A stretch of 64,000 bases of DNA from NCBI GenBank assembly GCA_025462725.1, contig JAOAPE010000008.1, forward strand, positions 1 to 64,000, read 5' to 3'. Positions 1 to 64,000 of the stretch are shown piece after piece. The first letter of the stretch is position 1; every line of letters begins with the position of its first letter. The position numbers and the translations under genes were made by a program. Below the pieces are notes generated by a model. It was not told the origin of the DNA. It ran no database searches and was given only the letters and a program-made list of their open reading frames with translations. Origin of the DNA: Terriglobales bacterium. Lineage in GTDB: Bacteria > Acidobacteriota > Terriglobia > Terriglobales > Acidobacteriaceae.

Positions 1-453
1 CTCAGCCCATGTTTGGCTTTACTGGGATCTGATGGGCTTGTTCTTAGGGGTTCTTACTATTCGCTCCCCAGGGGCATTGCTTATGGGGATTGTTAGCTCT
101 TACTACATATATATATGTTGGGAGTGACTGTCTCTCCTCTAGGGCGGCGGCTATTACTCCATCCATTCGATTGATTCCAGCCCCGGCCGCCTCCCGCCCC
201 CTTTCAGGGTGCGGACTGGCGCCCTACAACTGCGGACTGGGTGCGGTTTAGCCGCGGGCTTAGTTGTCGTAGGGTTAGGGTCGGCACGCCGCCCTGTTTC
301 CGGTCCGGGCTCTGATGCCGCTGAAAGGCCTAAAAATGTTCCAAAATCCCAGTCACCGAAGATGCCCTAGGTTGTTGATTCCACGCCTGGCGGAATGGCT
401 GTTTTGACGTTCCGAAAATTGATGTTTCTGGAGCGGACCGCCCTATTTTGACT
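1..453. other. Gene-free left end with a possible structured element
   Basis: No convincing coding region is seen here. Within 194-300 the DNA is GC-rich and can fold. CCCTAC and AACT at 222-231 pair with AGTT and GTAGGG at 262-274 (a 3-base bulge between). Inside, GCGG at 243-246 pairs with CCGC at 252-255 around a 5-base loop. A 10-base direct repeat occurs at 210-219 and 231-240. It could be a small RNA or a palindromic intergenic repeat. No known RNA family was recognised. Confidence 0.25.
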
Positions 454-807
454 CTACTCATCTGGTAGCCGCCCTTGAGGAGTCATCTTGTCGACGACGG
501 CGGGCAACATCTGCGACAGCTTTGCGGTAAGTGTTTCTGCAGATAGCCCGAAGCGGGAACTGATTTTCTCTAGGCGCTCTCTGCCAATGACCTGCTCCAA
601 TTGTTCTGGCGAAATTGGATGGTTTTGGCCGCTATCAATCCAGGATGAAACTACGGCCCCTAAACCATTTTTTTGGAACGCAGAGACTAACCCCCGTAAC
701 GCCTCGATTCGGGTACCTCCAAACATTCCTAGAACGCCATGCGCCACTTCGTCTTCGCCACCAAGACGTGATGCAGCTTCGTTCTTCACTGAATCGAATA
801 AGCTCAT
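454..807 (-). CDS. YidB/DUF937 family protein
   Basis: A 117-residue cytosolic protein of the YidB/DUF937 type. The N-terminus MSLFDSVKNEAASRL and the later stretch with PISPEQLEQVIG, ISSRFGLSAE and LSQMLPAVVDKMTP are typical: small helical proteins with a glycine-rich middle and a C-terminal LPxxVDxxTPxG motif. Function is unknown in the family. The reading frame is open 17 codons further upstream, but the start at 807 was chosen because a GGAGG box lies just ahead of it. It follows the HhH protein gene on the same strand after 19 bases, so the two are probably cotranscribed. Confidence 0.7.
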   Translation of the reverse strand: MSLFDSVKNEAASRLGGEDEVAHGVLGMFGGTRIEALRGLVSAFQKNGLGAVVSSWIDSGQNHPISPEQLEQVIGRERLEKISSRFGLSAETLTAKLSQMLPAVVDKMTPQGRLPDE

Positions 808-826
808 TTCTAGTCCTCCAATGGAG

Positions 827-1744
827 CTATTGCTTTGAAGCTCTGAAACCTGCTGCAATCGCGTCGGCTTCGCTCATATATTTACCGTTCTTGGTTTTTC
901 CATACCAGCGGGTTCCTTCGCGGTGATAGATTTTCGAGTCGAGGTTGACCCAAACCATCCCTTTGCTAGGCGGTGCCGGTGCTTGTATCTCGGATTCACT
1001 GGTTCGAGGCTCGGGCCGAGAACTCGTAGTGCGCGTGGAGTTACGGTCGGAGGACAAATCATTGTCACCAGACCATTCATGCTCACGTGATCCTGTCGGC
1101 TCGCTTGGGCTTGCCTTTGACGAGTGCGACTCCGACCTGTTGCCACTTGCGGTAACCAGAGGCATTATCTTGTCGATTGTCTTAGCGGAGACGCCCGCTT
1201 TCGAGAGATCGGAAGCACTTGAGTACGGACGCCCGCTCATTATCTTCTTTGCAGTTGCTGGACCTACGCTGGGCAAGGCTTCTAGTTCAGATTGCGATGC
1301 CGAGTTGAGGTCTACTTTGGTATCAGAGGAGTTGTTTGAGCCCGTCTTGCTTCGCGCGCTATTTCGTTCTGTTGAATCACTTCTAAGCGCCGTATCGGAA
1401 CTCTTCGTTCCCGAACCAGAACTACCGTTGGCCTTTACGAGCGGAGTAATCTTTTCTATGGTTTTGGCGGAAACGCCTGCTTTAGACAAATCAGAGACAC
1501 TCGAGTAAGGACGCCCACTGATGATCTTTTTCGCAGTGGCAGCACCAACCCCAGGTAAATCCTCCAGTTCTTTCTGTGAAGCTGCGTTGAGATCTACTTT
1601 TGATTCCGAACCTGTTTTATGATCCGTTTGTCTCTGTTCGGTGGTCCTCGCTTTTGATTGTGCGAAAGTCGGTACCACTATTCCTGAAGCAATAACGATG
1701 ATGATGAGTAACAGAGAGTGGATAGTGCTGTGCGAAGCCTTCAT
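827..1744 (-). CDS. Exported protein with two ComEA-like helix-hairpin-helix repeats
   Basis: A 305-residue secreted or periplasmic protein. It has an N-terminal signal peptide (hydrophobic LLLIIIVIASGIVV, cleavage near TFAQ). Two nearly identical ComEA-type HhH units follow, at about residues 50-105 and 143-198, each with VDLN(A/S)ASQ, LPxVGxATAKKI, SGRPYSS and DLSKAGVSAKTI. Low-complexity Ser/Thr/Glu-rich linkers separate them. The last ~45 residues (VWVNLDSKIYH ... TKNGKYM ... AIAAGFR) form a small domain also found in the protein at 22884-23669. HhH units usually bind DNA non-specifically, so extracellular or periplasmic DNA binding is an inference. An ATG two codons upstream is possible, but spacing to CCGGAG favours 1744. 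Confidence 0.7.
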   Translation of the reverse strand: MKASHSTIHSLLLIIIVIASGIVVPTFAQSKARTTEQRQTDHKTGSESKVDLNAASQKELEDLPGVGAATAKKIISGRPYSSVSDLSKAGVSAKTIEKITPLVKANGSSGSGTKSSDTALRSDSTERNSARSKTGSNNSSDTKVDLNSASQSELEALPSVGPATAKKIMSGRPYSSASDLSKAGVSAKTIDKIMPLVTASGNRSESHSSKASPSEPTGSREHEWSGDNDLSSDRNSTRTTSSRPEPRTSESEIQAPAPPSKGMVWVNLDSKIYHREGTRWYGKTKNGKYMSEADAIAAGFRASKQ

Positions 1745-1925
1745 GGGCATCTCCGGAGTTGATAGCGAGATCAGACGGTGTCAGCTCGCCTTAGGTGCAT
1801 AGGTTGTTGTTCTGATGCGTTCAAATCCGAGTCAGGTTACCAGTCCACCTTGCGATTAGGCGTTCTGGAAGTTGGCGGTTAGGCATCGAACAAACCAAAC
1901 ATCAGATTCAACTCGAGGAGAGCAC

Positions 1926-2156
1926 ATGGCTGATATAGCGAAACACGTGGATAAGGCTTACGAATCGAAAACCTTTGATGAACTTGCAGAGTCGCCGGTT
2001 GATGCCCTGGAGGGGCTTTCAAAGAAGGATGCGGAACTTCTGGACCAAGCGTTCAAAATCCGTACCATCCGTGATCTGGCGGAGAGCAAATTCGTACTCA
2101 GAGCGCAGGCGATCGTGAATCTAGCGACTGCACACCGAAGTAAACGAGCAGCGTAG
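1926..2156 (+). CDS. Small helical hypothetical protein
   Basis: A 76-residue protein that begins MADIAKHVDKAYESK. A strong GAGGAG box sits 6 bases ahead of this ATG, which is preferred over the open frame further upstream. The sequence SPVDALEGLSKKDAELL followed by IRTIRDLAESKFVLRAQAIVNLA looks like a pair of helix-hairpin-helix-type turns, as in small proteins often seen in acidobacteria, but I cannot name a family. It is acidic and lysine-rich with no signal or membrane segment. It lies about 180 bases from the divergent HhH protein gene and ahead of the broken SnoaL gene. Confidence 0.6.
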   Translation: MADIAKHVDKAYESKTFDELAESPVDALEGLSKKDAELLDQAFKIRTIRDLAESKFVLRAQAIVNLATAHRSKRAA

Positions 2157-2229
2157 AACTGCTGAAGAAGAATGACGGGCGGGTTCCGGCGAGGAGGAAT
2201 CTCGAAATTTTCAAAAAGGAGAACATACC

Positions 2230-2666
2230 ATGTCAGAAGGAATCAAAAACGCAGTCCGCCGTTTGTTCGAAGAAGTTTGGAACAAGGGCAATCGGCGGTG
2301 ACAGACGAGCTCTTTGCCCCCACCTACGCTCACCATGACGCTTCGACGCCCGATGTTGGGCGAGGCCCGGAGAGTGAGAAGAAAAGAGCGGTACTCTACC
2401 GCAATGCCTTCCCCGACCTTCGACTGACCATCGAGGACATCATTGCTGAAGGCGAAACTGTGATGGCCCAATGGTCCTGTCGGGGTACCCACAAAGGGAA
2501 TCTCAGCGGGATTGCGCCAACGGGGAAGCAGTTCACTATCTCCGGTGTAAGCATCGCCCGCTTCGCTAGCGGCAAGATGGTAGAAGGCTGGGTAAACTGG
2601 GACACTTTGGGCCTTATGCAGCAGCTCGGCGTCGTCCCTGAGCTCGGCAAAGTTAAGGCCGCGTAG
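2230..2666 (+). pseudogene. SnoaL-like protein gene with a frameshift
   Basis: Encodes a SnoaL/ester-cyclase-like small alpha+beta protein, but in two frames. From the ATG at 2230, preceded by AAGGAG, the frame reads MSEGIKNAVRRLFEEVWNKGN, the usual start of the family, and then meets TGA at 2299-2301. The other frame picks up exactly where the family continues, with AVTDELFAPTYAHHD, DLRLTIEDIIAEGE, WSCRGTHKG, ISGVSIARFASGKMVEGWVNWDTLG and the stop at 2664-2666. One missing base near 2290-2298 explains this. It may be a true pseudogene or a sequencing or assembly indel. The product, if intact, would be about 144 residues. Confidence 0.8.
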
Positions 2667-2846
2667 CCGTCCCCCGCGGCCCTCGCCCCCAAACTCCAAC
2701 CTGGACTTACCTCATTGGTCAGCACGTCCACACACCAGCGACCATGCGGCGATTGGACAATGACAGGCTGCAATGCGAATCCTGCAAGAAGCCGTTCCCC
2801 TCGAAGCAACTGAGGTACAATCCCCGACTAACAAGAGTGCGTGCGA

Positions 2847-3290
2847 CTAGCGGTTGACTGCAGTCTTCTCCTGGTCGGTCACTATGCACCAAACCATCTT
2901 TGATATGTTGCTGTATGCGAGCCGGATCTGAACCTGCCGCGGACCCGAAGGAAACGCAAAGTACAGGTCAAATGTTATGTCCAGATCCTCACGTTCGACC
3001 GCACGTTTGAATTGCTCGTAGAAACCGTTCACAGTAGTGCACGGCGCCACTTCGGTGAAGAAATTCTTGCCCAAAACTTGGATCGGATTCAAACCACTCA
3101 TTAGCGACTCGAAATAGTTGTATTGAATCACGCTGCCGTCGCGGTCGAGTTGGATGACACCGACGGGCAATCGGTCTAGGTAGGGCTGCAAGTCCTTCTC
3201 GGACCCTTCCATCTTGACGATCTCTTTGATGACATCGCTGGGCATCGAACGGTTAGACGCCGGATGCTCGCCGCGGGCTTTACTCTTCAA
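2847..3290 (-). CDS. Photoactive yellow protein-like PAS protein
   Basis: A 147-residue single PAS domain protein that aligns without gaps to photoactive yellow protein through the chromophore region. Shared stretches are GVIQLDRDGSVIQYN, VLGKNFF and VAPCT. By offset 15, PYP Tyr42, Glu46 and Cys69 correspond to Tyr57, Glu61 and Cys84 here. Thr50 is Ser65, and Arg52 is Leu67. PYP binds p-coumarate through Cys69 and acts as a blue-light sensor. Whether this protein holds a chromophore is not known, and no p-coumarate-making gene is in view. The start shown is a TTG preceded at a distance by AGGAGAGG. ATG at 3245 is an alternative. It diverges from the SRAP gene across about 40 bases. Confidence 0.75.
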   Translation of the reverse strand: MKSKARGEHPASNRSMPSDVIKEIVKMEGSEKDLQPYLDRLPVGVIQLDRDGSVIQYNYFESLMSGLNPIQVLGKNFFTEVAPCTTVNGFYEQFKRAVEREDLDITFDLYFAFPSGPRQVQIRLAYSNISKMVWCIVTDQEKTAVNR

Positions 3291-3330
3291 GATGACGCGT
3301 TCACCTCTCCTGAAGTATCATCTCTCGCCT

Positions 3331-4032
3331 ATGTGCGGACGCTTTCGCCTCTCGAAGACCGATAAGGCCGTGATGAAGCAGTTTGGCGTGGAGATCGACC
3401 CCGACTACTCACCGCGGTACAACATCTCGCCTAGTCAATCCGTATTCGCCATCCGGCAGGATGCTGCGCAACCGGCGCGTATGCTGTCGAAGTTGCGATG
3501 GGGATTGGTGCCTTTCTGGGCTAAAGACCTCGCCATCGGCTACAAGATGATCAATGCCCGCTCTGAGACGGGACTGGACAAACCTGCTTACCGCGATTCA
3601 TTCAAGAAGCGTCGCTGTTTGATTCCTGCAGACGGTTTCTATGAATGGAAAAAGGTCGGCAAGGAGAAGCACCCCTACAACTTCGGCATGGCTGACGACT
3701 CTGTATTCGCGTTCGCAGGAATATGGGATACGTGGAAATCGCCGGATGGGACATCCGTCGAATCATGCTCCATCCTTACCACCACGCCCAATGCGCTGGT
3801 CCAGGATGTTCACGATAGAATGCCGGTGATTCTCGATCGCGATGACTATGAGCAGTGGCTTGATCCCGGCGTGAAGGAGCCCGGCACACTCACTGAATTG
3901 CTGAAGCCATTTCCAGCGAAGCAGATGCGCCGCTATCCGGTGAGTCAGATTGTGAACAGTCCCAAGAATGACAAGCCGGAGTGCATCGTAGAGATCTCAC
4001 TCGCCGTGGGAGCTGTCACAGGCACTGCCTAA
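3331..4032 (+). CDS. SRAP/YedK (HMCES-like) abasic-site-binding protein
   Basis: A 233-residue SOS-response-associated peptidase family protein. Members shield abasic sites in single-stranded DNA by forming a thiazolidine crosslink through Cys2 after removal of Met1. The start at 3331 is fixed by the invariant MCGRF, although the frame is open further upstream. Other signature elements are NARSET (Asn near residue 78), IPADGFYEW (the active-site Glu), the ILTT segment and VHDRMPVIL (the active-site His). Length fits the family. It is monocistronic, with a weak hairpin and T-run shortly after the stop (about 4038-4057). Confidence 0.9.
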   Translation: MCGRFRLSKTDKAVMKQFGVEIDPDYSPRYNISPSQSVFAIRQDAAQPARMLSKLRWGLVPFWAKDLAIGYKMINARSETGLDKPAYRDSFKKRRCLIPADGFYEWKKVGKEKHPYNFGMADDSVFAFAGIWDTWKSPDGTSVESCSILTTTPNALVQDVHDRMPVILDRDDYEQWLDPGVKEPGTLTELLKPFPAKQMRRYPVSQIVNSPKNDKPECIVEISLAVGAVTGTA

Positions 4033-4178
4033 TGGTCTCACCAAGTAGGTGGGCTTTTTCTATTGCGGGGGATTGAATCAGGCTTGCTTCACCTGATGAT
4101 CTTGAATGGTTTTCGGAAATCCTTAGAAGCAAAACATAAAATGAGCAAAAGTGCTCAGTCGGCGTACAATCCAGAACC

Positions 4179-4385
4179 ATGGCTTCCAGAACGTTACACT
4201 GGGTGGATCATCCGGTGGCTGGCTGGGCGTGTTCTGCTTGTGGCTGGGTATTCACAATCCCGAATGGTCTACATGCTGATTCGATGAATGGACTTGTCGC
4301 GCAAACCAAGTCCCTTAGGGATGCCGCATTCGACAAGCACGCATGTTCTGCTCATAAGCCATCGCAATCCTTGAAACCCTCTTAA
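4179..4385 (+). CDS. Small Cys/His-rich putative zinc-binding protein
   Basis: A 68-residue protein with WACSACGW at residues 16-23 and a distal HACSAH at 54-59. This spacing suggests one zinc site formed by Cys18, Cys21 and the C-terminal His/Cys cluster. Similar short WxCxxCxW ... FxxHxC proteins are common in acidobacteria and have no assigned role. No good ribosome binding site is seen before the ATG. An overlapping ORF in another frame (4063-4287) lacks such features and is taken as a shadow. Confidence 0.5.
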   Translation: MASRTLHWVDHPVAGWACSACGWVFTIPNGLHADSMNGLVAQTKSLRDAAFDKHACSAHKPSQSLKPS

Positions 4386-4600
4386 AAAATCCTTTGCGCC
4401 AGAGAAGCCGTTTAGAAAGAGTCGTTTACAGAATCTCATTAATTATTAGAAGCCGTTTCAAAACCCCTCCAATTCTCGCGGGGAGTGTAAACGCCTGGCT
4501 CTGTCCCGGCAACTACTTAGAATTTACGAAATCGGAACAAAACGAGAATCCCCGATGATCTTCGCAAGGCTGCTCTAGGATGGGCCTCAGTCACCACACT

Positions 4601-4651
4601 CCTCAAGGTGGCGACTATGCCCTGCCGTTAACCTTGAGGGTGCGGTAGGGC
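4601..4651 (+). promoter_or_regulatory. Two interlocking 9-bp stems just upstream of a small ORF
   Basis: The remaining gap 4386-4600 has no recognised feature apart from two copies of AGAAGCCGTTT. At 4601-4609 CCTCAAGGT pairs perfectly with 4631-4639. At 4619-4627 GCCCTGCCG pairs with 4643-4651 through eight Watson-Crick pairs and one G-U. The order is A-B-A'-B', so the two stems cross. The 3-base connector before the last strand is too short to span a full 9-bp stem, so the stems are more likely alternatives than a stable pseudoknot. The start codon at 4661 follows 9 bases later. Confidence 0.4.
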
Positions 4652-4660
4652 TTCCCTGAT

Positions 4661-4864
4661 ATGCAGCCATTTGAACTGACGAAATACGAAGAACTTGCGC
4701 GAAAGATTTACAGGGAAGAACTCCATAATCTCAATCCGACACCGGTGATGGTGAACAAGTATGCACGCTTGCTGCGTAGCAACCGGATTATCAAATTGTG
4801 CCTTTCGTTGCTGGCATCGGCGGGTGTTGCATGGTATGTGTCGGAACGGCTCGGCGCCTGTTGA
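4661..4864 (+). CDS. Small hypothetical protein with a C-terminal hydrophobic segment
   Basis: A 67-residue ORF beginning MQPFELTKYEELARK. An amphipathic, charged N-terminal part is followed by a hydrophobic stretch (IIKLCLSLLASAGVAWYV, about residues 43-60) that could insert in the membrane. No family is recognised and no ribosome binding site is visible, so it may not be a gene. It lies directly after the interlocking stems at 4601-4651. Confidence 0.35.
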   Translation: MQPFELTKYEELARKIYREELHNLNPTPVMVNKYARLLRSNRIIKLCLSLLASAGVAWYVSERLGAC

Positions 4865-4906
4865 GCTGGACGAAGCGGCAATGTCGAATTGTGCTATAAC
4901 CCCCAC

Positions 4907-5191
4907 GTGATCTCTGTCGTCTACCTCTCGAACCAATCTCTCTCCCAGCTTGCCGATGGACTGATTGCCAACGGATTCCAAGTTCGGGAGGCGCTGAGCG
5001 TTTCAGAAGTTCTTATCTAATCGAGAATGAGACCGTATGTTGTTGTGATCGCGCCGGAGGTTGAAGATAAAGAAGTAGTGAGCGTGCAGCTTAGAAACAT
5101 TACGATCAAGCTGGAGCAAGACGCAAAGCTCCAAGACCTCATCTGGGAGTTGTCCAACCTCTTTCCGACTGGCTCATCTGCGGTGCAATAA
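4907..5191 (+). pseudogene. Small receiver-like protein gene with an in-frame stop
   Basis: One frame from a GTG at 4907 reads MISVVYLSNQSLSQLADGL ... ALSVSEVLI. It meets TAA at 5018-5020 and continues in the same frame with YVVVIAPEVEDKEVVSVQLR, NITIKLEQDAKLQDLIWELS and a stop at 5189-5191. Together this is a ~94-residue compact alpha/beta protein of the receiver-like type seen in acidobacteria, resembling the N-terminal half of the regulator at 5446. A single-base change in the TAA would restore it. Alternatively the second half could be made on its own from the ATG at 5027 (54 residues). A degraded piece of the same gene lies at 6064-6125. Confidence 0.5.
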
Positions 5192-5296
5192 ATCGTTGTA
5201 CCCCCTTTGCGCTGTCCAACTTGGCGCTTTGGCACATAACCCTCAAGTTTTATAGTGTGCTTACTAACGTACGCGGCAAAAACAGGCCATGAATGA

Positions 5297-5328
5297 GGGC
5301 ACGAGTCTTGCTTTGCTTGTGCCCTTTT
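5297..5328 (+). terminator. Rho-independent terminator
   Basis: GGGCACGAG (5297-5305) pairs with CTTGTGCCC (5316-5324), nine pairs including one G-U, around a 10-base loop. TTTT follows. It would end transcription from the small genes at 4661-5191. Confidence 0.65.
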
Positions 5329-5343
5329 CATCCTCAATCCGAT

Positions 5344-5402
5344 AAGGAACTGTAGGGCCGAGGCTTCCCCGTAGGGCTGCCCTCAGGGTTCCTTTCGGGG
5401 AG
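5344..5402 (+). promoter_or_regulatory. Possible structured leader of the regulator gene
   Basis: AAGGAAC (5344-5350) pairs with GTTCCTT (5388-5394), extended inward by AGGGC (5354-5358) with GCCCT (5379-5383). The loop contains TCCCCG (5366-5371), which is complementary to CGGGGA at 5396-5401. The crossing pairing cannot coexist easily with the full first stem, so alternative folds are suggested. It lies 44 bases before the ATG at 5446. No known riboswitch class matches. Confidence 0.3.
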
Positions 5403-5445
5403 ACAACCCCCGCATCAAATCTAGGTAACCTGAGCCCGACCACAC

Positions 5446-6051
5446 ATGTTGCATTCGATTCTCACCGTCGGCGGTACCCCAGAGCTCACGATCCTTCGCA
5501 ACCAGGTATTAATCGCGCGTGGGTTCTCGGTAGTCAGTGTCTCCCATGTTACCTATGCTGTTCCCGTTTTCCATTCGTCTAATTTCAATGCAGTGATCCT
5601 CTGCTACACCGCTACTGAAAACATGTCGAACAAGGAACTGATGGCAATGACGCGTCAGTTTAAGGCCATACCTGTTCTAGGCTTCAATAGGGAGATCTCA
5701 CCCGAGCAGGATAATCTTTTGTTGATCTCACCTCGTACAAGTGAGCTCAAGGGAAACGGCGAAGCAGCGCAGTTGGTCAGCGATTTGCAATCCTTATTTC
5801 GCTTGGAAACGGCTGTCCCAGGATCGCTTCAGTCTTGGAAAGAAATTTCCGCCTATATGAATCGCGGGATACGGACCCTGCAGCGCTGGGAAAGAGATTT
5901 CGGCTTACCCATTCATCGACCATCCAAGCACGACCGCAGCGCTGTTTTCGCGCTGAAACCAGAGATTGACGAATGGATGAAAAATACCCGCAAACACCGC
6001 GAGACAGAAACTACCCGGGAAGAGCCAGTAAAGATGTCCAGAGCGGCTTAG
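5446..6051 (+). CDS. Receiver-like domain fused to an excisionase/MerR-type HTH
   Basis: A 201-residue predicted DNA-binding regulator. Residues 1-120 form an alpha/beta fold like a response-regulator receiver (ILTVGGTPELTILRNQVL, ISPRTSELKG). The second strand ends in FNAVILCYT without the usual phospho-acceptor Asp, so phosphorylation is doubtful. Residues 125-190 hold an excisionase/MerR-like winged HTH, SLQSWKEISAYMNRGIRTLQ and then RWERDFGLPIHRP with DRSAVFAL, a type abundant in acidobacteria. The tail is charged. It is flanked by remnants of a related small receiver-like gene, which suggests local duplication. Confidence 0.7.
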   Translation: MLHSILTVGGTPELTILRNQVLIARGFSVVSVSHVTYAVPVFHSSNFNAVILCYTATENMSNKELMAMTRQFKAIPVLGFNREISPEQDNLLLISPRTSELKGNGEAAQLVSDLQSLFRLETAVPGSLQSWKEISAYMNRGIRTLQRWERDFGLPIHRPSKHDRSAVFALKPEIDEWMKNTRKHRETETTREEPVKMSRAA

Positions 6052-6063
6052 GGCTGCGCCTTC

Positions 6064-6125
6064 CAGCTCCAAGACATCATTTGAGAGTTATCGAACCTGT
6101 CCCGACAGGTTCATGTGTCGTTGTG
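6064..6125 (+). pseudogene. Degraded fragment of the 4907-5191 receiver-like gene
   Basis: AGCTCCAAGAC and the following ~50 bases match 5127-5188 with scattered changes. Translated, it reads LQDII, a stop codon where the other copy has Trp, then ELSNL, against LQDLIWELSNL in the fuller copy. The perfect inverted repeat AACCTGTC-CC-GACAGGTT lies at 6094-6111. Nothing upstream resembles the rest of the gene. The remaining gap to 6321 shows no gene. Confidence 0.5.
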
Positions 6126-6321
6126 CCCAAGTAGTACGGCAAGGCGCAACTCGGCGTCTTATGCGGGGTTGAAACGGCAGTAGAGTAGCTCCTGCAGGCC
6201 TCCCAAATAGTAGCCCCTTGGCGGCGCTCGTCCGATGCATGCGGGTCACGCGGCCTTGGGGCTCAGCCTTATACAAGGACTTTCATAATTGTATCGTGTT
6301 GCGATAGGTTGTGAACACAGA

Positions 6322-6345
6322 GCCCACCTATTTGGTGGGCTTTTT
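6322..6345 (+). terminator. Rho-independent terminator
   Basis: GCCCACC (6322-6328) pairs with GGTGGGC (6334-6340) around a 5-base loop, followed by TTTTT. It could serve the regulator gene ending at 6051. The gap from here to 6539 holds nothing recognised. Confidence 0.7.
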
Positions 6346-6539
6346 CAATGCCTTCTTCAAAACGGTCTCGAATTTAGCTCTTGTTTACACATGTCCTTGG
6401 AAGATAAACCACTTCTGCTGTTGTCGGTTCCTTTAATTCCTTGCCTTCTCAATTAAGGGCGAGAAATGGTGCCACGCTTAAGAGCGAATAAAGATTCTCA
6501 ACTGTGATTAGACTCTTTCGGGATCGCATGCTGGAAACT

Positions 6540-6845
6540 CTAACGGGAACATACTTCGAAGGTCGGCTCGGATGCCTCGCAATCCGGATGGATGCAGTTC
6601 CAGAACAGTGTTGATTCCTCAATTGCTGTGATCGCGACTGCTCCTGCGTGCGCTGGACAATGCTTTAAGGTCTGAGTGGAGATGTCCATGAGTTCGTTCG
6701 TCACGTTGTGATAGCCATGCCGCTCTACGAAATGACGTGAGCACCCCTGTTCTGTGCAGCGGAAGACCGAGAAGGGCCAGCGATCTGACTGGGAGGCGAA
6801 GACCTTCATCGGTAACTGGTGAATGTCGCAGAACACTTCGAGCAT
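6540..6845 (-). CDS. Small cysteine/histidine-rich hypothetical protein
   Basis: A 101-residue protein with CDIH near residue 6, CTEQGC near residue 30 and two further Cys/His pairs (KHCPAH, NCIHPDC). This suggests two zinc sites of the kind found in short treble-clef or zinc-ribbon proteins. The role is unknown. It starts 21 bases after the Ymh-family gene on the same strand, with a weak GGGGA ahead of the ATG, so it is probably the second gene of that transcript. The terminal Cys-Ser-Arg leaves the last Cys near the C-terminus. Confidence 0.5.
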   Translation of the reverse strand: MLEVFCDIHQLPMKVFASQSDRWPFSVFRCTEQGCSRHFVERHGYHNVTNELMDISTQTLKHCPAHAGAVAITAIEESTLFWNCIHPDCEASEPTFEVCSR

Positions 6846-6866
6846 GTTTGATCCCCGTTATTCCGT

Positions 6867-7619
6867 TCAAATCGAAACTTGGCCAGCCGTTTCCACGGCT
6901 TTGGTTCTCGAATCAACGATTCGAAGCAGATGACTCGCCAGCATCAACATTTCGACTGCTTCTGGAGCATCGATCTGCACGTTTCGGTGACTGTGCGGGT
7001 TCTTATAAGAACCGATCGCCCCTGCGAACAATGCGGCAAGAGATTTTCTCTCCGCTAAAACCGCGGACTGATCGCTGAGCGGTCCCTCCTCAGAACCAAA
7101 CGCCTTTCCCATGAGATCTACACCAATGGCAGTATCAGGGAATCCGCCGGCAGTGCGTACGGCGACCTCGACCTCCTTGAACGCTTGAAACACTGCGGTG
7201 TCGTAGTCTCCTCTCAGAAACAAGGAGTAGACTCGGGTCGCGATGGCGGGGTGCAACAAGCCACGTGGAAGTAGTTGGGATTTGCGATAAGAATCATACT
7301 GCGCGCGCCCCGCTAGCTTCGTACCAAGGCGCGTGATTACAAACCAATTGTTAGTTGTGTCTTCAGTCTGACGCATGATCATTCCCTCGCGCTCTAACCA
7401 CTGCCAAGCTTCAGCAAGCGCACTCTTGATTTCGCCCCCGTGCCTTGGCGGGTAACCGTGTAGCGGGTGCGGAGATCCGAAGAATTGCTGCCGGTGGAGG
7501 AAATGCCTTTCGGTGTGATCGAACGAGTTTAGGCACTCGAGAAGCACGCCAGCGAGTTCATCTGGTCCCAGTGCCAGAACGTCCTCGTCCTGCGGAATTA
7601 TCTGCGAGATGAACTTCAT
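6867..7619 (-). CDS. Ymh/TIGR02391 family protein
   Basis: A 250-residue protein. The C-terminal half carries the TIGR02391 (Ymh) signature: LLHPAIATRVYSLFLRGDYDTAV, then FQAFKEVEVAVR, LMGKAF, and ALFAGAIGSYKNPHSHR with the conserved NPxSHR near residue 210. The N-terminal ~100 residues look like a winged-helix-type region (KSALAEAWQWLEREGMI). Family members are common in prophages and in restriction and defence neighbourhoods. A biochemical activity is not established to my knowledge, though the conserved His/Arg motif suggests an HEPN-like helical fold. The ATG at 7619 is used; an AGGAAGG box lies rather far (about 18 bases) upstream. Confidence 0.8.
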   Translation of the reverse strand: MKFISQIIPQDEDVLALGPDELAGVLLECLNSFDHTERHFLHRQQFFGSPHPLHGYPPRHGGEIKSALAEAWQWLEREGMIMRQTEDTTNNWFVITRLGTKLAGRAQYDSYRKSQLLPRGLLHPAIATRVYSLFLRGDYDTAVFQAFKEVEVAVRTAGGFPDTAIGVDLMGKAFGSEEGPLSDQSAVLAERKSLAALFAGAIGSYKNPHSHRNVQIDAPEAVEMLMLASHLLRIVDSRTKAVETAGQVSI

Positions 7620-7808
7620 AGTGACGCGGAATTATATTCCTTCCTGGATTCCGCGTTGCCCCTTCCAAAAACACATGATTTCGGAATAGTGGGGAAGCGA
7701 GCTTCATCTCTAGTGAATACAGTGGTTTGAAGCACTTCAACAACGTTTTTGGAACAGTGGGATCTCAATTCGTTTTGGAATCGCACGTTCATGTCTACTT
7801 AGAATAAG

Positions 7809-7837
7809 AAGAGCCACACTTGTTCAGTGCGGCTCTT
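7809..7837 (-). terminator. Terminator hairpin for the zinc-ribbon operon
   Basis: A 12-bp stem with one mismatch (7809-7820 with 7826-7837) around a 5-base loop. Read on the minus strand it is followed by the T-rich tract CTTATTCTA. It lies 27 bases beyond the stop of the gene 7864-8718, whose transcription it would end. The rest of the gap 7620-7863 holds nothing recognised. Confidence 0.55.
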
Positions 7838-7863
7838 GCCTTTGGATCGGCAGCCAATTGCGA

Positions 7864-8718
7864 CTAATGACAAGTCGTTTCTGGTAGCAACGCATTGTCA
7901 GTTTTCGTGAAGCACGCAGAAGCCCTATAACTTTTTCCGTCATACCGGTAGATTGTGACAAAGGAGCCGCCTGCAGTGAAGACATCTCGATAACCGTTTG
8001 TATATTCCTTTAACGATGTCACTCCGCCGCCTACATCTTGAGAAAGCAATGTAAAGTACCGAGCTCCCCGCTTCTCGACGATTTCGAAAGGGCAGCCCGC
8101 AGATCCACAGAACATTTCTGGATCATCGGCATTAGGATTACCACTTATGACTATGGCCGGCGGCCCGAGCTCATTCAGTTGCATGGCAACCGCGGTTGTG
8201 GCTCTTCGAACAGCGATGCTTGTCGTCCCATGCTCTTCCATCTGTTGCCAGTAGTCTTCTGGAACCGGAATATAAGCAGGTTCCGGTGCATGCATGGCTG
8301 CCACGATCTCCTTTTCAAAATCGCGTAGTGTAGTTTTAGTTTTGTCTCTGGGAACGCAGATAACGCCTTCTCCGCCACCAGTTACGGCTTCGTTACTTTC
8401 AACTCCATCATCTCCGCAAACTGATTGGTTGGAATCTGCTCGGAGATTGGTCTCCTGCGGCTTCGATCTCAGTGACGGATTTGCTGGACTTTCGCTTGAA
8501 AGGAACAAAAAGGACGTTATCAAAACAGCAACAACGATTAACACTAAGAAGAACCACTTTGCAGCGATGCGAACAAAGTCATCAAGACCACTCGCGTCTA
8601 CAACAACGATCGGACTTTGGGTCTGGGTGAGTGATGAGCTTTCCGGAACGAGAGTCGAGCCACAGCTAATGCAAAAACGACCAGAACTGGATTGAACTCT
8701 ACAGGATTGGCAGGTCAT
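7864..8718 (-). CDS. Zinc-ribbon membrane protein with an extracytoplasmic domain
   Basis: A 284-residue protein. Residues 1-25 form a zinc ribbon, MTCQSCRVQSSSGRFCISCGS (CxxC ... CxxC). A single transmembrane helix follows at about 57-77 (WFFLVLIVVAVLITSFLFL). The remaining ~200 residues would lie outside the membrane and contain three to four Cys, including CGSAGCPF, possibly disulfide-bonded. No known domain is recognised in the C-terminal part. It is the last gene of a three-gene minus-strand operon, 9 bases after the DUF2628 gene, and all three genes encode a zinc ribbon. Confidence 0.6.
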   Translation of the reverse strand: MTCQSCRVQSSSGRFCISCGSTLVPESSSLTQTQSPIVVVDASGLDDFVRIAAKWFFLVLIVVAVLITSFLFLSSESPANPSLRSKPQETNLRADSNQSVCGDDGVESNEAVTGGGEGVICVPRDKTKTTLRDFEKEIVAAMHAPEPAYIPVPEDYWQQMEEHGTTSIAVRRATTAVAMQLNELGPPAIVISGNPNADDPEMFCGSAGCPFEIVEKRGARYFTLLSQDVGGGVTSLKEYTNGYRDVFTAGGSFVTIYRYDGKSYRASACFTKTDNALLPETTCH

Positions 8719-8727
8719 TGGTTGGCC

Positions 8728-9276
8728 CTAGATGGGAACATCTTTGCCCTGCGCAGCCTTGCAGTAATACATATAGTTCCCGCGCGCGCCGAAGATAAAA
8801 CAATACGCAACTCCCACCAGCCCACCCGTAAAAAGCGATCCGACAAAACAGATGACTACTGGCAGCCAAATTCCTTTTGTGAGCGCCCAGAAACCCCCGA
8901 ACAAGAACGCAGCCCAGTTCCATTTCCCTTTGTACGACTCTCGAGTGTTCTCAATTTGTTGAAACTCATTTAGATAATAGGAGCTTAGTCCGGCGAACTT
9001 CCATCCGGTTGCGGCATTTACTGTCGGAAGAGGAGGAAACGGGACCGCAGTTGGCAACGGTGGAACTAATTCCCGAACCTTGACACCGCAACCGGCACAG
9101 AATGGCTTTTCGCCTGCAACTGCAGCGCCGCATGATGGACAGAAACGAGCCACCGACTGGGATACAGCCGGTGCAGGTGCCGGAGTCACGGGATTTCCGC
9201 AGTGCCTACAGAACTTTGAGTTCTCGGGAGTATTGGATCGGCAACTATTACAAACAATTTCAACTGCTTGCTCCAT
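8728..9276 (-). CDS. Double zinc-ribbon protein with DUF2628
   Basis: A 182-residue protein. Two zinc ribbons stand at residues 9-27 (CNSCRSN ... CRHCG) and 45-65 (CPSCGAA ... CAGCG), followed by a proline-rich linker. The C-terminal part begins SSYYLNEFQQIENT and KGKWNWAAFLFGGFWALTKG, which is the DUF2628 pattern, and holds two hydrophobic helices that end in FGARGNYMYY. Family members are inner-membrane proteins of unknown function. It sits between two other zinc-ribbon genes with 3- and 9-base spacings, so the three are almost certainly cotranscribed. Confidence 0.75.
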   Translation of the reverse strand: MEQAVEIVCNSCRSNTPENSKFCRHCGNPVTPAPAPAVSQSVARFCPSCGAAVAGEKPFCAGCGVKVRELVPPLPTAVPFPPLPTVNAATGWKFAGLSSYYLNEFQQIENTRESYKGKWNWAAFLFGGFWALTKGIWLPVVICFVGSLFTGGLVGVAYCFIFGARGNYMYYCKAAQGKDVPI

Positions 9277-9279
9277 CTA

Positions 9280-9723
9280 TCACCTCACTGGAGCGGCTAT
9301 CTTCGATCCGCAATCTGAGCAATAGATAGCACTAGGAGCGTGACTATTGCCGCAAGAGGTGCAGAACGTCTGGCATGGAGAGGGTGAATTTCGAGATACA
9401 TTGGCGGTCGGCGATGGCGGATGAAGGCGTTGCTGCATCATTGAAAAAAACCTCCGGATGTTATCCCCGTTCTTTCCCCAATCCACCAATTGCCAATCAG
9501 TAGAGGACTCGACTCGCACTTCGGTCGCGTTTTCAAGGGGGACGAGTTGAATCTCAATTGCTTCTCCAAACGACCTCAACCCGGCGCCAGTTTGGGCCCG
9601 GAGCAGTGAAGAAGAAGATTGCGTTTGCTTCAAGGCCCAACCTAGCTCTCGTAGTGCCGCTACAGCCGAGTCGAATACGACAGGTTGTACGGCCTGGAAC
9701 GTGTGACTCGCCCGACTTTTCAT
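9280..9723 (-). CDS. Hypothetical protein with a C-terminal zinc ribbon
   Basis: A 147-residue protein. The N-terminal ~95 residues look like a small alpha/beta domain (FDSAVAALRELGWALKQ, then EIQLVPLENATEVRVESST), the kind of fold seen in lipid-handling or DUF1499-like proteins, but I cannot name it. The C-terminus carries a zinc ribbon, CTSCGN ... CSDCGSK. An upstream TTG at 9732 is possible, but the ATG at 9723 is preferred. It is the first gene of the zinc-ribbon operon and diverges from the XRE regulator across a ~110-base region that contains operator-like repeats. Confidence 0.55.
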   Translation of the reverse strand: MKSRASHTFQAVQPVVFDSAVAALRELGWALKQTQSSSSLLRAQTGAGLRSFGEAIEIQLVPLENATEVRVESSTDWQLVDWGKNGDNIRRFFSMMQQRLHPPSPTANVSRNSPSPCQTFCTSCGNSHAPSAIYCSDCGSKIAAPVR

Positions 9724-9787
9724 AATTGGCAACGCGAAGTAGATGAAGTCTGTTATTGGGGCTTTGCTTGCACGTATAGCCCTTCGT

Positions 9788-9821
9788 GTAGGCTATAGCC
9801 AACCCGTAGGCGACAGCCTAC
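9788..9821. promoter_or_regulatory. Tandem palindromic operators upstream of the XRE regulator
   Basis: Two copies of the dyad GTAGGC-N4-GCCTAC lie 18 bp apart, centre to centre. The copy at 9806-9821 is perfect. The copy at 9788-9803 differs at one base (GCCAAC). A further half-site-like TATAGCC occurs at about 9777-9783. The second copy ends 16 bases before the XRE start codon. Tandem dyads directly ahead of a small XRE gene are typical of autoregulation, so this gene's product is the likely binder. Confidence 0.6.
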
Positions 9822-9837
9822 AACGCAAGATGCGTGG

Positions 9838-10053
9838 ATGTCCAATGACATTTGCGTGAGGTTTGGTATACACATCCGACGTCTTCGGCTTAAGCGCCGT
9901 TGGACCCAAGTCGAAATGGCCGAAGCGTTAGGAATAGATCGAAGCTATCTGTCAGAGATTGAGGCAGGGAAGAAAGAGATATGCTTGCGCAATTTGGACA
10001 TTGTTGCGCAGGGCTTCGGGATGAGCATAGCTAAGCTGATGAGTGGAGTCTAA
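9838..10053 (+). CDS. Small XRE-family transcriptional regulator
   Basis: A 71-residue protein that is essentially one Cro/C1-type helix-turn-helix domain. It runs GIHIRRLRLKRRWTQVEMAE, ALGIDRSYLSEIEAGKKE and LRNLDIVAQGFGMSIAKLM. Size and sequence resemble controller proteins of restriction systems and small phage-type repressors, which bind as dimers to tandem palindromes. Such a tandem site is present just upstream (9788-9821). No clear ribosome binding site precedes the ATG, so the transcript may be leaderless. It is divergent from the zinc-ribbon operon and points toward the tubulin-like operon 157 bases downstream, which it may also control. Confidence 0.85.
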   Translation: MSNDICVRFGIHIRRLRLKRRWTQVEMAEALGIDRSYLSEIEAGKKEICLRNLDIVAQGFGMSIAKLMSGV

Positions 10054-10101
10054 GCAGCACCTCATGGGCGGGCGGGTGCGGGGTCGCTGCTGGATCAGCA
10101 A

Positions 10102-10168
10102 TTTCCCGAATTGGGAAACCAGCACCAATATGGTTGCACTACCACCAAATTTAAGGTATACCCTTAAA
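10102..10168 (+). promoter_or_regulatory. Promoter and two dyads of the tubulin-like operon
   Basis: A candidate sigma70-type promoter has TTGCAC at 10134-10139, a 17-base spacer and TATACC at 10157-10162, about 48 bases before the first gene. The -10 is embedded in the dyad TTTAAGG-N5-CCTTAAA (10150-10168). A second dyad of the same layout, TTTCCC-N5-GGGAAA, lies at 10102-10118. A protein bound at the first dyad would block the -10. The dyads differ in sequence from the operators at 9788-9821. Confidence 0.45.
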
Positions 10169-10209
10169 ACTCTTCAGGCTTTGCCATAAATCCTTCCAAG
10201 CTGGAAAAT

Positions 10210-11253
10210 ATGCATTTGAATTGTTGTTCCAAAACACTAGGCATTTTTTTGCTAATCCTCATAGCGGCGCTTCCATGCGCTGCGTCGGAGCCTATTGTCG
10301 CCATTGACGTGTCCCAAAGCATGCAGCACTACGGCGCTTGGCAGGGGGATGTCAAAGCAGCGCTTGCAAGTGTGTTGTTTGATGGAAAGAAACCTTCAGA
10401 GACTGCCTGGAGGTTTACAGGTAATGTCGATGTATTGCATCGGTTCCTTGCCCAAGGGAGCGTTCGGATTATTCGATTTGGGAGTTACCCAGTACAGGAG
10501 TATCCGTACTTCAACTTAGCTCAAGCTTCCGACGGAATTGCATTTAATAAGGAATTCCCCAACGCAAATGAATTTAAGGACCAAAAGACGAACAAGCCAC
10601 TCGCGTTAGCGATCGCTGCAGATCTCTCTGCCGAAAATGCCTCTGAAGGTTTTGCGATTGTCGTTTCAGACTTCTTGACTGATTCCGACGTGTCGCAACA
10701 GCACCAAGATTTCATAAACAAAGCAGAGTCCGAGTTTAGTCAACAAATTCCTCTGACACTTACATGGTTGAAAGATCCTCGAGTTCAACTGAAATTTATT
10801 CAGTTTGAACGAGCATCTACTCGCCCCAACGCAGCTTCGCAAGAGAGCAATCCGATTACATTGTTACTTCCTGAATTTTCAAAAGAACGACCAGTGCGCT
10901 ATGTACTCCGATGGAAAGCAGATAATTCTTTGGAGCGCTTCAATGTCAAAGTTGAAGATTCAACAACTCGCGAAACGATGTTTGAGAAATCCAATCTGGC
11001 ATCAAGGGAAGCTATTTTCCTGAACCCTCCTAGCAGAAATATGCGCTGGTACGTTACTGGATGGCGTGCATCGGGAGAAAGCGTCCGTTCTAACACTCAG
11101 ACGTTGACGAGCCCCCCCCGTGAATCTTCGATTCTACCAATCGTTTTACTGCTGACTCTCATTGCTGGGGCAGGAGCTTTGGTATTCCGAACACAAAAAT
11201 TACCAGCGTGGATAGATAACCTCTTAAAAAGAAGGAACTCTGAATGGTCCTAG
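10210..11253 (+). CDS. Membrane-anchored vWA-domain protein of the tubulin-like system
   Basis: A 347-residue exported protein. It has a signal peptide (IFLLILIAALPCAASE) followed at once by a von Willebrand factor A domain. The metal-ion site DVSQS is at residues 33-37, and a later VVSDFLTDSD strand supplies further MIDAS-type acids. The second half is predicted to be beta-rich. A transmembrane helix at about 311-331 (ILPIVLLLTLIAGAGALVF) and a short basic tail follow, so the vWA domain faces outside. vWA domains make metal-dependent protein contacts. It is the first gene of the eight-gene operon and overlaps the next gene by 10 bases. Confidence 0.75.
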   Translation: MHLNCCSKTLGIFLLILIAALPCAASEPIVAIDVSQSMQHYGAWQGDVKAALASVLFDGKKPSETAWRFTGNVDVLHRFLAQGSVRIIRFGSYPVQEYPYFNLAQASDGIAFNKEFPNANEFKDQKTNKPLALAIAADLSAENASEGFAIVVSDFLTDSDVSQQHQDFINKAESEFSQQIPLTLTWLKDPRVQLKFIQFERASTRPNAASQESNPITLLLPEFSKERPVRYVLRWKADNSLERFNVKVEDSTTRETMFEKSNLASREAIFLNPPSRNMRWYVTGWRASGESVRSNTQTLTSPPRESSILPIVLLLTLIAGAGALVFRTQKLPAWIDNLLKRRNSEWS

Positions 11254-11639
11254 ACATACTTGATTACTATCGTGGCCTTCTTTGGAGCCCACAGCCTCTT
11301 TATGCCACTGGTGCCGTCATTCAGGCTGCTCTAGCACTTCTAATTCCGGCCCTGATAACTTGCTGGATCGCTGCTATTTTGATAACTAGAGCATTTCTCG
11401 ACCGTCGAGCAGAATTAACAACTTTCGTGCGCGCGCGTCTAGGCTGGACCTGGGCAGGGGTGATGGGTATCCTGCTCATTCTCAGCCATATAACCGTCCT
11501 CGCTTACTTGCAAAGAGTCCTAGCTGTATCTGCAGTGCTCCCGTACTATTCAGCAGCATCTGTTCTGGCATTGTTAACTGCCGTGCAGTTTTTCTCGTTG
11601 AGACGTGAGCTCAAGACGTGGCAACGAAGAGTTAGCTAA
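11244..11639 (+). CDS. Small polytopic membrane protein of the tubulin-like system
   Basis: A 131-residue membrane protein with about three hydrophobic helices, near residues 22-48 (VIQAALALLIPALITCWIAAILI), 70-90 (WAGVMGILLILSHITVLAYL) and 95-115. Basic residues flank the helices. No family is recognised. It overlaps the end of the vWA gene by 10 bases and lies 8 bases ahead of the tubulin-like gene, so translational coupling is likely. A role in anchoring the complex to the membrane is an inference from position only. Confidence 0.6.
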   Translation: MVLDILDYYRGLLWSPQPLYATGAVIQAALALLIPALITCWIAAILITRAFLDRRAELTTFVRARLGWTWAGVMGILLILSHITVLAYLQRVLAVSAVLPYYSAASVLALLTAVQFFSLRRELKTWQRRVS

Positions 11640-11647
11640 GGATCAAA

Positions 11648-14080
11648 ATGGAAATACGTCCATCAATAGTCATAGGACTAGGAAGCACTGGAAAGCACGT
11701 TGTAAACATTCTTCAGAAATACATGTCTGAGGTGCTGAATACCGAAAGCCTCGACATTTTCCGGTTCCTAATTCTTGAAACCGATATGACGTCTACTGAT
11801 GAGGATGTTCTGTCGGGTGACACTCAAGTAAAACCAATAAACATCCATGTCCAAAACACCGGTCAAGCTTTCACGGCTATGAAATCCACTTTGAAAGAGG
11901 ATTTTTCGTGGTGCCCGCAGGATCTCCAAATAGGAGGTTTGACCGGTGCGGGCAATAAGCGAGCAGGTGGACGGTTCATGTTTTTGTACAAATATTCGGA
12001 TATAGAGGAGGTATTAAAGTCTGCGATTACCGAAGTGAAAGTTGCGGCTAACAGTCCTGCTACCTCCATAAAGCTTAGGAGCTTGCTAGAAAAACGACAC
12101 GCTCCGGTTGGGGATAGCGTCATTAGCCAACCAAATCAGGTCATTGTTTATGTTGTAGGCAGCTTGGCAGGTGGTACCTGTTCCGGTGCATGCATCGACC
12201 TTGGATACTTAATACAGCGACTCGAGCCAGGAGCAGTCAGGAATGCGATTTTCTTCATCCCGGACGATTCAGCTAACGTCCCATTCAAGGCAAATACATG
12301 GGCAGCCATCAAAGATCTAGAGTTCTTCTGCAAGAACCCAGCAGCGTATGAAGTGTCGTGGCGTACCAATGCAGGGTTCAAACAAACCTACTCAACGTTA
12401 AACCAGCAAAGTGCGCCATACCAGAGGGTTTATTTACTCTCCCAGCGAGATCAGAACGGCAATCTGCACTTGGAATTCAAGACGAGTCCGAGTTCGCCTC
12501 TGCTCATGATGGCCGGTCTTCAATTAGCTGCTGATTTACTGGGGATGTTTGCTCACCGGGATTCACGGCTCGTAAATTTGAACGCCCAGATTGGACATGA
12601 TCCCGTGCACAATATGTTCCTCAATTACAACTTGCGCGCGGTGAGCTATCCAAAATACGAAATTGCAGAAGGGGCATCCTGCAAAGCGATTGCAGAAATT
12701 ATTTGTGAAGGTTGGCTTGACCCTGAAGGCTATATGGAGGGAACTACCCGTCAGCCACTTGAGCGAGAGAATGCGGAGAAACGCGGACGTGAAGCCTGGC
12801 GTGAAATCAGTGCCAACCACTGGCCCGGTCTTCGGGCCGATGTAGACATTGATACTTTCATTGATCAGCTAACGAAAGGGCACACTGATAAGCCGGGTCA
12901 ATCAATCCGGACCCAATTTGCAGATGATGTTCCTGGAACTATTTACCGTTTTGTGCAGCAACATGTGGCTGAGAGACAAAGGTTCATTCGAGTTGCAATT
13001 ACGAGGCGCTTTGTTAGCGAGATGGCCAAAAAACGGAGTTTGGCGGCCGGAGAATCGTTCATAAAAGGCATATGCGATGAAGTTGATTCCATGTGCGGTT
13101 ACTGGAAAAAACTGGGAATACCCGAACGTTCAGACAAACAGGCATGGACCGTAAACGTTCAACAGTCGCTCGAAAGAATAAGTCAGCGCAGGACTGGGTT
13201 CAACGTAACCACGGCCTTCCTCAAGCGTGAATCTCTGAGAGATGAATTGGAAGAAGTACTGTCCAAGTTAGAGATGTTTTTGATGTTTAGTGCAGTGTCT
13301 GAAATCAAGAAATATTGTCAGACTGAACTGCATCAACGAGTCGGTCGAATTCGCGAATCGTTAAAAATCGTACAAAATCAAGCTCGATCGAGACACGATG
13401 CCATCGTTGCCGGATTGGCAAATCCTACAGGCCCAGTGCTAAAAATTTCGCGATCTCAACAAATCAAATTTGCCGCGGAGATTGCTGAACTTTCAACGAG
13501 ACCTATTGAATTAGACGATTCTTTCTTTCTTGCTTCTGATGAGGAAGGGCACTTAACCGGTAGCTTTGCAATCCCTATCGACCAGAGGTCAAACCAGGCT
13601 ATCAAGCTGTTTTCGGATCTTAGATCAAAGCTCCAGCCGCAAATGCTGATTGCAGTTGAACAACATGGACCTGTAAATATCGTGCGCGAGATTACCGAAC
13701 AAGGCATGATTCCTGCGACCGCCCAGCGTGCCAATGTAGCTCACCAGTTGTCAATCAGCGTGCTCGGTGCACTTGCTGTGGAACCAAACGCAGTTCCGTC
13801 CTATGTTTTGGCAAAGGACGAAATTTCAGCCATGAGCATTCTGACGGAATGTAACGCGAGACAGCAGCATATTCCGCCTTATCAAACGAAAGCCCTCCCA
13901 CTGTTTGACCACATGGCAATTTTTCATCAGGAAGGTGCGAGGCTAAGTCCAGATGATTTGCGCCATGCGCAGGATTTCGCAACCGCTTTAGAAGCTGCTT
14001 TTACGCAGCCAAATGGTCGCGACATCACAGATCCTTATCACCTAATTAAAGCGCGACTGGGCTTAAGGGCTAACGTATGA
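11648..14080 (+). CDS. FtsZ/tubulin-like protein (Tubulin_2 type)
   Basis: An 810-residue protein with an N-terminal tubulin/FtsZ-type nucleotide-binding region. The first loop IVIGLGSTGKHV puts GLGSTG at residues 10-15. The tubulin signature appears as AGGTCSGA with GGTCSG at 175-180, flanked by VYVVGSL and a following helix, as in Tubulin_2 proteins. The protein is about twice the length of FtsZ. Its long C-terminal part (residues ~350-810) is mostly helical and unrecognised. Members of this divergent group are known from genome surveys next to vWA and OmpA-type genes and are predicted to remodel membranes. GTP binding and polymerisation here are inferred. It starts after AAGGA and ends in a 4-base overlap with the next gene. 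Confidence 0.75.
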   Translation: MEIRPSIVIGLGSTGKHVVNILQKYMSEVLNTESLDIFRFLILETDMTSTDEDVLSGDTQVKPINIHVQNTGQAFTAMKSTLKEDFSWCPQDLQIGGLTGAGNKRAGGRFMFLYKYSDIEEVLKSAITEVKVAANSPATSIKLRSLLEKRHAPVGDSVISQPNQVIVYVVGSLAGGTCSGACIDLGYLIQRLEPGAVRNAIFFIPDDSANVPFKANTWAAIKDLEFFCKNPAAYEVSWRTNAGFKQTYSTLNQQSAPYQRVYLLSQRDQNGNLHLEFKTSPSSPLLMMAGLQLAADLLGMFAHRDSRLVNLNAQIGHDPVHNMFLNYNLRAVSYPKYEIAEGASCKAIAEIICEGWLDPEGYMEGTTRQPLERENAEKRGREAWREISANHWPGLRADVDIDTFIDQLTKGHTDKPGQSIRTQFADDVPGTIYRFVQQHVAERQRFIRVAITRRFVSEMAKKRSLAAGESFIKGICDEVDSMCGYWKKLGIPERSDKQAWTVNVQQSLERISQRRTGFNVTTAFLKRESLRDELEEVLSKLEMFLMFSAVSEIKKYCQTELHQRVGRIRESLKIVQNQARSRHDAIVAGLANPTGPVLKISRSQQIKFAAEIAELSTRPIELDDSFFLASDEEGHLTGSFAIPIDQRSNQAIKLFSDLRSKLQPQMLIAVEQHGPVNIVREITEQGMIPATAQRANVAHQLSISVLGALAVEPNAVPSYVLAKDEISAMSILTECNARQQHIPPYQTKALPLFDHMAIFHQEGARLSPDDLRHAQDFATALEAAFTQPNGRDITDPYHLIKARLGLRANV

Positions 14081-14685
14081 AGACACATTTTCTTCCATCG
14101 GAACAAAGCATTCGCGTAGCTCGACTTCGAGCTACGCTGAAAACAGTAGCTGTATTATTCGTGTGTGCTTGTCTGGCACATTTGGCCTCGGCTCTTTACC
14201 TCGTAGAACATCCAGCACAACCCTCGATTCCACAAATTGCCGGAACCGACGGTTCTTCGCATGATGTAGCGCTAGTTGCTCCCCACTGGGCGGTAACAAC
14301 TTCTAACATTGGACAGAAGGCAACTATTTCTGCAGAAAGCTGGCAATCTAATGCCACGCTGATACGTGAAGCCTCCATTTCTGGCACGGCACTTTATCTG
14401 TATAAGCTTGATTCTCCGGATGCCTCTCGCTTGGGAACTCTTCAGTTCCCAGAATCCAGTCAAGAAGTAACTATTCAGGGTAAGGCTGGATCTCCAATGA
14501 GGCTCAGCCTTGCTGAAGACGGTAAAGGGAGTCTTAGCGAAGAGGTTGGGGAGTTTGTAGGCCGTGCCATCATGCCAATTAGCGATCCAAACGCTGTTCT
14601 TGGCATTCTCGCTGAAGGTGACGGGAAAGCAGTTGTCATTTCAACTTCACAGCTCATAAAAGCATTTCCAGAGTTGGCGCATTGA
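14077..14685 (+). CDS. Signal-anchored protein of the tubulin-like system
   Basis: A 202-residue protein with a short basic N-terminus, one hydrophobic helix at about 22-44 (TVAVLFVCACLAHLASALYLV) and a ~155-residue domain that would lie outside the membrane. The domain is rich in Ser, Ala and small beta-type segments and has no Cys after the membrane helix. No domain was recognised. The ATG overlaps the tubulin-like gene by 4 bases (ATGA), and the next gene starts 1 base after its stop. It may be an extracytoplasmic partner of the vWA protein, judged only by topology. Confidence 0.6.
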   Translation: MKTHFLPSEQSIRVARLRATLKTVAVLFVCACLAHLASALYLVEHPAQPSIPQIAGTDGSSHDVALVAPHWAVTTSNIGQKATISAESWQSNATLIREASISGTALYLYKLDSPDASRLGTLQFPESSQEVTIQGKAGSPMRLSLAEDGKGSLSEEVGEFVGRAIMPISDPNAVLGILAEGDGKAVVISTSQLIKAFPELAH

Positions 14686-14686
14686 A

Positions 14687-15850
14687 GTGTGCAGCGTACT
14701 TATAGCTTACCTTGGCGCCGCAGGCGAGACTGTGAGACCAACTTTGGCTACTAGGTTACAAGAGCTAGATATCAAACGACATGAAGAATCATTTCCGAGC
14801 ACTCAGAACTTCCGCGCGGAACTAACGCATGTTCGGCGTCAGATCAATGTGGACAAGGTGTTGCTTGTGGGTTGCGAAGACTTAAGGAGTTGGGATGCCG
14901 AACTCCATTCGCATCTTGAAAATGATCGTATTCCGTACGACCTCGTGTTGCCCGTGGGGCCCAATTCAGGTCCTCACCCAATCGCTTTTCCTGGAACAAC
15001 TTGGGTAGTGGATGCCGAAGGACTAACAGCCTTCCAGTCCGTAGTCGAATTCTCAACATTTCTACTTTCTTTGCTGCCGAATCGGATGCTTGCAGGCATC
15101 CCTAACGCCAGATGTTTCTCAACAGCACGCGTAGGAAGCCAGGTCTGGCAAGTGAAGATGATGCTGGAGAATGCTGACCCTGTGGACAATGAAGCCGGTA
15201 TCGTAGCAAAGGGCCTCCTTTACGACAGGCTATTCAATCAGGTCCCACGCCGGCCAGAGCAAGTAGTCTCTGATCTGATCTCCAGTCTTACCCTAGAACC
15301 GCAGCCGTTTTCGTCCAATGCACACATCGTTCGGTCAAACTTGTCTACAAGGGTTGTACCGCAATTGCTTCAGTCCGCTTCTGAAATTTGCCCTGATTGG
15401 AGAACGTTTCGGGATTATCTCAGCAGCCTTGGGTCCGAACTCCGAGTCGGGAAGCGGCCCTTACTTGGGGCTGCACTAGAGACGATTTTGTGCGAGTTTC
15501 CAGAAGAACCGCCCGAGATTCAACGCGAGTATTTGTCGTTTTTAAATTTTGAAAACAATCTTGGTACTTATCCGATATTAAGCCTTGGGAACTCGCTCTC
15601 AAGAGTCTTGTCTATCCGAGAAGCACATAGCAATTTGTTCACCCGAGTTGCGGCCGACCTTGTTCAAGAACTCCGGCAACGATTCCAGAGGCGGATTTAC
15701 AAGCGCTTGAGCGAACGAAGGGCAGAGCTTGAACCAGAAGAACAATTGTTCTTAGTTCTGCCAACGAGACTATCTGTGGATTTCAATGAGGAAGTTTGGA
15801 CGCAAACGGATTTGTGTGCCTTGATCAGTATGCGTCCAATAGGTGCTTGA
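14687..15850 (+). CDS. Unrecognised 387-residue protein of the tubulin-like system
   Basis: Starts with GTG one base after the previous stop. The N-terminal ~120 residues look like an alpha/beta Rossmann-like domain (VLIAYLGAAGETVRPTLATR, then VDKVLLVGCEDL and IPYDLVLPVG). The rest is helical and ends in a charged segment (LRQRFQRRIYKRLSERRAEL). There is no P-loop, so it is not the separate GTPase reported with related systems elsewhere. No signal peptide or membrane helix is seen, so it is probably cytosolic. Function cannot be assigned. Confidence 0.55.
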   Translation: MCSVLIAYLGAAGETVRPTLATRLQELDIKRHEESFPSTQNFRAELTHVRRQINVDKVLLVGCEDLRSWDAELHSHLENDRIPYDLVLPVGPNSGPHPIAFPGTTWVVDAEGLTAFQSVVEFSTFLLSLLPNRMLAGIPNARCFSTARVGSQVWQVKMMLENADPVDNEAGIVAKGLLYDRLFNQVPRRPEQVVSDLISSLTLEPQPFSSNAHIVRSNLSTRVVPQLLQSASEICPDWRTFRDYLSSLGSELRVGKRPLLGAALETILCEFPEEPPEIQREYLSFLNFENNLGTYPILSLGNSLSRVLSIREAHSNLFTRVAADLVQELRQRFQRRIYKRLSERRAELEPEEQLFLVLPTRLSVDFNEEVWTQTDLCALISMRPIGA

Positions 15851-15851
15851 A

Positions 15852-17414
15852 ATGGATTTATTGCTTTTCGGACTTGGTGCAATCGGATTATGGTTGCTTG
15901 CTTTTGCAATCTTTGCATTCCTGGGTAACTTGAAGGGATTCCGTGCAGCAGATGCACAGATCACGATATTCGAAAGTAGGCTTATTACCCATTCGGGAAC
16001 AGAGAGGCTTTCTGAGGGTGAGGTCTTTGAGTTTTCGGAAGGCCCTTCTTCCGCCATCGCAAGCTCTCTGAGCGCGCACCTTCGTTCCATGAAAAGGGCA
16101 GCTTCGGCGAAAGCACTTGCTACCTTTAATACAGATGCCGGACTTAGATCGTTTGCTGCAGCCTCTATGGCAGGGGTTACAAGAATCCGGGCAATAAGCG
16201 GCATTGTATTGATTTTAGGCTTGGTAATCACTTTAGTTAATTTGCAGGGTGCCGTCGCAAGCCTCGACCGTGTGCTACAGGAAGGACGCGCTCCAACTAC
16301 CAGCGGTGCTTCAAAAGCACTAGATCCAGAGGCGTTGCAGACTGGAATGCGTGGGATAGCTGCTTCGGCCACCCAGGCCTTCCGCTATAGCGCGATTGCA
16401 ATAGGCATTGCTGCACTGCTCCTAATCTGTGCGATGGCTCAAACAAGAAGTGCTCACGAGCTGAATCGACGCCTTTGCGCCGCTACAGCTGAACTGATGG
16501 CTATCGCTGCGACGGAAGAGGTGCGGACCTCTCCGGATCATGCCCTTGCAAACCTTTCGGAGGTGATTAATAACTTTTCAGAGATGACGCGCGTCTTTGA
16601 GAAAACGAACTCCGGGCTGGAAGAACTGGCATCGTTTGGATCCAAGTTCGAATCTTCTGCGGAGTTGATTAGCAAAGCTGTTGATGGTCTACCAAAACAG
16701 ATACAAACAGGGATGGTCAACCTATCGGCGGATGTAGCCCGCGGCATCAATGAAGATCTCAAGCATCAGCTTGAATATTTAAAACGGATCGCTGCGATTT
16801 ATGGCGATCAGCAGATTAACATCACCCAAATCCAGAAGTACATGGACGGCATGGCTGCTCAAGTAGAAAGCTCCTCCAAGTCGATCCGGCAGCTTGAAGG
16901 TACTCCGGCAGCGATCCAGGCCCTCACGGCGGTATTGAATCAATTCGATTCCTCAACGGGTATTCTCCGAACTGACGTGCAAAAACTCAACTCCAAAGTC
17001 TCTCAGTTTCCAATTGAAGAATTCTCAAAGGCGACGCTCGAGTTCAAAGAACTCTCCGCCACGCTAGCTCCAGCACTTTCCGAGCTTAAAGAGGCAGCAT
17101 CCGAGCTAGATGCGAAAGTGAATTCCACGCTGGAACAAGCGCAAAACAATTTAACGGAAAAGACTCAGTCTTCTATCGACCATCTCGTTATAGAGATTTC
17201 ACGGATACTGTCAAATGGTTTGTCTGCAGGCCTGGAGCATTCGATTTCCAACATCCATGCTGAAATTTCAACAATTCAACGAATGTTGAGCTCTGCCGCT
17301 GGAGCTGGAGCTGGAGCAGGGAATGGCAACGACTCCGCGGGCCTCGTAGCGATCCAAAAGAAACTGATTCATATTTCATCGGAACTTGACCGTGTACCAA
17401 AATGGAGGCTCTGA
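15852..17414 (+). CDS. MotA/TolQ/ZorA-like membrane protein with a long cytoplasmic tail
   Basis: A 520-residue protein with three predicted membrane helices, at about 3-24 (LLLFGLGAIGLWLLAFAIF), 112-134 (AISGIVLILGLVITLVNLQG) and 178-198 (AIAIGIAALLLICAM). A ~85-residue cytoplasmic loop separates the first two. About 320 residues of helical, heptad-rich tail follow. This is the topology of ExbB/TolQ/MotA stator proteins, and the long tail resembles ZorA of the Zorya defence system. Near the C-terminus there is an Ala/Gly run. ATG at 15852 is preferred over GTG at 15843 because AGGTG lies 7 bases ahead. The next gene, a MotB-like partner, starts 1 base after the stop. Confidence 0.65.
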   Translation: MDLLLFGLGAIGLWLLAFAIFAFLGNLKGFRAADAQITIFESRLITHSGTERLSEGEVFEFSEGPSSAIASSLSAHLRSMKRAASAKALATFNTDAGLRSFAAASMAGVTRIRAISGIVLILGLVITLVNLQGAVASLDRVLQEGRAPTTSGASKALDPEALQTGMRGIAASATQAFRYSAIAIGIAALLLICAMAQTRSAHELNRRLCAATAELMAIAATEEVRTSPDHALANLSEVINNFSEMTRVFEKTNSGLEELASFGSKFESSAELISKAVDGLPKQIQTGMVNLSADVARGINEDLKHQLEYLKRIAAIYGDQQINITQIQKYMDGMAAQVESSSKSIRQLEGTPAAIQALTAVLNQFDSSTGILRTDVQKLNSKVSQFPIEEFSKATLEFKELSATLAPALSELKEAASELDAKVNSTLEQAQNNLTEKTQSSIDHLVIEISRILSNGLSAGLEHSISNIHAEISTIQRMLSSAAGAGAGAGNGNDSAGLVAIQKKLIHISSELDRVPKWRL

Positions 17415-17415
17415 C

Positions 17416-18000
17416 GTGGAGATTGACGACCATTTTCCAGATGAAAACGTTGCATGGCCCAGCTATGTCGATTTTCTGTCGACGTTTGTATTCATATTGA
17501 TACTTTTTATCGGCTGCCTAGTTTTCTTTATCTCAGATGTTCAGGACAGGGCCAACAGACAGAAGCGACTTGATGAAATCTCGAAGACGCTGAAGGATCA
17601 AGGAATTGCCAACGTCGTAGACGGAGAGCGTATAGTGCTTTCTTTGCGCGGCAAAGTGCAGTTTGAAAAAAAGGAATCTATTCTTGATGAAAAGGGTCGG
17701 GACTACCTTCGTTTGGCTGGGCAACGAATTGCAAAACTTCCACGCGCTGAACGAATAGTGGTTCAGGGGTTTGCAGACGCCGACAAGTGCCCGAATGATG
17801 AATTCTGTAATTGGCAGTACTCTGCGAGTCGTGCCCTGGAAGTTCTGAAATTCATGTACAAATGCCAAAATTGCGGTTATGGCCAAGACATAAAACAGAA
17901 GTTGGTGCTCGCAGGGGATGGAGATATTTCAGCAGCAAAGGTGGCGCTGGGCAGTGATAGGAGAGTAGATGTCATCCTTGACTATTCATCTCCCCGATAG
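17416..18000 (+). CDS. MotB/OmpA/ZorB-like stator partner
   Basis: A 194-residue protein. After a short acidic N-terminus comes WPSYVDFLSTFVFILILFI, one membrane helix with Asp19 at its entry, in the position of the ion-carrying Asp of MotB. The C-terminal domain is OmpA/MotB-like, with a beta segment (IVLSLRGKVQFE), VVQGFADADK, and SASRALEVLKFM including the conserved Arg. OmpA-type domains bind peptidoglycan. Four Cys between about residues 124 and 155 are unusual and may bridge. GTG at 17416 was chosen because GGAGG lies 7 bases upstream. The frame is open earlier without such a site. Confidence 0.75.
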   Translation: MEIDDHFPDENVAWPSYVDFLSTFVFILILFIGCLVFFISDVQDRANRQKRLDEISKTLKDQGIANVVDGERIVLSLRGKVQFEKKESILDEKGRDYLRLAGQRIAKLPRAERIVVQGFADADKCPNDEFCNWQYSASRALEVLKFMYKCQNCGYGQDIKQKLVLAGDGDISAAKVALGSDRRVDVILDYSSPR

Positions 18001-19096
18001 ACCGTGGTTGCCGATTTGGCCAAAATGGCTCCGTCGGCGACGTATGCGCGCCTTCACCGATGCCTTTGCGCATTCAATGGAAACGTTTGTATCAGCAACT
18101 CAAGAACAACAAAAAGTTTATCGCCGCATATGCTTTACCACTTACGCTGCCAAAAGGTTAGATGAACATCAAAGACAGATTACGAAAGCTCACAAACAAT
18201 TCAAGGGCTCACTTAACAGTTCTTTAGATCCCGAGTCCATGGTCAAGGCGGCCAAAACTCTCCAGAGCATTGGTTCTACTCTCAAAGACTCGATTACGTT
18301 CGACGAAGGCATTCGGTCCAGATGTGAAACTCAGGAGCAACGCTTTCTTGAATTGGAGTCTTTAGCGAATCGATATAAGGGAGATAGTCGTCGTGATCTC
18401 GATAGAAAACTCGAGCAATTCCGCCAGCGCCGCCGAGAGTTGCCAGTCCGCAAACGTCATGAAGACGTTATTGCCATTATGCGAGATTTGGAAGCCATCA
18501 CGCAGAGCTTAGATCGTTCCATCTCTGGTTTTGAGCGGACCCGAGAACGGGCTGTATTTATTGGACGCGACTCTGAAAAAATAGATCAACAACTTCTTAA
18601 TGCTGCTCCAGAAGCGGCGAACCGATTTGCGAACGTCTGCAACTTAAACAAGCTCGTAGTGGAAGCAATCGAAAAAGGAGATTTCGGAACTGCAAGTTCT
18701 CTATGTAATCGAGCAGAGGAAATGGTTAAGGCTATTCGTGAGGATCTCGATAAGCTTAAATCATACTCAGCAGCCGAGATTCAGGAATGGCACGCATACT
18801 TATCCAGAGGGAGCTCACTAAGCTCAGCCTTTCTAGGCGACCTAGAGAAGCTGTTCAACACCTTCGATGCCGATACGGTTACCTGTTGGAAGCAAGTTCG
18901 CCTGGTTATGGAACCGCCGATTTTGAGTATTGCCCGGAAATCTCGGTTGGCAAACCGAGCCATTGCAAGGCGATCCAACCATTCCCTTTACCCAGATTTG
19001 GACCGTTTGATGAATTTGGATGTGTTGGAGAGTTTCGCAAGGGGAGTTTCTATTCAGTCGCGGAGAGCCTTTCATACAGATAAAAGGTCAGAGTAA
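17969..19096 (+). CDS. Coiled-coil protein closing the tubulin-like operon
   Basis: A 375-residue, highly charged, largely helical protein. A basic N-terminus (PKWLRRRRMRAFTDAFAHSM) is followed by long heptad-like stretches (LDEHQRQITKAHKQFKG, LDRKLEQFRQRRRELPVRKR, ISGFERTRERAV). No membrane helix, signal or known domain is seen. The ATG overlaps the OmpA-like gene by 32 bases and has AGGAG 5 bases ahead. By position it could link the stator tail to the tubulin-like protein, but this is speculation. No obvious terminator follows in the 35 bases before the converging gene. Confidence 0.6.
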   Translation: MSSLTIHLPDRPWLPIWPKWLRRRRMRAFTDAFAHSMETFVSATQEQQKVYRRICFTTYAAKRLDEHQRQITKAHKQFKGSLNSSLDPESMVKAAKTLQSIGSTLKDSITFDEGIRSRCETQEQRFLELESLANRYKGDSRRDLDRKLEQFRQRRRELPVRKRHEDVIAIMRDLEAITQSLDRSISGFERTRERAVFIGRDSEKIDQQLLNAAPEAANRFANVCNLNKLVVEAIEKGDFGTASSLCNRAEEMVKAIREDLDKLKSYSAAEIQEWHAYLSRGSSLSSAFLGDLEKLFNTFDADTVTCWKQVRLVMEPPILSIARKSRLANRAIARRSNHSLYPDLDRLMNLDVLESFARGVSIQSRRAFHTDKRSE

Positions 19097-19131
19097 GGCA
19101 GATTGAATCATCTGTCCGGAAGGGTGCCGAA

Positions 19132-20193
19132 TTAGGTTGTGGTGGCATAATCCCGGAGCGCCGCAGCAATCAATTTCGCTTTTGCAGGATCTGAAACTTG
19201 CAATAGAAAATTCATTCCGGCTGATGATTTGAGAATCAGACAGGAATACTCAGCCATCGGAATCTGCTTATTACTAGCAAATCGTTTGTCTGGTCCTCCA
19301 TTCTTGTTCGTGTACTGCCAGGTGTAACCGATCACTCGCGAGTCTGAAGGAACCCCCTCTTCCTCAACGAAGTTGACGACGCGTGCCTCTGTTTCCAAAT
19401 TCCTGTAATTCACTGCACCCACCACTGCACCCTGATAGACAAGAATCTGATCTGGAAGAAAGTAGAGAACTTGGTTTTCGAGGAAGAGCGCATACGTTGC
19501 TACTCCGCTTTGGACAAACGGAGGTGAGGACAAACGCGCCGATGTGATCTTCCTTTTAACGGAAGTTCCTGCTCCTGCGTGGTATTTCGGATCAAAGTTT
19601 TTTTCGGAACTCGACACCCTCCATAATCTACCCGCGCCCGCTAACTGCTGAAAGGCCTTCAGGAGCTTTACATATTCCAATTGCGCATTGTCATCGAGAT
19701 CTTAGTTCAAATGAACTGACTTACGATCGTAATCGAGCTTGTTTCCCCAAATACAGGTAGCTGTTGCCGAAAACACTAGGACAGTAAGAAACCAAAGTGG
19801 CGCTCCCGCCGCAAGGCTCCACAATACGAGAATAGAAAATAGCGCGGCCAACCATATTGCGACACGCGATTTGTTCTGCTTCGTTTGCAATTCCTCTATG
19901 AGCTGTTCGGCGCTTGAATCGTGCAATTCCGAGGCATCTGCAGTTCTGACTATTTCAGACAACTCGTGATCTGGAGGAGGTAAGACCTGATTCCGCTCTT
20001 GCACCTTGCCCATAGATTTTGGAGTGAGATATTGCTGATAATAAAGACCCCCTCGTCCAATGCGAACATAAGTGCCCTTTGGACCGCTTCCGATGCGAGC
20101 TCCCCTCACACCGAAAGAATATCCAAGCCCAGATTTTGAAAGGTTCACCCTTAGCGGTCCAAAACCCACGGATTTTCGTAGATACCAGCCCAT
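19132..20193 (-). pseudogene. DUF4236 protein gene split by a nonsense codon
   Basis: The first 163 codons give a DUF4236 N-terminus, MGWYLRKSVGFGPLRVNLSK followed by SGLGYSFGVRGARIG. Two hydrophobic helices follow at about 110-150 and the segment NKLDYDRKSVHLN. A TAA at 19702-19704 interrupts codon 164. The same frame then goes straight on with DLDDNAQLEYVKLLKAFQQL, KYHAGAGTSVKRK, VLYFLPDQILVYQG, TWQYTNKNGGPDKRF and a stop at 19132, which is how full-length members of this family continue. A Tyr codon changed to TAA would explain it. Either half could still be made; a second start (ATG) exists at 19680. Function of the family is unknown. Confidence 0.75.
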
Positions 20194-20291
20194 TGCATTA
20201 CCTCGAAGCCGAGCATTGTACCTTGTCCGGAAAGCGAACTAGGAGTTGAGAATCAGAAATGTTACGATGTCGCGCCAGAAAGGGGATGAAA

Positions 20292-20735
20292 ATGGCTACT
20301 TGCCAAAGTTGTAACTCAGTGCCTGCATCAGAGCCTTTTTGCCCTAAATGCGGCGCTATTCCCCAAAAGAGCCCTCCGAATGCTTACGTCATACCAGTGC
20401 TATGCGGCATGCTAGCTATGGGCCTTGTCGTGGTCATGAAAAGCGCTGGAGCTGATGCGCCTATTATGAATCCCACAACTCAGGAAGTGGCTGTACCAGC
20501 CCCGGATGCGGTTGCCAAGATCCTAGCAAGTTGTGGGAAACCGGATAGAGACAGGACCACAACATCGGGAAGGAACACGATTCGAACTTTTACATATAGA
20601 ACACAGAGAGTAACAGCAGTGTTTTCTAGGCCAGAAAACAACAGGTGGAAATTCGAAAAGTGTGTTGACCCAACAACGAATCAGAACCTCAAAAAGTCAG
20701 AACTCGCAAGGAGACTGGCTTGCTTTCGTCCGTAA
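20292..20735 (+). CDS. Zinc-ribbon membrane protein
   Basis: A 147-residue protein beginning MATCQSCNSVPASEPFCPKC, a zinc ribbon (CxxC ... CxxC). One membrane helix follows at about 32-52 (AYVIPVLCGMLAMGLVVVM), then a ~95-residue outside domain with DAVAKILASCGKPDRDRTTT, FTYRTQRVTAVF and a Cys near the end. It resembles the zinc-ribbon and membrane proteins at 7864-9276 in layout. ATG at 20292 is chosen for the AGGGG box six bases ahead. In-frame starts at 20286 and 20259 also exist. Function unknown. Confidence 0.6.
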   Translation: MATCQSCNSVPASEPFCPKCGAIPQKSPPNAYVIPVLCGMLAMGLVVVMKSAGADAPIMNPTTQEVAVPAPDAVAKILASCGKPDRDRTTTSGRNTIRTFTYRTQRVTAVFSRPENNRWKFEKCVDPTTNQNLKKSELARRLACFRP

Positions 20736-20793
20736 ATTTCGCCCTCGGCATATGTAAAGTAGTGATCTGCTAAGAAAGCACGCTCGTGCATAC

Positions 20794-22618
20794 TCACTCC
20801 TCCTCGTCATCAGCTTCAAGGCCGTTCTCGCCATCGGAAGCAGAGGTTGCAACTGCCTGCTTGCCCATAGTTTCTTCAACAAGGCGCAGCAGAGTCTCTC
20901 GTCTAAACGCGAAAAAACCTTCAAAATCATCGGCCCGAAGAAACTTAGGCTCGATGTTGTGACTGCGCAAGATGATATCCATCCCATTATCGTCGAGCTG
21001 CACAGCCTTATGGTCCTGTAATTTCTCTAGGTATTCTGAAGGGGCACTGCCCCCGATCTTGCGATTTGCTTTGAAAGAAATGGCGGTCTTGTTAATTATC
21101 GAGTTGTAAACGCGAGGTGAAATTTTCAGTTCCTGGTCCTCGCACCACTTTCTAGGGAAAATGTGGTGGATATCGATCCCTTTCTCATTGCGGTCGAGAT
21201 CCAGCATGCGTGCTTTCCAGAAGAAGTCTTTTGCTCCACAGTGCTGCACCAACACGTAAAGTCCCCGATAAGCGGCGGAAGTCCGAGTTCGCATCGTATC
21301 CAGCCGGCTTGCCTGGAATCCTGCATCCGCTACGGTCTTGGGAGTAGCATCCGCTTGATCAAGCCACTTCAATAGGTCCTGAAGATCGAGAGCAATCCGA
21401 GTCTCAGAAGCACTGCCGTAAAGTTCACCGAAAACTCCACACCAAAACCAACGCGCAAGTTTGTCTTGAACCTGCGGTTCGAGCCATCGATCGCCAATAA
21501 GAGTCAAAGCTGCAGCGAGAGGGATGAGTTGTGCCCGGTACGGCAGAAATCTTGGATCGTGGAAGCCCAAATGCCGTAGAAACTGATCGCTTTCGAAGAA
21601 CCCCTCCACCAGCTTGTCCGCCCACTTCTTGTATGCGGAGAGCGGCATTGACAGAATGTGTTCACGCTTCGCGCTGACGGGGGTGACGGCTTTCCCAGTC
21701 TTACCGACCCTAATATCCTGCTGCTGGCGTTCGTAGGTATGCAGCAGGCTGATGCCTTGAAGAAATTCCGTCGCCGCCGTCTCTTTCAACAGCGGCTTCG
21801 TTGCGAGCTTGTCTCTTCGGCCCTTTTCTTTGCCTTCTCCGTACCAGTCCCGTCGAAGATTAAAACCATCGGCAGCATAAGCCGCTGTTACCAGCTCGAA
21901 AACAGACAGTTGTACACCACCTGTATTGACTTTCTCGAAGACGAGGCACACGGCTTCTTTCGATGTGCCTTTTTTTAATTCAATCACTGGAACGAGGTAG
22001 GACCGGAATGCACTTAGTATCAGCTGACGAAATTCCATGTAAACACTGAAACGATCCGGATAGGCTTTGTTAAGCCCGATTTCCCATGCATCGGAATTAA
22101 GAATTTGATTACATGGGAAATGGAAAGAAGAATACTCCTTCATCGGGGTGCTGAGATCGAGGACTATATCCCTCCCAAAATTTGACCGAATCACTTTGTC
22201 CTCGCCCACTCCGATGATTGCTTCTTCCATCGTAACGGGGCCAGACAAAGTCTTTGCGATATCGAAGTAGTAGTACCTTTTAATCTCGCGTTTGTTCGTG
22301 TCTTGCGTAGCGACAGGGGTAGTCAGCTTGAGTACTTGAGTGAGCGATGTGAGCCGCTGTTGACCATCCAGAATCATTGATTTGGTTTGCGGTGGTGACG
22401 CCCTCCACGGGGCGTTCCTGAAATCGGGCCTCTCCGCCTGTTTCAAGCAACATGACTGCGCCTATGGGAAAGGAGCGAGCGATACTTACCATCAGAGAAC
22501 GGATATGTTCATCGTCCCAAACCCAACCACGCTGAAAATCTGGAAGTTGAATCTTACCGTCAACAATCTCGTCGAGTAGCTTTGAAAGTTCCGTCTTGGT
22601 TGAATCGAAGGACGACAT
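20794..22618 (-). pseudogene. DUF262-DUF1524 (GmrSD-like) gene with a frameshift
   Basis: Together the two frames encode a ~608-residue GmrSD-type protein. From ATG at 22618 the first frame gives the DUF262 start with IVDGKIQLPDFQRGWVWDDE and SLMVSIARSFPIGAVMLLE, and runs to RFQERPVEGV. The second frame resumes at TKSMILDGQQRLTSL, the DGQQR motif of the ParB-like DUF262 fold. It ends in DUF1524, an HNH-like nuclease domain, with IDIHHIFPRKW and NKTAISFKANRK. The shift lies within 22381-22402. Relatives are type IV restriction enzymes that cut modified DNA. The acidic tail ADDEEE is at the end. It may be dead, or the indel may be a sequencing error. Confidence 0.8.
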
Positions 22619-22668
22619 TAACAATCACCAGAGATAGATTTAGACCATGCAGCAGTGCGTGCAACAGA

Positions 22669-22700
22669 ATTAGGAAAGTACGGTATTAGGAAAGTACGGT
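22669..22700. repeat. Perfect 16-bp tandem duplication
   Basis: ATTAGGAAAGTACGGT occurs twice head to tail (22669-22684 and 22685-22700), 45 bases upstream of the DUF262-DUF1524 gene start. The two copies are identical, so the duplication is recent. The rest of the gap 22619-22883 shows nothing recognised. Confidence 0.8.
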
Positions 22701-22883
22701 GGAGCGCTTGACTATTCCGAGGTGTAGGAAGACTACTCGAAGGAATGGGCAATTGGCAGATATTTTCAAACTTCTAGGTTTCCGGAAATCGAAACAATTT
22801 CCCTGAAGGGGTGCAGGATAACCGCAGCGCTTCTGTACTCTGCAGGCTTGGTGGCTCTTGATCCAAGTTCTAGGTTGGAGGCT

Positions 22884-23663
22884 TTAGGGTTGTTGCAATT
22901 CCAGAATGGGATGCAATTCAATACCGTTTCTAGCTGCTCCTTTTTGTCCATGCAATCTGTCAAAAAAACCGACGCCGGTAACTTTCACGATTTCTCCTAT
23001 TTTCAATCGTAAAAGCTGAGTCTGCACTTTCCGGAAGTTTTCCTCTTGCGGTGAACCGATAGCACATTGAGGTGCGGGCAATTCGGCGACTAGAGTGGCG
23101 GTGTTGTCCGACGGTTCGCTCAGAATCAGGTGCAAGTCAGAATCGGATTCAAGTTTTATCTTCTGCACTCGACCAGTGAGCACAAAGGTTTGCAATTCCG
23201 TGGGCGCAAATCTTCGCTTATAGGGAAGAGTCTTATGTGGCGATCTTAGTGCCAAGAGGCCGCTGATTGTCGCATTTATCGGTTGGAGGTTAACCTTTGT
23301 AGCGTCATCGTCCATAAGGATCTTTACGGGCCAACGCTCATAGCCGCACTGAAGTACTGCAGTCGATCTCACTTTGGCCGCTGCACTCACCTGTGACGAT
23401 GTACTACCGACCCCAGAACATGAGACTCCCCCAGCCGGTCTGAATCCATTACTCTTTGCCGAATCTTCATCAGTTAGAAAACCTTGCTTGGTGTTCTCAT
23501 ACGATTTTGATCCCGGGCAGTGATACACCTTTGAACGTGAGTTTGCCCAGACTTGGATCGGCTTCAAAGCAGCTGCTGAGTTGCAGAGTACCAGCGTTAT
23601 GGTGCATACCAGAAGTGCACTGCGTATCGCGGCCCAACTCCTACTCGCATCGTTATTTTCCAT
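22884..23663 (-). CDS. Exported protein with a YHCPG-type motif domain
   Basis: A 259-residue secreted protein (a GTG two codons upstream is an alternative start). The signal peptide is SALLVCTITLVLCNSAAA. Residues ~35-75 carry VWANSRSKVYHCPGSKSYEN, TKQGFLTDEDSAKSNGFRPA, the same small module as at the C-terminus of the HhH protein at 827-1744, here with the fuller YHCPG. The rest forms a separate domain with WPVKILMDDDA, RRFAPTELQTFVLTGRV, LESDSDLHLILSEPS, and a closing VTGVGFFDRLHGQ ... NGIELHPILEL, a pattern seen in many exported bacterial proteins, possibly OB-fold-like. Function unknown. Confidence 0.65.
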   Translation of the reverse strand: MENNDASRSWAAIRSALLVCTITLVLCNSAAALKPIQVWANSRSKVYHCPGSKSYENTKQGFLTDEDSAKSNGFRPAGGVSCSGVGSTSSQVSAAAKVRSTAVLQCGYERWPVKILMDDDATKVNLQPINATISGLLALRSPHKTLPYKRRFAPTELQTFVLTGRVQKIKLESDSDLHLILSEPSDNTATLVAELPAPQCAIGSPQEENFRKVQTQLLRLKIGEIVKVTGVGFFDRLHGQKGAARNGIELHPILELQQP

Positions 23664-23692
23664 ATTCACAAAATACCAGGCCCGAGTGAGTA

Positions 23693-24181
23693 TTAACGCC
23701 TCAGGATAGAAGACCCGCTCGTATCGGCTGCAGTAGAAGAAAACGTCCCAACCCAGCGATTCTGAGCGGGATCAAAAGTCCACAGAAAAAACCCTGAAGT
23801 CTCACGTGAGTTACCCTTCTCGAGGAAGGTGGCAGTTACTTTATCTCCATCGATGTGACCCTGAATTGACAGGGAGGAGCGCTCCCGGCCAACTAACTCG
23901 TGAGCGGCCTGCATTGTCTTTTCGCCTACACCACTGAAATCTGTACCAGTTTGGTTTATTGCGACGGAAAACATAGCCGTGCCTCCGAGATATGGCTTGT
24001 AGGCGGTCTTATCTATCTTGTCTTCAATTATCCATCGTCCGGAAAGATTAAATTTCGGACGTCGGTCAAAATGCTCTTTGAGTGAAACAGCGCCAACAAG
24101 AATAGTAATAATGGTCGCAAGATATCCCAGACGTCTGCTTAGGTCCGCCCCGTTGCGAGTTATCACTGGCGAAGTTGTCAT
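23693..24181 (-). CDS. Membrane-anchored beta-rich hypothetical protein
   Basis: A 162-residue protein with a predicted membrane helix at about 18-35 (LGYLATIITILVGAVSL) and then a ~125-residue domain. The domain starts FNLSGRWIIEDKID and continues with alternating strands (AMFSVAINQTGTDFSG, GHIDGDKVTATFLE, WVGTFSSTAA), like small lipocalin-type barrels. No family can be named. It precedes the YHCPG-domain gene on the same strand (29 bases) and may share its transcript. Confidence 0.55.
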   Translation of the reverse strand: MTTSPVITRNGADLSRRLGYLATIITILVGAVSLKEHFDRRPKFNLSGRWIIEDKIDKTAYKPYLGGTAMFSVAINQTGTDFSGVGEKTMQAAHELVGRERSSLSIQGHIDGDKVTATFLEKGNSRETSGFFLWTFDPAQNRWVGTFSSTAADTSGSSILRR

Positions 24182-24346
24182 AGAACGACAAACAGAAGTT
24201 TCTGTGGAAGGGTAATCGGAACTTCAAATTGTAGCAACAGATTTTCAAGAAATCGAAAATGTAGATAATTGGTAGTACTAGCTGCTCATTGTTGTTATAA
24301 GAATGCACTCGGCCACTCCGAGTCCCAAACCCTAAGGAATTCCTCC

Positions 24347-25669
24347 ATGCCAGACTTCCAAACATCTCGCGACACACTAAACGAAATTGCCGAACGCCTG
24401 AAGCGCCAGGAGCATTCAGGCTATGCGGGCGCACAGTTTCGGATTGCATTAGCTCGAGCGGACGAGCGTCTTAAGTTTGTGACCGGATTTGTTCTCCTCC
24501 GGCAGGACCATATCCCCTCGCGCGTGGTAGCGGATTATGGCACGTTGCTGTTGCTCGAACGTTGGATAGCTATTGATGATGTGCTGGACTTCTTTGCCAA
24601 GCTCTTATCCGGTCAAGCAGAAATGGAGGGCCACAAAATTTCTGACAAATTCAGCAACTCGAGATTGGACGCCGAGCCACATCCCCGAGGGTCCGAGTTG
24701 TGGTCTGGGTGGAGGTTTTCAAGTTATTGCGATAGAGATCCCAATGAGCATGAAGTGCAACTTGGGCACCAGCCACTCTTGGCCTTTGGGCTACAGCCGT
24801 TCTCCTCGCCTGGTCATGCGATCCGTAGATGGATGTTCGAGGAGCCACGGATCGAACATTACGATAGCTCCGTCCCGAATCTGGGACAACTAATTACTTT
24901 TCTTCCCGATACACGGGCTCGGATTATCAAGGCGCGGTGGACTCCGGGCAAACTGGTCCTGGTGTCTGAATCGAGAATATCGGAGGAAAGATTGCAATAC
25001 CAAATAGTTCAACATGGCAGCGAATCCGAGTTCCAGATCATGCGGGGCGTCGTAGGCGAAGCAACATTTGAAATCCCCGAAGACACGCGCGAACTAGTCA
25101 TCTATATGTTTGATAAGGATGGCGGATTCATTACACGCACGGAGCTCCGGGCTCTATACGAGACGATAGGATTCGAGGACGAAGAAGCTACTGATTTGGA
25201 CGCTCATCTGCTGGATTTATCACGAGGCGAAGGGGACAGCGTTGAGTACAAGCCTTTCATGCAACCAAACAACGACAAGGAAAGTGAGTTTGTCGAAAGC
25301 GTCATTGCGTTTGCGAACACGAATGGGGGAAAGGTTTACGTCGGAGTGCAGGACAGGGACGGGAAGCCATACGGGAGAGGCGAATTAAGAAAGATCTTTT
25401 CGAAATACCCTGATCCAGTCCAAGCACAGAGGGATCAGTTAAGGTGGCTGGTGAGCAATAAAGTAAAACCTATTCCGAGTTTCCACGTTGAAGCTATGGA
25501 TGCATTTGGCGAACCGGTCTTGGTCGTGTCAATCGAACGCAACGATGCAATCTGCTCTACACATGACAACCAGATTTGGGTTAGGCACGGAGCCACAAAC
25601 TATCGCCCCGATGCACAAAATGAACTTCGACGCCTTTTGCTTAAAAACTCCTTAGAAATGCGCCTGTAA
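24347..25669 (+). CDS. Schlafen-type AlbA_2 domain protein
   Basis: A 440-residue protein. The C-terminal part (about 295-435) is an AlbA_2 (Schlafen AlbA) domain. It begins GEGDSVEYKPFMQ, with ESVIAFANTNGGKVYVGVQD and later PVLVVSIER and IWVRHGATNYRP. AlbA_2 domains occur in predicted nucleic-acid-binding, defence and regulatory proteins. The N-terminal ~290 residues are not recognised; they have no membrane helix and look like an alpha/beta region followed by a small beta region (RIIKARWTPGKLVLVSESRI). Start at 24347 is supported by AAGGAATTCCTCC just upstream. It is divergent from the gene at 24181. Confidence 0.75.
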   Translation: MPDFQTSRDTLNEIAERLKRQEHSGYAGAQFRIALARADERLKFVTGFVLLRQDHIPSRVVADYGTLLLLERWIAIDDVLDFFAKLLSGQAEMEGHKISDKFSNSRLDAEPHPRGSELWSGWRFSSYCDRDPNEHEVQLGHQPLLAFGLQPFSSPGHAIRRWMFEEPRIEHYDSSVPNLGQLITFLPDTRARIIKARWTPGKLVLVSESRISEERLQYQIVQHGSESEFQIMRGVVGEATFEIPEDTRELVIYMFDKDGGFITRTELRALYETIGFEDEEATDLDAHLLDLSRGEGDSVEYKPFMQPNNDKESEFVESVIAFANTNGGKVYVGVQDRDGKPYGRGELRKIFSKYPDPVQAQRDQLRWLVSNKVKPIPSFHVEAMDAFGEPVLVVSIERNDAICSTHDNQIWVRHGATNYRPDAQNELRRLLLKNSLEMRL

Positions 25670-25871
25670 GCGCAGGAGGCGAGCTGCGGTGATTCGTAAT
25701 AACGGGCTTTGCAGTGACACGGATGCTTCCGGAAGCTATGTGCCGGAAGTCCTCGCCAGTCGCTCGGGCTCAGTCTTCAATAGCGCTGCCTTCATTTCCG
25801 CCGCTTGCCTCCACTCTTTCCGTTTTGGCCAGCTGAGGTTGAGCCACTCCAGTTGAGGGCAACGAAGATAC
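25670..25871. other. Junction region between accessory and core DNA
   Basis: No gene is supported. It contains the perfect 12-base palindrome GCTTCCGGAAGC (25725-25736) and a nearby CCGGAAG. The comM frame becomes recognisable only from about 25878, so the break between accessory DNA and the core gene lies in this stretch. No integrase, tRNA or clear direct repeat is seen. Confidence 0.4.
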
Positions 25872-26360
25872 CCGTATCCTTGCGGTTTCCATAACGATAA
25901 GACTCGCGAGTGTCATTGTTCGCCGCAAATGATCCAAAGATACGTGTCCAAGATTTCCGGCCCGCTGCTCGATCGCATTGACATCCACATTGACGTCCCC
26001 GCGGTGAACTACAAGGAATTGCGCGGCGGCACCGGCCCGGAAGGTTCATTGCAGATTCGCCAACGTGTACTCCGAGCGCGAGAGGTTCAACTGAATCGAT
26101 TCGCCGCAGGGGGTGAGCGCATCTACTCCAACGCGCAGATGGGCACTCGACAGATCCGTGCATACTGCGAACTTTCGACCGAGTGCGAGCGATTGCTCGA
26201 GCGCGCCATGACCCAGCAAGGACTCAGCGCCCGCGCTCACGACCGGATATTGAAAGTAGCTCGCACCGTAGCTGACATTGAAGCCGCACCCCAGATCGAG
26301 TCCAAGCACATCGCTGAAGCCATCCAGTATCGAACGCTCGATCGTACTTACTGGGCGTAG
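25872..26360 (+). pseudogene. comM: C-terminal remnant of comM/YifB (Mg-chelatase-like ATPase)
   Basis: The frame reads [39 protein letters not shown] and continues through [19 protein letters not shown] and [10 protein letters not shown] to a normal end. These are the zinc-binding Cys cluster, the sensor region and the C-terminal Mg_chelatase_C of ComM, an AAA+ helicase that helps integrate transforming DNA. The ~340 N-terminal residues, including Walker A and B, are missing. In the same frame a stop lies at 25854-25856. The remnant can have no ATPase activity. An ATG at 25929 could in principle start a ~143-residue product. Confidence 0.85.
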
Positions 26361-26516
26361 CTCTACAAAAGTGGTTTCCAACCCGCCTACAGTTGCCCGT
26401 GCATCTCAAACAGGGGTAGAATCGCACCCCTTGGCGGCGTGCCAGCTACACAGTCCGCATCTTTTAGTCCCTCTCACTCATCTATTGTGGTGAACTGATA
26501 CTCAAGGAAAATAGAA

Positions 26517-28949
26517 ATGGCAAAAGAAACTCGAAACACTGAGCGCAGCACCTCGGCCAGCCCGCAGAAGCCGGTGGAATCCTCGCTTCCCGTATTGCCC
26601 GTGCGTGACACGGTCTTGTTTCCACATGCCGTCTTGCCGCTCACCGTGGGCCGGGACAGCTCCGTGCAACTAATCAATTCCCTGGGAGAAGACAAGCAGA
26701 TCATCGTGGTCGCCCAGCAGGACGCGCGCATCGATTCGCCCGTCCCCACTGACCTCTATCAAATAGGCACTCTCGCCGTCGTACATAAAGTCGTAAAGAT
26801 GCCGAACCAGAGCCTCTTCGTATTTACGGAAGGACAGGAACGCGTTCGCATCCGCAATTACGACCAGATCAGTCCTTATATGAAGGCGGAGTTTGACACT
26901 CTGCCGGAGCCGGTTGCCCCGAAGACGCCTGAACTCGAAGCCCTTCAGCGCAACGTTCTTACTCTTTTCCAGCAGATTGTCACCGGTTCGCCCACTCTGT
27001 CTGACGAACTACAAACCGTCGCAATGAACATAGATGAGCCGGGTCGACTCGTTGATTTCATCGCCTCGTCCTTGCCATCACTCGCAACTCGTGACAAGCA
27101 GGAGATCCTCGAGACGTCTGACATTCGAATCCGTCTTGAGCTCATCAACCGGCATCTCGCCAAGGAGATTGAAGTCCAGCAGCTTCGCAACAAGATTCAG
27201 ACCGAAGTGCAGGACCAGGTCCAGCAATCACAGCGCGACTACTACTTGCGCGAACAGATGAAAGCCATCCAGAAAGAATTGGGTGAGCAGGACGAAAGCT
27301 CGCGCGACGTAGAAGAACTCCGCAAGAAGATTGAAGCAGCCGGAATGCCTGAGGACGTCAAGAAAGAAGCACTGAAAGAACTCAGCCGTCTCTCTCGCAT
27401 GTCTCCCGCTGCCGGAGATTATTCCATTACTCGCAATTACATCGAGTGGCTTGCGGTTCTGCCGTGGGCAAAGTCATCCGGCGGGGAAGTGGACATCGTC
27501 AAAGCCAAAGAGATTCTCGACGAAGACCACTACGATCTCCAAAAGGTAAAAGACCGCATTTTGGATTACCTTTCGGTTCGTCGTTTGAAGCCGTCCATGA
27601 AGGGGCCGATTCTTTGTTTCGTCGGACCTCCGGGCGTCGGTAAGACCTCGCTTGGTCGCAGCATTGCCCGTTCTCTCGGACGCAAATTCGCGCGCCTCTC
27701 TCTAGGAGGCGTGCACGATGAGGCCGAGATTCGCGGACATCGCCGCACATATATCGGCGCTTTGCCGGGACAGATCCTGCAAGGCATCAGGCGCGCGGAG
27801 ACAAACGATCCCGTCTTCATGCTCGATGAAGTAGACAAGCTCGGACGCGACTTCCGCGGCGATCCTGCTTCGGCGTTGCTGGAAACGCTCGACCCGGAAC
27901 AGAACTCGACCTTCCGTGACAACTATCTCGACGTGCCATTCGACTTGTCGCGTGTGCTCTTCATCTGCACGGCGAACATGCTCGACCCCATTCCGGAGCC
28001 GCTGCGTGATCGCATGGAGATCATCGAGCTTCAGGGCTACAGCGAGGAAGAGAAACTGCACATCGCTTTCCGCTACCTGATCCCGCGTCAGATTGAAGAG
28101 AACGGCATTACGGCAGAACAGATTGAGTTCCCCAAGGAATCAGTCGGCTATCTTGTCCGTCACTACACGCGCGAAGCCGGCGTTCGCAACCTGGAGCGCA
28201 CCATCGGAACCGTCTGCCGCAAGCAGGCGCGGCGTATCGCCGAAGGCAAGACTGGGAAGTTGGTCGTTGATCAAGAGACCATTCACGAGTTCCTCGGCGG
28301 TATCAAGGTCCGTGTGGACACTGAAGTAGCGGAGCGCACCAGTCGAGCCGGTGTGGCCGTCGGTCTCGCATGGACACCCGCCGGTGGGGATGTCCTCTTT
28401 ATCGAAGCCAATAAGATGAAGGGCAAGGGCGGTTTCACCATGACCGGACAGATCGGTCAGGTCATGCAGGAATCCATGCAGGCGGCTTTAACCTGGGTTC
28501 GGTCCAATGCGCAGCAGTTGGGGATCAACGAAGACTTCTTCCGCGATCACGATCTGCACATTCACGTTCCTGCGGGTGCCATCCCCAAGGATGGTCCATC
28601 CGCCGGTGTGACCATGGCAACTACGTTGGTTTCATTGCTGACGGATCGCCGCGTGCGCCCGTACACCGCGATGACCGGTGAGATCACTCTAAGCGGAAAT
28701 GTGCTGCCCGTCGGCGGTATCAAAGAGAAGGTCCTGGCGGCTAAGCGCGCCGGAGTTCATGACGTTATCTTGCCCGCCGAGAACCGACAGAATGTCGAAG
28801 AAGATCTCGACAAGAACCAACTCGACGGCGTGACCGTACATTATGTGAATAGCATCGATGAGGCACTAACGATCGCGTTACCCAGCAATTCTGTGGAAGA
28901 GAAGCAGGATGCCGCCGAACGGGAACGGGTGCTAACCACAGCCGAATAG
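26517..28949 (+). CDS. lon: ATP-dependent Lon protease
   Basis: An 810-residue full-length LonA serine protease that degrades misfolded and regulatory proteins in the cytosol. The N-terminal substrate-binding LON domain starts at about residue 22 ([20 protein letters not shown]). The AAA+ module has Walker [10 protein letters not shown] at about 370 and Walker B FMLDEVDK. The protease domain has the catalytic dyad Ser695 (KDGPSAGVT) and Lys738 (GGIKEKV). AAGGAAAA precedes the ATG. A strong terminator follows, so the gene is probably monocistronic. It follows the truncated comM by 156 bases. Confidence 0.98.
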
Positions 28950-28972
28950 TAGGCAATTCAACTTAATTCACC

Positions 28973-29003
28973 TAAGCTGCAAACATTTGCAGCTTATTTT
29001 TTT
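28973..29003 (+). terminator. Rho-independent terminator of lon
   Basis: TAAGCTGCAAA (28973-28983) is the perfect complement of 28986-28996 across a 2-base centre, followed by seven T. It lies 24 bases after the lon stop codon. Confidence 0.9.
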
Positions 29004-29114
29004 GCCCTCAAGCTAAGTCCTTTGTTTTGTATGGCAATAACTTTGGCGCGTCACTTGCATTAGTTATGGCAACAGCCGGTTCCAAGAGGCTGAAAACTAC
29101 AGAGGAGATTCAAA

Positions 29115-29675
29115 ATGAAAAATTTTGGCAAATTGAGCGGAGCGCTTGCCTTAGTTGTTCTGCTTGCGGCATTCAGCACGCCAGCGATGGCGGACAACTT
29201 CACCCTCGGAAGCTATAGCTTCTCGACAGGCGGAAACGGCTACGTGGACAACGTTTCCACTGGTGGGTTCAGACTCGTCGGTAGCAATGGCGCTGGGTGT
29301 TGCAATAACACTACTCTTTCTACAACTTTCACCAGCAGCGGTACTGTCTCATTCAATTGGAATGCACAGTCGTACGATGCGGACGGATTCCCGTATGATC
29401 CTGCTTCTATCAATTTCAACGGCACGGATATTACGTATGTCAGCGGTATTCCTGACGTCACCTATAGTGCCTCTGGTTTCTGGAGCTTAAACGTCAACAA
29501 CGGTGATGTTCTTAAGTTCAACATTTACACCACAGACGGCGGCTTCGGACCCGGTTCGATCTCCGTCTCGAATTACAACGATTCCACCGCAACTCCTGAG
29601 CCGGGTTCGCTGTTCCTTCTGGGAACGGGCCTCCTCGGAATGGGCGGAGCTGTTCGTCGCAAGTTCAAGGTCTAA
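29115..29675 (+). CDS. PEP-CTERM sorted secreted protein
   Basis: A 186-residue exported protein. It has a signal peptide (ALALVVLLAAFSTPAMA), a ~130-residue beta-rich domain rich in Asn, Gly, Ser, Thr and Tyr with a CC pair, and a C-terminal PEP-CTERM tail (TPEPGSLFLLGTGLLG, then RRKFKV). This tail directs proteins to exosortase (EpsH/XrtA-type) processing in exopolysaccharide-making diderm bacteria. A GAGGAG box precedes the ATG. The gene is monocistronic, between the lon terminator and its own. No exosortase gene is in the window. Confidence 0.9.
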   Translation: MKNFGKLSGALALVVLLAAFSTPAMADNFTLGSYSFSTGGNGYVDNVSTGGFRLVGSNGAGCCNNTTLSTTFTSSGTVSFNWNAQSYDADGFPYDPASINFNGTDITYVSGIPDVTYSASGFWSLNVNNGDVLKFNIYTTDGGFGPGSISVSNYNDSTATPEPGSLFLLGTGLLGMGGAVRRKFKV

Positions 29676-29698
29676 CCTTCCAGTTGGATCTCCTCAAG

Positions 29699-29726
29699 AT
29701 GCCGTCCTTCGGGACGGCATTTTTTT
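29699..29726 (+). terminator. Rho-independent terminator with a UUCG loop
   Basis: ATGCCGTCC (29699-29707) pairs with GGACGGCAT (29712-29720) closed by TTCG, followed by T6. It ends the PEP-CTERM gene. Confidence 0.95.
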
Positions 29727-29758
29727 GTTCTTCACCGGAGGCGTTACACTAACTATCA

Positions 29759-30481
29759 ATGCAAGTTCGGGTTATATATTTCGGGATGCTCAAAGACGCA
29801 GTAGGCCGGCAGATCGATGACGTCGAATTGCCTGAGCGCTCCACACTCGCAGACCTGGTCAATGACCGCATCCGGCAGACTCCTCCGATTGATAACTTCC
29901 GTACCGTGCTCGCATTCTCAGTTAATCAGGAATATGCCCAACTCGCTACCGTACTCCATGATGGGGACGAAGTGGCTATGCTCCCTCCCGTCTCCGGGGG
30001 CACTGACACCCACGTCGGGACTGCAAGCAGATGTTCTATCGTCCGCGCAAAAATCGATCAACAGGCGATCATGGACGCCATCAAGCATCCAGACGATGGA
30101 GCTATCAGCATCTTTGACGGCATCGTTCGCGGCAACACTCGCGGACGCAAGACTCTCTACCTCGATTACGAAGCCTACGAAGCAATGGCGCTCAAGCAGA
30201 TGGAACAGCTCGCCGCCGATGCTATTGCTAACTTCAAAGTGCGCGATGTCGCAATCATCCACCGGCTCGGAAGGATTGAGATTGGCGAGACCAGCGTATT
30301 CATCGCCGTCGCTTCTGCGCATCGTGCCCCCGCAATGGACGCCTCGCGCTGGCTCATCGACACGCTGAAGAAGACCGTTCCCATCTGGAAGAAAGAATTT
30401 TTTGAAGACGGTGCAGTATGGGCTGATGGCGAACCTTTCCCGGAAGAGCTTCGTACTTCACGCGACTTAGCAAAAGGATGA
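29759..30481 (+). CDS. MoaD-MoaE fusion (molybdopterin synthase)
   Basis: A 240-residue protein that joins both subunits of molybdopterin synthase. Residues 1-81 are MoaD (ubiquitin-like fold), ending in LPPVSGG with Gly80-Gly81. Residues ~88-240 are MoaE, with FDGIVRGNTRG, LYLDYEAYEAMA, IHRLGRIEIGE, AHRAPAMDASRWLID and the catalytic-type lysines in KKTVPIWKKEFFEDG. The enzyme adds two sulfurs to cPMP to make molybdopterin. Separate MoaD needs a free C-terminal GlyGly for thiocarboxylation, so the fusion should be cut after Gly81, as reported for mycobacterial MoaX. The stop overlaps the next start by 4 bases. No other moa gene is in the window. Confidence 0.9.
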   Translation: MQVRVIYFGMLKDAVGRQIDDVELPERSTLADLVNDRIRQTPPIDNFRTVLAFSVNQEYAQLATVLHDGDEVAMLPPVSGGTDTHVGTASRCSIVRAKIDQQAIMDAIKHPDDGAISIFDGIVRGNTRGRKTLYLDYEAYEAMALKQMEQLAADAIANFKVRDVAIIHRLGRIEIGETSVFIAVASAHRAPAMDASRWLIDTLKKTVPIWKKEFFEDGAVWADGEPFPEELRTSRDLAKG

Positions 30482-31500
30482 GACTGCTCGCGATTTCGTT
30501 AATCCTCTTGTCAAACTTTTCTCTTGTCCAGACGCAGCCTGCCGCTCCTCCTCAGCCCAAGCAGGAGAACAAGCTTCCACCGCGGCAGGAAAAGCCGTCC
30601 GACGATCAGACTCCGCAATTCAAAGTTGACGTTAAACTCGTTAACGTTTTCGCCACGGTCACTGATCCCAACGGCGCGCCGATCGTAGATTTGAAGAAGG
30701 AAGATTTCGCGCTCTCTGAAGATGGCGTTGCGCAGAAGATTGCAGTTTTCGAGCAACAATCGGAAGTCCCACTCTCGATCGTCCTCGCGCTCGACGCCAG
30801 CGGCAGCATTCGTAAAGACCTCAAACTCGAGCTCGATTCCGCCCGGAAGTTCGTTTCCTCAACCCTGCGCCCAAGTGACGGCTTGGCGCTTTTTCAATTC
30901 AGCGAGACCGTGAAGGAACTCGTCCACTTCACTTCAGACTTCCAGCGTATTGCGCGCGGAATCAAAGCAGTTCAGGTTGGCTCCGCCACAGCTCTCTATG
31001 ACGCGATCTACCTCGGCGGAGAAGCGCTTGCTGACCGTCGCGGCCGCAAGGTCATGGTCATCATCACCGATGGTGGGGACACGATGAGCCGCACCACTTA
31101 CGGCGAGGCTGTCCGCGCAGCTCAACAAGCCGAAGCCATCGTGTACAGCATCATCATCGTTCCCATCGCGGCCAGTGCGGGACGCAACACCGGTGGTGAG
31201 CACGCGCTGATTCAGTTGTCGAAGGACACCGGCGGCAAACACTACTATGCGGACACTCCGCAAACACTCGACGCTGCCTTTCAACAGATCAGCCGCGAGC
31301 TTCGCACCCAATATTTGCTGGGATACTATCCATCGCAGCGCCTCGCAGATTCCGACTTCCGCAAGATCGATATTTCAATCACCCGGGCTGGTGCTAATCT
31401 CCCAGCTGTGACCAAGCAGGATGGCGACTCCGGCGATCCCGCGCCGACGCCCTACAAAGTACGCCACCGCCGCGGCTATTACACGTCTAAGTTGAACTGA
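30478..31500 (+). CDS. VWFA-related acidobacterial surface/exported protein
   Basis: A 340-residue protein of the VWFA-related Acidobacterial domain family (TIGR03436 type). A short hydrophobic N-terminus (LLAISLILLSNFSLVQTQ) acts as a signal. A Pro/Gln/Lys-rich linker follows and then a beta domain (VNVFATVTDPNGAPI, LKKEDFALSEDGV). The vWA domain has the MIDAS motif LDASGS and VIITDGGDT, and ends in a beta-rich RYYTS-like tail. The family is typical of acidobacteria and its function is unknown. It overlaps the moaX stop by 4 bases, so the two are translated from one transcript although no functional link is evident. Confidence 0.85.
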   Translation: MRLLAISLILLSNFSLVQTQPAAPPQPKQENKLPPRQEKPSDDQTPQFKVDVKLVNVFATVTDPNGAPIVDLKKEDFALSEDGVAQKIAVFEQQSEVPLSIVLALDASGSIRKDLKLELDSARKFVSSTLRPSDGLALFQFSETVKELVHFTSDFQRIARGIKAVQVGSATALYDAIYLGGEALADRRGRKVMVIITDGGDTMSRTTYGEAVRAAQQAEAIVYSIIIVPIAASAGRNTGGEHALIQLSKDTGGKHYYADTPQTLDAAFQQISRELRTQYLLGYYPSQRLADSDFRKIDISITRAGANLPAVTKQDGDSGDPAPTPYKVRHRRGYYTSKLN

Positions 31501-31515
31501 AAGTTTGAGAGATCT

Positions 31516-33711
31516 CTAGGCAGCCAGAGGCGGATAGATCCGTTCGAATTCCGGTTCGCCATGGAGCGACGCCAAATCCGGATCGCGACGTGCCCAATTT
31601 GAGTCGTGGAAACCCGCAGCTTGCGCTCGAGTCAATATTTGTAGCGCTTGCTGCTTGTTGCCACGCAGCGCGTACATGCAAGCTGCGTTGTACAAGATGC
31701 CCGGATCATTAGGTCGGAATGAGATGGCCAGGTTCATCTCCCGTTCAGCATCTTCCAAGCGCCCTTGCTGCTCATACCTGGTTGCTACAAGATTTCTGGC
31801 GCGAACGTCTTCAGGATTAGTAAGAAGCTGCTTCTCCAGTACCTCTACTTGTTTAGAAATAAGGGCAGAGCACTCCTCTTTATGGCCCAAGCTGTCTAAT
31901 GCATTGATGTAAGGAACGTAGGTGTTGTAATCATCGCCATTGGCCTCAAGCGCCGCGGGCACGATCCTGATCGCTTCCTCGAAACGGTCTGTTGAGAAAT
32001 ATGCTGATCCTAACAGGTGATAAACCCCTTCACAGTGGGCTTTCAACTTGATTGCGCGCTGCGCACACCGAATCGCTTCTTTGTAATTCTGGTCCGCATA
32101 AAATACCCAACCCTGAGCGACGATTGCTTCGGCAAGTTGGGGTTGCAGGGCAATCGCCCTTCCCGATGCGGCACTGCACCTTTCAATCCACCGGGGCTCC
32201 CGCTCGTGGCTGTCATACAGTCGTGCGCAAACGTTCGCTACGCCCGCATGGGCCAGCGCAAAGCTCTGATCCAGTGCCACCGCACTGTCAAACAGCTGCA
32301 ACGCGAAGTCCAGGTCCTGTCTGGTCAGTTGCCGCATATGGCTTCGACCCCGCAGGTACAGATCGTATGCGTGTAGATTATCTGTCGGCTTTTTAGCTAA
32401 TGCTTTCTCTTCCTGCGGCGACAGGGTGATACGCAGAGCGTCTGCGATACTGCGTGCGATCTCGTCCTGCAACTCGAAGACATCCTTCATTTCACGGTCG
32501 AAGCGTTCTGACCATAATGGAAAATCAGTGTGCGTATCCACTAATTGGGTGTTGATTCGTAGCCGGGTTCCCGAGCGTCGCAGCGTTCCACCAAGAACGT
32601 ACGCCGCATTCAGTTGCCTTCCCACTTGCGTTGACGTCACCGGCTTATCGCGATACGCCAGCACTGTCGGGCGCGGAAAGATTTTCAGCTCGCGGATCTT
32701 GGATAACTCCGTAATGATGTCCTCTGTCATACCATCACGAAGATACTCATCCTCTTTCACGCCGCTCAGGTTTTCAAAATAAAGCACCGCAATGGATTTT
32801 TCCGCATGCCCATTCTCGCGGCGCTCGCCAGCTTCCGCCGATTTCTTGCTCCCCGATTCCAGATCGCGTTTAAGTCTTAGCAAATCTGTTTTCAGTTCTG
32901 TCGCTGTCTGGTAACGCAGACTGCGGTCTTTCTCCAGTGCCTTTCGCGTGATCACTTGTAGCTCGGAGGGCAGTTTCGAATTTAGTTCCTGTACCGCCAC
33001 AGGCTCGCGATTCATGATGGCTTCGAAGATCACTGCCGAGGTGTCCCCTCGAAAGGGCATGACTCCCGTCGCCATCTGATAGAGGACGGTGCCAAATGAA
33101 AACAAGTCCGTTCGTCCATCAGTCAGCTGTCCCCGCGCTTGTTCCGGCGACATGTATCCGATCGTCCCCATCGAAGTTCCCGGAGTAGTCAGCGGCTCAG
33201 CGATGAGTGCTGTCTCCAGCGCGGATTCACGCCTCCCGGTGCGGTCGATCTTCGCCAGACCGAAGTCGAGTACCTTGGCCTGCTTTCTTTCTGTGATGAA
33301 AATATTTGCAGGCTTAATATCGCGGTGCACAATGCCTCGTGCGTGAGCAGCCTCCAGAGCTTCGGTGATCTGGATGGAAAAATTCAAGACATCCGTGATA
33401 TCTAGCGGACCTCTTTGAACGAGGGAACTGAGGACGTCGCCTTCCAGCAACTCCATAACAATGAAGTACGAGCCTTCATGTTCCTCGATGGCATAGATGG
33501 TGCAGATGTTGGGATGGTTCAGTGAAGAAGCCGCACGAGCCTCGCGCAAAAAACGCTCCATCACTTGATGATCGGTGGCCAGGTCAGTGGGAAGGAACTT
33601 GAGGGCTACAGGTCTCTGCAGGCGGGTATCTTCTGCCCTGAAAACGACTCCCATCCCGCCACTACCCAGTTCATCGGTGACGCTGTAATGAATGATCTTA
33701 TTTTGGACCAT
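31516..33711 (-). CDS. Ser/Thr protein kinase with TolB-like and TPR regions
   Basis: A 731-residue protein with no membrane helix. Residues ~8-275 form a Hanks-type kinase: GSGGMGVVFRA, VALKFL (catalytic Lys), HRDIKPANI, DFGLAK and GTIGYMSPEQARG. Residues ~310-430 form the TolB/FlgO-like domain often joined to adenylate cyclases and kinases (SIAVLYFENLSGVKEDEYL, RRSGTRLRINTQLVD). The rest is a run of TPR repeats (AIALQPQLAEAIVAQGWVFY, NPEDVRARNLVATRYEQQG). It probably phosphorylates proteins as part of a signalling complex. Several such kinases are usual in acidobacteria. It converges on the VWFA gene across 15 bases. Confidence 0.92.
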   Translation of the reverse strand: MVQNKIIHYSVTDELGSGGMGVVFRAEDTRLQRPVALKFLPTDLATDHQVMERFLREARAASSLNHPNICTIYAIEEHEGSYFIVMELLEGDVLSSLVQRGPLDITDVLNFSIQITEALEAAHARGIVHRDIKPANIFITERKQAKVLDFGLAKIDRTGRRESALETALIAEPLTTPGTSMGTIGYMSPEQARGQLTDGRTDLFSFGTVLYQMATGVMPFRGDTSAVIFEAIMNREPVAVQELNSKLPSELQVITRKALEKDRSLRYQTATELKTDLLRLKRDLESGSKKSAEAGERRENGHAEKSIAVLYFENLSGVKEDEYLRDGMTEDIITELSKIRELKIFPRPTVLAYRDKPVTSTQVGRQLNAAYVLGGTLRRSGTRLRINTQLVDTHTDFPLWSERFDREMKDVFELQDEIARSIADALRITLSPQEEKALAKKPTDNLHAYDLYLRGRSHMRQLTRQDLDFALQLFDSAVALDQSFALAHAGVANVCARLYDSHEREPRWIERCSAASGRAIALQPQLAEAIVAQGWVFYADQNYKEAIRCAQRAIKLKAHCEGVYHLLGSAYFSTDRFEEAIRIVPAALEANGDDYNTYVPYINALDSLGHKEECSALISKQVEVLEKQLLTNPEDVRARNLVATRYEQQGRLEDAEREMNLAISFRPNDPGILYNAACMYALRGNKQQALQILTRAQAAGFHDSNWARRDPDLASLHGEPEFERIYPPLAA

Positions 33712-33964
33712 TTCGAGGACGCTCTTTGACGAAGCCCCTCAGGCTTGAAGTGGGAGTATAACTTGATTCCAGAGTGCCTCGTTTCTCAGGTTCGGGTAGG
33801 CGTAAGATGGCGGACTATGCTGTCCAGCGGAATCTCCTTTCCGGCACCCACTCAGTAAACTCTACTGCTTGTGGTGCTCTTGTCTGAGTACCACAACCTA
33901 TACACGGTAGCCTTGCGACTCCGGATTCCGCATAGAAATCCTCATCCTGTGGGAAAAATACTTA

Positions 33965-34020
33965 TTGACACACATAGGTTTAGGCGTAGGATGTGGGAGA
34001 AAGTGGTTAGAAGTGGAAAG
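33965..34020 (+). promoter_or_regulatory. dcw promoter with MraZ-type repeats
   Basis: TTGACA (33965-33970), a 16-base spacer and TAGGAT (33987-33992) form a good promoter. Directly after it GTGG occurs three times at exact 10-base intervals (33993, 34003, 34013), each followed by a purine-rich stretch. MraZ is known to bind tandem TGG-type repeats with 10-bp spacing in its own promoter. About 180 bases of leader separate it from mraZ. The rest of the gap 33712-34200 shows no gene. Confidence 0.65.
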
Positions 34021-34200
34021 AGCAATACGGTCAGTGGGTGCAAGTAGTCAAAAGGTGCCGACAGCGATAAATGAAACTAAACAGCCTCCAAAACGAGACT
34101 GAAACGCTGACAAAGACCGAAATTGCTATCGCTTTTACCTCCTTCGTAGCGGCAGTAGCCGCAAAAAGTTTTAGCAGCACCCCTAAGCGGGGAAAAACAA

Positions 34201-34638
34201 ATGTTCCGCGGCAATCATCCAACACGCGTCGACGAAAAGGGCCGGTTAAAGGTCCCTGCGGAGTTCAAGCGCACAGTCGACGAGAAGTACGGGGCGCAAT
34301 TCTACATCACCAGCGTCGATGGAAGGATTGCTCAGATATATCCCTTCGAGGAATGGCAGCGGATCGAGGAAAAGCTTTCCCGGCTTTCGAACTTCAACCC
34401 GGCGAAGAAGAACTTTCTTACGCGAACGAACTATTACGGCCAGCAAGTGGAGATCGACGGCCAAGGCCGGTTGCTGATTCCGCAAATTTTGCGCGAAGCA
34501 GCCGGAATAAAGGGCGAAGTTGCAGTCATGGGGATGCTTACGTATCTGGAAGTGCGGAACATGGATTCTATCCGCACCGAGATACAAGCTCCGTTCACCG
34601 CAGAGGATGAAAAGACGCTCGACGAACTGGGCATCTAG
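34201..34638 (+). CDS. mraZ: Transcriptional regulator MraZ
   Basis: A 145-residue protein with two AbrB-like MraZ repeats: MFRGNHPTRVDEKGRLKVP near the start and EIDGQGRLLIPQILRE at about 82-98, each with the DxxGR(L)xxP signature. MraZ forms a ring and controls the dcw operon, of which it is the first gene. It is followed by rsmH with a 1-base stop/start overlap (34638). The ribosome binding site is weak (GGGGA). Confidence 0.95.
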   Translation: MFRGNHPTRVDEKGRLKVPAEFKRTVDEKYGAQFYITSVDGRIAQIYPFEEWQRIEEKLSRLSNFNPAKKNFLTRTNYYGQQVEIDGQGRLLIPQILREAAGIKGEVAVMGMLTYLEVRNMDSIRTEIQAPFTAEDEKTLDELGI

Positions 34639-35642
34639 TGACGGACGAAAGTTTAAACAACGCCCCTCAGGGGGCTGGACATGGGCCGGATTCAAGCAAG
34701 ACGGGTTTTGGCCATGTCCCGGTTCTTTTAAAAGAAGCGATCGACTTTTTAGCCATCCGGCGCGGCGGCACCTATATCGACGTGACTCTGGGATTGGCCG
34801 GGCACAGCTTCGAAATCGCAAAGCTCCTCGGCGCACAGGGTCATTTGATTGGCTTCGATAAAGATACGCACGCGTTGGAAATCGCGAAACGGCGTTTGAG
34901 TGAACCGCCGCCAGAGTTGAAAGACGACTGGCCGCGCATCACGCTCCTGCACTCAAGCTTTGCGGATATCGCAGAGCATGTCGCAGAGAAAAGCGCAGAT
35001 GGATTACTTGCCGACATCGGCATCAGTTCCATGCAGCTTCAAGACCCGTCGCGAGGGTTCAGTTTTCAGGCGGAAGGACCGCTCGACATGCGAATGGATC
35101 CGCATGCTGAGCGCACCGCCGATCAAGTGGTAAACCGCATAGGCGAAGAAGATCTCGCCAATGTGATTTACGAATTCGGTGAGGAAAGGAGGTCGCGGAG
35201 AATCGCCAGAGCCATTGTACGGGCACGGCCGATACGTTCGACCGCTCATCTGTCACAGGTTATATCGGCCGCTGCCCGGCCAATGAAAACTGACAAGATT
35301 CATCCCGCGACGAGGACCTTTCAAGCTCTCCGAATATTCGTAAACCGTGAGTTGGACGATCTGGAAGCGCTGGTACACGGAAAAACTGCCGGCCCACAGC
35401 CGAATTCCATTCGGTCAGGTGGTGCGGCGCTTCGCGTCCTTAAGTCGGGTGGAAGACTGGTAGTCATCAGCTTCCACTCGCTAGAAGATCGGATTGTAAA
35501 AGACGCGCTGCGGGAAGGCGCGCACGCCCGGCCAAAGCGCTGGGAGATTTTGACCAAGAAGCCGGTAACGGCTGGCGATGAAGAAATGGATCGCAACCCG
35601 CGGGCACGCAGTGCAAAAATGCGCGCCGCGATAAAAGTTTAA
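34638..35642 (+). CDS. rsmH: 16S rRNA (cytosine1402-N4)-methyltransferase RsmH
   Basis: A 334-residue RsmH (MraW). It uses S-adenosylmethionine to methylate C1402 in the ribosomal decoding site. It has the substrate motif GHVPVLLKEAIDFL, the SAM-binding strand GTYIDVTLGLAGHS and GFDKDTHAL, ISSMQLQDPSRGFSF, DMRMDP, HPATRTFQALRIFVN and VISFHSLEDRIVK. It starts with GTG, whose G is the last base of the mraZ stop. A 170-base gap follows before the small ORF at 35813. The N-terminal ~20 residues are a short extension. Confidence 0.95.
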   Translation: MTDESLNNAPQGAGHGPDSSKTGFGHVPVLLKEAIDFLAIRRGGTYIDVTLGLAGHSFEIAKLLGAQGHLIGFDKDTHALEIAKRRLSEPPPELKDDWPRITLLHSSFADIAEHVAEKSADGLLADIGISSMQLQDPSRGFSFQAEGPLDMRMDPHAERTADQVVNRIGEEDLANVIYEFGEERRSRRIARAIVRARPIRSTAHLSQVISAAARPMKTDKIHPATRTFQALRIFVNRELDDLEALVHGKTAGPQPNSIRSGGAALRVLKSGGRLVVISFHSLEDRIVKDALREGAHARPKRWEILTKKPVTAGDEEMDRNPRARSAKMRAAIKV

Positions 35643-35812
35643 TGCCGCCACTGGCGTGGATTCAGTGAATGGCAAGAAGTTCCGGAATGGCATCGTCCTC
35701 TCTAACAAATTAGGGCGAACAAAAATCCACGAATTTATCCCACCGTTTCGGTGCTGTTCCGGAAAAATTTTAGAAGTCAGGCCATGAAAGAAATAAAAGG
35801 AAGGTGAATGCT

Positions 35813-35992
35813 ATGTACAAAGGCAGCGTGATTGACGACCTCATTCAGAGCGTAGTTCAGGCGGAGCAGCACATCGAGTCGGCCGACAGCATTAAGAAGT
35901 CGCGGCCGAACGTCCAGGCTTACGCCATGTATATGTACGAGTATTACCGACCAGAAACAGCAGTATCAACCGGGGCATTTGAGGTAGCGTAA
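35813..35992 (+). CDS. Small hypothetical protein in the dcw cluster
   Basis: A 59-residue ORF beginning MYKGSVIDDLIQSVVQAEQH. AAGGAAGG lies 9 bases ahead of its ATG (an in-frame GTG at 35804 is also open). It is tyrosine-rich in the middle (AYAMYMYEYYRP). There is no membrane segment or known motif. Its stop TAA shares bases with the ftsL ATG (35992), so the two are probably translated together. It may be a lineage-specific member of the cluster. Confidence 0.6.
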   Translation: MYKGSVIDDLIQSVVQAEQHIESADSIKKSRPNVQAYAMYMYEYYRPETAVSTGAFEVA

Positions 35993-36525
35993 TGGCAGCG
36001 TCGCAGTGGTTGGCAAACAGTTTGAATTGGGCAGGCGGAGTCCCCGCGCGCGTACAGGGCGTTTACTCGCCCGTTGCGGCTGCTCCCGGTGCTGGCGTGA
36101 AACGCGCCGGGACCGCATGGATGGGTACTCCCGAGATTTACTTCTCGAAGAACATTGACAACTCGCGATTGGTGAAGGTCACTGACCACCAGCGTACGCG
36201 CGAGATCGCGATCTTCTCCGCGTCGCTCGCGTGCTTGTTCCTGCTGGTGATGGTCTACGCTTTCCAGCACTTCAGCTCCATCGAGTACGGATACAAGATT
36301 GAAGCACAGAAGAAGCAGCGCGAAGAACTGGTGGAAGCCAATCGCGCGTTGCGTCTCGAAGAAGCTTCGCTGCGTGATCCCGAAAGGATTGACGTTCTAG
36401 CGCGTCGCATGGGTTTGGAATCTCCGCAAGCCGGACAGGTGCAGCATCTTGAGAACGCCGGCGATGCCGGAACTCCGATGATGGCCCGGGCCTCTGATGT
36501 CGCGGTGGTCACGCTCGCGCAATAG
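35992..36525 (+). CDS. ftsL: Cell division protein FtsL-like
   Basis: A 177-residue bitopic membrane protein in the place of ftsL. About 70 cytoplasmic residues are followed by a membrane helix at about 73-92 (AIFSASLACLFLLVMVYAF), then a leucine-zipper-like helix outside (KKQREELVEANRALRLEEAS) ending in LRDPERIDVLARRMGLESP, the FtsL/DivIC pattern. FtsL joins FtsB and FtsQ to activate FtsW and FtsI at the septum. The cytoplasmic part is longer than in E. coli. Assignment rests on position plus this pattern. Confidence 0.85.
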   Translation: MAASQWLANSLNWAGGVPARVQGVYSPVAAAPGAGVKRAGTAWMGTPEIYFSKNIDNSRLVKVTDHQRTREIAIFSASLACLFLLVMVYAFQHFSSIEYGYKIEAQKKQREELVEANRALRLEEASLRDPERIDVLARRMGLESPQAGQVQHLENAGDAGTPMMARASDVAVVTLAQ

Positions 36526-36577
36526 TTTCTGTACTGTACGTGCAGTGAGAAGTTGGGTGCGTTAAGGTGAGATACAG

Positions 36578-38887
36578 ATGGCGGATACTGCAAACTGCAG
36601 ATCCGTCATCTGCTTCTTTAGTCAATTTCAACTTACGAAAAATGAATTGGCGGAAATGCCAGAGCAGAAGAAAAAATCCACCCGCACGGACGCTGACTCA
36701 CCCAGCAAGTCCTCGAGAAATTCCAAGAATTCCAATCCAAAAATAAGAATCTACTTCCTCGCGGGATTCCTCTTACTCTGGCTCTGCGCCATCGGATACC
36801 GCCTCGTCGTGCTCCAAGTCGTTCGCTATGGAGAATTCACGCAACGCGCTTCACGGCAACAGCAGCGCACTGTGGAAGTCTCACCGCGACGTGGCGTGAT
36901 CTATGATCGCAACGGCCATGAACTGGCCATGACCATCAACGTGGACTCCGTCTTCGCAGTTCCATCGGAGATCCCCGACCAGGCCAACGCCGCCAGTCTT
37001 ATTGCGCAAGTTCTCAAAGTCGAGCCCAAAGAGATCCTTGCAAAGATTCAGGGCTCGCGAAACTTTTCTTGGATCGCCCGCAAGCTCGACGCGGAAGATA
37101 GCAATCGCATTCGTGCGCTGAGTCTCAAAGGGATTTATTTCCAGAAGGAATCAAAGCGCTTTTATCCTAAACGAGAACTTGCGGCGCAAGTTCTCGGATA
37201 TGTTGGCCTCGACGACGAAGGTCTCGGCGGAATCGAGCGTTCATTTGACGAGCAGATGCGCGGCCGTCCCGGCAAAATGCTGGTCTCCGTCGACGCCCGT
37301 CAGCGCTCTCTCGGTCGCGTTGAGAAGCAGCCGGAATCCGGACAGAGCATCGTCCTTACGATTGACGAAAAAATCCAGTACATAGCCGAGCGCGAACTTG
37401 ACCGCGCCATGGCCGAGTCCCACGCGGAAGCCGGAACCGTCGTCGTACAAAATCCCCATACCGGAGAGATCCTCGCATTAGCTAGTCGGCCAACGTTTAA
37501 CCCGAACGCATTTCGTACTTCAACACCGCAAGCGTTGAAGAACCGCGCCGTCAGCGACATCTACGAGCCCGGCTCCACCTTCAAGATCGTCACTCTCTCC
37601 GCTGCGCTCGAAGAAAAACTGACGCGCCCCGATGAAGTCATTGACTGCCAAATGGGCTCAATCATGGTCTTTGGACGCAAAGTTCATGACCATAAGCCAT
37701 TTGGCAATTTAACCGTCTCCCAAGTGTTGCAGAAGTCCAGCGACGTCGGCGCCATCAAACTCGGGCTTCGCCTCGGCGACCAGCGCATGGACCAATACAT
37801 CCGCGCATTCGGTTTCGGCACGCAGACCGGCCTCGAACTTCCCGGCGAGACTCGTGGCATGGCTAAGCCCGCCAGCCGATGGACGAAGTCCAGCATCGGT
37901 TCCATTGCCATGGGACAAGAGGTAGGCGTTTCATCTGTGCAACTGGTTTCCATGGCCTCCACAATCGCCAACGACGGTGTCTACACGCCTCCCCGCATTG
38001 TCGCCGGTTCCATCGCTCCGCGCGCTACGTTGCAGACGGTCGTCTTCAAGCCCGCGCAACAGCGTCGAGTTGTTTCGCCACTCACGGCAGTTGAAATGAA
38101 AAGGATGCTGGAAGAAGTCGTCCTCTTCGGCACTGGAAAAAAAGCGATCCTCGATGGCTACACTTCTGCCGGCAAGAGCGGAACCGCGCAGAAGATTGAT
38201 CCCGCAACTGGTAGATACAGCGCGACGAAATACGTTGCGTCATTTGCTGGCTTCGCCCCTGTGGCTCAACCTGCAGTTACGATCTCAGTCATGCTCGATT
38301 CGCCCCAGGGTGAACACCATGGCGGCGAAGTGGGCGGACCACTCTTCGGGCGTGTCGCCCAACAAGTTCTCGCTTACATGAACGTGCCGCATGATGCAGA
38401 TGTAAAGAATTCCCAACGCTTGATGATTCGGGCATCAGCCAAGCAATCGGATTTCTCTGAAGGCTCACCTGATCGTCTCAGTGGCGAAGTGGATGCAGCT
38501 GACATCGTAACCGCCGAGACCTCAGCTACTCCCGCAATCACCCCCGCTGCCGCGAAGAAGGAAGCCGATCGCGCGCGCGTCATCGCCGCTTCATTCACTC
38601 CCGCAAAGCAGCAGACTACCCCTGCACCCCAACCGGCAAAGCAGATCGACACGCCCGCCGCGGCTCCAGTTCCAACTCCAACGCGCGGCACGGTGATCCT
38701 CGACGCAGGCAACGGCCCCGTCGCGCCCGCGCTGTTAGGCAAGTCGGTGCGCTCGGCGATTGAGACCGCTCAGAATGCGGGCATTGAGATTGATGTCGTC
38801 GGTTCAGGCGTGGCCCGCGCGCAAGCGCCCGCTGCTGGCGAACGTGTTCCACCCGGTACCAGGGTAGTCGTAAAATTTGCGCGCTAA
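36578..38887 (+). CDS. ftsI: Class B penicillin-binding protein (FtsI/PBP2 type) with PASTA
   Basis: A 769-residue septal transpeptidase. A membrane helix lies at about 56-75 (RIYFLAGFLLLWLCAIGYRL), followed by the dimerisation domain (RRGVIYDRNG). The catalytic domain has EPGSTFK with nucleophile Ser333, SSD in place of the usual SxN, and AGKSGTAQK. An Ala/Pro-rich linker leads to one C-terminal PASTA domain (GTVILDAGNGPVAPALLGKS). It crosslinks septal peptidoglycan with FtsW. The start at 36578 has AAGGTGAG six bases ahead. ATG at 36656 is an alternative that would shorten the cytoplasmic tail. The PASTA domain is more typical of Gram-positive and spore-former PBPs. Confidence 0.93.
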   Translation: MADTANCRSVICFFSQFQLTKNELAEMPEQKKKSTRTDADSPSKSSRNSKNSNPKIRIYFLAGFLLLWLCAIGYRLVVLQVVRYGEFTQRASRQQQRTVEVSPRRGVIYDRNGHELAMTINVDSVFAVPSEIPDQANAASLIAQVLKVEPKEILAKIQGSRNFSWIARKLDAEDSNRIRALSLKGIYFQKESKRFYPKRELAAQVLGYVGLDDEGLGGIERSFDEQMRGRPGKMLVSVDARQRSLGRVEKQPESGQSIVLTIDEKIQYIAERELDRAMAESHAEAGTVVVQNPHTGEILALASRPTFNPNAFRTSTPQALKNRAVSDIYEPGSTFKIVTLSAALEEKLTRPDEVIDCQMGSIMVFGRKVHDHKPFGNLTVSQVLQKSSDVGAIKLGLRLGDQRMDQYIRAFGFGTQTGLELPGETRGMAKPASRWTKSSIGSIAMGQEVGVSSVQLVSMASTIANDGVYTPPRIVAGSIAPRATLQTVVFKPAQQRRVVSPLTAVEMKRMLEEVVLFGTGKKAILDGYTSAGKSGTAQKIDPATGRYSATKYVASFAGFAPVAQPAVTISVMLDSPQGEHHGGEVGGPLFGRVAQQVLAYMNVPHDADVKNSQRLMIRASAKQSDFSEGSPDRLSGEVDAADIVTAETSATPAITPAAAKKEADRARVIAASFTPAKQQTTPAPQPAKQIDTPAAAPVPTPTRGTVILDAGNGPVAPALLGKSVRSAIETAQNAGIEIDVVGSGVARAQAPAAGERVPPGTRVVVKFAR

Positions 38888-38940
38888 GGCGCAAACCTTG
38901 TGGAAATCGGCCCCTACTTGCTCCACTATAATCAGAACCA

Positions 38941-40479
38941 ATGAGATTCTCAGAACTCCTTAACGGCGCAGAAACCGTCGCAGTCACTGGCGGCAGTGTT
39001 GACGTTTCCGGTCTGCAATACGACTCGAGAAAGGTCGTTGCGGGAGACTGTTTTGTCGCCATGGAAGGGGGCAGCACCGATGGCAATCTCTATATCGATG
39101 CCGCCATCGCGCAAGGAGCGGTCGCCGTCGTAAGCGACTCCCCTCAGCAGAAACCCCGCCCGCGCGTAGCATGGGCAAGCATCAAGCCCAATCATGGACG
39201 CCGCGTGCTGGGGACCATGTCCGCGAATTTTCATGAATACCCTGCCAAGAGCTTAGGACTGGTTGGGATTACCGGAACGAACGGAAAAACAACGACCACG
39301 TACCTGATTGAATCCATCTTTGCCGCGGCAGGGAAGAAGTCCGCTCTCATCGGGACTATTGAATATCGCATCGGCAAGACCGTTGTCCCTTCGCCGCACA
39401 CCACTCCCGAATCATTGGAGCTAAATAAGTTTTTCTCTGAAGCAGTCACTCACGGAGCCACTGAAGCTGTGATGGAAGTCTCGTCGCACGCATTGCATCA
39501 GGAGCGCGTCTTCGCTGTTCCGTTTGATGTAGCTGTCTTCACAAATCTTACGCGCGATCATCTCGATTATCACCGCGACATGGATTCCTACTTTGCTGCT
39601 AAGCAAGTTCTCTTCGCAGGATGCGGTGCCGAGCCGCCACGCGCGGTTGTTATTAACGCCGACGACGCATATGGCCAAAAACTGATCGCCGCGTCCAAGC
39701 TTCTGGGCTCTGAGATTTTCACTTATGGTTTGAAGGACGCGCACTTCTCCACCGCAAACGGAAAGCATGAACTCTCACCAACCGGCACACACTTCGAGAT
39801 GTCCACACCAGCCGGAGACGTAAAGATCGATTCTCAGCTTGTCGGCAAGGTGAATATTTACAACATCCTTGCCGCTGCGGCTGCGGCGCATGCTCGCGGA
39901 ATTTCGATGGAAGACATCGCCAAGGGAATCGCCGCTCTCTCGCACGTCCCCGGGCGCTTCCAACGGGTCAGCCAGGGACAACCGTTCTTAGTCGTCATCG
40001 ATTACGCCCATACTGACGATGCGCTTCGCAATCTCACTTCCGTTGCCCGAGAACTCGTCGCCCGCGAAGGCAAGAAGAACCGCGTCATCACTGTCTTTGG
40101 TTGTGGTGGGGATCGCGACCGCGCAAAGCGCGCCATGATGGGTGAGGCTGCAGGCAGTGGAAGTGATTTTGTAGTCCTCACCTCTGACAATCCACGAAGT
40201 GAAGATCCACTTCGCATTATTCATGATGCTCTTCTGGGCTTGCGCAAACTTCCGCACGCCGAATTCACCATCGAACCGGATCGCAAACGCGCCATCAGCC
40301 TGGCATTGCGTCTCGCGAAACCCGGCGACATAGTCCTCATCGCGGGTAAGGGACACGAAAAAGTTCAAATCACTCGCGAAGGCTCGCATCCGTTCGATGA
40401 TGTTGAAGTCGCAAGCAAAGCCCTCCACGCTGCTGGATATGCTGACGACTTCAGCGGGAAGTCGAGCGCCGGCCTCTAG
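38941..40479 (+). CDS. murE: UDP-MurNAc-tripeptide synthetase MurE
   Basis: A 512-residue cytosolic ligase that adds the third residue of the peptidoglycan stem peptide. The ATP loop is GITGTNGKTTTTYLIE, followed by EVSSHALHQ, NLTRDHLDYHRDM and the C-terminal domain with LTSDNPRSEDP. The DNPR motif is the marker for meso-diaminopimelate specificity, so the wall should be DAP-type. A perfect TATAAT lies 8 bases before the ATG. murF begins on the base after its stop. Confidence 0.96.
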   Translation: MRFSELLNGAETVAVTGGSVDVSGLQYDSRKVVAGDCFVAMEGGSTDGNLYIDAAIAQGAVAVVSDSPQQKPRPRVAWASIKPNHGRRVLGTMSANFHEYPAKSLGLVGITGTNGKTTTTYLIESIFAAAGKKSALIGTIEYRIGKTVVPSPHTTPESLELNKFFSEAVTHGATEAVMEVSSHALHQERVFAVPFDVAVFTNLTRDHLDYHRDMDSYFAAKQVLFAGCGAEPPRAVVINADDAYGQKLIAASKLLGSEIFTYGLKDAHFSTANGKHELSPTGTHFEMSTPAGDVKIDSQLVGKVNIYNILAAAAAAHARGISMEDIAKGIAALSHVPGRFQRVSQGQPFLVVIDYAHTDDALRNLTSVARELVAREGKKNRVITVFGCGGDRDRAKRAMMGEAAGSGSDFVVLTSDNPRSEDPLRIIHDALLGLRKLPHAEFTIEPDRKRAISLALRLAKPGDIVLIAGKGHEKVQITREGSHPFDDVEVASKALHAAGYADDFSGKSSAGL

Positions 40480-41865
40480 ATGAAGCTTGATCTACGACGC
40501 ATTGCGGAATTCATCTCAGCCGACTTCGCCGCTACTGGTGCCGAGGCCGAACTCACGCCAACAGCATACTCTATCGATTCGCGTACTATTCAGCCCGGGG
40601 AACTCTTCTTCGCTGTTAAAGGCGAGCGTCTCGACGGGCACGAATACGTGGATGCCGCTCTTCAACGCGGGGCGATAGCCGCAGTCGTGAGCAAAGACTT
40701 CGCCGCGCACACTACCACTCCAAGATCGAGACTGCTCGCAGTTGACGACACCCTCGTCGCCCTGCAGACTCTTGCAGCAGCCGTCCGCCGACTATGGGGC
40801 AAGCCCCTCATCGCGGTAACTGGCTCAGCAGGGAAGACCACGACCAAAGAGATCATTGCGCACCTGCTCGCCACACAGTTTCATGTGATGAAGTCGTTAG
40901 GAAATCTCAATAACCATTTCGGACTTCCACTCCAACTTCTCAAACTCGAAGCCGGACATGACATCGCCGTCATTGAACTCGGCATGTCACACGCCGGAGA
41001 GATCGCTGCACTCGCCAAAATTGCAAAGCCCGAAACAGGAGTCGTTACCTGCGTCGCTCCCGTACATCTTGAAAGTTTCAATTCCGTCGCCGACATCGCT
41101 CGCGCCAAATACGAATTGATAGCCTCGCTTCCACCCGGAGGCACTGCCATCCTCAACGCAGATGATCCATATGTCTCCCAGTTCGGGCGCGACTTCAAGG
41201 GACGCGTCATCACCTTCGGCGTCGATCATCCCCCGGATGTCCGCGCGGAAAACATCCAACCCCGCGGAGAAGAGGGTTCCACATTCACTCTCGTCATTGA
41301 TTCCATCCGCGAGGAAGTTTCGTTTCCACTTCTCGGAAAGCACAACATATTGAATGCTCTTGCCGCTGCCGCAACTGCCCTCGAGAACGGCATCAAGCCC
41401 TCAGCGATTGCGAAGGCGCTCGCAGACTTAAAACCTTCAGACAAGCGCGGAGAGACCATTCATCTCGCCGGCGCGGTCATTATCAACGACTGCTACAATT
41501 CGAATCCAACCGCGCTGAAAGCCATGATGGACGTCCTCAGCCAGATGCCTGCCAAGCGCCGCATCGTCGTCGCAGGAGAAATGCTTGAACTTGGCAATAC
41601 CGGAGCAGAACTTCATCGCGAGACAGGTATCTACGCCAAAGGCAAGGCTGACATTCTCATCGGTGTGCGCGGACTCGCCAAAGAGATCGTGCAAGGCGCA
41701 AGCGAACAGGGAATCAATGCTCGCTTCGTCGAGACTCCCGCCGAAGCCGGAGAGCTATTAGCAAACGAATTGCACCCTGGAGACGTTGTCTTGATGAAAG
41801 CATCGAGAGGCGTCAAATTGGAGACAGCTCTTCAGGTTTTGCGGCAGAAATTAGGTGCTGCATGA
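40480..41865 (+). CDS. murF: UDP-MurNAc-pentapeptide ligase MurF
   Basis: A 461-residue ligase that adds D-Ala-D-Ala to UDP-MurNAc-tripeptide. It has the N-terminal binding domain (YSIDSRTIQPGELFFAVKG), the ATP loop VTGSAGKTTTKEI, NNHFGLPL, IELGMSHAGEI, and NDCYNSNPTALKAMMD in the C-terminal domain. It directly abuts murE (no spacer) and is followed by mraY after about 70 bases. Confidence 0.96.
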   Translation: MKLDLRRIAEFISADFAATGAEAELTPTAYSIDSRTIQPGELFFAVKGERLDGHEYVDAALQRGAIAAVVSKDFAAHTTTPRSRLLAVDDTLVALQTLAAAVRRLWGKPLIAVTGSAGKTTTKEIIAHLLATQFHVMKSLGNLNNHFGLPLQLLKLEAGHDIAVIELGMSHAGEIAALAKIAKPETGVVTCVAPVHLESFNSVADIARAKYELIASLPPGGTAILNADDPYVSQFGRDFKGRVITFGVDHPPDVRAENIQPRGEEGSTFTLVIDSIREEVSFPLLGKHNILNALAAAATALENGIKPSAIAKALADLKPSDKRGETIHLAGAVIINDCYNSNPTALKAMMDVLSQMPAKRRIVVAGEMLELGNTGAELHRETGIYAKGKADILIGVRGLAKEIVQGASEQGINARFVETPAEAGELLANELHPGDVVLMKASRGVKLETALQVLRQKLGAA

Positions 41866-41936
41866 AAAGTCGTGTCCAAGCGGAGACGTTCAGCGTGTCA
41901 GGCAGTACGCGATTTACTATGGCGAGGGAAAACTAG

Positions 41937-43076
41937 TTGCTTTACTGGCTGCTCTATCAAAAAATATTTCTCAACGGGTACTTCAACCCGTTCAGGATCT
42001 TCCGCTACCTGACCTTCCGGACGGTCTTCGCCAGCCTCACGGCACTGTTCATGACGTTGATCGTTGGCCCTTACGTCATCCGCAAGCTGCGCGAATTCCA
42101 GATCGGACAATACATTCGCGAAGAAGGTCCCCAGGCGCACAAGAAAAAAGCCGGCACGCCGACGATGGGCGGCGTCCTCATCACCATCGCCATGGTCGTG
42201 CCCACGCTGCTCTGGGCCGACCTCACCAACCGTTTCGTCTGGCTCGCGCTTCTGGCAACAGTCGTGTTCGGCGGAATCGGTTTCGCTGACGACTACCTCA
42301 AGATCGTTCACCACCGCAATCTCGGACTTACCGCCCGCAGCAAGCTCATGATGCAAGTACTTATGGCCGTCCTCGTCGCCGTGTTCCTGGTCGCGCTGGA
42401 AGCCCGCAACGAATACTCTACGCATCTCGTCGTTCCGTTCCTGAAAAAATTCCGCCCTGACCTGATCATTCCGTCATTACTTTCGAACTCAAGTACCTGG
42501 TTTCTCGCCTTCATCCCGTTCATCGCTTTCGTAGCCTTCGTTATCGTCGGTTCGACGAACGCAGTGAACCTCACTGACGGCCTCGACGGCCTCGCCATCG
42601 GCTGCACCGTTATCGCCGCCGGAGCCCTCACGGTTCTCACCTACGTCAGCGGACACGCCGTCTTTGCCGATTACCTCGAACTCCCGCGCATTCCGCAAGT
42701 GGCGGAGTTGACCGTCTTTTGCGGGGCCATGGTCGGCGCCAGCATTGGATTCCTCTGGTACAACGCTCATCCCGCTGAGATTTTCATGGGAGACGTCGGC
42801 TCGCTCGCACTCGGCGGCGCGATTGGCACTGTAGCCGTCATCATCAAGCAGGAATTGTTACTTCCCTTCATCGGCGGAGTCTTTGTCATCGAAGCCGTAT
42901 CCGTGATCCTCCAGGTCGGCTCCTATAAACTTCGCAAGAAGAGGATCTTCAAGATGGCACCATTGCACCATCATTTTGAATTGTTAGGATGGTCAGAATC
43001 GAAAGTCATCGTTCGATTCTGGATCGCATCATTGATATTCGCACTCTTCGCGCTCACCACGTTGAAACTTCGCTAG
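41937..43076 (+). CDS. mraY: Phospho-MurNAc-pentapeptide transferase MraY
   Basis: A 379-residue polytopic inner-membrane enzyme that transfers phospho-MurNAc-pentapeptide to undecaprenyl phosphate to make lipid I. Conserved loops include [22 protein letters not shown] (Mg-binding Asp pair), [25 protein letters not shown] and [12 protein letters not shown]. About ten membrane helices are apparent. The start is a TTG with GAGGGA nearby. No in-frame ATG fits the usual N-terminus. Confidence 0.96.
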
Positions 43077-43079
43077 CCC

Positions 43080-44483
43080 ATGGACTTGAACAAAAAACGC
43101 GTGCTCGTTGTAGGACTTGGTAAGTCCGGCGTCTCCGCTGCCCTGTTCCTGCAATCGCAAGGCGCGCGTGTCACCATCTCTGACGCGAAGGCCGAGCCGC
43201 AACTCGGCAAAGAGATTCCGCTGCTGCTCGACAAAGGAATCGTCGTCGAGACGGGCGCGCACGGCGAGCGCACCTTCCGCGATCAGGACCTCATCGTCCT
43301 CAGCCCCGGCGTCCCCGTGAACGCGCCTCAACTCCAGCAAGCCCGCACGTACGGAACTCCGATCATCGGCGAAGTCGAACTCGCCTCCCGATTTCTCAAA
43401 GGCCCGATTGTCGCGATCACCGGATCCAATGGGAAGACCACCACCACATCACTCGTCGGCGAAATGTTTTCCAAGTCAGGATTACCGACGCAGGTTGGGG
43501 GAAACATCGGTACTCCGGTTACCGATCTGATCGCTTCATCCACGCCGCAGAGCTACAACGTGCTTGAGGTCTCGAGTTTCCAGCTCGAAACGATCGACAG
43601 CTTCCGGCCTAGGATCGCCGCATTCCTCAACATCACTCCTGACCACCTCGACCGACACGGCAGCTTCACCGCTTACGCCGCCGCCAAAGCTCGAGTCTTT
43701 GAGAATCAAACGAGAGACGATTTCGCCGTCCTCAACGCCGACGACACCACTTGCGTCGAAATATCAAAAACCATCAGCTCCACAATCGTATGGTTCGGCG
43801 GTAAAGAACGCGCTGGCAGCGGCTCATTCGTTCGTGGCGCAAATATCTATTGGCGGAGACCAGAGGGCAGCGAAGTTGAGATCATGCCGCTCAACGAGAT
43901 CGGCCTTAAAGGCGCACACAATCTAGATAACATTCTCGCCGCCGTCGCGGTCGCCGTCCTCGCCGGATGCAAGCCCGAAGACATTCGCCGCGCAGTCAAG
44001 GAATTCAAAGCCGTTGAGCATCGCCTTGAGTTTGTCGCCACCATCGGCGGAGTCTCCTATTACAACGATTCCAAAGCCACGAATGTGGACGCGACCATCA
44101 AAGCCCTCGAATCATTTCCGGAAAACATTCACCTGATCCTTGGCGGCAAAGACAAGGGCAGTGATTACACCGTCCTCAACCCGCTCCTGAAAACGCGCGC
44201 GAAACGTGTGTACACCATCGGCGCCGCTGCGGAAAAAATCGAGTCTCAACTCCTGTTGCCGAGCAGCATCGCCGTACAACGCGCGGAGACTCTACGGAAC
44301 GCCGTCCGTCTAGCATCCGAACTCGCGGTCACTGGAGACATCGTCCTTCTCGCTCCAGCTTGCGCGAGCTTTGATCAGTTCGAAGGGTACGAGCATCGCG
44401 GACGCACCTTCAAGCAACTCGTCCGCGCGCTCCAGAATCAAGATCCCGCCGTCACCGCCGCCCGCCGGAGCATCAATGGCTAA
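43080..44483 (+). CDS. murD: UDP-MurNAc-L-alanine:D-glutamate ligase MurD
   Basis: A 467-residue cytosolic ligase that adds D-Glu to UDP-MurNAc-L-Ala. It has the N-terminal Rossmann motif VLVVGLGKSGVSAALF, LSPGVP, the ATP loop AITGSNGKTTTTSLV, EVSSFQLE, NITPDHLDRH, NDSKATN and LLAPACASFDQF. It starts 3 bases after mraY and overlaps ftsW by 8 bases, so coupling is tight. Confidence 0.96.
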   Translation: MDLNKKRVLVVGLGKSGVSAALFLQSQGARVTISDAKAEPQLGKEIPLLLDKGIVVETGAHGERTFRDQDLIVLSPGVPVNAPQLQQARTYGTPIIGEVELASRFLKGPIVAITGSNGKTTTTSLVGEMFSKSGLPTQVGGNIGTPVTDLIASSTPQSYNVLEVSSFQLETIDSFRPRIAAFLNITPDHLDRHGSFTAYAAAKARVFENQTRDDFAVLNADDTTCVEISKTISSTIVWFGGKERAGSGSFVRGANIYWRRPEGSEVEIMPLNEIGLKGAHNLDNILAAVAVAVLAGCKPEDIRRAVKEFKAVEHRLEFVATIGGVSYYNDSKATNVDATIKALESFPENIHLILGGKDKGSDYTVLNPLLKTRAKRVYTIGAAAEKIESQLLLPSSIAVQRAETLRNAVRLASELAVTGDIVLLAPACASFDQFEGYEHRGRTFKQLVRALQNQDPAVTAARRSING

Positions 44484-45567
44484 GCGGGTCAGCGTTGACC
44501 GTTGGATATTTGGCGTGACACTCGTGTTGGTCTTCATCGGGCTCATCATGATCTTCAGCGCCTCCGCCGTGATGGCCAGCGAAAAATTCGGCTCCGGATA
44601 CTACTTCCTCCTCCGCCAACTCGCTTTCGCTGTCGCCGGATTGCTCGCCCTCGTTGCGCTGATGAACGTGGATTACCGCAAGCTGAAGAATCCCGCGATT
44701 GTTTTTTCTGTGCTCGGACTCACGACGCTTCTGCTCGTCTCCGTTCTCTTTTTGGACCGCAGCCACAACACGCATCGTTGGGTGCGCCTCGGCGGATTCT
44801 CCCTGCAACCCTCAGAACTCGCAAAGCCCGCATTGATCCTCTTCCTCGCATACTTTCTTGAGACGCGGCTGAAGACCATCGGCGACTGGCGCAGCACGTT
44901 GCTCCCCGCCGTCGTTCCCACCGCGCTCTTCGCAGTGCTAATCGTCGCGCAACCGGATCTCGGCACCGCGATGATGTGTGTCGCCATCACGGCCGCCATC
45001 CTTTATATCGCCGGCATGGGCGTGAAGTATTTCGGATACGCCCTCATCCCCATCGTCCCCGCGCTTTATTTCCTCATCTTCCGCACTCCCTGGCGACGCG
45101 AACGTATGCTCGCTTTCATGGATCCCTTCGCTGACCCGCAGGGTCGCGGCTTCCACACCATCCAATCGCTTATCGCCGTCGGCACTGGCGGAGTCACCGG
45201 CAGCGGACTGATGGAAGGGAAGCAGAAGCTTTTTTACCTGCCAGAGCCACAGACGGATTTCATCTTCGCGGTTACCGCAGAAGAGCTCGGACTCCTCGGT
45301 TCGATGTTCATCGTCATCTTGTTCGGAGTCTTTTGTTATCGCGGATACCGCGCCGCCGTCCGTACCAACGACACTTTCGCGCGCTTTCTCGCTGCGGGGA
45401 TCACCACAATGGTCGGTGTGCAAGCCTTCTTCAACATCAGCGTGGTGCTTGCGCTGCTTCCGACTAAGGGCATTCCGCTCCCATTTATCTCTTACGGCGG
45501 TTCATCGCTTTTCATCATGCTGGCCAGCGTTGGTGTGCTCTTGAACATCACCAAGCAGACGGACTAA
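44476..45567 (+). CDS. ftsW: Peptidoglycan glycosyltransferase FtsW
   Basis: A 363-residue SEDS-family membrane protein that polymerises lipid II glycan at the septum with FtsI. About ten membrane helices are present. Conserved segments are [79 protein letters not shown] and [12 protein letters not shown]. The ATG at 44476 ([10 protein letters not shown]) is chosen; the frame stays open upstream inside murD but that part shows no FtsW features. murG begins 2 bases after its stop. Confidence 0.95.
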
Positions 45568-45569
45568 CT

Positions 45570-46661
45570 ATGCGCGTGATCATTGCTGGCGGCGGCACCG
45601 GAGGACACGTCATTCCCGCTCTCGCCATCGCCCGCGAGTTGCAGTCGCTCTATTCGGCTGAGGTTCAATTCATCGGCACCGCGCGCGGAATTGAGAACCG
45701 TCTCGTTCCCCAAGCCGGATTCGAACTCAAACTCGTAAAAATCGGCGCATTGAAAAACGTCAACCTCGTCACTCGCGCTCGCACTCTTACTGATCTCCCA
45801 CTCGCCATTCTCGCCGCCGGAAAAATACTGAAGACATTCCGTCCTGACGTTGTCGTCGGTGTCGGCGGATACGCATCCGGCCCCGCCATGCTCGCCGCAG
45901 TTCTTCGCGGGCTTCCCACCGTTGCTTTCGAGCCGAACGTTGTTCCCGGATTCGCCAATCGCGCCGTCGCCTGTTTCGTCACCGCAGCCGCCGTCCATTT
46001 TCAGGAAACAGCAAAATATTTTCGCAACGCTCAAGTCACCGGCGTTCCCGTTCGTAAGGAATTTTTCGCCATCACGACGAACAACAATTCGCATCCGCCC
46101 ACGCTTCTCATCACCGGAGGCAGCCAGGGTGCTCGCGCTCTGAACCGCGCAGTCAGCGCGGCTTTGCCGCAATTGCAGCAGCGGACTCCCGGCCTGCACA
46201 TCGTCCATCAGACCGGAGAGCGCGACTATAATGAAGTCCGCGCAGCCTACGATTCCGCAGGTATGACCTCCAACTCTGAAGTGTCGCCGTTCATTGACAG
46301 CATGCCCGCAGCATTCGCGCGCGCGGATCTGTTGCTCTGCCGTTCCGGAGCCAGCACCGTCGCCGAGATCACCGCAGCAGGCAAGGTGGCCGTCTTCGTG
46401 CCATTTCCTCATGCTGCCGACGATCACCAGCGCAGAAACGCCGAAGCATTGTCTTCGCGCAATGCAGCCATGCTGATTCCGGAAACCGAACTGACAACAG
46501 ATCGCCTCGTCGAAGCAATCGCATCGCTGCTGAACGATCCCGCCCGACTGCAACAGATGTCGTCTGTTTCGCGTTCGCTCGCACACCCAATCGCCGCCGC
46601 TGAAATCGCAGCGATGATTGCCCGGGTTTCGAGAAACGAGAAACGAGAAACTAGAAACTGA
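45570..46661 (+). CDS. murG: Lipid II synthase MurG (GlcNAc transferase)
   Basis: A 363-residue GT28 glycosyltransferase at the inner face of the membrane that adds GlcNAc to lipid I. It has the N-terminal [28 protein letters not shown], the UDP-GlcNAc-binding [28 protein letters not shown] and [16 protein letters not shown]. The final ~10 residues ([10 protein letters not shown]) are encoded by a 7-bp tandem repeat. The stop lies 4 bases before the murC start. Confidence 0.96.
46631..46658. repeat. Four 7-bp tandem units at the 3' end of murG
   Basis: GAGAAAC occurs three times in a row (46631-46651) and then TAGAAAC once (46652-46658). The tract encodes the last residues of MurG. Because 7 is not a multiple of 3, gain or loss of one unit would move the MurG stop and change its spacing to murC. 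Confidence 0.85.
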
Positions 46662-46665
46662 TTTT

Positions 46666-48081
46666 ATGTTTGCAAAGCTACAACGCGTCCACTTCGTAGG
46701 TATCGGCGGCATCGGCATGAGCGGCATCGCCGAAGTGCTACTGAACCTCGGCTTCCGTGTCTCTGGTTCTGACATGAAGGAGTCCTCAGTCACCGATCGG
46801 CTCAAAGCCATGGGCGCCACCATCTTCGTCGGACACCGCGCCGAAAACGTCGCCGGAGCCGAAGTCGTCGTCACTAGCTCCGCGATCTCGCGCAGCAACC
46901 CCGAAGTCACGGAAGCTCATTCCCGACACATCGCCCTGATCCAGCGCGCAGAGATGCTCGCCGAATTGATGCGTCTGAAATATGGGATCGCTGTTGCCGG
47001 AATGCACGGCAAGACCACCACTACCTCGATGGTCGCCGCTGTTCTCGCGGCGGGGGGACTCGATCCTACGGTCGTAGTCGGCGGACGCGTAGATGCTATG
47101 GGCTCCAACGCTCGTCTTGGCAAGTCGCAATATCTCGTCGCTGAAGCCGACGAGAGCGATCGCTCGTTCCTCAAACTATCGCCCATCATCGCCGTGGTCA
47201 CCAACATCGACCGCGAGCACATGGACACCTATCGTGACATGCAGGATGTCGAACAAACATTCATCGACTTCCTCGATCGGCTTCCGTTCTATGGCATGGC
47301 CGTCGTCTGCAATGATGACGACCGCGTTCGCACGCTGCTTCCACGACTCGCCCGCCGCGCCGTGACCTACGGCCTGCGGGCTGATTCCGATTTCCGCATC
47401 CACATGTTGCCGCAGCCGAAAGTCGCAGAAGATGGCATCGCGGTTGCCATCAACCACTTCACTGTCGAGTATCGCAACCAGTCACTCGGCGAATTCCGAC
47501 TCTTCGTTCCCGGCATGCACAACGTACTGAACGCGACCGCTGCCATCGCGGTCGGCGTCGGACTCGACATGAAGCGTGACGACATCCGCCGCGCCCTCGA
47601 AGAATTCCGCGGAGTCGATCGCCGCTTCCAACTCAAGGGCAAAGTAGCCGGAGTCAGCGTCATTGACGACTACGGACATCATCCCACTGAGATTCGCGCT
47701 ACTCTCGCCGCCGCGAAGCAGTGCGGATTCAAACGCATTCACGTCATCTTCCAGCCACATCGCTACACCCGCACACGCGACTTGATGAACGAATTTGCCG
47801 CCGCGTTCGGTGACGCAGACACGCTTCTCCTTCTCGACATCTATGCTGCCAGTGAACAACCGATCCCTGGCATTACCGCTGAAGCACTCGCAACATCGAT
47901 AACAAATGCCGGGCCATTCGCAGCGTATGCACCGTCTTTTGAAAATGCCGTCGCGCAAGCGTGTACCAACGCGCAACCCGGCGACATGATCATCACCCTC
48001 GGCGCGGGCAGCGTCTCTCAGATCGGACCCATGCTGCTACAAGCATTGCAGTCACCGGCTTCGCAGGCGGTAAGTACGTAA
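46666..48081 (+). CDS. murC: UDP-MurNAc:L-alanine ligase MurC
   Basis: A 471-residue cytosolic ligase that starts the peptide stem by joining L-Ala to UDP-MurNAc. It has HFVGIGGIGMSGIAEVL, VVTSSAIS, the ATP loop GMHGKTTTTSMVA, VAEADESDRSFL, NIDREHMDTY, DDYGHHPTEI and FQPHRYTRT. The ATG at 46666 matches the family N-terminus, though the frame is open inside murG. murC is often followed by murB and ddl, but here a repeat-filled gap leads directly to ftsQ. Confidence 0.96.
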   Translation: MFAKLQRVHFVGIGGIGMSGIAEVLLNLGFRVSGSDMKESSVTDRLKAMGATIFVGHRAENVAGAEVVVTSSAISRSNPEVTEAHSRHIALIQRAEMLAELMRLKYGIAVAGMHGKTTTTSMVAAVLAAGGLDPTVVVGGRVDAMGSNARLGKSQYLVAEADESDRSFLKLSPIIAVVTNIDREHMDTYRDMQDVEQTFIDFLDRLPFYGMAVVCNDDDRVRTLLPRLARRAVTYGLRADSDFRIHMLPQPKVAEDGIAVAINHFTVEYRNQSLGEFRLFVPGMHNVLNATAAIAVGVGLDMKRDDIRRALEEFRGVDRRFQLKGKVAGVSVIDDYGHHPTEIRATLAAAKQCGFKRIHVIFQPHRYTRTRDLMNEFAAAFGDADTLLLLDIYAASEQPIPGITAEALATSITNAGPFAAYAPSFENAVAQACTNAQPGDMIITLGAGSVSQIGPMLLQALQSPASQAVST

Positions 48082-48120
48082 TCGAAAATCACGACACCAA
48101 ATTTGTTGGGCAGGCGTAGC

Positions 48121-48360
48121 TGGCATGACAACGGGCCGCGAACTTTTGCTACTCGGCAGCAGAATGCGACGGCACACGCAAGCGCCAGAGGCGCGGAAAG
48201 CGAAGCGCTTAGCCCAGCGCGTAAGCGCTCGGTAGGTGGTTCCAAGACAATGGGTCGCGAACATTTGCTACTCGGCAACAGAATGCGACGGCACACTCAA
48301 GCGCCAGAGGCGCGGAAAGCGAAGCGCTTAGCCCAGCGCGTAAGCGCTGGGTAGGTGGCA
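48121..48360. repeat. 119-bp tandem repeat, two copies
   Basis: Two copies about 119 bp long lie head to tail (about 48122-48240 and 48241-48359) with roughly ten differences. Each contains GCGCCAGAGGCGC and an AAGCGCTTAGC...GCGTAAGCGCT segment, so each can fold into hairpins. They fill most of the murC-ftsQ gap (48082-48527). A related GCGCCAGCGGCGC occurs near 56480. No coding capacity is supported. Confidence 0.85.
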
Positions 48361-48527
48361 CCAGAAAGCCTGAGCCCCAGCGCGGCGGCAGCATTCATTG
48401 CAAAACCAATTCAATTTCAGACCATCTACCCATAAAACCCGACAATATCCTCAAAAAACAGCTCTGAATTTCGCGCGAAACAAGTTATAGTTGCTTCGGC
48501 GATCTTTCTCTAAAAAATTTGGAGTTC

Positions 48528-49577
48528 ATGGCGCGCAACGACAGTCGTTACCCACCGGAACCAGGTCAGACCACCACACGTGCTCCCTTTGATGAGCGCG
48601 ACGAAGACCTGTCCGCTGATCACGATTCGCAACTAGATGAACTTCACCCTGACGACTTCGACGCCGAGGCTGAAGCCGAACCGCAATTTCTTCGCGCGAC
48701 GAAACGAATTCCCGTCCGCAAAAGTTCCGTAACAAAAAAGACCGCGTTCCGTCTGCGCATCGTTCTGATCGTCGCCACCACCGTCGCGGTTTTCGGCGGC
48801 ATCAGTTTCTCACTGATTCACTACGGCACAAGTTCTTGGCGATTCCGTATCGAGTCCAGTGACAATATCGAGACGTCCGGATTGACGAATGTCACCCGCG
48901 CACAGGTGCTCGAAGTCCTCGGCGCAGATATCGGACGCAACGTCTTCCGCATCTCGCTCGAAGACCGCAAAAAACAGTTGGAAGAAATCCCTTGGGTGAA
49001 GTCCGCCACCGTGATGCGCCTGCTTCCTGACAAGCTGCGCGTCAACATCACGGAGCGCACTCCATTCGCATTTGTCCGCATTGGTTCCAAGGTCAACCTC
49101 ATTGACGCCAGCGGAGTTGTCATGGATATGCCTCGCGGACAATCCAAATATTCTTTCCCTGTCATCACCGGAACCACTGACTCTGATCCGCTCTCCACCC
49201 GCGCCGCTCGCATGAAGATTTATGCCACGCTGGTGAAAGAGCTAGATTCGGGTGGAGGCAACTACTCTAAAGATTTGAGCGAAGTAGAACTCTCTGATCC
49301 CGAAGACGTGAAAGTCACGCTCGAAGATCCCGGCGGTGCGCTCGTCGTGCATCTCGGTTCATCGAACTATCTCGACCGATACAAGATTTACATTCGCCAC
49401 ATTCAGGAATGGCGACAGCAGTTCAACAAACTTGAATCAGTTGACCTGCGCTTCAACGGACAAATCATAGTCAACGCGGACGGCCGAACCACAGGAGACG
49501 CCGCCCCCACTTCCGCCTCGGTACAAACAATCGCTCCAACGCCAACGAAAGCAGTTGGAAAGCGAAAGCATAGATGA
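48528..49577 (+). CDS. ftsQ: Cell division protein FtsQ
   Basis: A 349-residue bitopic membrane protein. A ~75-residue acidic cytoplasmic part is followed by a membrane helix at about 77-98 (RIVLIVATTVAVFGGISFSLI). The POTRA domain comes next (IETSGLTNVTRAQVLEVLGA, EIPWVKSATVMRLLPDKLRV), then the FtsQ beta domain and a C-terminal Ser/Thr/Pro tail. FtsQ recruits FtsL-FtsB and later division proteins. The ATG at 48528 is used. GGAG lies very close (3 bases), and an in-frame TTG at 48519 is possible. Confidence 0.92.
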   Translation: MARNDSRYPPEPGQTTTRAPFDERDEDLSADHDSQLDELHPDDFDAEAEAEPQFLRATKRIPVRKSSVTKKTAFRLRIVLIVATTVAVFGGISFSLIHYGTSSWRFRIESSDNIETSGLTNVTRAQVLEVLGADIGRNVFRISLEDRKKQLEEIPWVKSATVMRLLPDKLRVNITERTPFAFVRIGSKVNLIDASGVVMDMPRGQSKYSFPVITGTTDSDPLSTRAARMKIYATLVKELDSGGGNYSKDLSEVELSDPEDVKVTLEDPGGALVVHLGSSNYLDRYKIYIRHIQEWRQQFNKLESVDLRFNGQIIVNADGRTTGDAAPTSASVQTIAPTPTKAVGKRKHR

Positions 49578-49631
49578 TGAAACAGGTCAGGGCACGGCCT
49601 TAGCCCCGCCGCAACGAGCGACTTTGTTTTT

Positions 49632-49705
49632 GGGGCTTCAGCCCCCGGTGGGAGAGCGGGGCTTTAGCCCCGTAAGCGAAGTTAATAATCAGGGCTTTAG
49701 CCCTG
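49632..49705. repeat. Three short palindromes of the GGGCTTYAGCCC type
   Basis: GGGGCT/AGCCCC (49632-49645), CGGGGCT/AGCCCCG (49657-49672) and CAGGGCT/AGCCCTG (49690-49705) are three small hairpin elements, each with a 2-base loop, between ftsQ and ftsA. A further degenerate copy is at 49594-49606. Related units occur at 57009-57061. They look like a REP-type intergenic family. Confidence 0.8.
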
Positions 49706-49728
49706 GGATTCTGGAACAGGACAACGGC

Positions 49729-50946
49729 TTGGCAACGAACTCTGAAAACCTCCTCACGGTCATCGACGTCGGCAGCGCAAAGACCTGCGTCCTCGTGGGA
49801 GAAACCATCGACGGCTCGCTCCGCTACCGTGGACACGGCATCTCCGAATCCCGCGGCTCGCGCAAAGGTGCCATAGTAGATCTCGAGAAGGCCAGCAGCT
49901 CCATCCACCGCGCCGTGGAAGAAGCTGAAAAGATTGCTGGAGCAACCATCGATCACGCAGTTGTGACCATGGGTGGTCCCCTCGTGCGCGGACTCAACAG
50001 TCGCGGCGGATTAAACCTCGGCAGCCGTCCCCGCGAGATTACCCGCGAAGATGTCCGCCAAGCCAGTGAGCGCGCCCGTTCCGTCGTACTCCCGGCTGAC
50101 CGCGAGATGATGCACCTCCTTCCACAGGAATACATCGTCGATCAACAGTCCAGCATTCGCGATCCTCTCGGCATGATTGGAATGAAGCTCGAAGTCAGCG
50201 TGCACATTGTCACGGCAGGGAAAAGTTCCAGTCAGAATGTTGTTACCGCCGCAAATCGTGCCGGCATTCAGGTTGACGACACCATTTTCGAAGGCCTCGC
50301 CTCGGCCGAAGGCACTCTCAAGTCGGATGAACGCGAACTCGGCATTTGCCTACTCGATATCGGCGCCGGTTCCACTGACCTGATCGTCTACTTCGAAGGC
50401 GCTGTCGCGCACACCGGAGTCGTCCCTATCGGTGGCGACCACTTCACCAATGACGTTGCCGTCGGCCTCCGCACACCACTCATTGAAGCGGAAAAGATCA
50501 AGCGCCTCTTCGGAAACGCTGTTGTCACCAACGTTCCTGAGAGCAATGAGATTGAGGTCCCCGCAGTTGGCGAGCGACCTTCGCGCCTTATGCCACAACG
50601 ATTGCTGAGCGAAATCCTCGAACCGCGCGCGCGTGAACTCTTTGAATATGTTCGCGACAATCTCCGTCAAGGCGGGGTCCTCGAGGCGCTCGGCGCTGGT
50701 TCAGTACTGACCGGAGGCGGCGCGCGTTTGGCGGGACTGATGCCCATCGCCGAATCCGTTCTGCGCTCACCATCCCGCATCGGGCGCCCCGCAACCATCG
50801 CCAAGATGCCGATGGAATTGTCCGATCCCGAATTCGCCACCGCAGTCGGATCCCTTATGTACGCAAACCGTTCGCGTGTCGCCCGTAGCGGCCCCGGACA
50901 AACCGGCTTCGCAGCAAAGTTGAAAGCAATTTTCCAAAGCGCATGA
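49729..50946 (+). CDS. ftsA: Cell division protein FtsA
   Basis: A 405-residue actin-like ATPase that anchors FtsZ to the membrane. It begins MATNSENLLTVIDVGSAKTC, with the phosphate-1 loop, then TMGGPLVRGLNSRGG, the inserted 1C domain and LLDIGAGSTDLIVYFEGA. LTGGGARLAGLMPIAE follows, and the end has the short C-terminal helix (GFAAKLKAIFQ) expected for membrane targeting. The frame stays open back to 49555, but that part translates the palindromic repeats. I therefore prefer the TTG at 49729. This start is uncertain. Confidence 0.93.
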   Translation: MATNSENLLTVIDVGSAKTCVLVGETIDGSLRYRGHGISESRGSRKGAIVDLEKASSSIHRAVEEAEKIAGATIDHAVVTMGGPLVRGLNSRGGLNLGSRPREITREDVRQASERARSVVLPADREMMHLLPQEYIVDQQSSIRDPLGMIGMKLEVSVHIVTAGKSSSQNVVTAANRAGIQVDDTIFEGLASAEGTLKSDERELGICLLDIGAGSTDLIVYFEGAVAHTGVVPIGGDHFTNDVAVGLRTPLIEAEKIKRLFGNAVVTNVPESNEIEVPAVGERPSRLMPQRLLSEILEPRARELFEYVRDNLRQGGVLEALGAGSVLTGGGARLAGLMPIAESVLRSPSRIGRPATIAKMPMELSDPEFATAVGSLMYANRSRVARSGPGQTGFAAKLKAIFQSA

Positions 50947-50994
50947 TTTTTCAAACTGACAGCCGATAGCTGACAGCTAAAAGAGGTTTTTCCA

Positions 50995-52278
50995 ATGACC
51001 AACGACTCCGATATCCGCATCTCCTTCAACGAAGAAGCCCGCAACAACGCCAAGATCAAAGTCATCGGCGTTGGCGGAGGTGGCGGCAACGCCGTTAACC
51101 GCATGATCAACGCGAAAGTCGAAGGCGTTGAATTCGTCGTCGCCAACACTGACTTGCAGGCGCTGCAGATGTCGCAAGCATCGGTAAAGATTCAACTCGG
51201 CGTAAAGCTCACCAGCGGACTCGGCGCTGGCGCGAATCCCGAGATCGGCCGCAAGGCCGCACTCGAGGACGCAGAAAAAATCATCGAAGCCCTCGAAGGC
51301 GCGGACATGGTCTTCGTCACCGCCGGTATGGGTGGCGGCACCGGAACCGGAGCTGCGCCGATCATCGCGTCATTAGCCAGTGAGATGGGCGCACTCACTG
51401 TCGCAGTCGTGACCAAGCCTTTCGGCTTCGAAGGCAAACGACGCCTCTCCCAAGCCGAGCGCGGCCTCGCCGACCTCATCGACTCCGTCGACACAACCAT
51501 CGTCATCCCTAACGAAAAATTGTTAGCTGTCGCGCAGGACGCAGGCTTCTTCGAATCGTTCCGCGTCGCTGACGACATTCTACGCCAGGCAGTGCAGGGA
51601 ATTTCCGACATTATCACCATCCCCGGCATCATCAACCGCGATTTCGCTGACGTGAAAGCCATCATGCAAGGCATGGGATACGCCGTCATGGGCACCGCCA
51701 CCGGCAGAGGCGATCGCCGCGCGCTCGACGCCGCCAACGCCGCCATTGCTTCGCCACTCCTCGAAGCGGGCGCTATCGACGGCGCACGTGGCATCCTCAT
51801 CAACATCACCGGTTCAAGTTCGCTGAAGCTTTCAGAAGTGAACGAAGCGTCTACCATCATCCAGAGCGCCGCCCATGAAGATGCGAACATCATCTTTGGC
51901 GCGGTCCTCGACGAGAAGATGAAGGACGAAGTAAAAATCACCGTCATCGCGACCGGATTCAAAACAAATCAATCGCAAAAGAGCGACCGTTCAGTCACGG
52001 CCGCAGCTGCCGCGATCGGCAAAGAGCGCACCGTTTCGGCATTCATTCCCACCGCCCCGGCGCCCGTCCTCCGTTCCACTCCGCCGATATCGAGTTCGCC
52101 CTCGCGCCCCGCACCGAGCGCTCCGTCAACTAATGAACCGCCAACTCCACGCGCCACCACATCCATCAACCGCGACCCGGCTACGATCTCCAGCCTGAAA
52201 GAAAATATCAAAGCAGACGTCGAGCAGGATGACCTCGATGTGCCCGCCTTCATCCGCAAACGCGGCGAAAGTTCGTAA
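50995..52278 (+). CDS. ftsZ: Cell division protein FtsZ
   Basis: A 427-residue tubulin-family GTPase that forms the division ring. Motifs are [16 protein letters not shown], the tubulin signature [12 protein letters not shown], the T7-type loop [11 protein letters not shown], and a Pro/Ser-rich linker leading to a conserved C-terminal peptide ([11 protein letters not shown]) that binds FtsA. AAAGAGG precedes the ATG. It ends the dcw cluster. It is distinct from the 810-residue tubulin-like protein at 11648-14080. Confidence 0.98.
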
Positions 52279-52704
52279 AACGACCAAGGCTCATGAATTG
52301 CACTTCTCATCCTGAGCGAAGCGCAGCGGAGCCGAAGGATCGCTATCAATCCGCTACCCTCGCGCACACGTTCCAGAACGTAAAACCTGAAACCCTCAAT
52401 GCTAAGTGCTTAATGCTAGATGCCGCCTTTTTCTTGCCCTAACCCGCCCCTCCCTCAACTCCATGCAATTCCAGCAACTCCGTCGTAAGTGGCTGCATCC
52501 GTTATAGTTAGAGGTTGGTTACTTGCATGGGTTTTTGTGCACTTAATCATTGCGTTCGCAATGCGAATTCCGTACTATCGCATTACAAACAGCAGCCCCC
52601 CTGCTCGATCCTGTTGGACAAAGCGACAACTTGCGCATCGTCAAATCAGCTTGAGGAATTTCTGGCTGACGCAGGGTAGATTACTAACTGGGACTCTAAG
52701 GTAA
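52279..52704. other. Intergenic region with a dispersed repeat
   Basis: It contains a 24-base repeat (TCATCCTGAGCGAAGCGC and six more bases, 52307-52330) that is identical to 56307-56330, and a low-complexity tract (GCTAAGTGCTTAATGCTAGATG). An ORF at 52489-52704 has no recognisable feature and is not called. The promoter of the next gene is presumably here. Confidence 0.5.
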
Positions 52705-53901
52705 ATGAGCATTCGTCATCATCTTCGCGCTGCCGTCATCATCGTCACCCTATCATTTTCAACAACACTCTTCGCCCGCTCGACGCCAACAAAAACTTCC
52801 GCATCAAAATCCACTTCCACCGCGAAGATCACTGAGAGTGCGAAGACGAAGAAGAAGTTGAGCAAGCATTCTTCGCGGCCACTCGTGAGATCTGCGAAGG
52901 CGAAGAAGCGCACCCGATACTACGAGCATTTCTACACCAGCTCTTTTTCCACGGACAACACTGAAGGCGATGTCACCGCCGGAGAAGATCCCATCGTCCG
53001 CGCTGCCGCCATTGACGCGCTCGGAAACATGAATGGCACCGTTGTTGCCATTGACCCTGAGACCGGACGCATTCTCACCATGGTCAACCAGAAGCTCGCG
53101 CTCTCTGAAGGCGCGCAGCCCTGTTCCACATTCAAAGTCGCCGTCGGACTCGCCGCGCTCAGCGAAGGACTGATCACGAAAGACACGAACGTCCTTCTCG
53201 GCCGACGCACCAAGATGAACCTGACCTACGCGCTGGCGCACTCCAACAACGCATATTTTGAAGAGATGGGTCGCCGTCTCGGATTCGAAAAGGTCAGCTA
53301 CTACGCGCAGCAATTCGGACTCGGCGAACTCGCCGGATACAACATTGAAGGCGAGCACCTCGGCGCATTTCCCAGCGAAGAACTCAGCGCGAAACTCGGC
53401 GGAGTCGGCAAGATGTGCTCCTTCGGCGAAAGCATCTCGCTCACCCCACTGCAACTCGGCGCAATGGTCGCCTCTATCGCCAACAATGGCAGCCTCTATT
53501 ATCTCCAGCACCCCACATCGCAGGATGAGGTACTGAACTTCCATCCCAAACTCAAGCGCACGCTTGACATCGCCACCTACATCCCTGAAGTCACAGAAGG
53601 AATGAACGGCGCTGTCGAATACGGCACAGCTCGCAGCGTGCGATACAACTTCAGCGAAGAGCAGATCCTCGGCAAGACCGGCACCTGCTCCAAAGACGGC
53701 ACCCGCTTTGGATGGTTCGCCTCATACGCCAACACACAGCACGGACGTATCGTCACCGTCGTCTTTCTCCGCGGCGGACGGCCCACCTTCGGCCCCAAAG
53801 CCGCTGAGATCGCCGGACGCATGTACCGTAATCTCTACGACCACAGCTTTTTCGCCGTCAACGCCGCGCCAACGCCCGTGCGTTCAGCAGTCTCGCAATA
53901 A
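52705..53901 (+). CDS. Penicillin-binding transpeptidase-domain protein
   Basis: A 398-residue exported protein. It has a signal peptide (AAVIIVTLSFSTTLFA), a Lys/Ser/Thr-rich low-complexity stretch (residues ~30-75), then a transpeptidase domain. The active-site motifs are PCSTFK (nucleophile Ser near residue 143), HSNN (SxN) and LGKTGTCS (KTGT), followed by MYRNLYD. Unlike ftsI it lacks the dimerisation and PASTA parts. It could be a D,D-transpeptidase or a class D beta-lactamase-like protein. The KTG context and length fit a stand-alone transpeptidase domain. AAGGT precedes the ATG. A terminator follows. Confidence 0.85.
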   Translation: MSIRHHLRAAVIIVTLSFSTTLFARSTPTKTSASKSTSTAKITESAKTKKKLSKHSSRPLVRSAKAKKRTRYYEHFYTSSFSTDNTEGDVTAGEDPIVRAAAIDALGNMNGTVVAIDPETGRILTMVNQKLALSEGAQPCSTFKVAVGLAALSEGLITKDTNVLLGRRTKMNLTYALAHSNNAYFEEMGRRLGFEKVSYYAQQFGLGELAGYNIEGEHLGAFPSEELSAKLGGVGKMCSFGESISLTPLQLGAMVASIANNGSLYYLQHPTSQDEVLNFHPKLKRTLDIATYIPEVTEGMNGAVEYGTARSVRYNFSEEQILGKTGTCSKDGTRFGWFASYANTQHGRIVTVVFLRGGRPTFGPKAAEIAGRMYRNLYDHSFFAVNAAPTPVRSAVSQ

Positions 53902-53918
53902 AGTTCGGCGCAAAATCA

Positions 53919-53945
53919 AAGGCCTCCATCTTGGAGGCCTTTTTC
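53919..53945 (+). terminator. Rho-independent terminator
   Basis: AAGGCCTCCA (53919-53928) pairs with TGGAGGCCTT (53932-53941) around a 3-base loop, and T's continue to 53945. It ends the transpeptidase gene 17 bases after its stop. Confidence 0.9.
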
Positions 53946-53967
53946 TTTGCAGTAATCTTCAATCCAC

Positions 53968-54171
53968 TCACGCTGCCGCAACGTGTCTTTCATCTTTCAA
54001 CAAAGATCGTAACTGCTCTCTCAACTCGGGAGAGTTTTTATGTCCATGTGATTGCACCGCGTGCTGTGTCGCAATTTCCAAAACCTCATCTTCAGTCCCG
54101 GATATCGCCAAGGTGCAGTTTCTATCGCTCGGAAAATCTCTACAATCGATTACCTTTCGTGTATTTGCCAT
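53968..54171 (-). CDS. DUF1059 family small protein
   Basis: A 67-residue protein that matches DUF1059: KVIDCRDFPSDRNCTLAI, GTEDEVLEIATQHAVQSHGH and SPELREQLRSLLKDE. Conserved Cys residues (two near the start) and His/Gly toward the middle suggest metal binding or redox sensitivity, but the function is not established. The start at 54171 has GGAGG eight bases ahead. It lies downstream of the GH133 gene on the same strand (69 bases). Confidence 0.85.
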   Translation of the reverse strand: MANTRKVIDCRDFPSDRNCTLAISGTEDEVLEIATQHAVQSHGHKNSPELREQLRSLLKDERHVAAA

Positions 54172-54240
54172 GTGAAATGCCTCCATGACGAGCCAAGCCG
54201 GAAGTCTAGCAAAATTTTCAGACTCCAGAGCGGCGGGATT

Positions 54241-56235
54241 CTATTTCGCTTTTGCAACTTTCTTCGACGTCGTCTCCGTCTCTACCATCTTCACTGCTCG
54301 CAAAATTTCCGCCACACTCCACGCCTGCGCGATGCACCCACACGCCCGATGCGGCGCGTCACCCTCGAGTATCTCTGACACTGTTCCCAATCCCGCCATT
54401 TGCAGATGCGGCTCAACTCCCGCGAGCAACGCCGCCGCTTTCCTCCGTGCTGTCGCCCCCCTGCCATTCACTTTCAGATACGCCTCAACATACGTCCCCA
54501 GCAGCCACGGCCACACTGTGCCCTGATGATACGCACCATCGCGCGCCCGCTGATCGCCCGCGTATGTTCCAATGTACTTCGGATCTCTCGGCGACAGCGT
54601 CCTCAATCCCATCGGCGTCAGCAGTTCGCGCTCGACGACCTCCATCATCCGCTTCGCTCGTTCCTGCGACAACATCGAGTAATGCAGGCTCACTGCAAAA
54701 ACCTGGTTCGGACGTATTGACGCATCTTTCCCGTCATTCACCACGTCGTACAAACATCCCTCAGCATCGTTCCAAAAAGCTTCTTTAAAACTCTCGCCCG
54801 CCAAGATTGCCATCCGCTCCAATCTCAGCCGCTCGCCCTCATCGCCGGACTTCGCCGCGAACTTTTCCAGCACCCGCAGAGCGTTGTACCAAAGCGCTTG
54901 AATTTCAACCGGCTTGCCCATACGCGGCGTCACTACCCAATCGCCGACCTTTGCGTCCATCCAAGTCAATTGGACTCCGGCGTCACCTGCATGTAGCAGC
55001 CCATCCGCATCCACCCGGATCCCGTACCGCGTCCCTTTCGCGTGCCAGTTGATGATGTCCAGCAACTTCGAATACAACTCGTCTTTCACGAAGGCATCAT
55101 CGCCCGTCGCTTCGCAATACGCGCGGATCGCCTCGAAATACCACAGCGTCGCATCTACAGTGTTGTATTCCGGAGCTTCGCCCGCATCGGGGAAGCGGTT
55201 CGGCAGCATGCCGCAACTGATATGTTTTGAGAACTCGCGCAGAATGCTTTTCGCGATTTCAAATCTTTCCGTCACCAGCGTCAGTCCATTCAGCGCGATC
55301 ATCGTGTCGCGGCCCCAATCGCCGAACCAGTGATATCCCGCGATGACCGTCTTCTGATCGCCTCTATTCACGATGAACTGGTCTGCCGCGATCGCCAGCG
55401 AGCGCCCTAACTCCGAATCTACTGGTGACGTCTTCGCAATCCCGATTCGCCGCTTCACTTCAGCCGCGACCAGCGCACCTGCATCCGCGGCATCGCGCTT
55501 CTTAGTGGACGCAAGTACCTTCGCCGATTGTTCCGCAGTCAATCGGAACGAGAACGCACAGGGATTGAACAAATCCTCTTCGTAATCCAGCCCGCGCTCG
55601 CGCTCCACGGCATATTGAAAATCCCGATACCACTCTCCCGTAGCCGAAACCGCTTCGGCATTGTGCGCAAGGTACAGGGTCGGCATTCCCGCATACGGCG
55701 CGACGGACGCCAAGCCGGGTTCCATTCCCACCTCAGCATTCAGTGCCGAATTCTCATGTGTCGTCCCGTGATAATCGCGGAATGCGATCAGCGGCCTCAA
55801 CTCCAGCCGCACATCCGCATCGTTCTTCAATTTGCTGGCGATCTTGTACTGCACAATCGTCGTGTTCTCGCCGTGCAACATGCAGACGTGCTTTTCTATT
55901 GCAACTCCATCCACCTCATATGTGAATATGGGATACGGCTCCAATCGAAACCGTTTCAAGTAGCAATAGCCTTGTGGGTGCACAACTCCCGGATACTCAT
56001 TACACGAAAGCTCATACCGCCGGCCGCCGATCGTCAGCATCTCTTCGAATTTTGACAACAACACCGCGCGCCCCACAGGCGGATTTATGGCCGCCACCAG
56101 CAACCCGTGATACCGCCGCGTGTTCAACCCGGTGATCGTTGACGACGCATATCCTCCCAGCCCGTTCGTCTCCAGCCACTCACGTGCATACGTCTGCGCC
56201 AGGTCGCCACAAATGTTGTCTTCAATGCTGATCAT
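54241..56235 (-). CDS. Amylo-alpha-1,6-glucosidase (GH133, glycogen-debranching type)
   Basis: A 664-residue cytosolic protein. The N-terminal domain starts [20 protein letters not shown] and HGLLVA, the usual GDE_N motif. The catalytic (alpha/alpha)6 barrel has [66 protein letters not shown] and GTVWPWLLG. It should cleave alpha-1,6 branch stubs in glycogen or related storage polymers. The C-terminus is lysine-rich ([10 protein letters not shown]). It starts with an ATG and no strong ribosome binding site is apparent. Confidence 0.92.
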
Positions 56236-56584
56236 TTATCGTTAGGCGATTGTAGCCCTCGAAAAGTCAACCGCCTTTCTTTTTCATCGGTTTGATGTGC
56301 GAATTGTCATCCTGAGCGAAGCGCAGCGGAGGATATATGCATTTTCAATCTGCCGCGAAGCGGCACCGGCTCTAAACGCCGGAGGCGCAAAAGGGAATAG
56401 CCCACCGCGCAACCGGAGCCCCGACAAGCGTAGCTTGCGGGCGTGGGTAAACGTGGGTTCAGACGCAAATAGGCCCGAGCGCCAGCGGCGCGACACGCCT
56501 CGGTGCCTAGGTAGGAATACTGGGTCTGTGCAAAAATAATGTTCAGCCACTCGCACAACCGTGCATCTAACAAGCTGGATATCT
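56236..56584. other. Intergenic region with dispersed repeats
   Basis: It holds the second copy of the 24-base repeat (56307-56330) and a GC-rich stretch to about 56520 with small inverted repeats (GCGCCAGCGGCGC). No coding region is supported although weak ORFs exist. Confidence 0.5.
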
Positions 56585-56953
56585 ATGCCACATAACGGGA
56601 AACCAAAAGTCCTCGTCGCCGACGACGAGCGCGTCATCGCTGACACGCTCGCCATCATTCTCAACCAGCACGGATACGATGCCTCTGCCGTTTACACCGG
56701 CACCGCCGCCGTCGAGCGCGCACGTAGTGTGCGCCCGGACCTGGTCATCAGCGACGTGATCATGCCTGACATGAACGGCATTGACGCCGCCATAAAGATC
56801 CGCGGCATGCTGCCCAACTGCAAGATTTTGTTGTTCTCAGGACAGGCCGCCACCGCGGACCTCCTAGAATCCGCCCGCCAGCAGGGACACGAATTCGAGA
56901 TCCTCGCCAAACCTGTCCACCCGCAAGATTTGCTAGCCAAACTCCGCAGCTAA
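56585..56953 (+). CDS. Single-domain response regulator
   Basis: A 122-residue receiver domain: KVLVADDERVIADTLAIIL (acidic pocket), VISDVIMPDMNGIDAA with the phospho-acceptor Asp near residue 58, ILLFSGQ (the Thr/Ser switch position) and LAKPVHPQDLLAKL (conserved Lys-Pro). No output domain and no adjacent histidine kinase. It probably acts as a CheY-like or phosphorelay intermediate. The ATG at 56585 is used; the frame is open 8 codons upstream. Confidence 0.9.
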   Translation: MPHNGKPKVLVADDERVIADTLAIILNQHGYDASAVYTGTAAVERARSVRPDLVISDVIMPDMNGIDAAIKIRGMLPNCKILLFSGQAATADLLESARQQGHEFEILAKPVHPQDLLAKLRS

Positions 56954-57008
56954 ATTATTTCTAAATTCCGATTGCTTCGAGGGGCCGACTTCAGTAGGAC
57001 ACTGTAAC

Positions 57009-57061
57009 AGGGCACGACTTTAGTCGTGCCCTAACATTCATTTAGATAAGGGCTTCAGCCC
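57009..57061. repeat. Palindromic intergenic repeats
   Basis: AGGGCACGACT (57009-57019) is the perfect complement of 57022-57032 across TT, an 11-bp hairpin. A second unit GGGCT-TC-AGCCC is at 57050-57061. They match the palindromes between ftsQ and ftsA. The gap runs 56954-57262. Confidence 0.8.
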
Positions 57062-57211
57062 CTGCACCCATTCTGGTGTGAATTGTCCTCCAGAGCGCCT
57101 TTTTATTTCGGCGAATGATCTTGCGCTTAGCGGCGACACCGCTGGCTCAGCAACAGAATAAATTGTGGAGGGTTTTTCATTCCGAACGCAGCGAGGAATT
57201 GCTCTTGATCT

Positions 57212-57258
57212 TACAAACTACAAACTACAAACTACGAACCACTAGTCACTACCCACTA
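57212..57258. repeat. Low-complexity ACTA-rich tract
   Basis: ACAAACTACAAACTACAAAC and then variants with CACTA repeat irregularly up to four bases before the recR stop. A related tract (ACGACCTACGACCTACGATC) lies at 57954-57973 before ybaB. These look like short-unit expansions, not genes. Confidence 0.6.
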
Positions 57259-57262
57259 ACCA

Positions 57263-57862
57263 CTAGAGTTCCCGTCGCCCCTCAATCGCCTTCGACATCG
57301 TCACTTCATCCGCATACTCAATGTCGCTTCCCGCGGGGATACCCGTCGCAATCCGGGTGACCTTTACTCCAGTCCGCTTCAACAGCTTCGTCAGGTAGTG
57401 CGCCGTCGCTTCGCCTTCGACTGTAGGATTCGTCGCGAGGATCAATTCATCCACGTCGCCATTCTCCACACGCTTCGTCAGCGCGGATATCCGCAGATGC
57501 TCCGGTCCCACGCCGTGCAGTGGAGATATCGCACCATGCAGGACGTGATAGACGCCGTTGTAACTGCGCGTCTTCTCGACGGAGTTTATGTTTGTCGGCT
57601 CTTCCACAACGCAAATGAGCCGCTGGTTCCGAGACTCGTTGCTGCAGTACACGCACGGATCAACGTCAGTGATGTTGTTGCAGATGGAGCAGAGATGAAG
57701 GCTAGCCTTTACTTCATGGATCGCGCCAGCGAGTAAATCCGCATCTTCATCACTCGAACGCAGGATGTGGAACGCCAATCGTTGCGCGCTCTTGCTGCCG
57801 ATCCCCGGCAACTTCTTCAACTCGTCAATGAGTCGAGCCATCGGCTCGGCAAACTTCGTCAA
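57263..57862 (-). CDS. recR: Recombination mediator RecR
   Basis: A 199-residue RecR, which works with RecO and RecF in loading RecA at gaps. An N-terminal helix-hairpin-helix ([17 protein letters not shown]), a C4 zinc finger (CSICNN ... DPCVYC) and a Toprim domain ([24 protein letters not shown]) are present. The start is a TTG at 57862 with GAGGCG ahead. This restores the conserved [11 protein letters not shown]. The ATG at 57841 would lose it. It is the last gene of dnaX-ybaB-recR. Confidence 0.95.
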
Positions 57863-57971
57863 TTCACGCCTCGATTACTCAACTCGTGCTTGGAGCTTAC
57901 AAAAACAAAGACTTGAAAGAAGATAGCCGTACTGTCACTATGAACTACAAACAACGACCTACGACCTACGA

Positions 57972-58283
57972 TCAGATCGGTAATCCCATCCCGCCCAGCA
58001 TGCCGCCCACACTCGCTTGCATCGCGTCATCAATCTTGCGGCTGGCCTCATTCACGGCTGCGGTGATCAGGTCCTGCAGCATTTCAATATCACCCGACTG
58101 CACCGCCTCCGGCTCGATCTTCACTTCCAGCAAGCGCTTCTGTCCGTTCATCTTCACGTTTACCGTGCCGCCGCCGGAACTCGCTTCCACGATGGTCCTC
58201 TGCATCTGCGCTTGCAACTCCTGCGTCTGCTGTTGCGCCTTCACGATCAGCTCTTGAAATTGTTTCGGATCAAAGTTGCCCAT
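57972..58283 (-). CDS. ybaB: YbaB/EbfC nucleoid-associated protein
   Basis: A 103-residue DNA-binding protein of the YbaB/EbfC family: FDPKQFQELIVKAQQQTQEL, VEASSGGGTVNVKMNGQKRL and MLQDLITAAVNEASRKIDD. Dimers bind DNA and help organise the nucleoid. AGGAG lies ahead of the ATG. It begins 14 bases after dnaX and precedes recR by about 110 bases, the usual order. Confidence 0.95.
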   Translation of the reverse strand: MGNFDPKQFQELIVKAQQQTQELQAQMQRTIVEASSGGGTVNVKMNGQKRLLEVKIEPEAVQSGDIEMLQDLITAAVNEASRKIDDAMQASVGGMLGGMGLPI

Positions 58284-58297
58284 GGAAAACTCCTGCT

Positions 58298-60268
58298 CTA
58301 ATCTTTCTGGTCTTTACTCTGTTGGTCAATAACGGTGCGGATCTCCGCTCCGAATTTTTCCTGCATGTATTTCACCATCGGATCTTCGGCTGCGCGACTG
58401 CGTGCGCTGCCCGATGGACGCGACGTTCCCCGATGTGCCGGTTGCGACGGCGCCGCATTCGGATTCCCGCCACTCACCACTTTCACTCTGATGGGACGAC
58501 CTGCGCTCTTGGTGGCCGCAGCATTCACCATCTTCTTCGGTTCCGCCCCGAATGACATATCGATCATCACCGCCGACTGCACAACCTTAATCGTCAGATC
58601 AGCACCTTCGAGCGACCACTCGCTACTATCAAGCATGTTCGCCAGCATGCCTTGCCCCGCATCTTCCAGTGCGCCGATAACCGCGCCTCGCAGTTGATCG
58701 GTGCCAACGTCCGCACTTGGATCGCTTTCAACGATGGGAGCAATCTGCCGAGTACTCGGCTTTGCTTCTGCGTTCTCAACGTCTGTGCGGGTGCCCCACG
58801 TACGCGGAGCCGACTCGGCGGAGCTTACGTGGGAACCTTGCTTGTTCGTATCGGCCGCATCCGCAATCGCAATCGCCGTCGCTACCGCCGCGGCTGTCGC
58901 AATCGCAGTTGATTTCGCGCTCGACTCAGTCAACGCAGTCACAACACCACCCGACATCTCCGGTACAGAACTTCGACCTTTGCGCGCGCGATCACTTTCA
59001 AATGGAGAAGGTGCGGACGGTGTAGATGGCGACGCAACGCGCTCCGGAACACTCGTCCGTTCTGGCGCCGCTGCTCGCGTGCTCGTGCTCGGTGCTGCCG
59101 TTTGAGTGCTTCGCGAACCGCCGGAACCAATTGGCTGCTGACTTAGCAACTCCTCAAGCGGCAACATGCGTTGCGCATGAACCATTTTCAAAATGCCGAG
59201 TTCCAGATGGAAGCGTTGCTCTTGCTTGTAACCGAGATCATCGTGCGTGCGCAGCGCGATGTTTAAAAACCTCGTGAGGTCTTCTTCCGCGAATTGGTTC
59301 GCGACACGTTGCACCCGCGCGCGTTCATCCTGCGATATCTGCAGCAGCTGAGAATCAGCTCCCGCCACTCTCGCCACGACTGCGTTGCGCAAGAAGCGCA
59401 CAAGTTGTTTCACAAAGTGCATCGGGCTCTGGCCTTCGGTCACCAGCTTGTCGATGAGCTGTAAAACTTCCTGGCTCGAACTCTTACCCACAGAGTTCAT
59501 CAAACTCTCAAGAATCTCCGACGACACCGAACCAACCAACCCGCGCACCTGCTCCGCTGTGATGGTGGCGGACACGGCATTACCCGCAATTGCCTGGTCC
59601 ATGATGGAGAGCGCGTCGCGCATGGATCCATCGCCCGCTTCCGCGAGCACGGCAACAGCATCATCTTCGACAGCGATCTTCTCGTGCTTGGCGATCGCTT
59701 TCAGTTGCCCCACAATGTCGTCGAAGCGCACCGCATGAAAACTGAAATGCTGGCAGCGGGAGCGGATGGTCTGCGGAATATCTTCCGGCTGCGTCGTCGC
59801 CATCATGAAGATGATGTGCGGCGGCGGCTCTTCCAAGGTCTTCAGCAGCGCGTTGAATGCCGCGTCCGTGATCTGGTGGGCTTCGTCGAGGATGTAAATC
59901 TTGTACCGATCACGCGCTGGACGATATCGTGCCGCTTCGCGCAGCTCGCGTATCTCATCGATACCGCGGTTCGTCGCCGCGTCAATCTCAATCACATCCA
60001 CCGCACCGCCTGCGCGAATCTCGGTGCATGATTCGCACTCGCCGCACGGCTCCGGATTAGGACGATCGTTCTTTCGGCAGTTCAGCGCCATCGCCAAGAT
60101 GCGCGCAATCGTTGTCTTGCCGATTCCGCGGTGTCCGCTGAAGATGTATCCGTGCGCAATGCGCTGTTGCTCAATGGCATTTTTGAGCGTGCGGGTGACG
60201 TGGTCCTGTCCAATGACTTCGGAAAACTTCTGCGGACGGTACTTGCGCGCCAGGACCTGATAGCTCAT
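58298..60268 (-). CDS. dnaX: DNA polymerase III gamma/tau subunit DnaX
   Basis: A 656-residue clamp-loader ATPase. Walker A is GHRGIGKTT at about 45-53, the zinc-binding cysteines are in CRKND ... CGECESC, Walker B is ILDEAHQ, and sensor motif RSRCQHFSF and the lid follow. Beyond about residue 370 there is a long Ser/Ala/Thr-rich linker and a C-terminal tau-type domain (AVIGALEDAGQGMLANMLDS, then WSLEGADLTIKV). It loads the beta clamp and holds the polymerase cores. It is the first gene of dnaX-ybaB-recR. Confidence 0.96.
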   Translation of the reverse strand: MSYQVLARKYRPQKFSEVIGQDHVTRTLKNAIEQQRIAHGYIFSGHRGIGKTTIARILAMALNCRKNDRPNPEPCGECESCTEIRAGGAVDVIEIDAATNRGIDEIRELREAARYRPARDRYKIYILDEAHQITDAAFNALLKTLEEPPPHIIFMMATTQPEDIPQTIRSRCQHFSFHAVRFDDIVGQLKAIAKHEKIAVEDDAVAVLAEAGDGSMRDALSIMDQAIAGNAVSATITAEQVRGLVGSVSSEILESLMNSVGKSSSQEVLQLIDKLVTEGQSPMHFVKQLVRFLRNAVVARVAGADSQLLQISQDERARVQRVANQFAEEDLTRFLNIALRTHDDLGYKQEQRFHLELGILKMVHAQRMLPLEELLSQQPIGSGGSRSTQTAAPSTSTRAAAPERTSVPERVASPSTPSAPSPFESDRARKGRSSVPEMSGGVVTALTESSAKSTAIATAAAVATAIAIADAADTNKQGSHVSSAESAPRTWGTRTDVENAEAKPSTRQIAPIVESDPSADVGTDQLRGAVIGALEDAGQGMLANMLDSSEWSLEGADLTIKVVQSAVMIDMSFGAEPKKMVNAAATKSAGRPIRVKVVSGGNPNAAPSQPAHRGTSRPSGSARSRAAEDPMVKYMQEKFGAEIRTVIDQQSKDQKD

Positions 60269-60422
60269 AGGGAGAAGTTGATTATAAATGCTTCCGGAGC
60301 ACTACAGTTGCAGTGAATATTGCTCGGCCGCAGCCGCCAAAATCACGGACTCTTGATCGGTGAGAACTTCAGACTTGCAAAACATGTAGGCTAGGCGGTA
60401 CGCTTTACCGCTTGTAGGCACG

Positions 60423-60785
60423 ATGGAACTTAAGGTATCAAAACGAATCGCAGATGGCGTCCCGGTTGTGGACGTCCACGGTCGTCTTGTCTTCGGTGAA
60501 GAGACGAAGGTGCTGCGCAATTTCGTGAAAGACATTCTCGAAGTGAGTGGACAAGCGGTGGTGCTCAACCTCGAGCAACTCGCTTACGTCGACAGCGGCG
60601 GGATAGGCACGCTGGTCGGCCTCTACACCACAGCGAGGGCCGCGGGAGGCGACATCAAACTTGCGTGCCCTAACGCACGTGTCCAGCACGTGCTCGAGAT
60701 CACTCGATTGTTTTCTGTCCTCGGCGTTTGTCCCACGGAAAGTAAAGCGATCGAGGAACTGCGACGCCACACCGGCGCAGCCTAG
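60423..60785 (+). CDS. STAS-domain anti-sigma factor antagonist
   Basis: A 120-residue single STAS domain: VPVVDVHGRLVFGEETKVLR, VVLNLEQLAYVDSGGIGTLV and LEITRLFSVLGVCPTESKAI. Ser58 in VDSGG is the usual phosphorylation site of SpoIIAA-type antagonists, which release sigma factors from their anti-sigma partners. No partner kinase or phosphatase gene is adjacent. It diverges from dnaX with a 154-base spacer. Confidence 0.92.
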   Translation: MELKVSKRIADGVPVVDVHGRLVFGEETKVLRNFVKDILEVSGQAVVLNLEQLAYVDSGGIGTLVGLYTTARAAGGDIKLACPNARVQHVLEITRLFSVLGVCPTESKAIEELRRHTGAA

Positions 60786-60867
60786 TAAGCGCTCCTGCAA
60801 AAATCGCTGCTTCGGATCACGCTGCTGCGAATCACCCGTTAAATCCTATTGTGACCAGGGCCGAGCG

Positions 60868-61374
60868 CTAGCGCGTTGCCGCTACTTCCACGTTCTTCTC
60901 TGCAGCGGCCCTCTTTGATTTCTCTTGCTCTTCCGCCGCGGCCTTCTTCAACTTCTCTTGCTCTTCTTCGGTGTACATGGTGCCGCGACAGTTCTTTGCG
61001 CCGCAGTGGCAGATGCAGGGATCATCATCGCCGTCATACAAGTTGTAGTCGTAAGAAAGTTCTTCGCCCGCTTCGATGTCGCGCAGCGCCATGATCCACA
61101 CGCGCCCGTTGATCTCATCCGTCTCGCAATTCGGATCGCAGCAATGATTGATGAATGCGGCAATTCCATTCCCATCGATGATATTCACGCCATCATCGAG
61201 GCCGAAAAGATACGTGTACGCGCGGCCTTCATAGAGTTCATCCGCGCGCTCGCGCGTGATGCGCGGGCCAGTGTACTCGACGATGTGCGCATCTTTTTTT
61301 ATCGGGGAGGTTGTGTAAACACCGGCAGCATGAATGTCAGAAGATCGAACGATTAGGCCCACAGCGGAGAGCAC
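60868..61374 (-). CDS. SET-domain protein methyltransferase
   Basis: A 168-residue protein that is mostly a SET domain: GVYTTSPIKKDAHIVEYTG, AFINHCCDPNCETDEI (the NHxxxPN motif), GEELSYDYNLYDGDDDPC and a post-SET cysteine cluster (CICHCGAKNCRG). The C-terminal ~35 residues are a Glu/Lys/Ala helix with two copies of an (E)EQEKxKxAAAE unit. SET enzymes methylate lysine with S-adenosylmethionine. The bacterial substrate is unknown. A GTG at 61374 is shown; GTG at 61362 with GAGGTG ahead is equally plausible. Confidence 0.88.
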   Translation of the reverse strand: MLSAVGLIVRSSDIHAAGVYTTSPIKKDAHIVEYTGPRITRERADELYEGRAYTYLFGLDDGVNIIDGNGIAAFINHCCDPNCETDEINGRVWIMALRDIEAGEELSYDYNLYDGDDDPCICHCGAKNCRGTMYTEEEQEKLKKAAAEEQEKSKRAAAEKNVEVAATR

Positions 61375-61440
61375 CTCATAAGTAGTGACGAGTCAGTATA
61401 TCGCTGGAGCGAATAAATATGCAGCGCAGGATTTCCACAA

Positions 61441-61456
61441 CGTTCCACGTGGAACA
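61441..61456. other. Candidate parS site (ParB-binding palindrome)
   Basis: The 14-base perfect palindrome GTTCCACGTGGAAC lies at 61442-61455, and the 16-mer CGTTCCACGTGGAACA differs from the parS form TGTTCCACGTGGAACA at the first base only. It sits between the SET gene and the oligopeptidase gene. ParB binds parS to load SMC and segregate origins. No parA or parB gene is in the window. Confidence 0.7.
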
Positions 61457-61479
61457 TTTTGAAATGAAACTTGTGTTTT

Positions 61480-61513
61480 CAAAAAATTAGGCGGTCATCG
61501 GTGATGACCGCCT
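61480..61513 (-). terminator. Rho-independent terminator of the oligopeptidase gene
   Basis: AGGCGGTCATC (61489-61499) is the complement of 61503-61513 around a 3-base loop. Read on the minus strand it is followed by AATTTTTTG. It lies about 50 bases after the stop of the M3 peptidase gene. Confidence 0.85.
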
Positions 61514-61561
61514 GGTTATTGAGCAAATAGTTGTTGTGCTTCTGTTACTCCCGTTTTATCT

Positions 61562-63544
61562 CTACTCGGTCTGGTCGAGCCAGCGTTTGTAGGCCTCGAA
61601 GTTGTAGGGGCGGCCGAGGAACTTGGTGATGAGTTCGGCAGCCGGCTTTGAGGCGCCGGGTTCGAGGACTTCCTTCCTGTATCTCATGGCGACGGCGGGG
61701 TTCATGAAGCCATCCTTCTGAAATTCGGTGAGGATGTCACGGGCGATCACCAACGACCACATGTAGGTGTAGTAGAAGGCGGAGTAGCCTTCGAGGTGTC
61801 CAAATGCGGTCTGGAAGTGGGTGTCCGAGACATATTTAAAAGGAGTGTATTTCTCAGTCACCATCTGTGTCATTTGGTCGGTGTCGATGTCCTTGGGGTC
61901 GCGATTGTAGAGGCCGAGGCTGAGTGCGGCGAGGGACATCTGCCGGCGGACACCCAGGCCTTTGCCGGCTTCCTGTGCGCGGCGGAGGCGCTTCACCATC
62001 TCAGTCGGGATGGGTTCGCCGGTCTGATAGTGCTTAGCGAAGAGCTGTAGTGTGCTTGGAGTGATGGTCCATTCTTCAAACATCTGAGAGGGCGCTTCGA
62101 TGAAGTCCCACTGGAAGCTGTATCCGGACCACTTTGGTTGTCCCGAGAAAATCAAGTGGACGGTGTGGCCGAATTCGTGGAAGAAAGTTGTGACATCGGA
62201 GTGCTCCATCAATGCAGGGCCTTTTGATGGGTCAGGGAAGTTACAGACGAGAACGGCTTCCGGGAGATAGGTTCCGGCGCGGCCGGGAGTGAGGAAGAAA
62301 TTGGCGGCGTGGCTGTACTTGTTCTCACGCGGGAACATGTCGAGATAAATACGGCCGAGGTTCTTTTTGCCATCGTAAATGTCATAGGCCTCGACGCTGG
62401 AGTGCCAGACCTTGGCATCTTTAGCTTTGCGGAATTCGACTCCATACATCTTGCTGACGATGCCAAACAGGCCATCTTTCACGTGGTTGTATTCGAGATA
62501 AGGGCGCACTACCTGCGAATCGAAGTTGTACTTGGTGGCGCGCAGGCGCTCGCTGTAGAAGCTAGAGTCCCAGGGGTTGACGGCGGTCGCAGCGGGATTG
62601 TCCTGCTTGGCGACTTCGAGTAGTTCGGCGTAATCCACCTTCATGCGGCTGTCAGCGGCGGCGGTGATCTTCTCGATGAAGTCGCCGGCATTCTTGGCAT
62701 TGCCGATCATCTTGTTCTCGGTTGCGTAGTCGGCCCAGTTCTTGTAGCCGAGGAGCGTGGCCAATTCGTAACGTTTCGCCATCATGCGCTTGAGCACGTC
62801 CATGTTTTCCGGATAGGCGCGCTGGTTGTAAACGCGATAGAAACGCTCGCGAGCAGCGGAGTTCTTCGCGTACTTCATGAAGGGGATGTAATCGGGATAG
62901 CTGGTGTTGAGGACGATTTTGCCGTCCTTGGCGGGATGCGACTTGATGTAGTCGTCAGGAAGGCCATCGAGTTCCGCAGGAGTGAAGCTGGCGGTGCGAA
63001 CGCCCTTGGCGATGTTCTTGTTGAATTCCTGTCCGATCTTGGTGAGTTCATCATTCAACGCGGTAATGCGAGCGCGAGTGGGTTCATCGCGGTCAACACC
63101 AGAACGTCGGAAATCGGAGAGGGTCTGCTTGACTAGATACTTGGTGGCTTCGTCTGACCTGGAGATATCGAGCGCGACGATGGCATCGTAGACGCCGCGG
63201 TCGAGACTGATCTCGGTGCTGAGGGCGGAGGCGTCCTGTCCGCACTTTTCAGAGGCGTTGCGCATGCTCTCGTCAGGCTCAACTTCCTGGGCGAGGCTGG
63301 CGCGGTCGGCGGCAAAACTGATGTCGAGATTGGCATTGTCGAATGCCTGGAGCGTCTGCATGGTGTTGCGGGGCGCCTTCATGGCTTTGAGACGCGTGAT
63401 CTCAGTGCGTGCGTTGTCGAGGTCGGCTTTGCAGGCGGCGTTGAATTGTTCAACGGTGCCAGTAAGGATGACAGCGCCGGGGAAATCTTTCTGAGCAAAG
63501 GCGAAAGATGAGAAGAGAAGTACAGCAACAAAAGCTTTGCGCAT
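61562..63544 (-). CDS. Exported M3 family oligopeptidase
   Basis: A 660-residue zinc metallopeptidase of family M3 (thimet-oligopeptidase type). A signal peptide (AFVAVLLFSSFAFAQK) sends it out of the cytoplasm. The catalytic region holds TTFFHEFGHTVHL with HEFGH at residues 456-460 and a downstream EAPSQMFEEW that supplies the third zinc ligand. The fold should cut short peptides only. It likely recycles peptides in the periplasm. It ends 29 bases before nothing else on this strand, and a terminator follows. Most M3 enzymes are cytosolic, so the signal peptide is noteworthy. Confidence 0.93.
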   Translation of the reverse strand: MRKAFVAVLLFSSFAFAQKDFPGAVILTGTVEQFNAACKADLDNARTEITRLKAMKAPRNTMQTLQAFDNANLDISFAADRASLAQEVEPDESMRNASEKCGQDASALSTEISLDRGVYDAIVALDISRSDEATKYLVKQTLSDFRRSGVDRDEPTRARITALNDELTKIGQEFNKNIAKGVRTASFTPAELDGLPDDYIKSHPAKDGKIVLNTSYPDYIPFMKYAKNSAARERFYRVYNQRAYPENMDVLKRMMAKRYELATLLGYKNWADYATENKMIGNAKNAGDFIEKITAAADSRMKVDYAELLEVAKQDNPAATAVNPWDSSFYSERLRATKYNFDSQVVRPYLEYNHVKDGLFGIVSKMYGVEFRKAKDAKVWHSSVEAYDIYDGKKNLGRIYLDMFPRENKYSHAANFFLTPGRAGTYLPEAVLVCNFPDPSKGPALMEHSDVTTFFHEFGHTVHLIFSGQPKWSGYSFQWDFIEAPSQMFEEWTITPSTLQLFAKHYQTGEPIPTEMVKRLRRAQEAGKGLGVRRQMSLAALSLGLYNRDPKDIDTDQMTQMVTEKYTPFKYVSDTHFQTAFGHLEGYSAFYYTYMWSLVIARDILTEFQKDGFMNPAVAMRYRKEVLEPGASKPAAELITKFLGRPYNFEAYKRWLDQTE

Positions 63545-64000
63545 GTAGGGGAATCTCCTGAAAGAGGGACTTAGGTTGAAATAATAGACTGCGGCGAGGG
63601 GAAAGTGTTGGCAAGAAAAAACAGCCGTCAGCCATCAGCCTTCAGCAAAAAGCAAAAACAAACTAACCGCGGATAGAAGACAGATCAAAGAAGGATGTCA
63701 ATGCGGGTTCACCGCGGAGGCCCGAAAGAAGGCAAAGGCAACTCTAATCAAAAACTTAACCGCAGATGAACGCAGGTCAACGCAGATTAAGATCGGGTAT
63801 GGCGGAGGCGCGGGTCGGTGCGGCGATTGAACCTCCCTCTTTTGGAGACTCCTTTTCACTGAACGCGCCAACTGTAAACGTCGCGCCCATCACCTAAAAT
63901 CCTTGCTTATTCACTCCGACAAACTGCAAACAATTGCAACATGGGCGCAAGGAAGTGCGATTTCCGGTCGGTTTTTGGCTTGAAGACGAGTAGATTTCTA
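63545..64000. other. Intergenic right end with degenerate repeats
   Basis: No gene is supported. Degenerate units of the type ACCGCGGAT/ACCGCAGAT occur at about 63666, 63710 and 63757-63791, the last as several near-copies of GCAGATGAACGCAGGTCAAC. A tract GTCAGCCATCAGCCTTCAGC lies near 63626. Similar human-readable repeat families are scattered through related genomes. Confidence 0.4.

What the first reader, a model, noticed from the sequence alone, without database searches (positions are those of the whole stretch)
10210..19096. Eight-gene operon built around an 810-residue tubulin/FtsZ-like protein
Seen: eight genes with overlaps or gaps of 10 to 1 bases, encoding a vWA protein, small membrane protein, Tubulin_2-type protein (GLGSTG at 10-15, GGTCSG at 175-180), anchored exported protein, unrecognised cytosolic protein, MotA/TolQ-like protein, OmpA/MotB-like protein and a coiled-coil protein. 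Known: a 2010 genome-context study by Makarova and Koonin (recalled, not checked) predicted a membrane-remodelling system with a new FtsZ-tubulin family, a vWA protein, a GTPase and OmpA-family proteins. Inference: this is such a system, with a stator-like motor pair, in an accessory region full of defence-type genes. A role in defence or in remodelling the envelope is plausible and untested as far as I know.
Basis: partly seen in the sequence, partly recalled or inferred. Interest (0 to 1): 0.92.

Follow-up and report, generated by a model that had tools for sequence, protein, structure and literature searches.

The report
Tubulin-like protein paired with rotary motor
A probably acquired bacterial operon joins a tubulin-like protein to an ion-driven membrane motor resembling that of the Zorya anti-phage system; similar pairings recur in other bacteria, one of them in the same run of genes as known defence genes, so it may be an unstudied defence or envelope machine.

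Summary
The eight genes exist as described. Gene 3 is a real tubulin-superfamily protein: Tubulin_2 E 2.2e-35, and a low-confidence model whose first ~300 residues match tubulin/FtsZ/CetZ structures. The recalled 2010 FtsZl1 paper fits. New here: the MotA/MotB-like pair is, as a family, closest to ZorAB of the anti-phage Zorya system and keeps the motor's Asp and Thr; gene 6 alone is not significant. The pairing recurs: 7 of 37 surveyed Tubulin_2 loci carry both motor genes (window, two other Acidobacteriota, four Deinococcus plasmids), not as one clade; a MotA-only search found an eighth. In one relative a similar gene run follows ZacB and ZacC. The window copy is low in GC and absent from four incomplete congeners. 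No ZorC/D/E was found in the window proteins tested, so it is not Zorya. I judge it a motor-coupled tubulin system, somewhat more likely defence than housekeeping remodelling; coupling and function are inferred. Genes 5 and 8 stay unidentified; gene 1 as vWA is moderately supported.

The parts
9838..10053 (+). 71-aa helix-turn-helix (XRE-like by eye) protein, possible regulator of the operon
   Evidence: translation; family name judged by eye, no family search; link to the operon is by position only
10210..11253 (+). gene 1, exported protein with C-terminal TM segment, probable periplasmic vWA domain (DVSQS at residue 33)
   Evidence: no Pfam hit; hhalign to 16 neighbour vWA domains prob 26, E 7e-4 over residues 29-160; blastp to the L042 vWA-like protein 26% over 257 columns, E 2.7e-4 for a one-sequence search, but hhalign of that pair E 0.05-0.06; motif; TM by hydropathy
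11244..11639 (+). gene 2, small protein with three hydrophobic segments
   Evidence: homologue upstream of the tubulin gene in L003 (phmmer 6.9e-9)
11648..14080 (+). gene 3, Tubulin_2 / FtsZl1 protein, GTP-loop motifs GLGSTG and GGTCSG
   Evidence: Pfam 2.2e-35; hhalign 99.9 to 34 Tubulin_2 domains; structure matches
14077..14685 (+). gene 4, protein with one N-terminal hydrophobic segment, probably periplasmic
   Evidence: hydropathy; in L042, L038 and L045 this position holds a Trypsin_2 protein, but similarity of gene 4 to these is not significant
14687..15850 (+). gene 5, predicted soluble protein, unidentified
   Evidence: no Pfam hit up to E 1; no match to the L047 counterpart; fold model unusable
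15843..17414 (+). gene 6, MotA/ZorA-like motor subunit: three TM segments and a tail of about 320 residues
   Evidence: TM positions; phmmer to Deinococcus MotA-like 2.5e-5; family profile to ZorA E 3.7e-9; G123, L124, T127 (numbered from 15852) invariant in 7 sequences
17416..18000 (+). gene 7, MotB/ZorB-like subunit: TM with Asp, OmpA-type peptidoglycan-binding domain (longer frame from 17386)
   Evidence: Pfam OmpA 1.8e-6; PADLOC ZorB1 2e-13; Asp conserved; start site
   Evidence: no significant family; no match to the protein in the same place in L047; coiled coil not tested with a dedicated program

Best explanation
The operon encodes one envelope-spanning machine: a ZorAB-type ion-driven motor (genes 6, 7) anchored to peptidoglycan, whose cytoplasmic tail acts on a GTP-binding tubulin-like protein (gene 3), with a periplasmic vWA-type protein and membrane proteins (genes 1, 2, 4) sensing or positioning at the envelope and two soluble partners (genes 5, 8). 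Most likely use: an accessory, horizontally acquired defence system in which a disturbance of the envelope, for example phage DNA entry, starts the motor, and motor or tail movement triggers or orients assembly of the tubulin-like protein to block the invader or halt the cell. Shown here: the tubulin family and fold, the motor family (by family profile), conserved motor residues, recurrence of the pair, an accessory location, and defence genes beside some relatives. Inferred: physical coupling of motor and tubulin, polymerisation, the trigger and the defence outcome.
For: Tubulin_2 E 2.2e-35 and structure matches. ZorB match 2e-13 in the window and ZorB hits in 6 of 7 family members. MotA-like family profile to ZorA E 3.7e-9, to own-genome TolQ/ExbB 6e-4, to E. 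coli MotA 0.11; against single sequences ZorA 3.8e-6 and 2.3e-7, TolQ 8.9e-4 and 2.7e-3, best of 132 other proteins 0.0086. The same profile over 297 Acidobacteriota genomes found the window and three other loci, of which the two tested are Zorya type I by PADLOC. Motor Asp in 9 of 9 MotB-like proteins and 2 of 2 ZorB. Motor pair beside tubulin in 7 of 37 loci; reciprocal find in G1008. G717 run ZacB-ZacC-two genes-vWA-tubulin-unknown-MotA-MotB-two genes. Defence-type neighbours in the window, Deinococcus QL22 and Meiothermus. GC and synteny.
Against: No experiment. Window gene 6 alone matches neither ZorA (E 0.02) nor TolQ significantly. No baseline for how often defence genes lie near accessory genes, and neighbours of several motor-linked loci (L028, L086, L087, L127) were not scanned with PADLOC; for L085 only one neighbour was, with no hit. 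Most Tubulin_2 loci surveyed show no motor pair (30 of 37, six of these with under 3 kb downstream), so the tubulin can work without it. The motor label is clustered on the tree (as low in 3 of 500 shuffles), so independent recruitments are few. Genes 5 and 8 do not match the proteins in the same places in G717. One search did not list G717 or G729; whether they were in that sample is not shown.
Confidence: 0.5

Rival explanations
1. Envelope remodelling or vesicle machine without a defence role, as Makarova and Koonin proposed: the tubulin-like protein shapes the inner membrane and the motor gives force or peptidoglycan anchoring.
For: Periplasmic, membrane and peptidoglycan-binding partners; published proposal (PMC2875224, parts 1-3 read).
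Against: Patchy, accessory distribution: the protein was found in 1 of 61 relatives (the window's own genome), and 28 of 396 genomes of the phylum have any Tubulin_2 match. Foreign-looking composition. Linkage with ZacB/ZacC in G717. In the paper's review, one reviewer doubted how a cytoplasmic FtsZ-like protein could act with periplasmic partners.
Confidence: 0.25
2. Two neighbours, not one machine: a vWA-tubulin system and a ZorAB-like motor module that sit together because both belong to accessory islands.
For: 30 of 37 Tubulin_2 loci show no motor pair; G1040 has a MotA/MotB-like pair with no tubulin on its 7.2 kb contig.
Against: The same tight order recurs in distant hosts with overlapping or near-touching genes, and in the window the motor genes lie inside the run; a MotA-only search led to another tubulin operon.
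Confidence: 0.15
3. A periplasmic force machine: the motor acts outwards through the vWA and anchored proteins, in adhesion, secretion or movement, and the tubulin-like protein only positions it.
For: vWA proteins beside TolQ-like motors have been proposed as force transducers (PMC12204202, passages read).
Against: The closest motor relatives found here are Zorya, not TolQ or MotA; accessory distribution.
Confidence: 0.1

Closest known systems
FtsZl1 / Tubulin_2 vWA-OmpA systems (Makarova and Koonin 2010, PMC2875224)
   Same: Tubulin_2 protein, vWA-type protein, OmpA-family protein, membrane proteins in one operon
   Different: No P-loop GTPase motif seen nearby in the window; the OmpA protein is the B subunit of a motor with a MotA/ZorA-like partner, which the paper's main text does not mention (no MotA, TolQ, ExbB, proton or motor; additional files not seen)
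Zorya anti-phage systems (ZorAB; PMC11890865, passages)
   Same: Three-TM A subunit with long tail, B subunit with TM Asp and peptidoglycan-binding domain; best profile match
   Different: No ZorC, ZorD or ZorE among the 18 window proteins scanned; a tubulin-like protein and a vWA-type protein instead
GTPase-centred tubulin conflict systems (Kaur et al. 2020, PMC7159879, passages)
   Same: Tubulin-domain proteins with vWA proteins, proposed for conflict with invaders
   Different: Those are built on DO-GTPases and GAP1; no P-loop motif was seen near the window's tubulin gene; that paper's main text has no MotA, TolQ or ExbB
TolQR / ExbBD / MotAB motors
   Same: General motor family; three TMs in TolQ by the same measure
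   Different: Weaker profile match for TolQ/ExbB and none for E. coli MotA, which shows four TMs; long helical-looking tail; linked to tubulin

Membership tests
FtsZl1 / Tubulin_2 family | N-terminal Tubulin_2 (FtsZ-like) domain | tested here: met
   Pfam PF13809 E 2.2e-35, 123 bits against a cut-off of 27; hhalign prob 99.9
FtsZl1 / Tubulin_2 family | Tubulin/FtsZ nucleotide-binding fold with T1 and T4 glycine loops | tested here: met
   GLGSTG and GGTCSG; VIA Z 14.3, rmsd 2.7 over 160 residues to CetZ, all 50 rows listed are tubulin-superfamily or microtubule entries; the model itself is of low confidence
FtsZl1 / Tubulin_2 family | Coiled-coil and helical C-terminal region | tested here: inconclusive
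   Long helices in a low-confidence model; no coiled-coil program run
FtsZl1 / Tubulin_2 family | GTP binding and polymerisation | not testable with these tools
   needs purified protein
FtsZl1 operon type (2010 scheme) | Neighbouring vWA protein | tested here: inconclusive
   Gene 1: no Pfam hit; weak profile match and DxSxS motif
FtsZl1 operon type (2010 scheme) | Neighbouring OmpA-family protein | tested here: met
   Gene 7, Pfam OmpA over cut-off
FtsZl1 operon type (2010 scheme) | P-loop GTPase or protein kinase in the operon (frequent, not universal) | tested here: not met
   Motif scan of same-strand frames within 8 kb found none in the window (patterns only); Pfam of the eight genes shows none
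Zorya | ZorB: TM with conserved Asp and peptidoglycan-binding domain | tested here: met
   PADLOC ZorB1 2e-13; Asp conserved. PADLOC's own score thresholds were not shown
Zorya | ZorA: three TMs, ring Thr/Ser, long cytoplasmic tail | tested here: inconclusive
   Topology and Thr kept; family profile matches ZorA E 3.7e-9, window protein alone E 0.02; PADLOC ZorA 0.015, in the tail only
Zorya | Effector genes ZorC and ZorD (type I) or ZorE (type II) | tested here: not met
   None among the eight genes or ten other window proteins; other small window frames were not scanned
Zorya | Protection against phage | not testable with these tools
   needs a phage assay
GTPase-centred tubulin conflict systems (Kaur et al. 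2020) | P-loop GTPase of the DO-GTPase kind | tested here: not met
   No G....GK[ST]-type motif in same-strand frames within 8 kb of the tubulin gene (pattern only); GAP1 was not tested
Flagellar MotAB stator | Four-TM MotA of the flagellar kind | tested here: not met
   Three hydrophobic segments in gene 6 against four in E. coli MotA; profile to E. coli MotA E 0.11

The most novel reading that the evidence does not exclude
A cytomotive tubulin-like polymer whose assembly or movement is driven or gated by an ion-powered rotary motor, through a peptidoglycan-anchored ZorAB-type complex and its tail, used as a new effector branch of Zorya-like defence.
Probability: 0.3. Interest if true: 0.95.

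Novelty: new variant of a known kind. Interest (0 to 1): 0.75.

Why it matters
FtsZl1/Tubulin_2 proteins have stood as predicted membrane-remodelling proteins since 2010; the listings of the searches I ran (open-licence papers only) showed no experiment on them that I could recognise. Seeing their OmpA partner, in some lineages, as half of a ZorAB-like motor turns a vague prediction into a testable one: change one aspartate. It also suggests that the ZorAB motor is a module that may serve effectors other than ZorC, ZorD and ZorE, and would link ion flow to a tubulin-like protein, a pairing I did not find described.

Tried and rejected
Structure of gene 5: single-sequence model, pLDDT 37.5, unusable. 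Gene 5 as a second tubulin: no support, hhalign E 0.14, although second tubulin-like genes do follow the first in L041 and L082. Genes 5 and 8 as homologues of the proteins in the same places in L047: no support. Gene 4 as a degenerate trypsin: not significant. Deinococcus gene 1 as vWA: not supported (hhalign prob 3, E 0.014; no DxSxS in the two checked). Relatives of gene 3: no match in phages, and none confirmed in two viral-contig scans. The single genome-contig scan, with two narrow patterns, gave only the already known L003 contig. Plasmid tblastn with gene 7 found 23 Burkholderiales records, annotated OmpA or unannotated, not followed. PDB sequence searches: no match for gene 3, none meaningful for gene 6, MotB/PomB domains for gene 7. 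Promoter-like and terminator-like sites were close to shuffle levels. My first TolQ comparison used a wrong frame and was redone.

Rows left out: L037, whose tubulin frame my ORF caller lost, is not among the 37 loci; eight genomes with only weak Tubulin_2 hits (E 5.8e-5 to 8e-4) were not fetched. In the control, 4 of 136 proteins were family members; among the other 132 the best E was 0.0086.

Not done: no matched baseline for defence genes near accessory genes; no PADLOC on neighbours of L028, L086, L087 or L127 (cap reached).
Full report
What is there. Window 10210-19096 holds eight intact same-strand genes, with overlaps of up to 32 bases or gaps of up to 8; gene 7 most likely starts at GTG 17416 behind GGAGG. 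A 71-aa helix-turn-helix protein lies just upstream. Operon GC is 0.48 against 0.558 for 25.8-64 kb, and third-position GC is 0.37-0.49 per gene against 0.66 for lon and 0.70 for ftsZ in the same window. Against contigs of the four same-genus genomes held, similarity begins at about 25.8 kb and runs rightwards; nothing left of that matched, though several of those contigs are short. The tubulin protein was not found in those four, which are 71-84% complete. The window begins at the start of its contig, so the left edge of the accessory stretch is unseen.

The tubulin-like protein. Tubulin_2 E 2.2e-35; profile alignment to 34 other Tubulin_2 domains prob 99.9, E 8.5e-32. The AlphaFold model from two sequences is poor (mean pLDDT 39.8), yet the 50 Foldseek hits listed (best E 3.2e-5) and the 50 VIA rows listed are tubulin-superfamily or microtubule entries, over residues ~3-298. 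The genome has its own canonical FtsZ, also in this window, and one Tubulin_2 gene. Nearly full-length relatives are rare: one (G334, 36% identity) in 399 genomes of the class.

The motor pair. Gene 7 has one TM with an Asp, then an OmpA-type domain; it matches PADLOC ZorB (2e-13), and ZorB models hit 6 of 7 family members. Gene 6 has three hydrophobic segments and a long tail. Alone it has no significant match to a motor family, but phmmer links it to the Deinococcus MotA-like proteins (2.5e-5), one of which is annotated MotA/TolQ/ExbB. A profile of seven such proteins matches ZorA at E 3.7e-9, own-genome TolQ/ExbB at 6e-4 and E. coli MotA at 0.11; against single sequences the figures are 3.8e-6 and 2.3e-7 for ZorA, 8.9e-4 and 2.7e-3 for TolQ, and 0.0086 for the best of 132 other proteins. 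Window gene 6 alone reaches only 0.02 against ZorA and 3e-4 against the other six. Over 297 Acidobacteriota genomes the profile found the window and three other loci in two genomes; PADLOC shows ZorA, ZorC and ZorD in the two tested, one of them with ZorB too, and the third has the same layout by frame sizes. G717 and G729 were not listed there; whether they were in that sample is not shown. The motor Asp is present in 9 of 9 MotB-like proteins checked and 2 of 2 ZorB.

Recurrence. I read flanks of 37 loci in which my profile found a Tubulin_2 frame (one more was lost to ORF calling). Seven carry a MotA-like and a MotB-like gene on the same strand within 12 kb: the window, G717 (L047), G729 (L085) and four Deinococcus plasmids. 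The motor profiles were seeded from four of these seven, and six of the 37 have under 3 kb downstream. A recognised vWA gene lies on the same strand within 12 kb in 15 of 37. A search with the G729 MotA-like protein alone, in 162 genomes, found itself, G1008 and G1040: G1008 has tubulin, MotA-like and MotB-like genes in one run; G1040 has a MotA/MotB-like pair and no tubulin on its 7.2 kb contig. Two further tubulin loci met later (L129, L130) are on short contigs and show no motor. On the tubulin tree the motor-linked proteins need three changes of label (four with FtsZ counted) and starred branches force at least two, so they are not one clade, yet they are more clustered than shuffled labels (as low in 3 of 500); long branches make details unsure. 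Either the motor was recruited more than once or it was ancestral and often lost.

Defence links. In G717 a run of same-strand genes reads ZacB (521 bits), ZacC (1131 bits), two further genes, vWA, tubulin, unknown, MotA-like, MotB-like and two more; most junctions overlap or nearly touch, the widest gap, before the vWA frame, being 238 bases. PglW starts about 5.5 kb beyond, past genes on the other strand, and PglX follows it. That ZacB and ZacC belong to the Azaca system is recalled, not from a call. In Meiothermus the tubulin (no motor) lies between HmaB/HmaC and BrxL. In Deinococcus QL22 an AAA ATPase with a PDC-M26A match and a DUF2357 gene lie upstream. The window has GmrSD_N, SLFN_AlbA_2 and Hypoth_Ymh neighbours. 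No baseline was measured.

How it may work. Genes 6 and 7 probably form a peptidoglycan-anchored ion-driven motor with a cytoplasmic tail, as shown for Zorya (PMC11890865, passages). The tubulin-like protein, presumably cytosolic and with GTP-loop motifs, is the natural partner on the tail side; the vWA-type protein is on the periplasmic side. That the motor drives or gates the tubulin, and that the result is defence, is inference. I put the single machine at about 0.7 and defence at about 0.5.

Literature. Makarova and Koonin 2010: parts 1-3 of 5 read, plus a term search of the main text with no MotA, TolQ, ExbB, proton or motor; additional files not seen, and they could list the MotA-like gene. 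Kaur et al. 2020: passages only. PMC9871819, PMC12204202, PMC12505986, PMC12839542, PMC7824862 and PMC5898192: passages only. The listings, cut to their top rows and to open-licence papers, showed none that I could recognise as joining Tubulin_2 and a stator.

Noticed in passing
window 50995-52278: The genome's canonical FtsZ lies in the same window, about 32 kb downstream of the operon (TIGR00065, 415 bits).
   Followed up: partly
window 6867-7619, 20794-22446, 24269-25669: Defence-type neighbours: Hypoth_Ymh, GmrSD_N and SLFN_AlbA_2 proteins.
   Followed up: partly
window 7864-9732: Three adjacent minus-strand genes with CxxC pairs that look like zinc ribbons by eye; Pfam gave nothing for the one scanned.
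   Followed up: no
window 30478-31500 and 31516-33711: A second vWA-type gene (profile E 5e-39) next to a protein kinase with TPR repeats; both regions are matched in congeners.
   Followed up: no
L041 6486-9677; L082 11848-16056; L080 12846-15386: A second, diverged tubulin-like gene directly follows the Tubulin_2 gene in some Acidobacteriota; support is strong in L041, weaker in L082 and L080.
   Followed up: partly
L042 1864-2661, L038 12934-13710, L045 6508-7269: The gene just after the tubulin encodes a Trypsin_2 protein with an N-terminal hydrophobic segment.
   Followed up: partly
L025, L026, L029 (Thermaceae plasmids): vWA-tubulin-unknown genes followed by BrxL; in L026 preceded by HmaB and HmaC.
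   Followed up: partly
window 11648-14080, residue N216 and after: An Asn invariant in 12 Tubulin_2 sequences begins a conserved helix-like stretch; by eye it could be the T6-H7 region that the 2010 paper could not place.
   Followed up: no
L128 4052-5919: A MotA/MotB-like pair beside unidentified proteins on a 7.2 kb contig, without tubulin.
   Followed up: no
L047 5010-6767: A 585-aa protein with one hydrophobic segment and a long tail, weakly ZorA3/RmuC-like, lies in the G717 run before the vWA gene.
   Followed up: no
L085 and L127: A second operon type: a ~500-aa tubulin-like protein (55% identical between the two), a ~1090-aa protein (41%), membrane protein(s), MotA-like and MotB-like (53%) genes.
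   Followed up: partly
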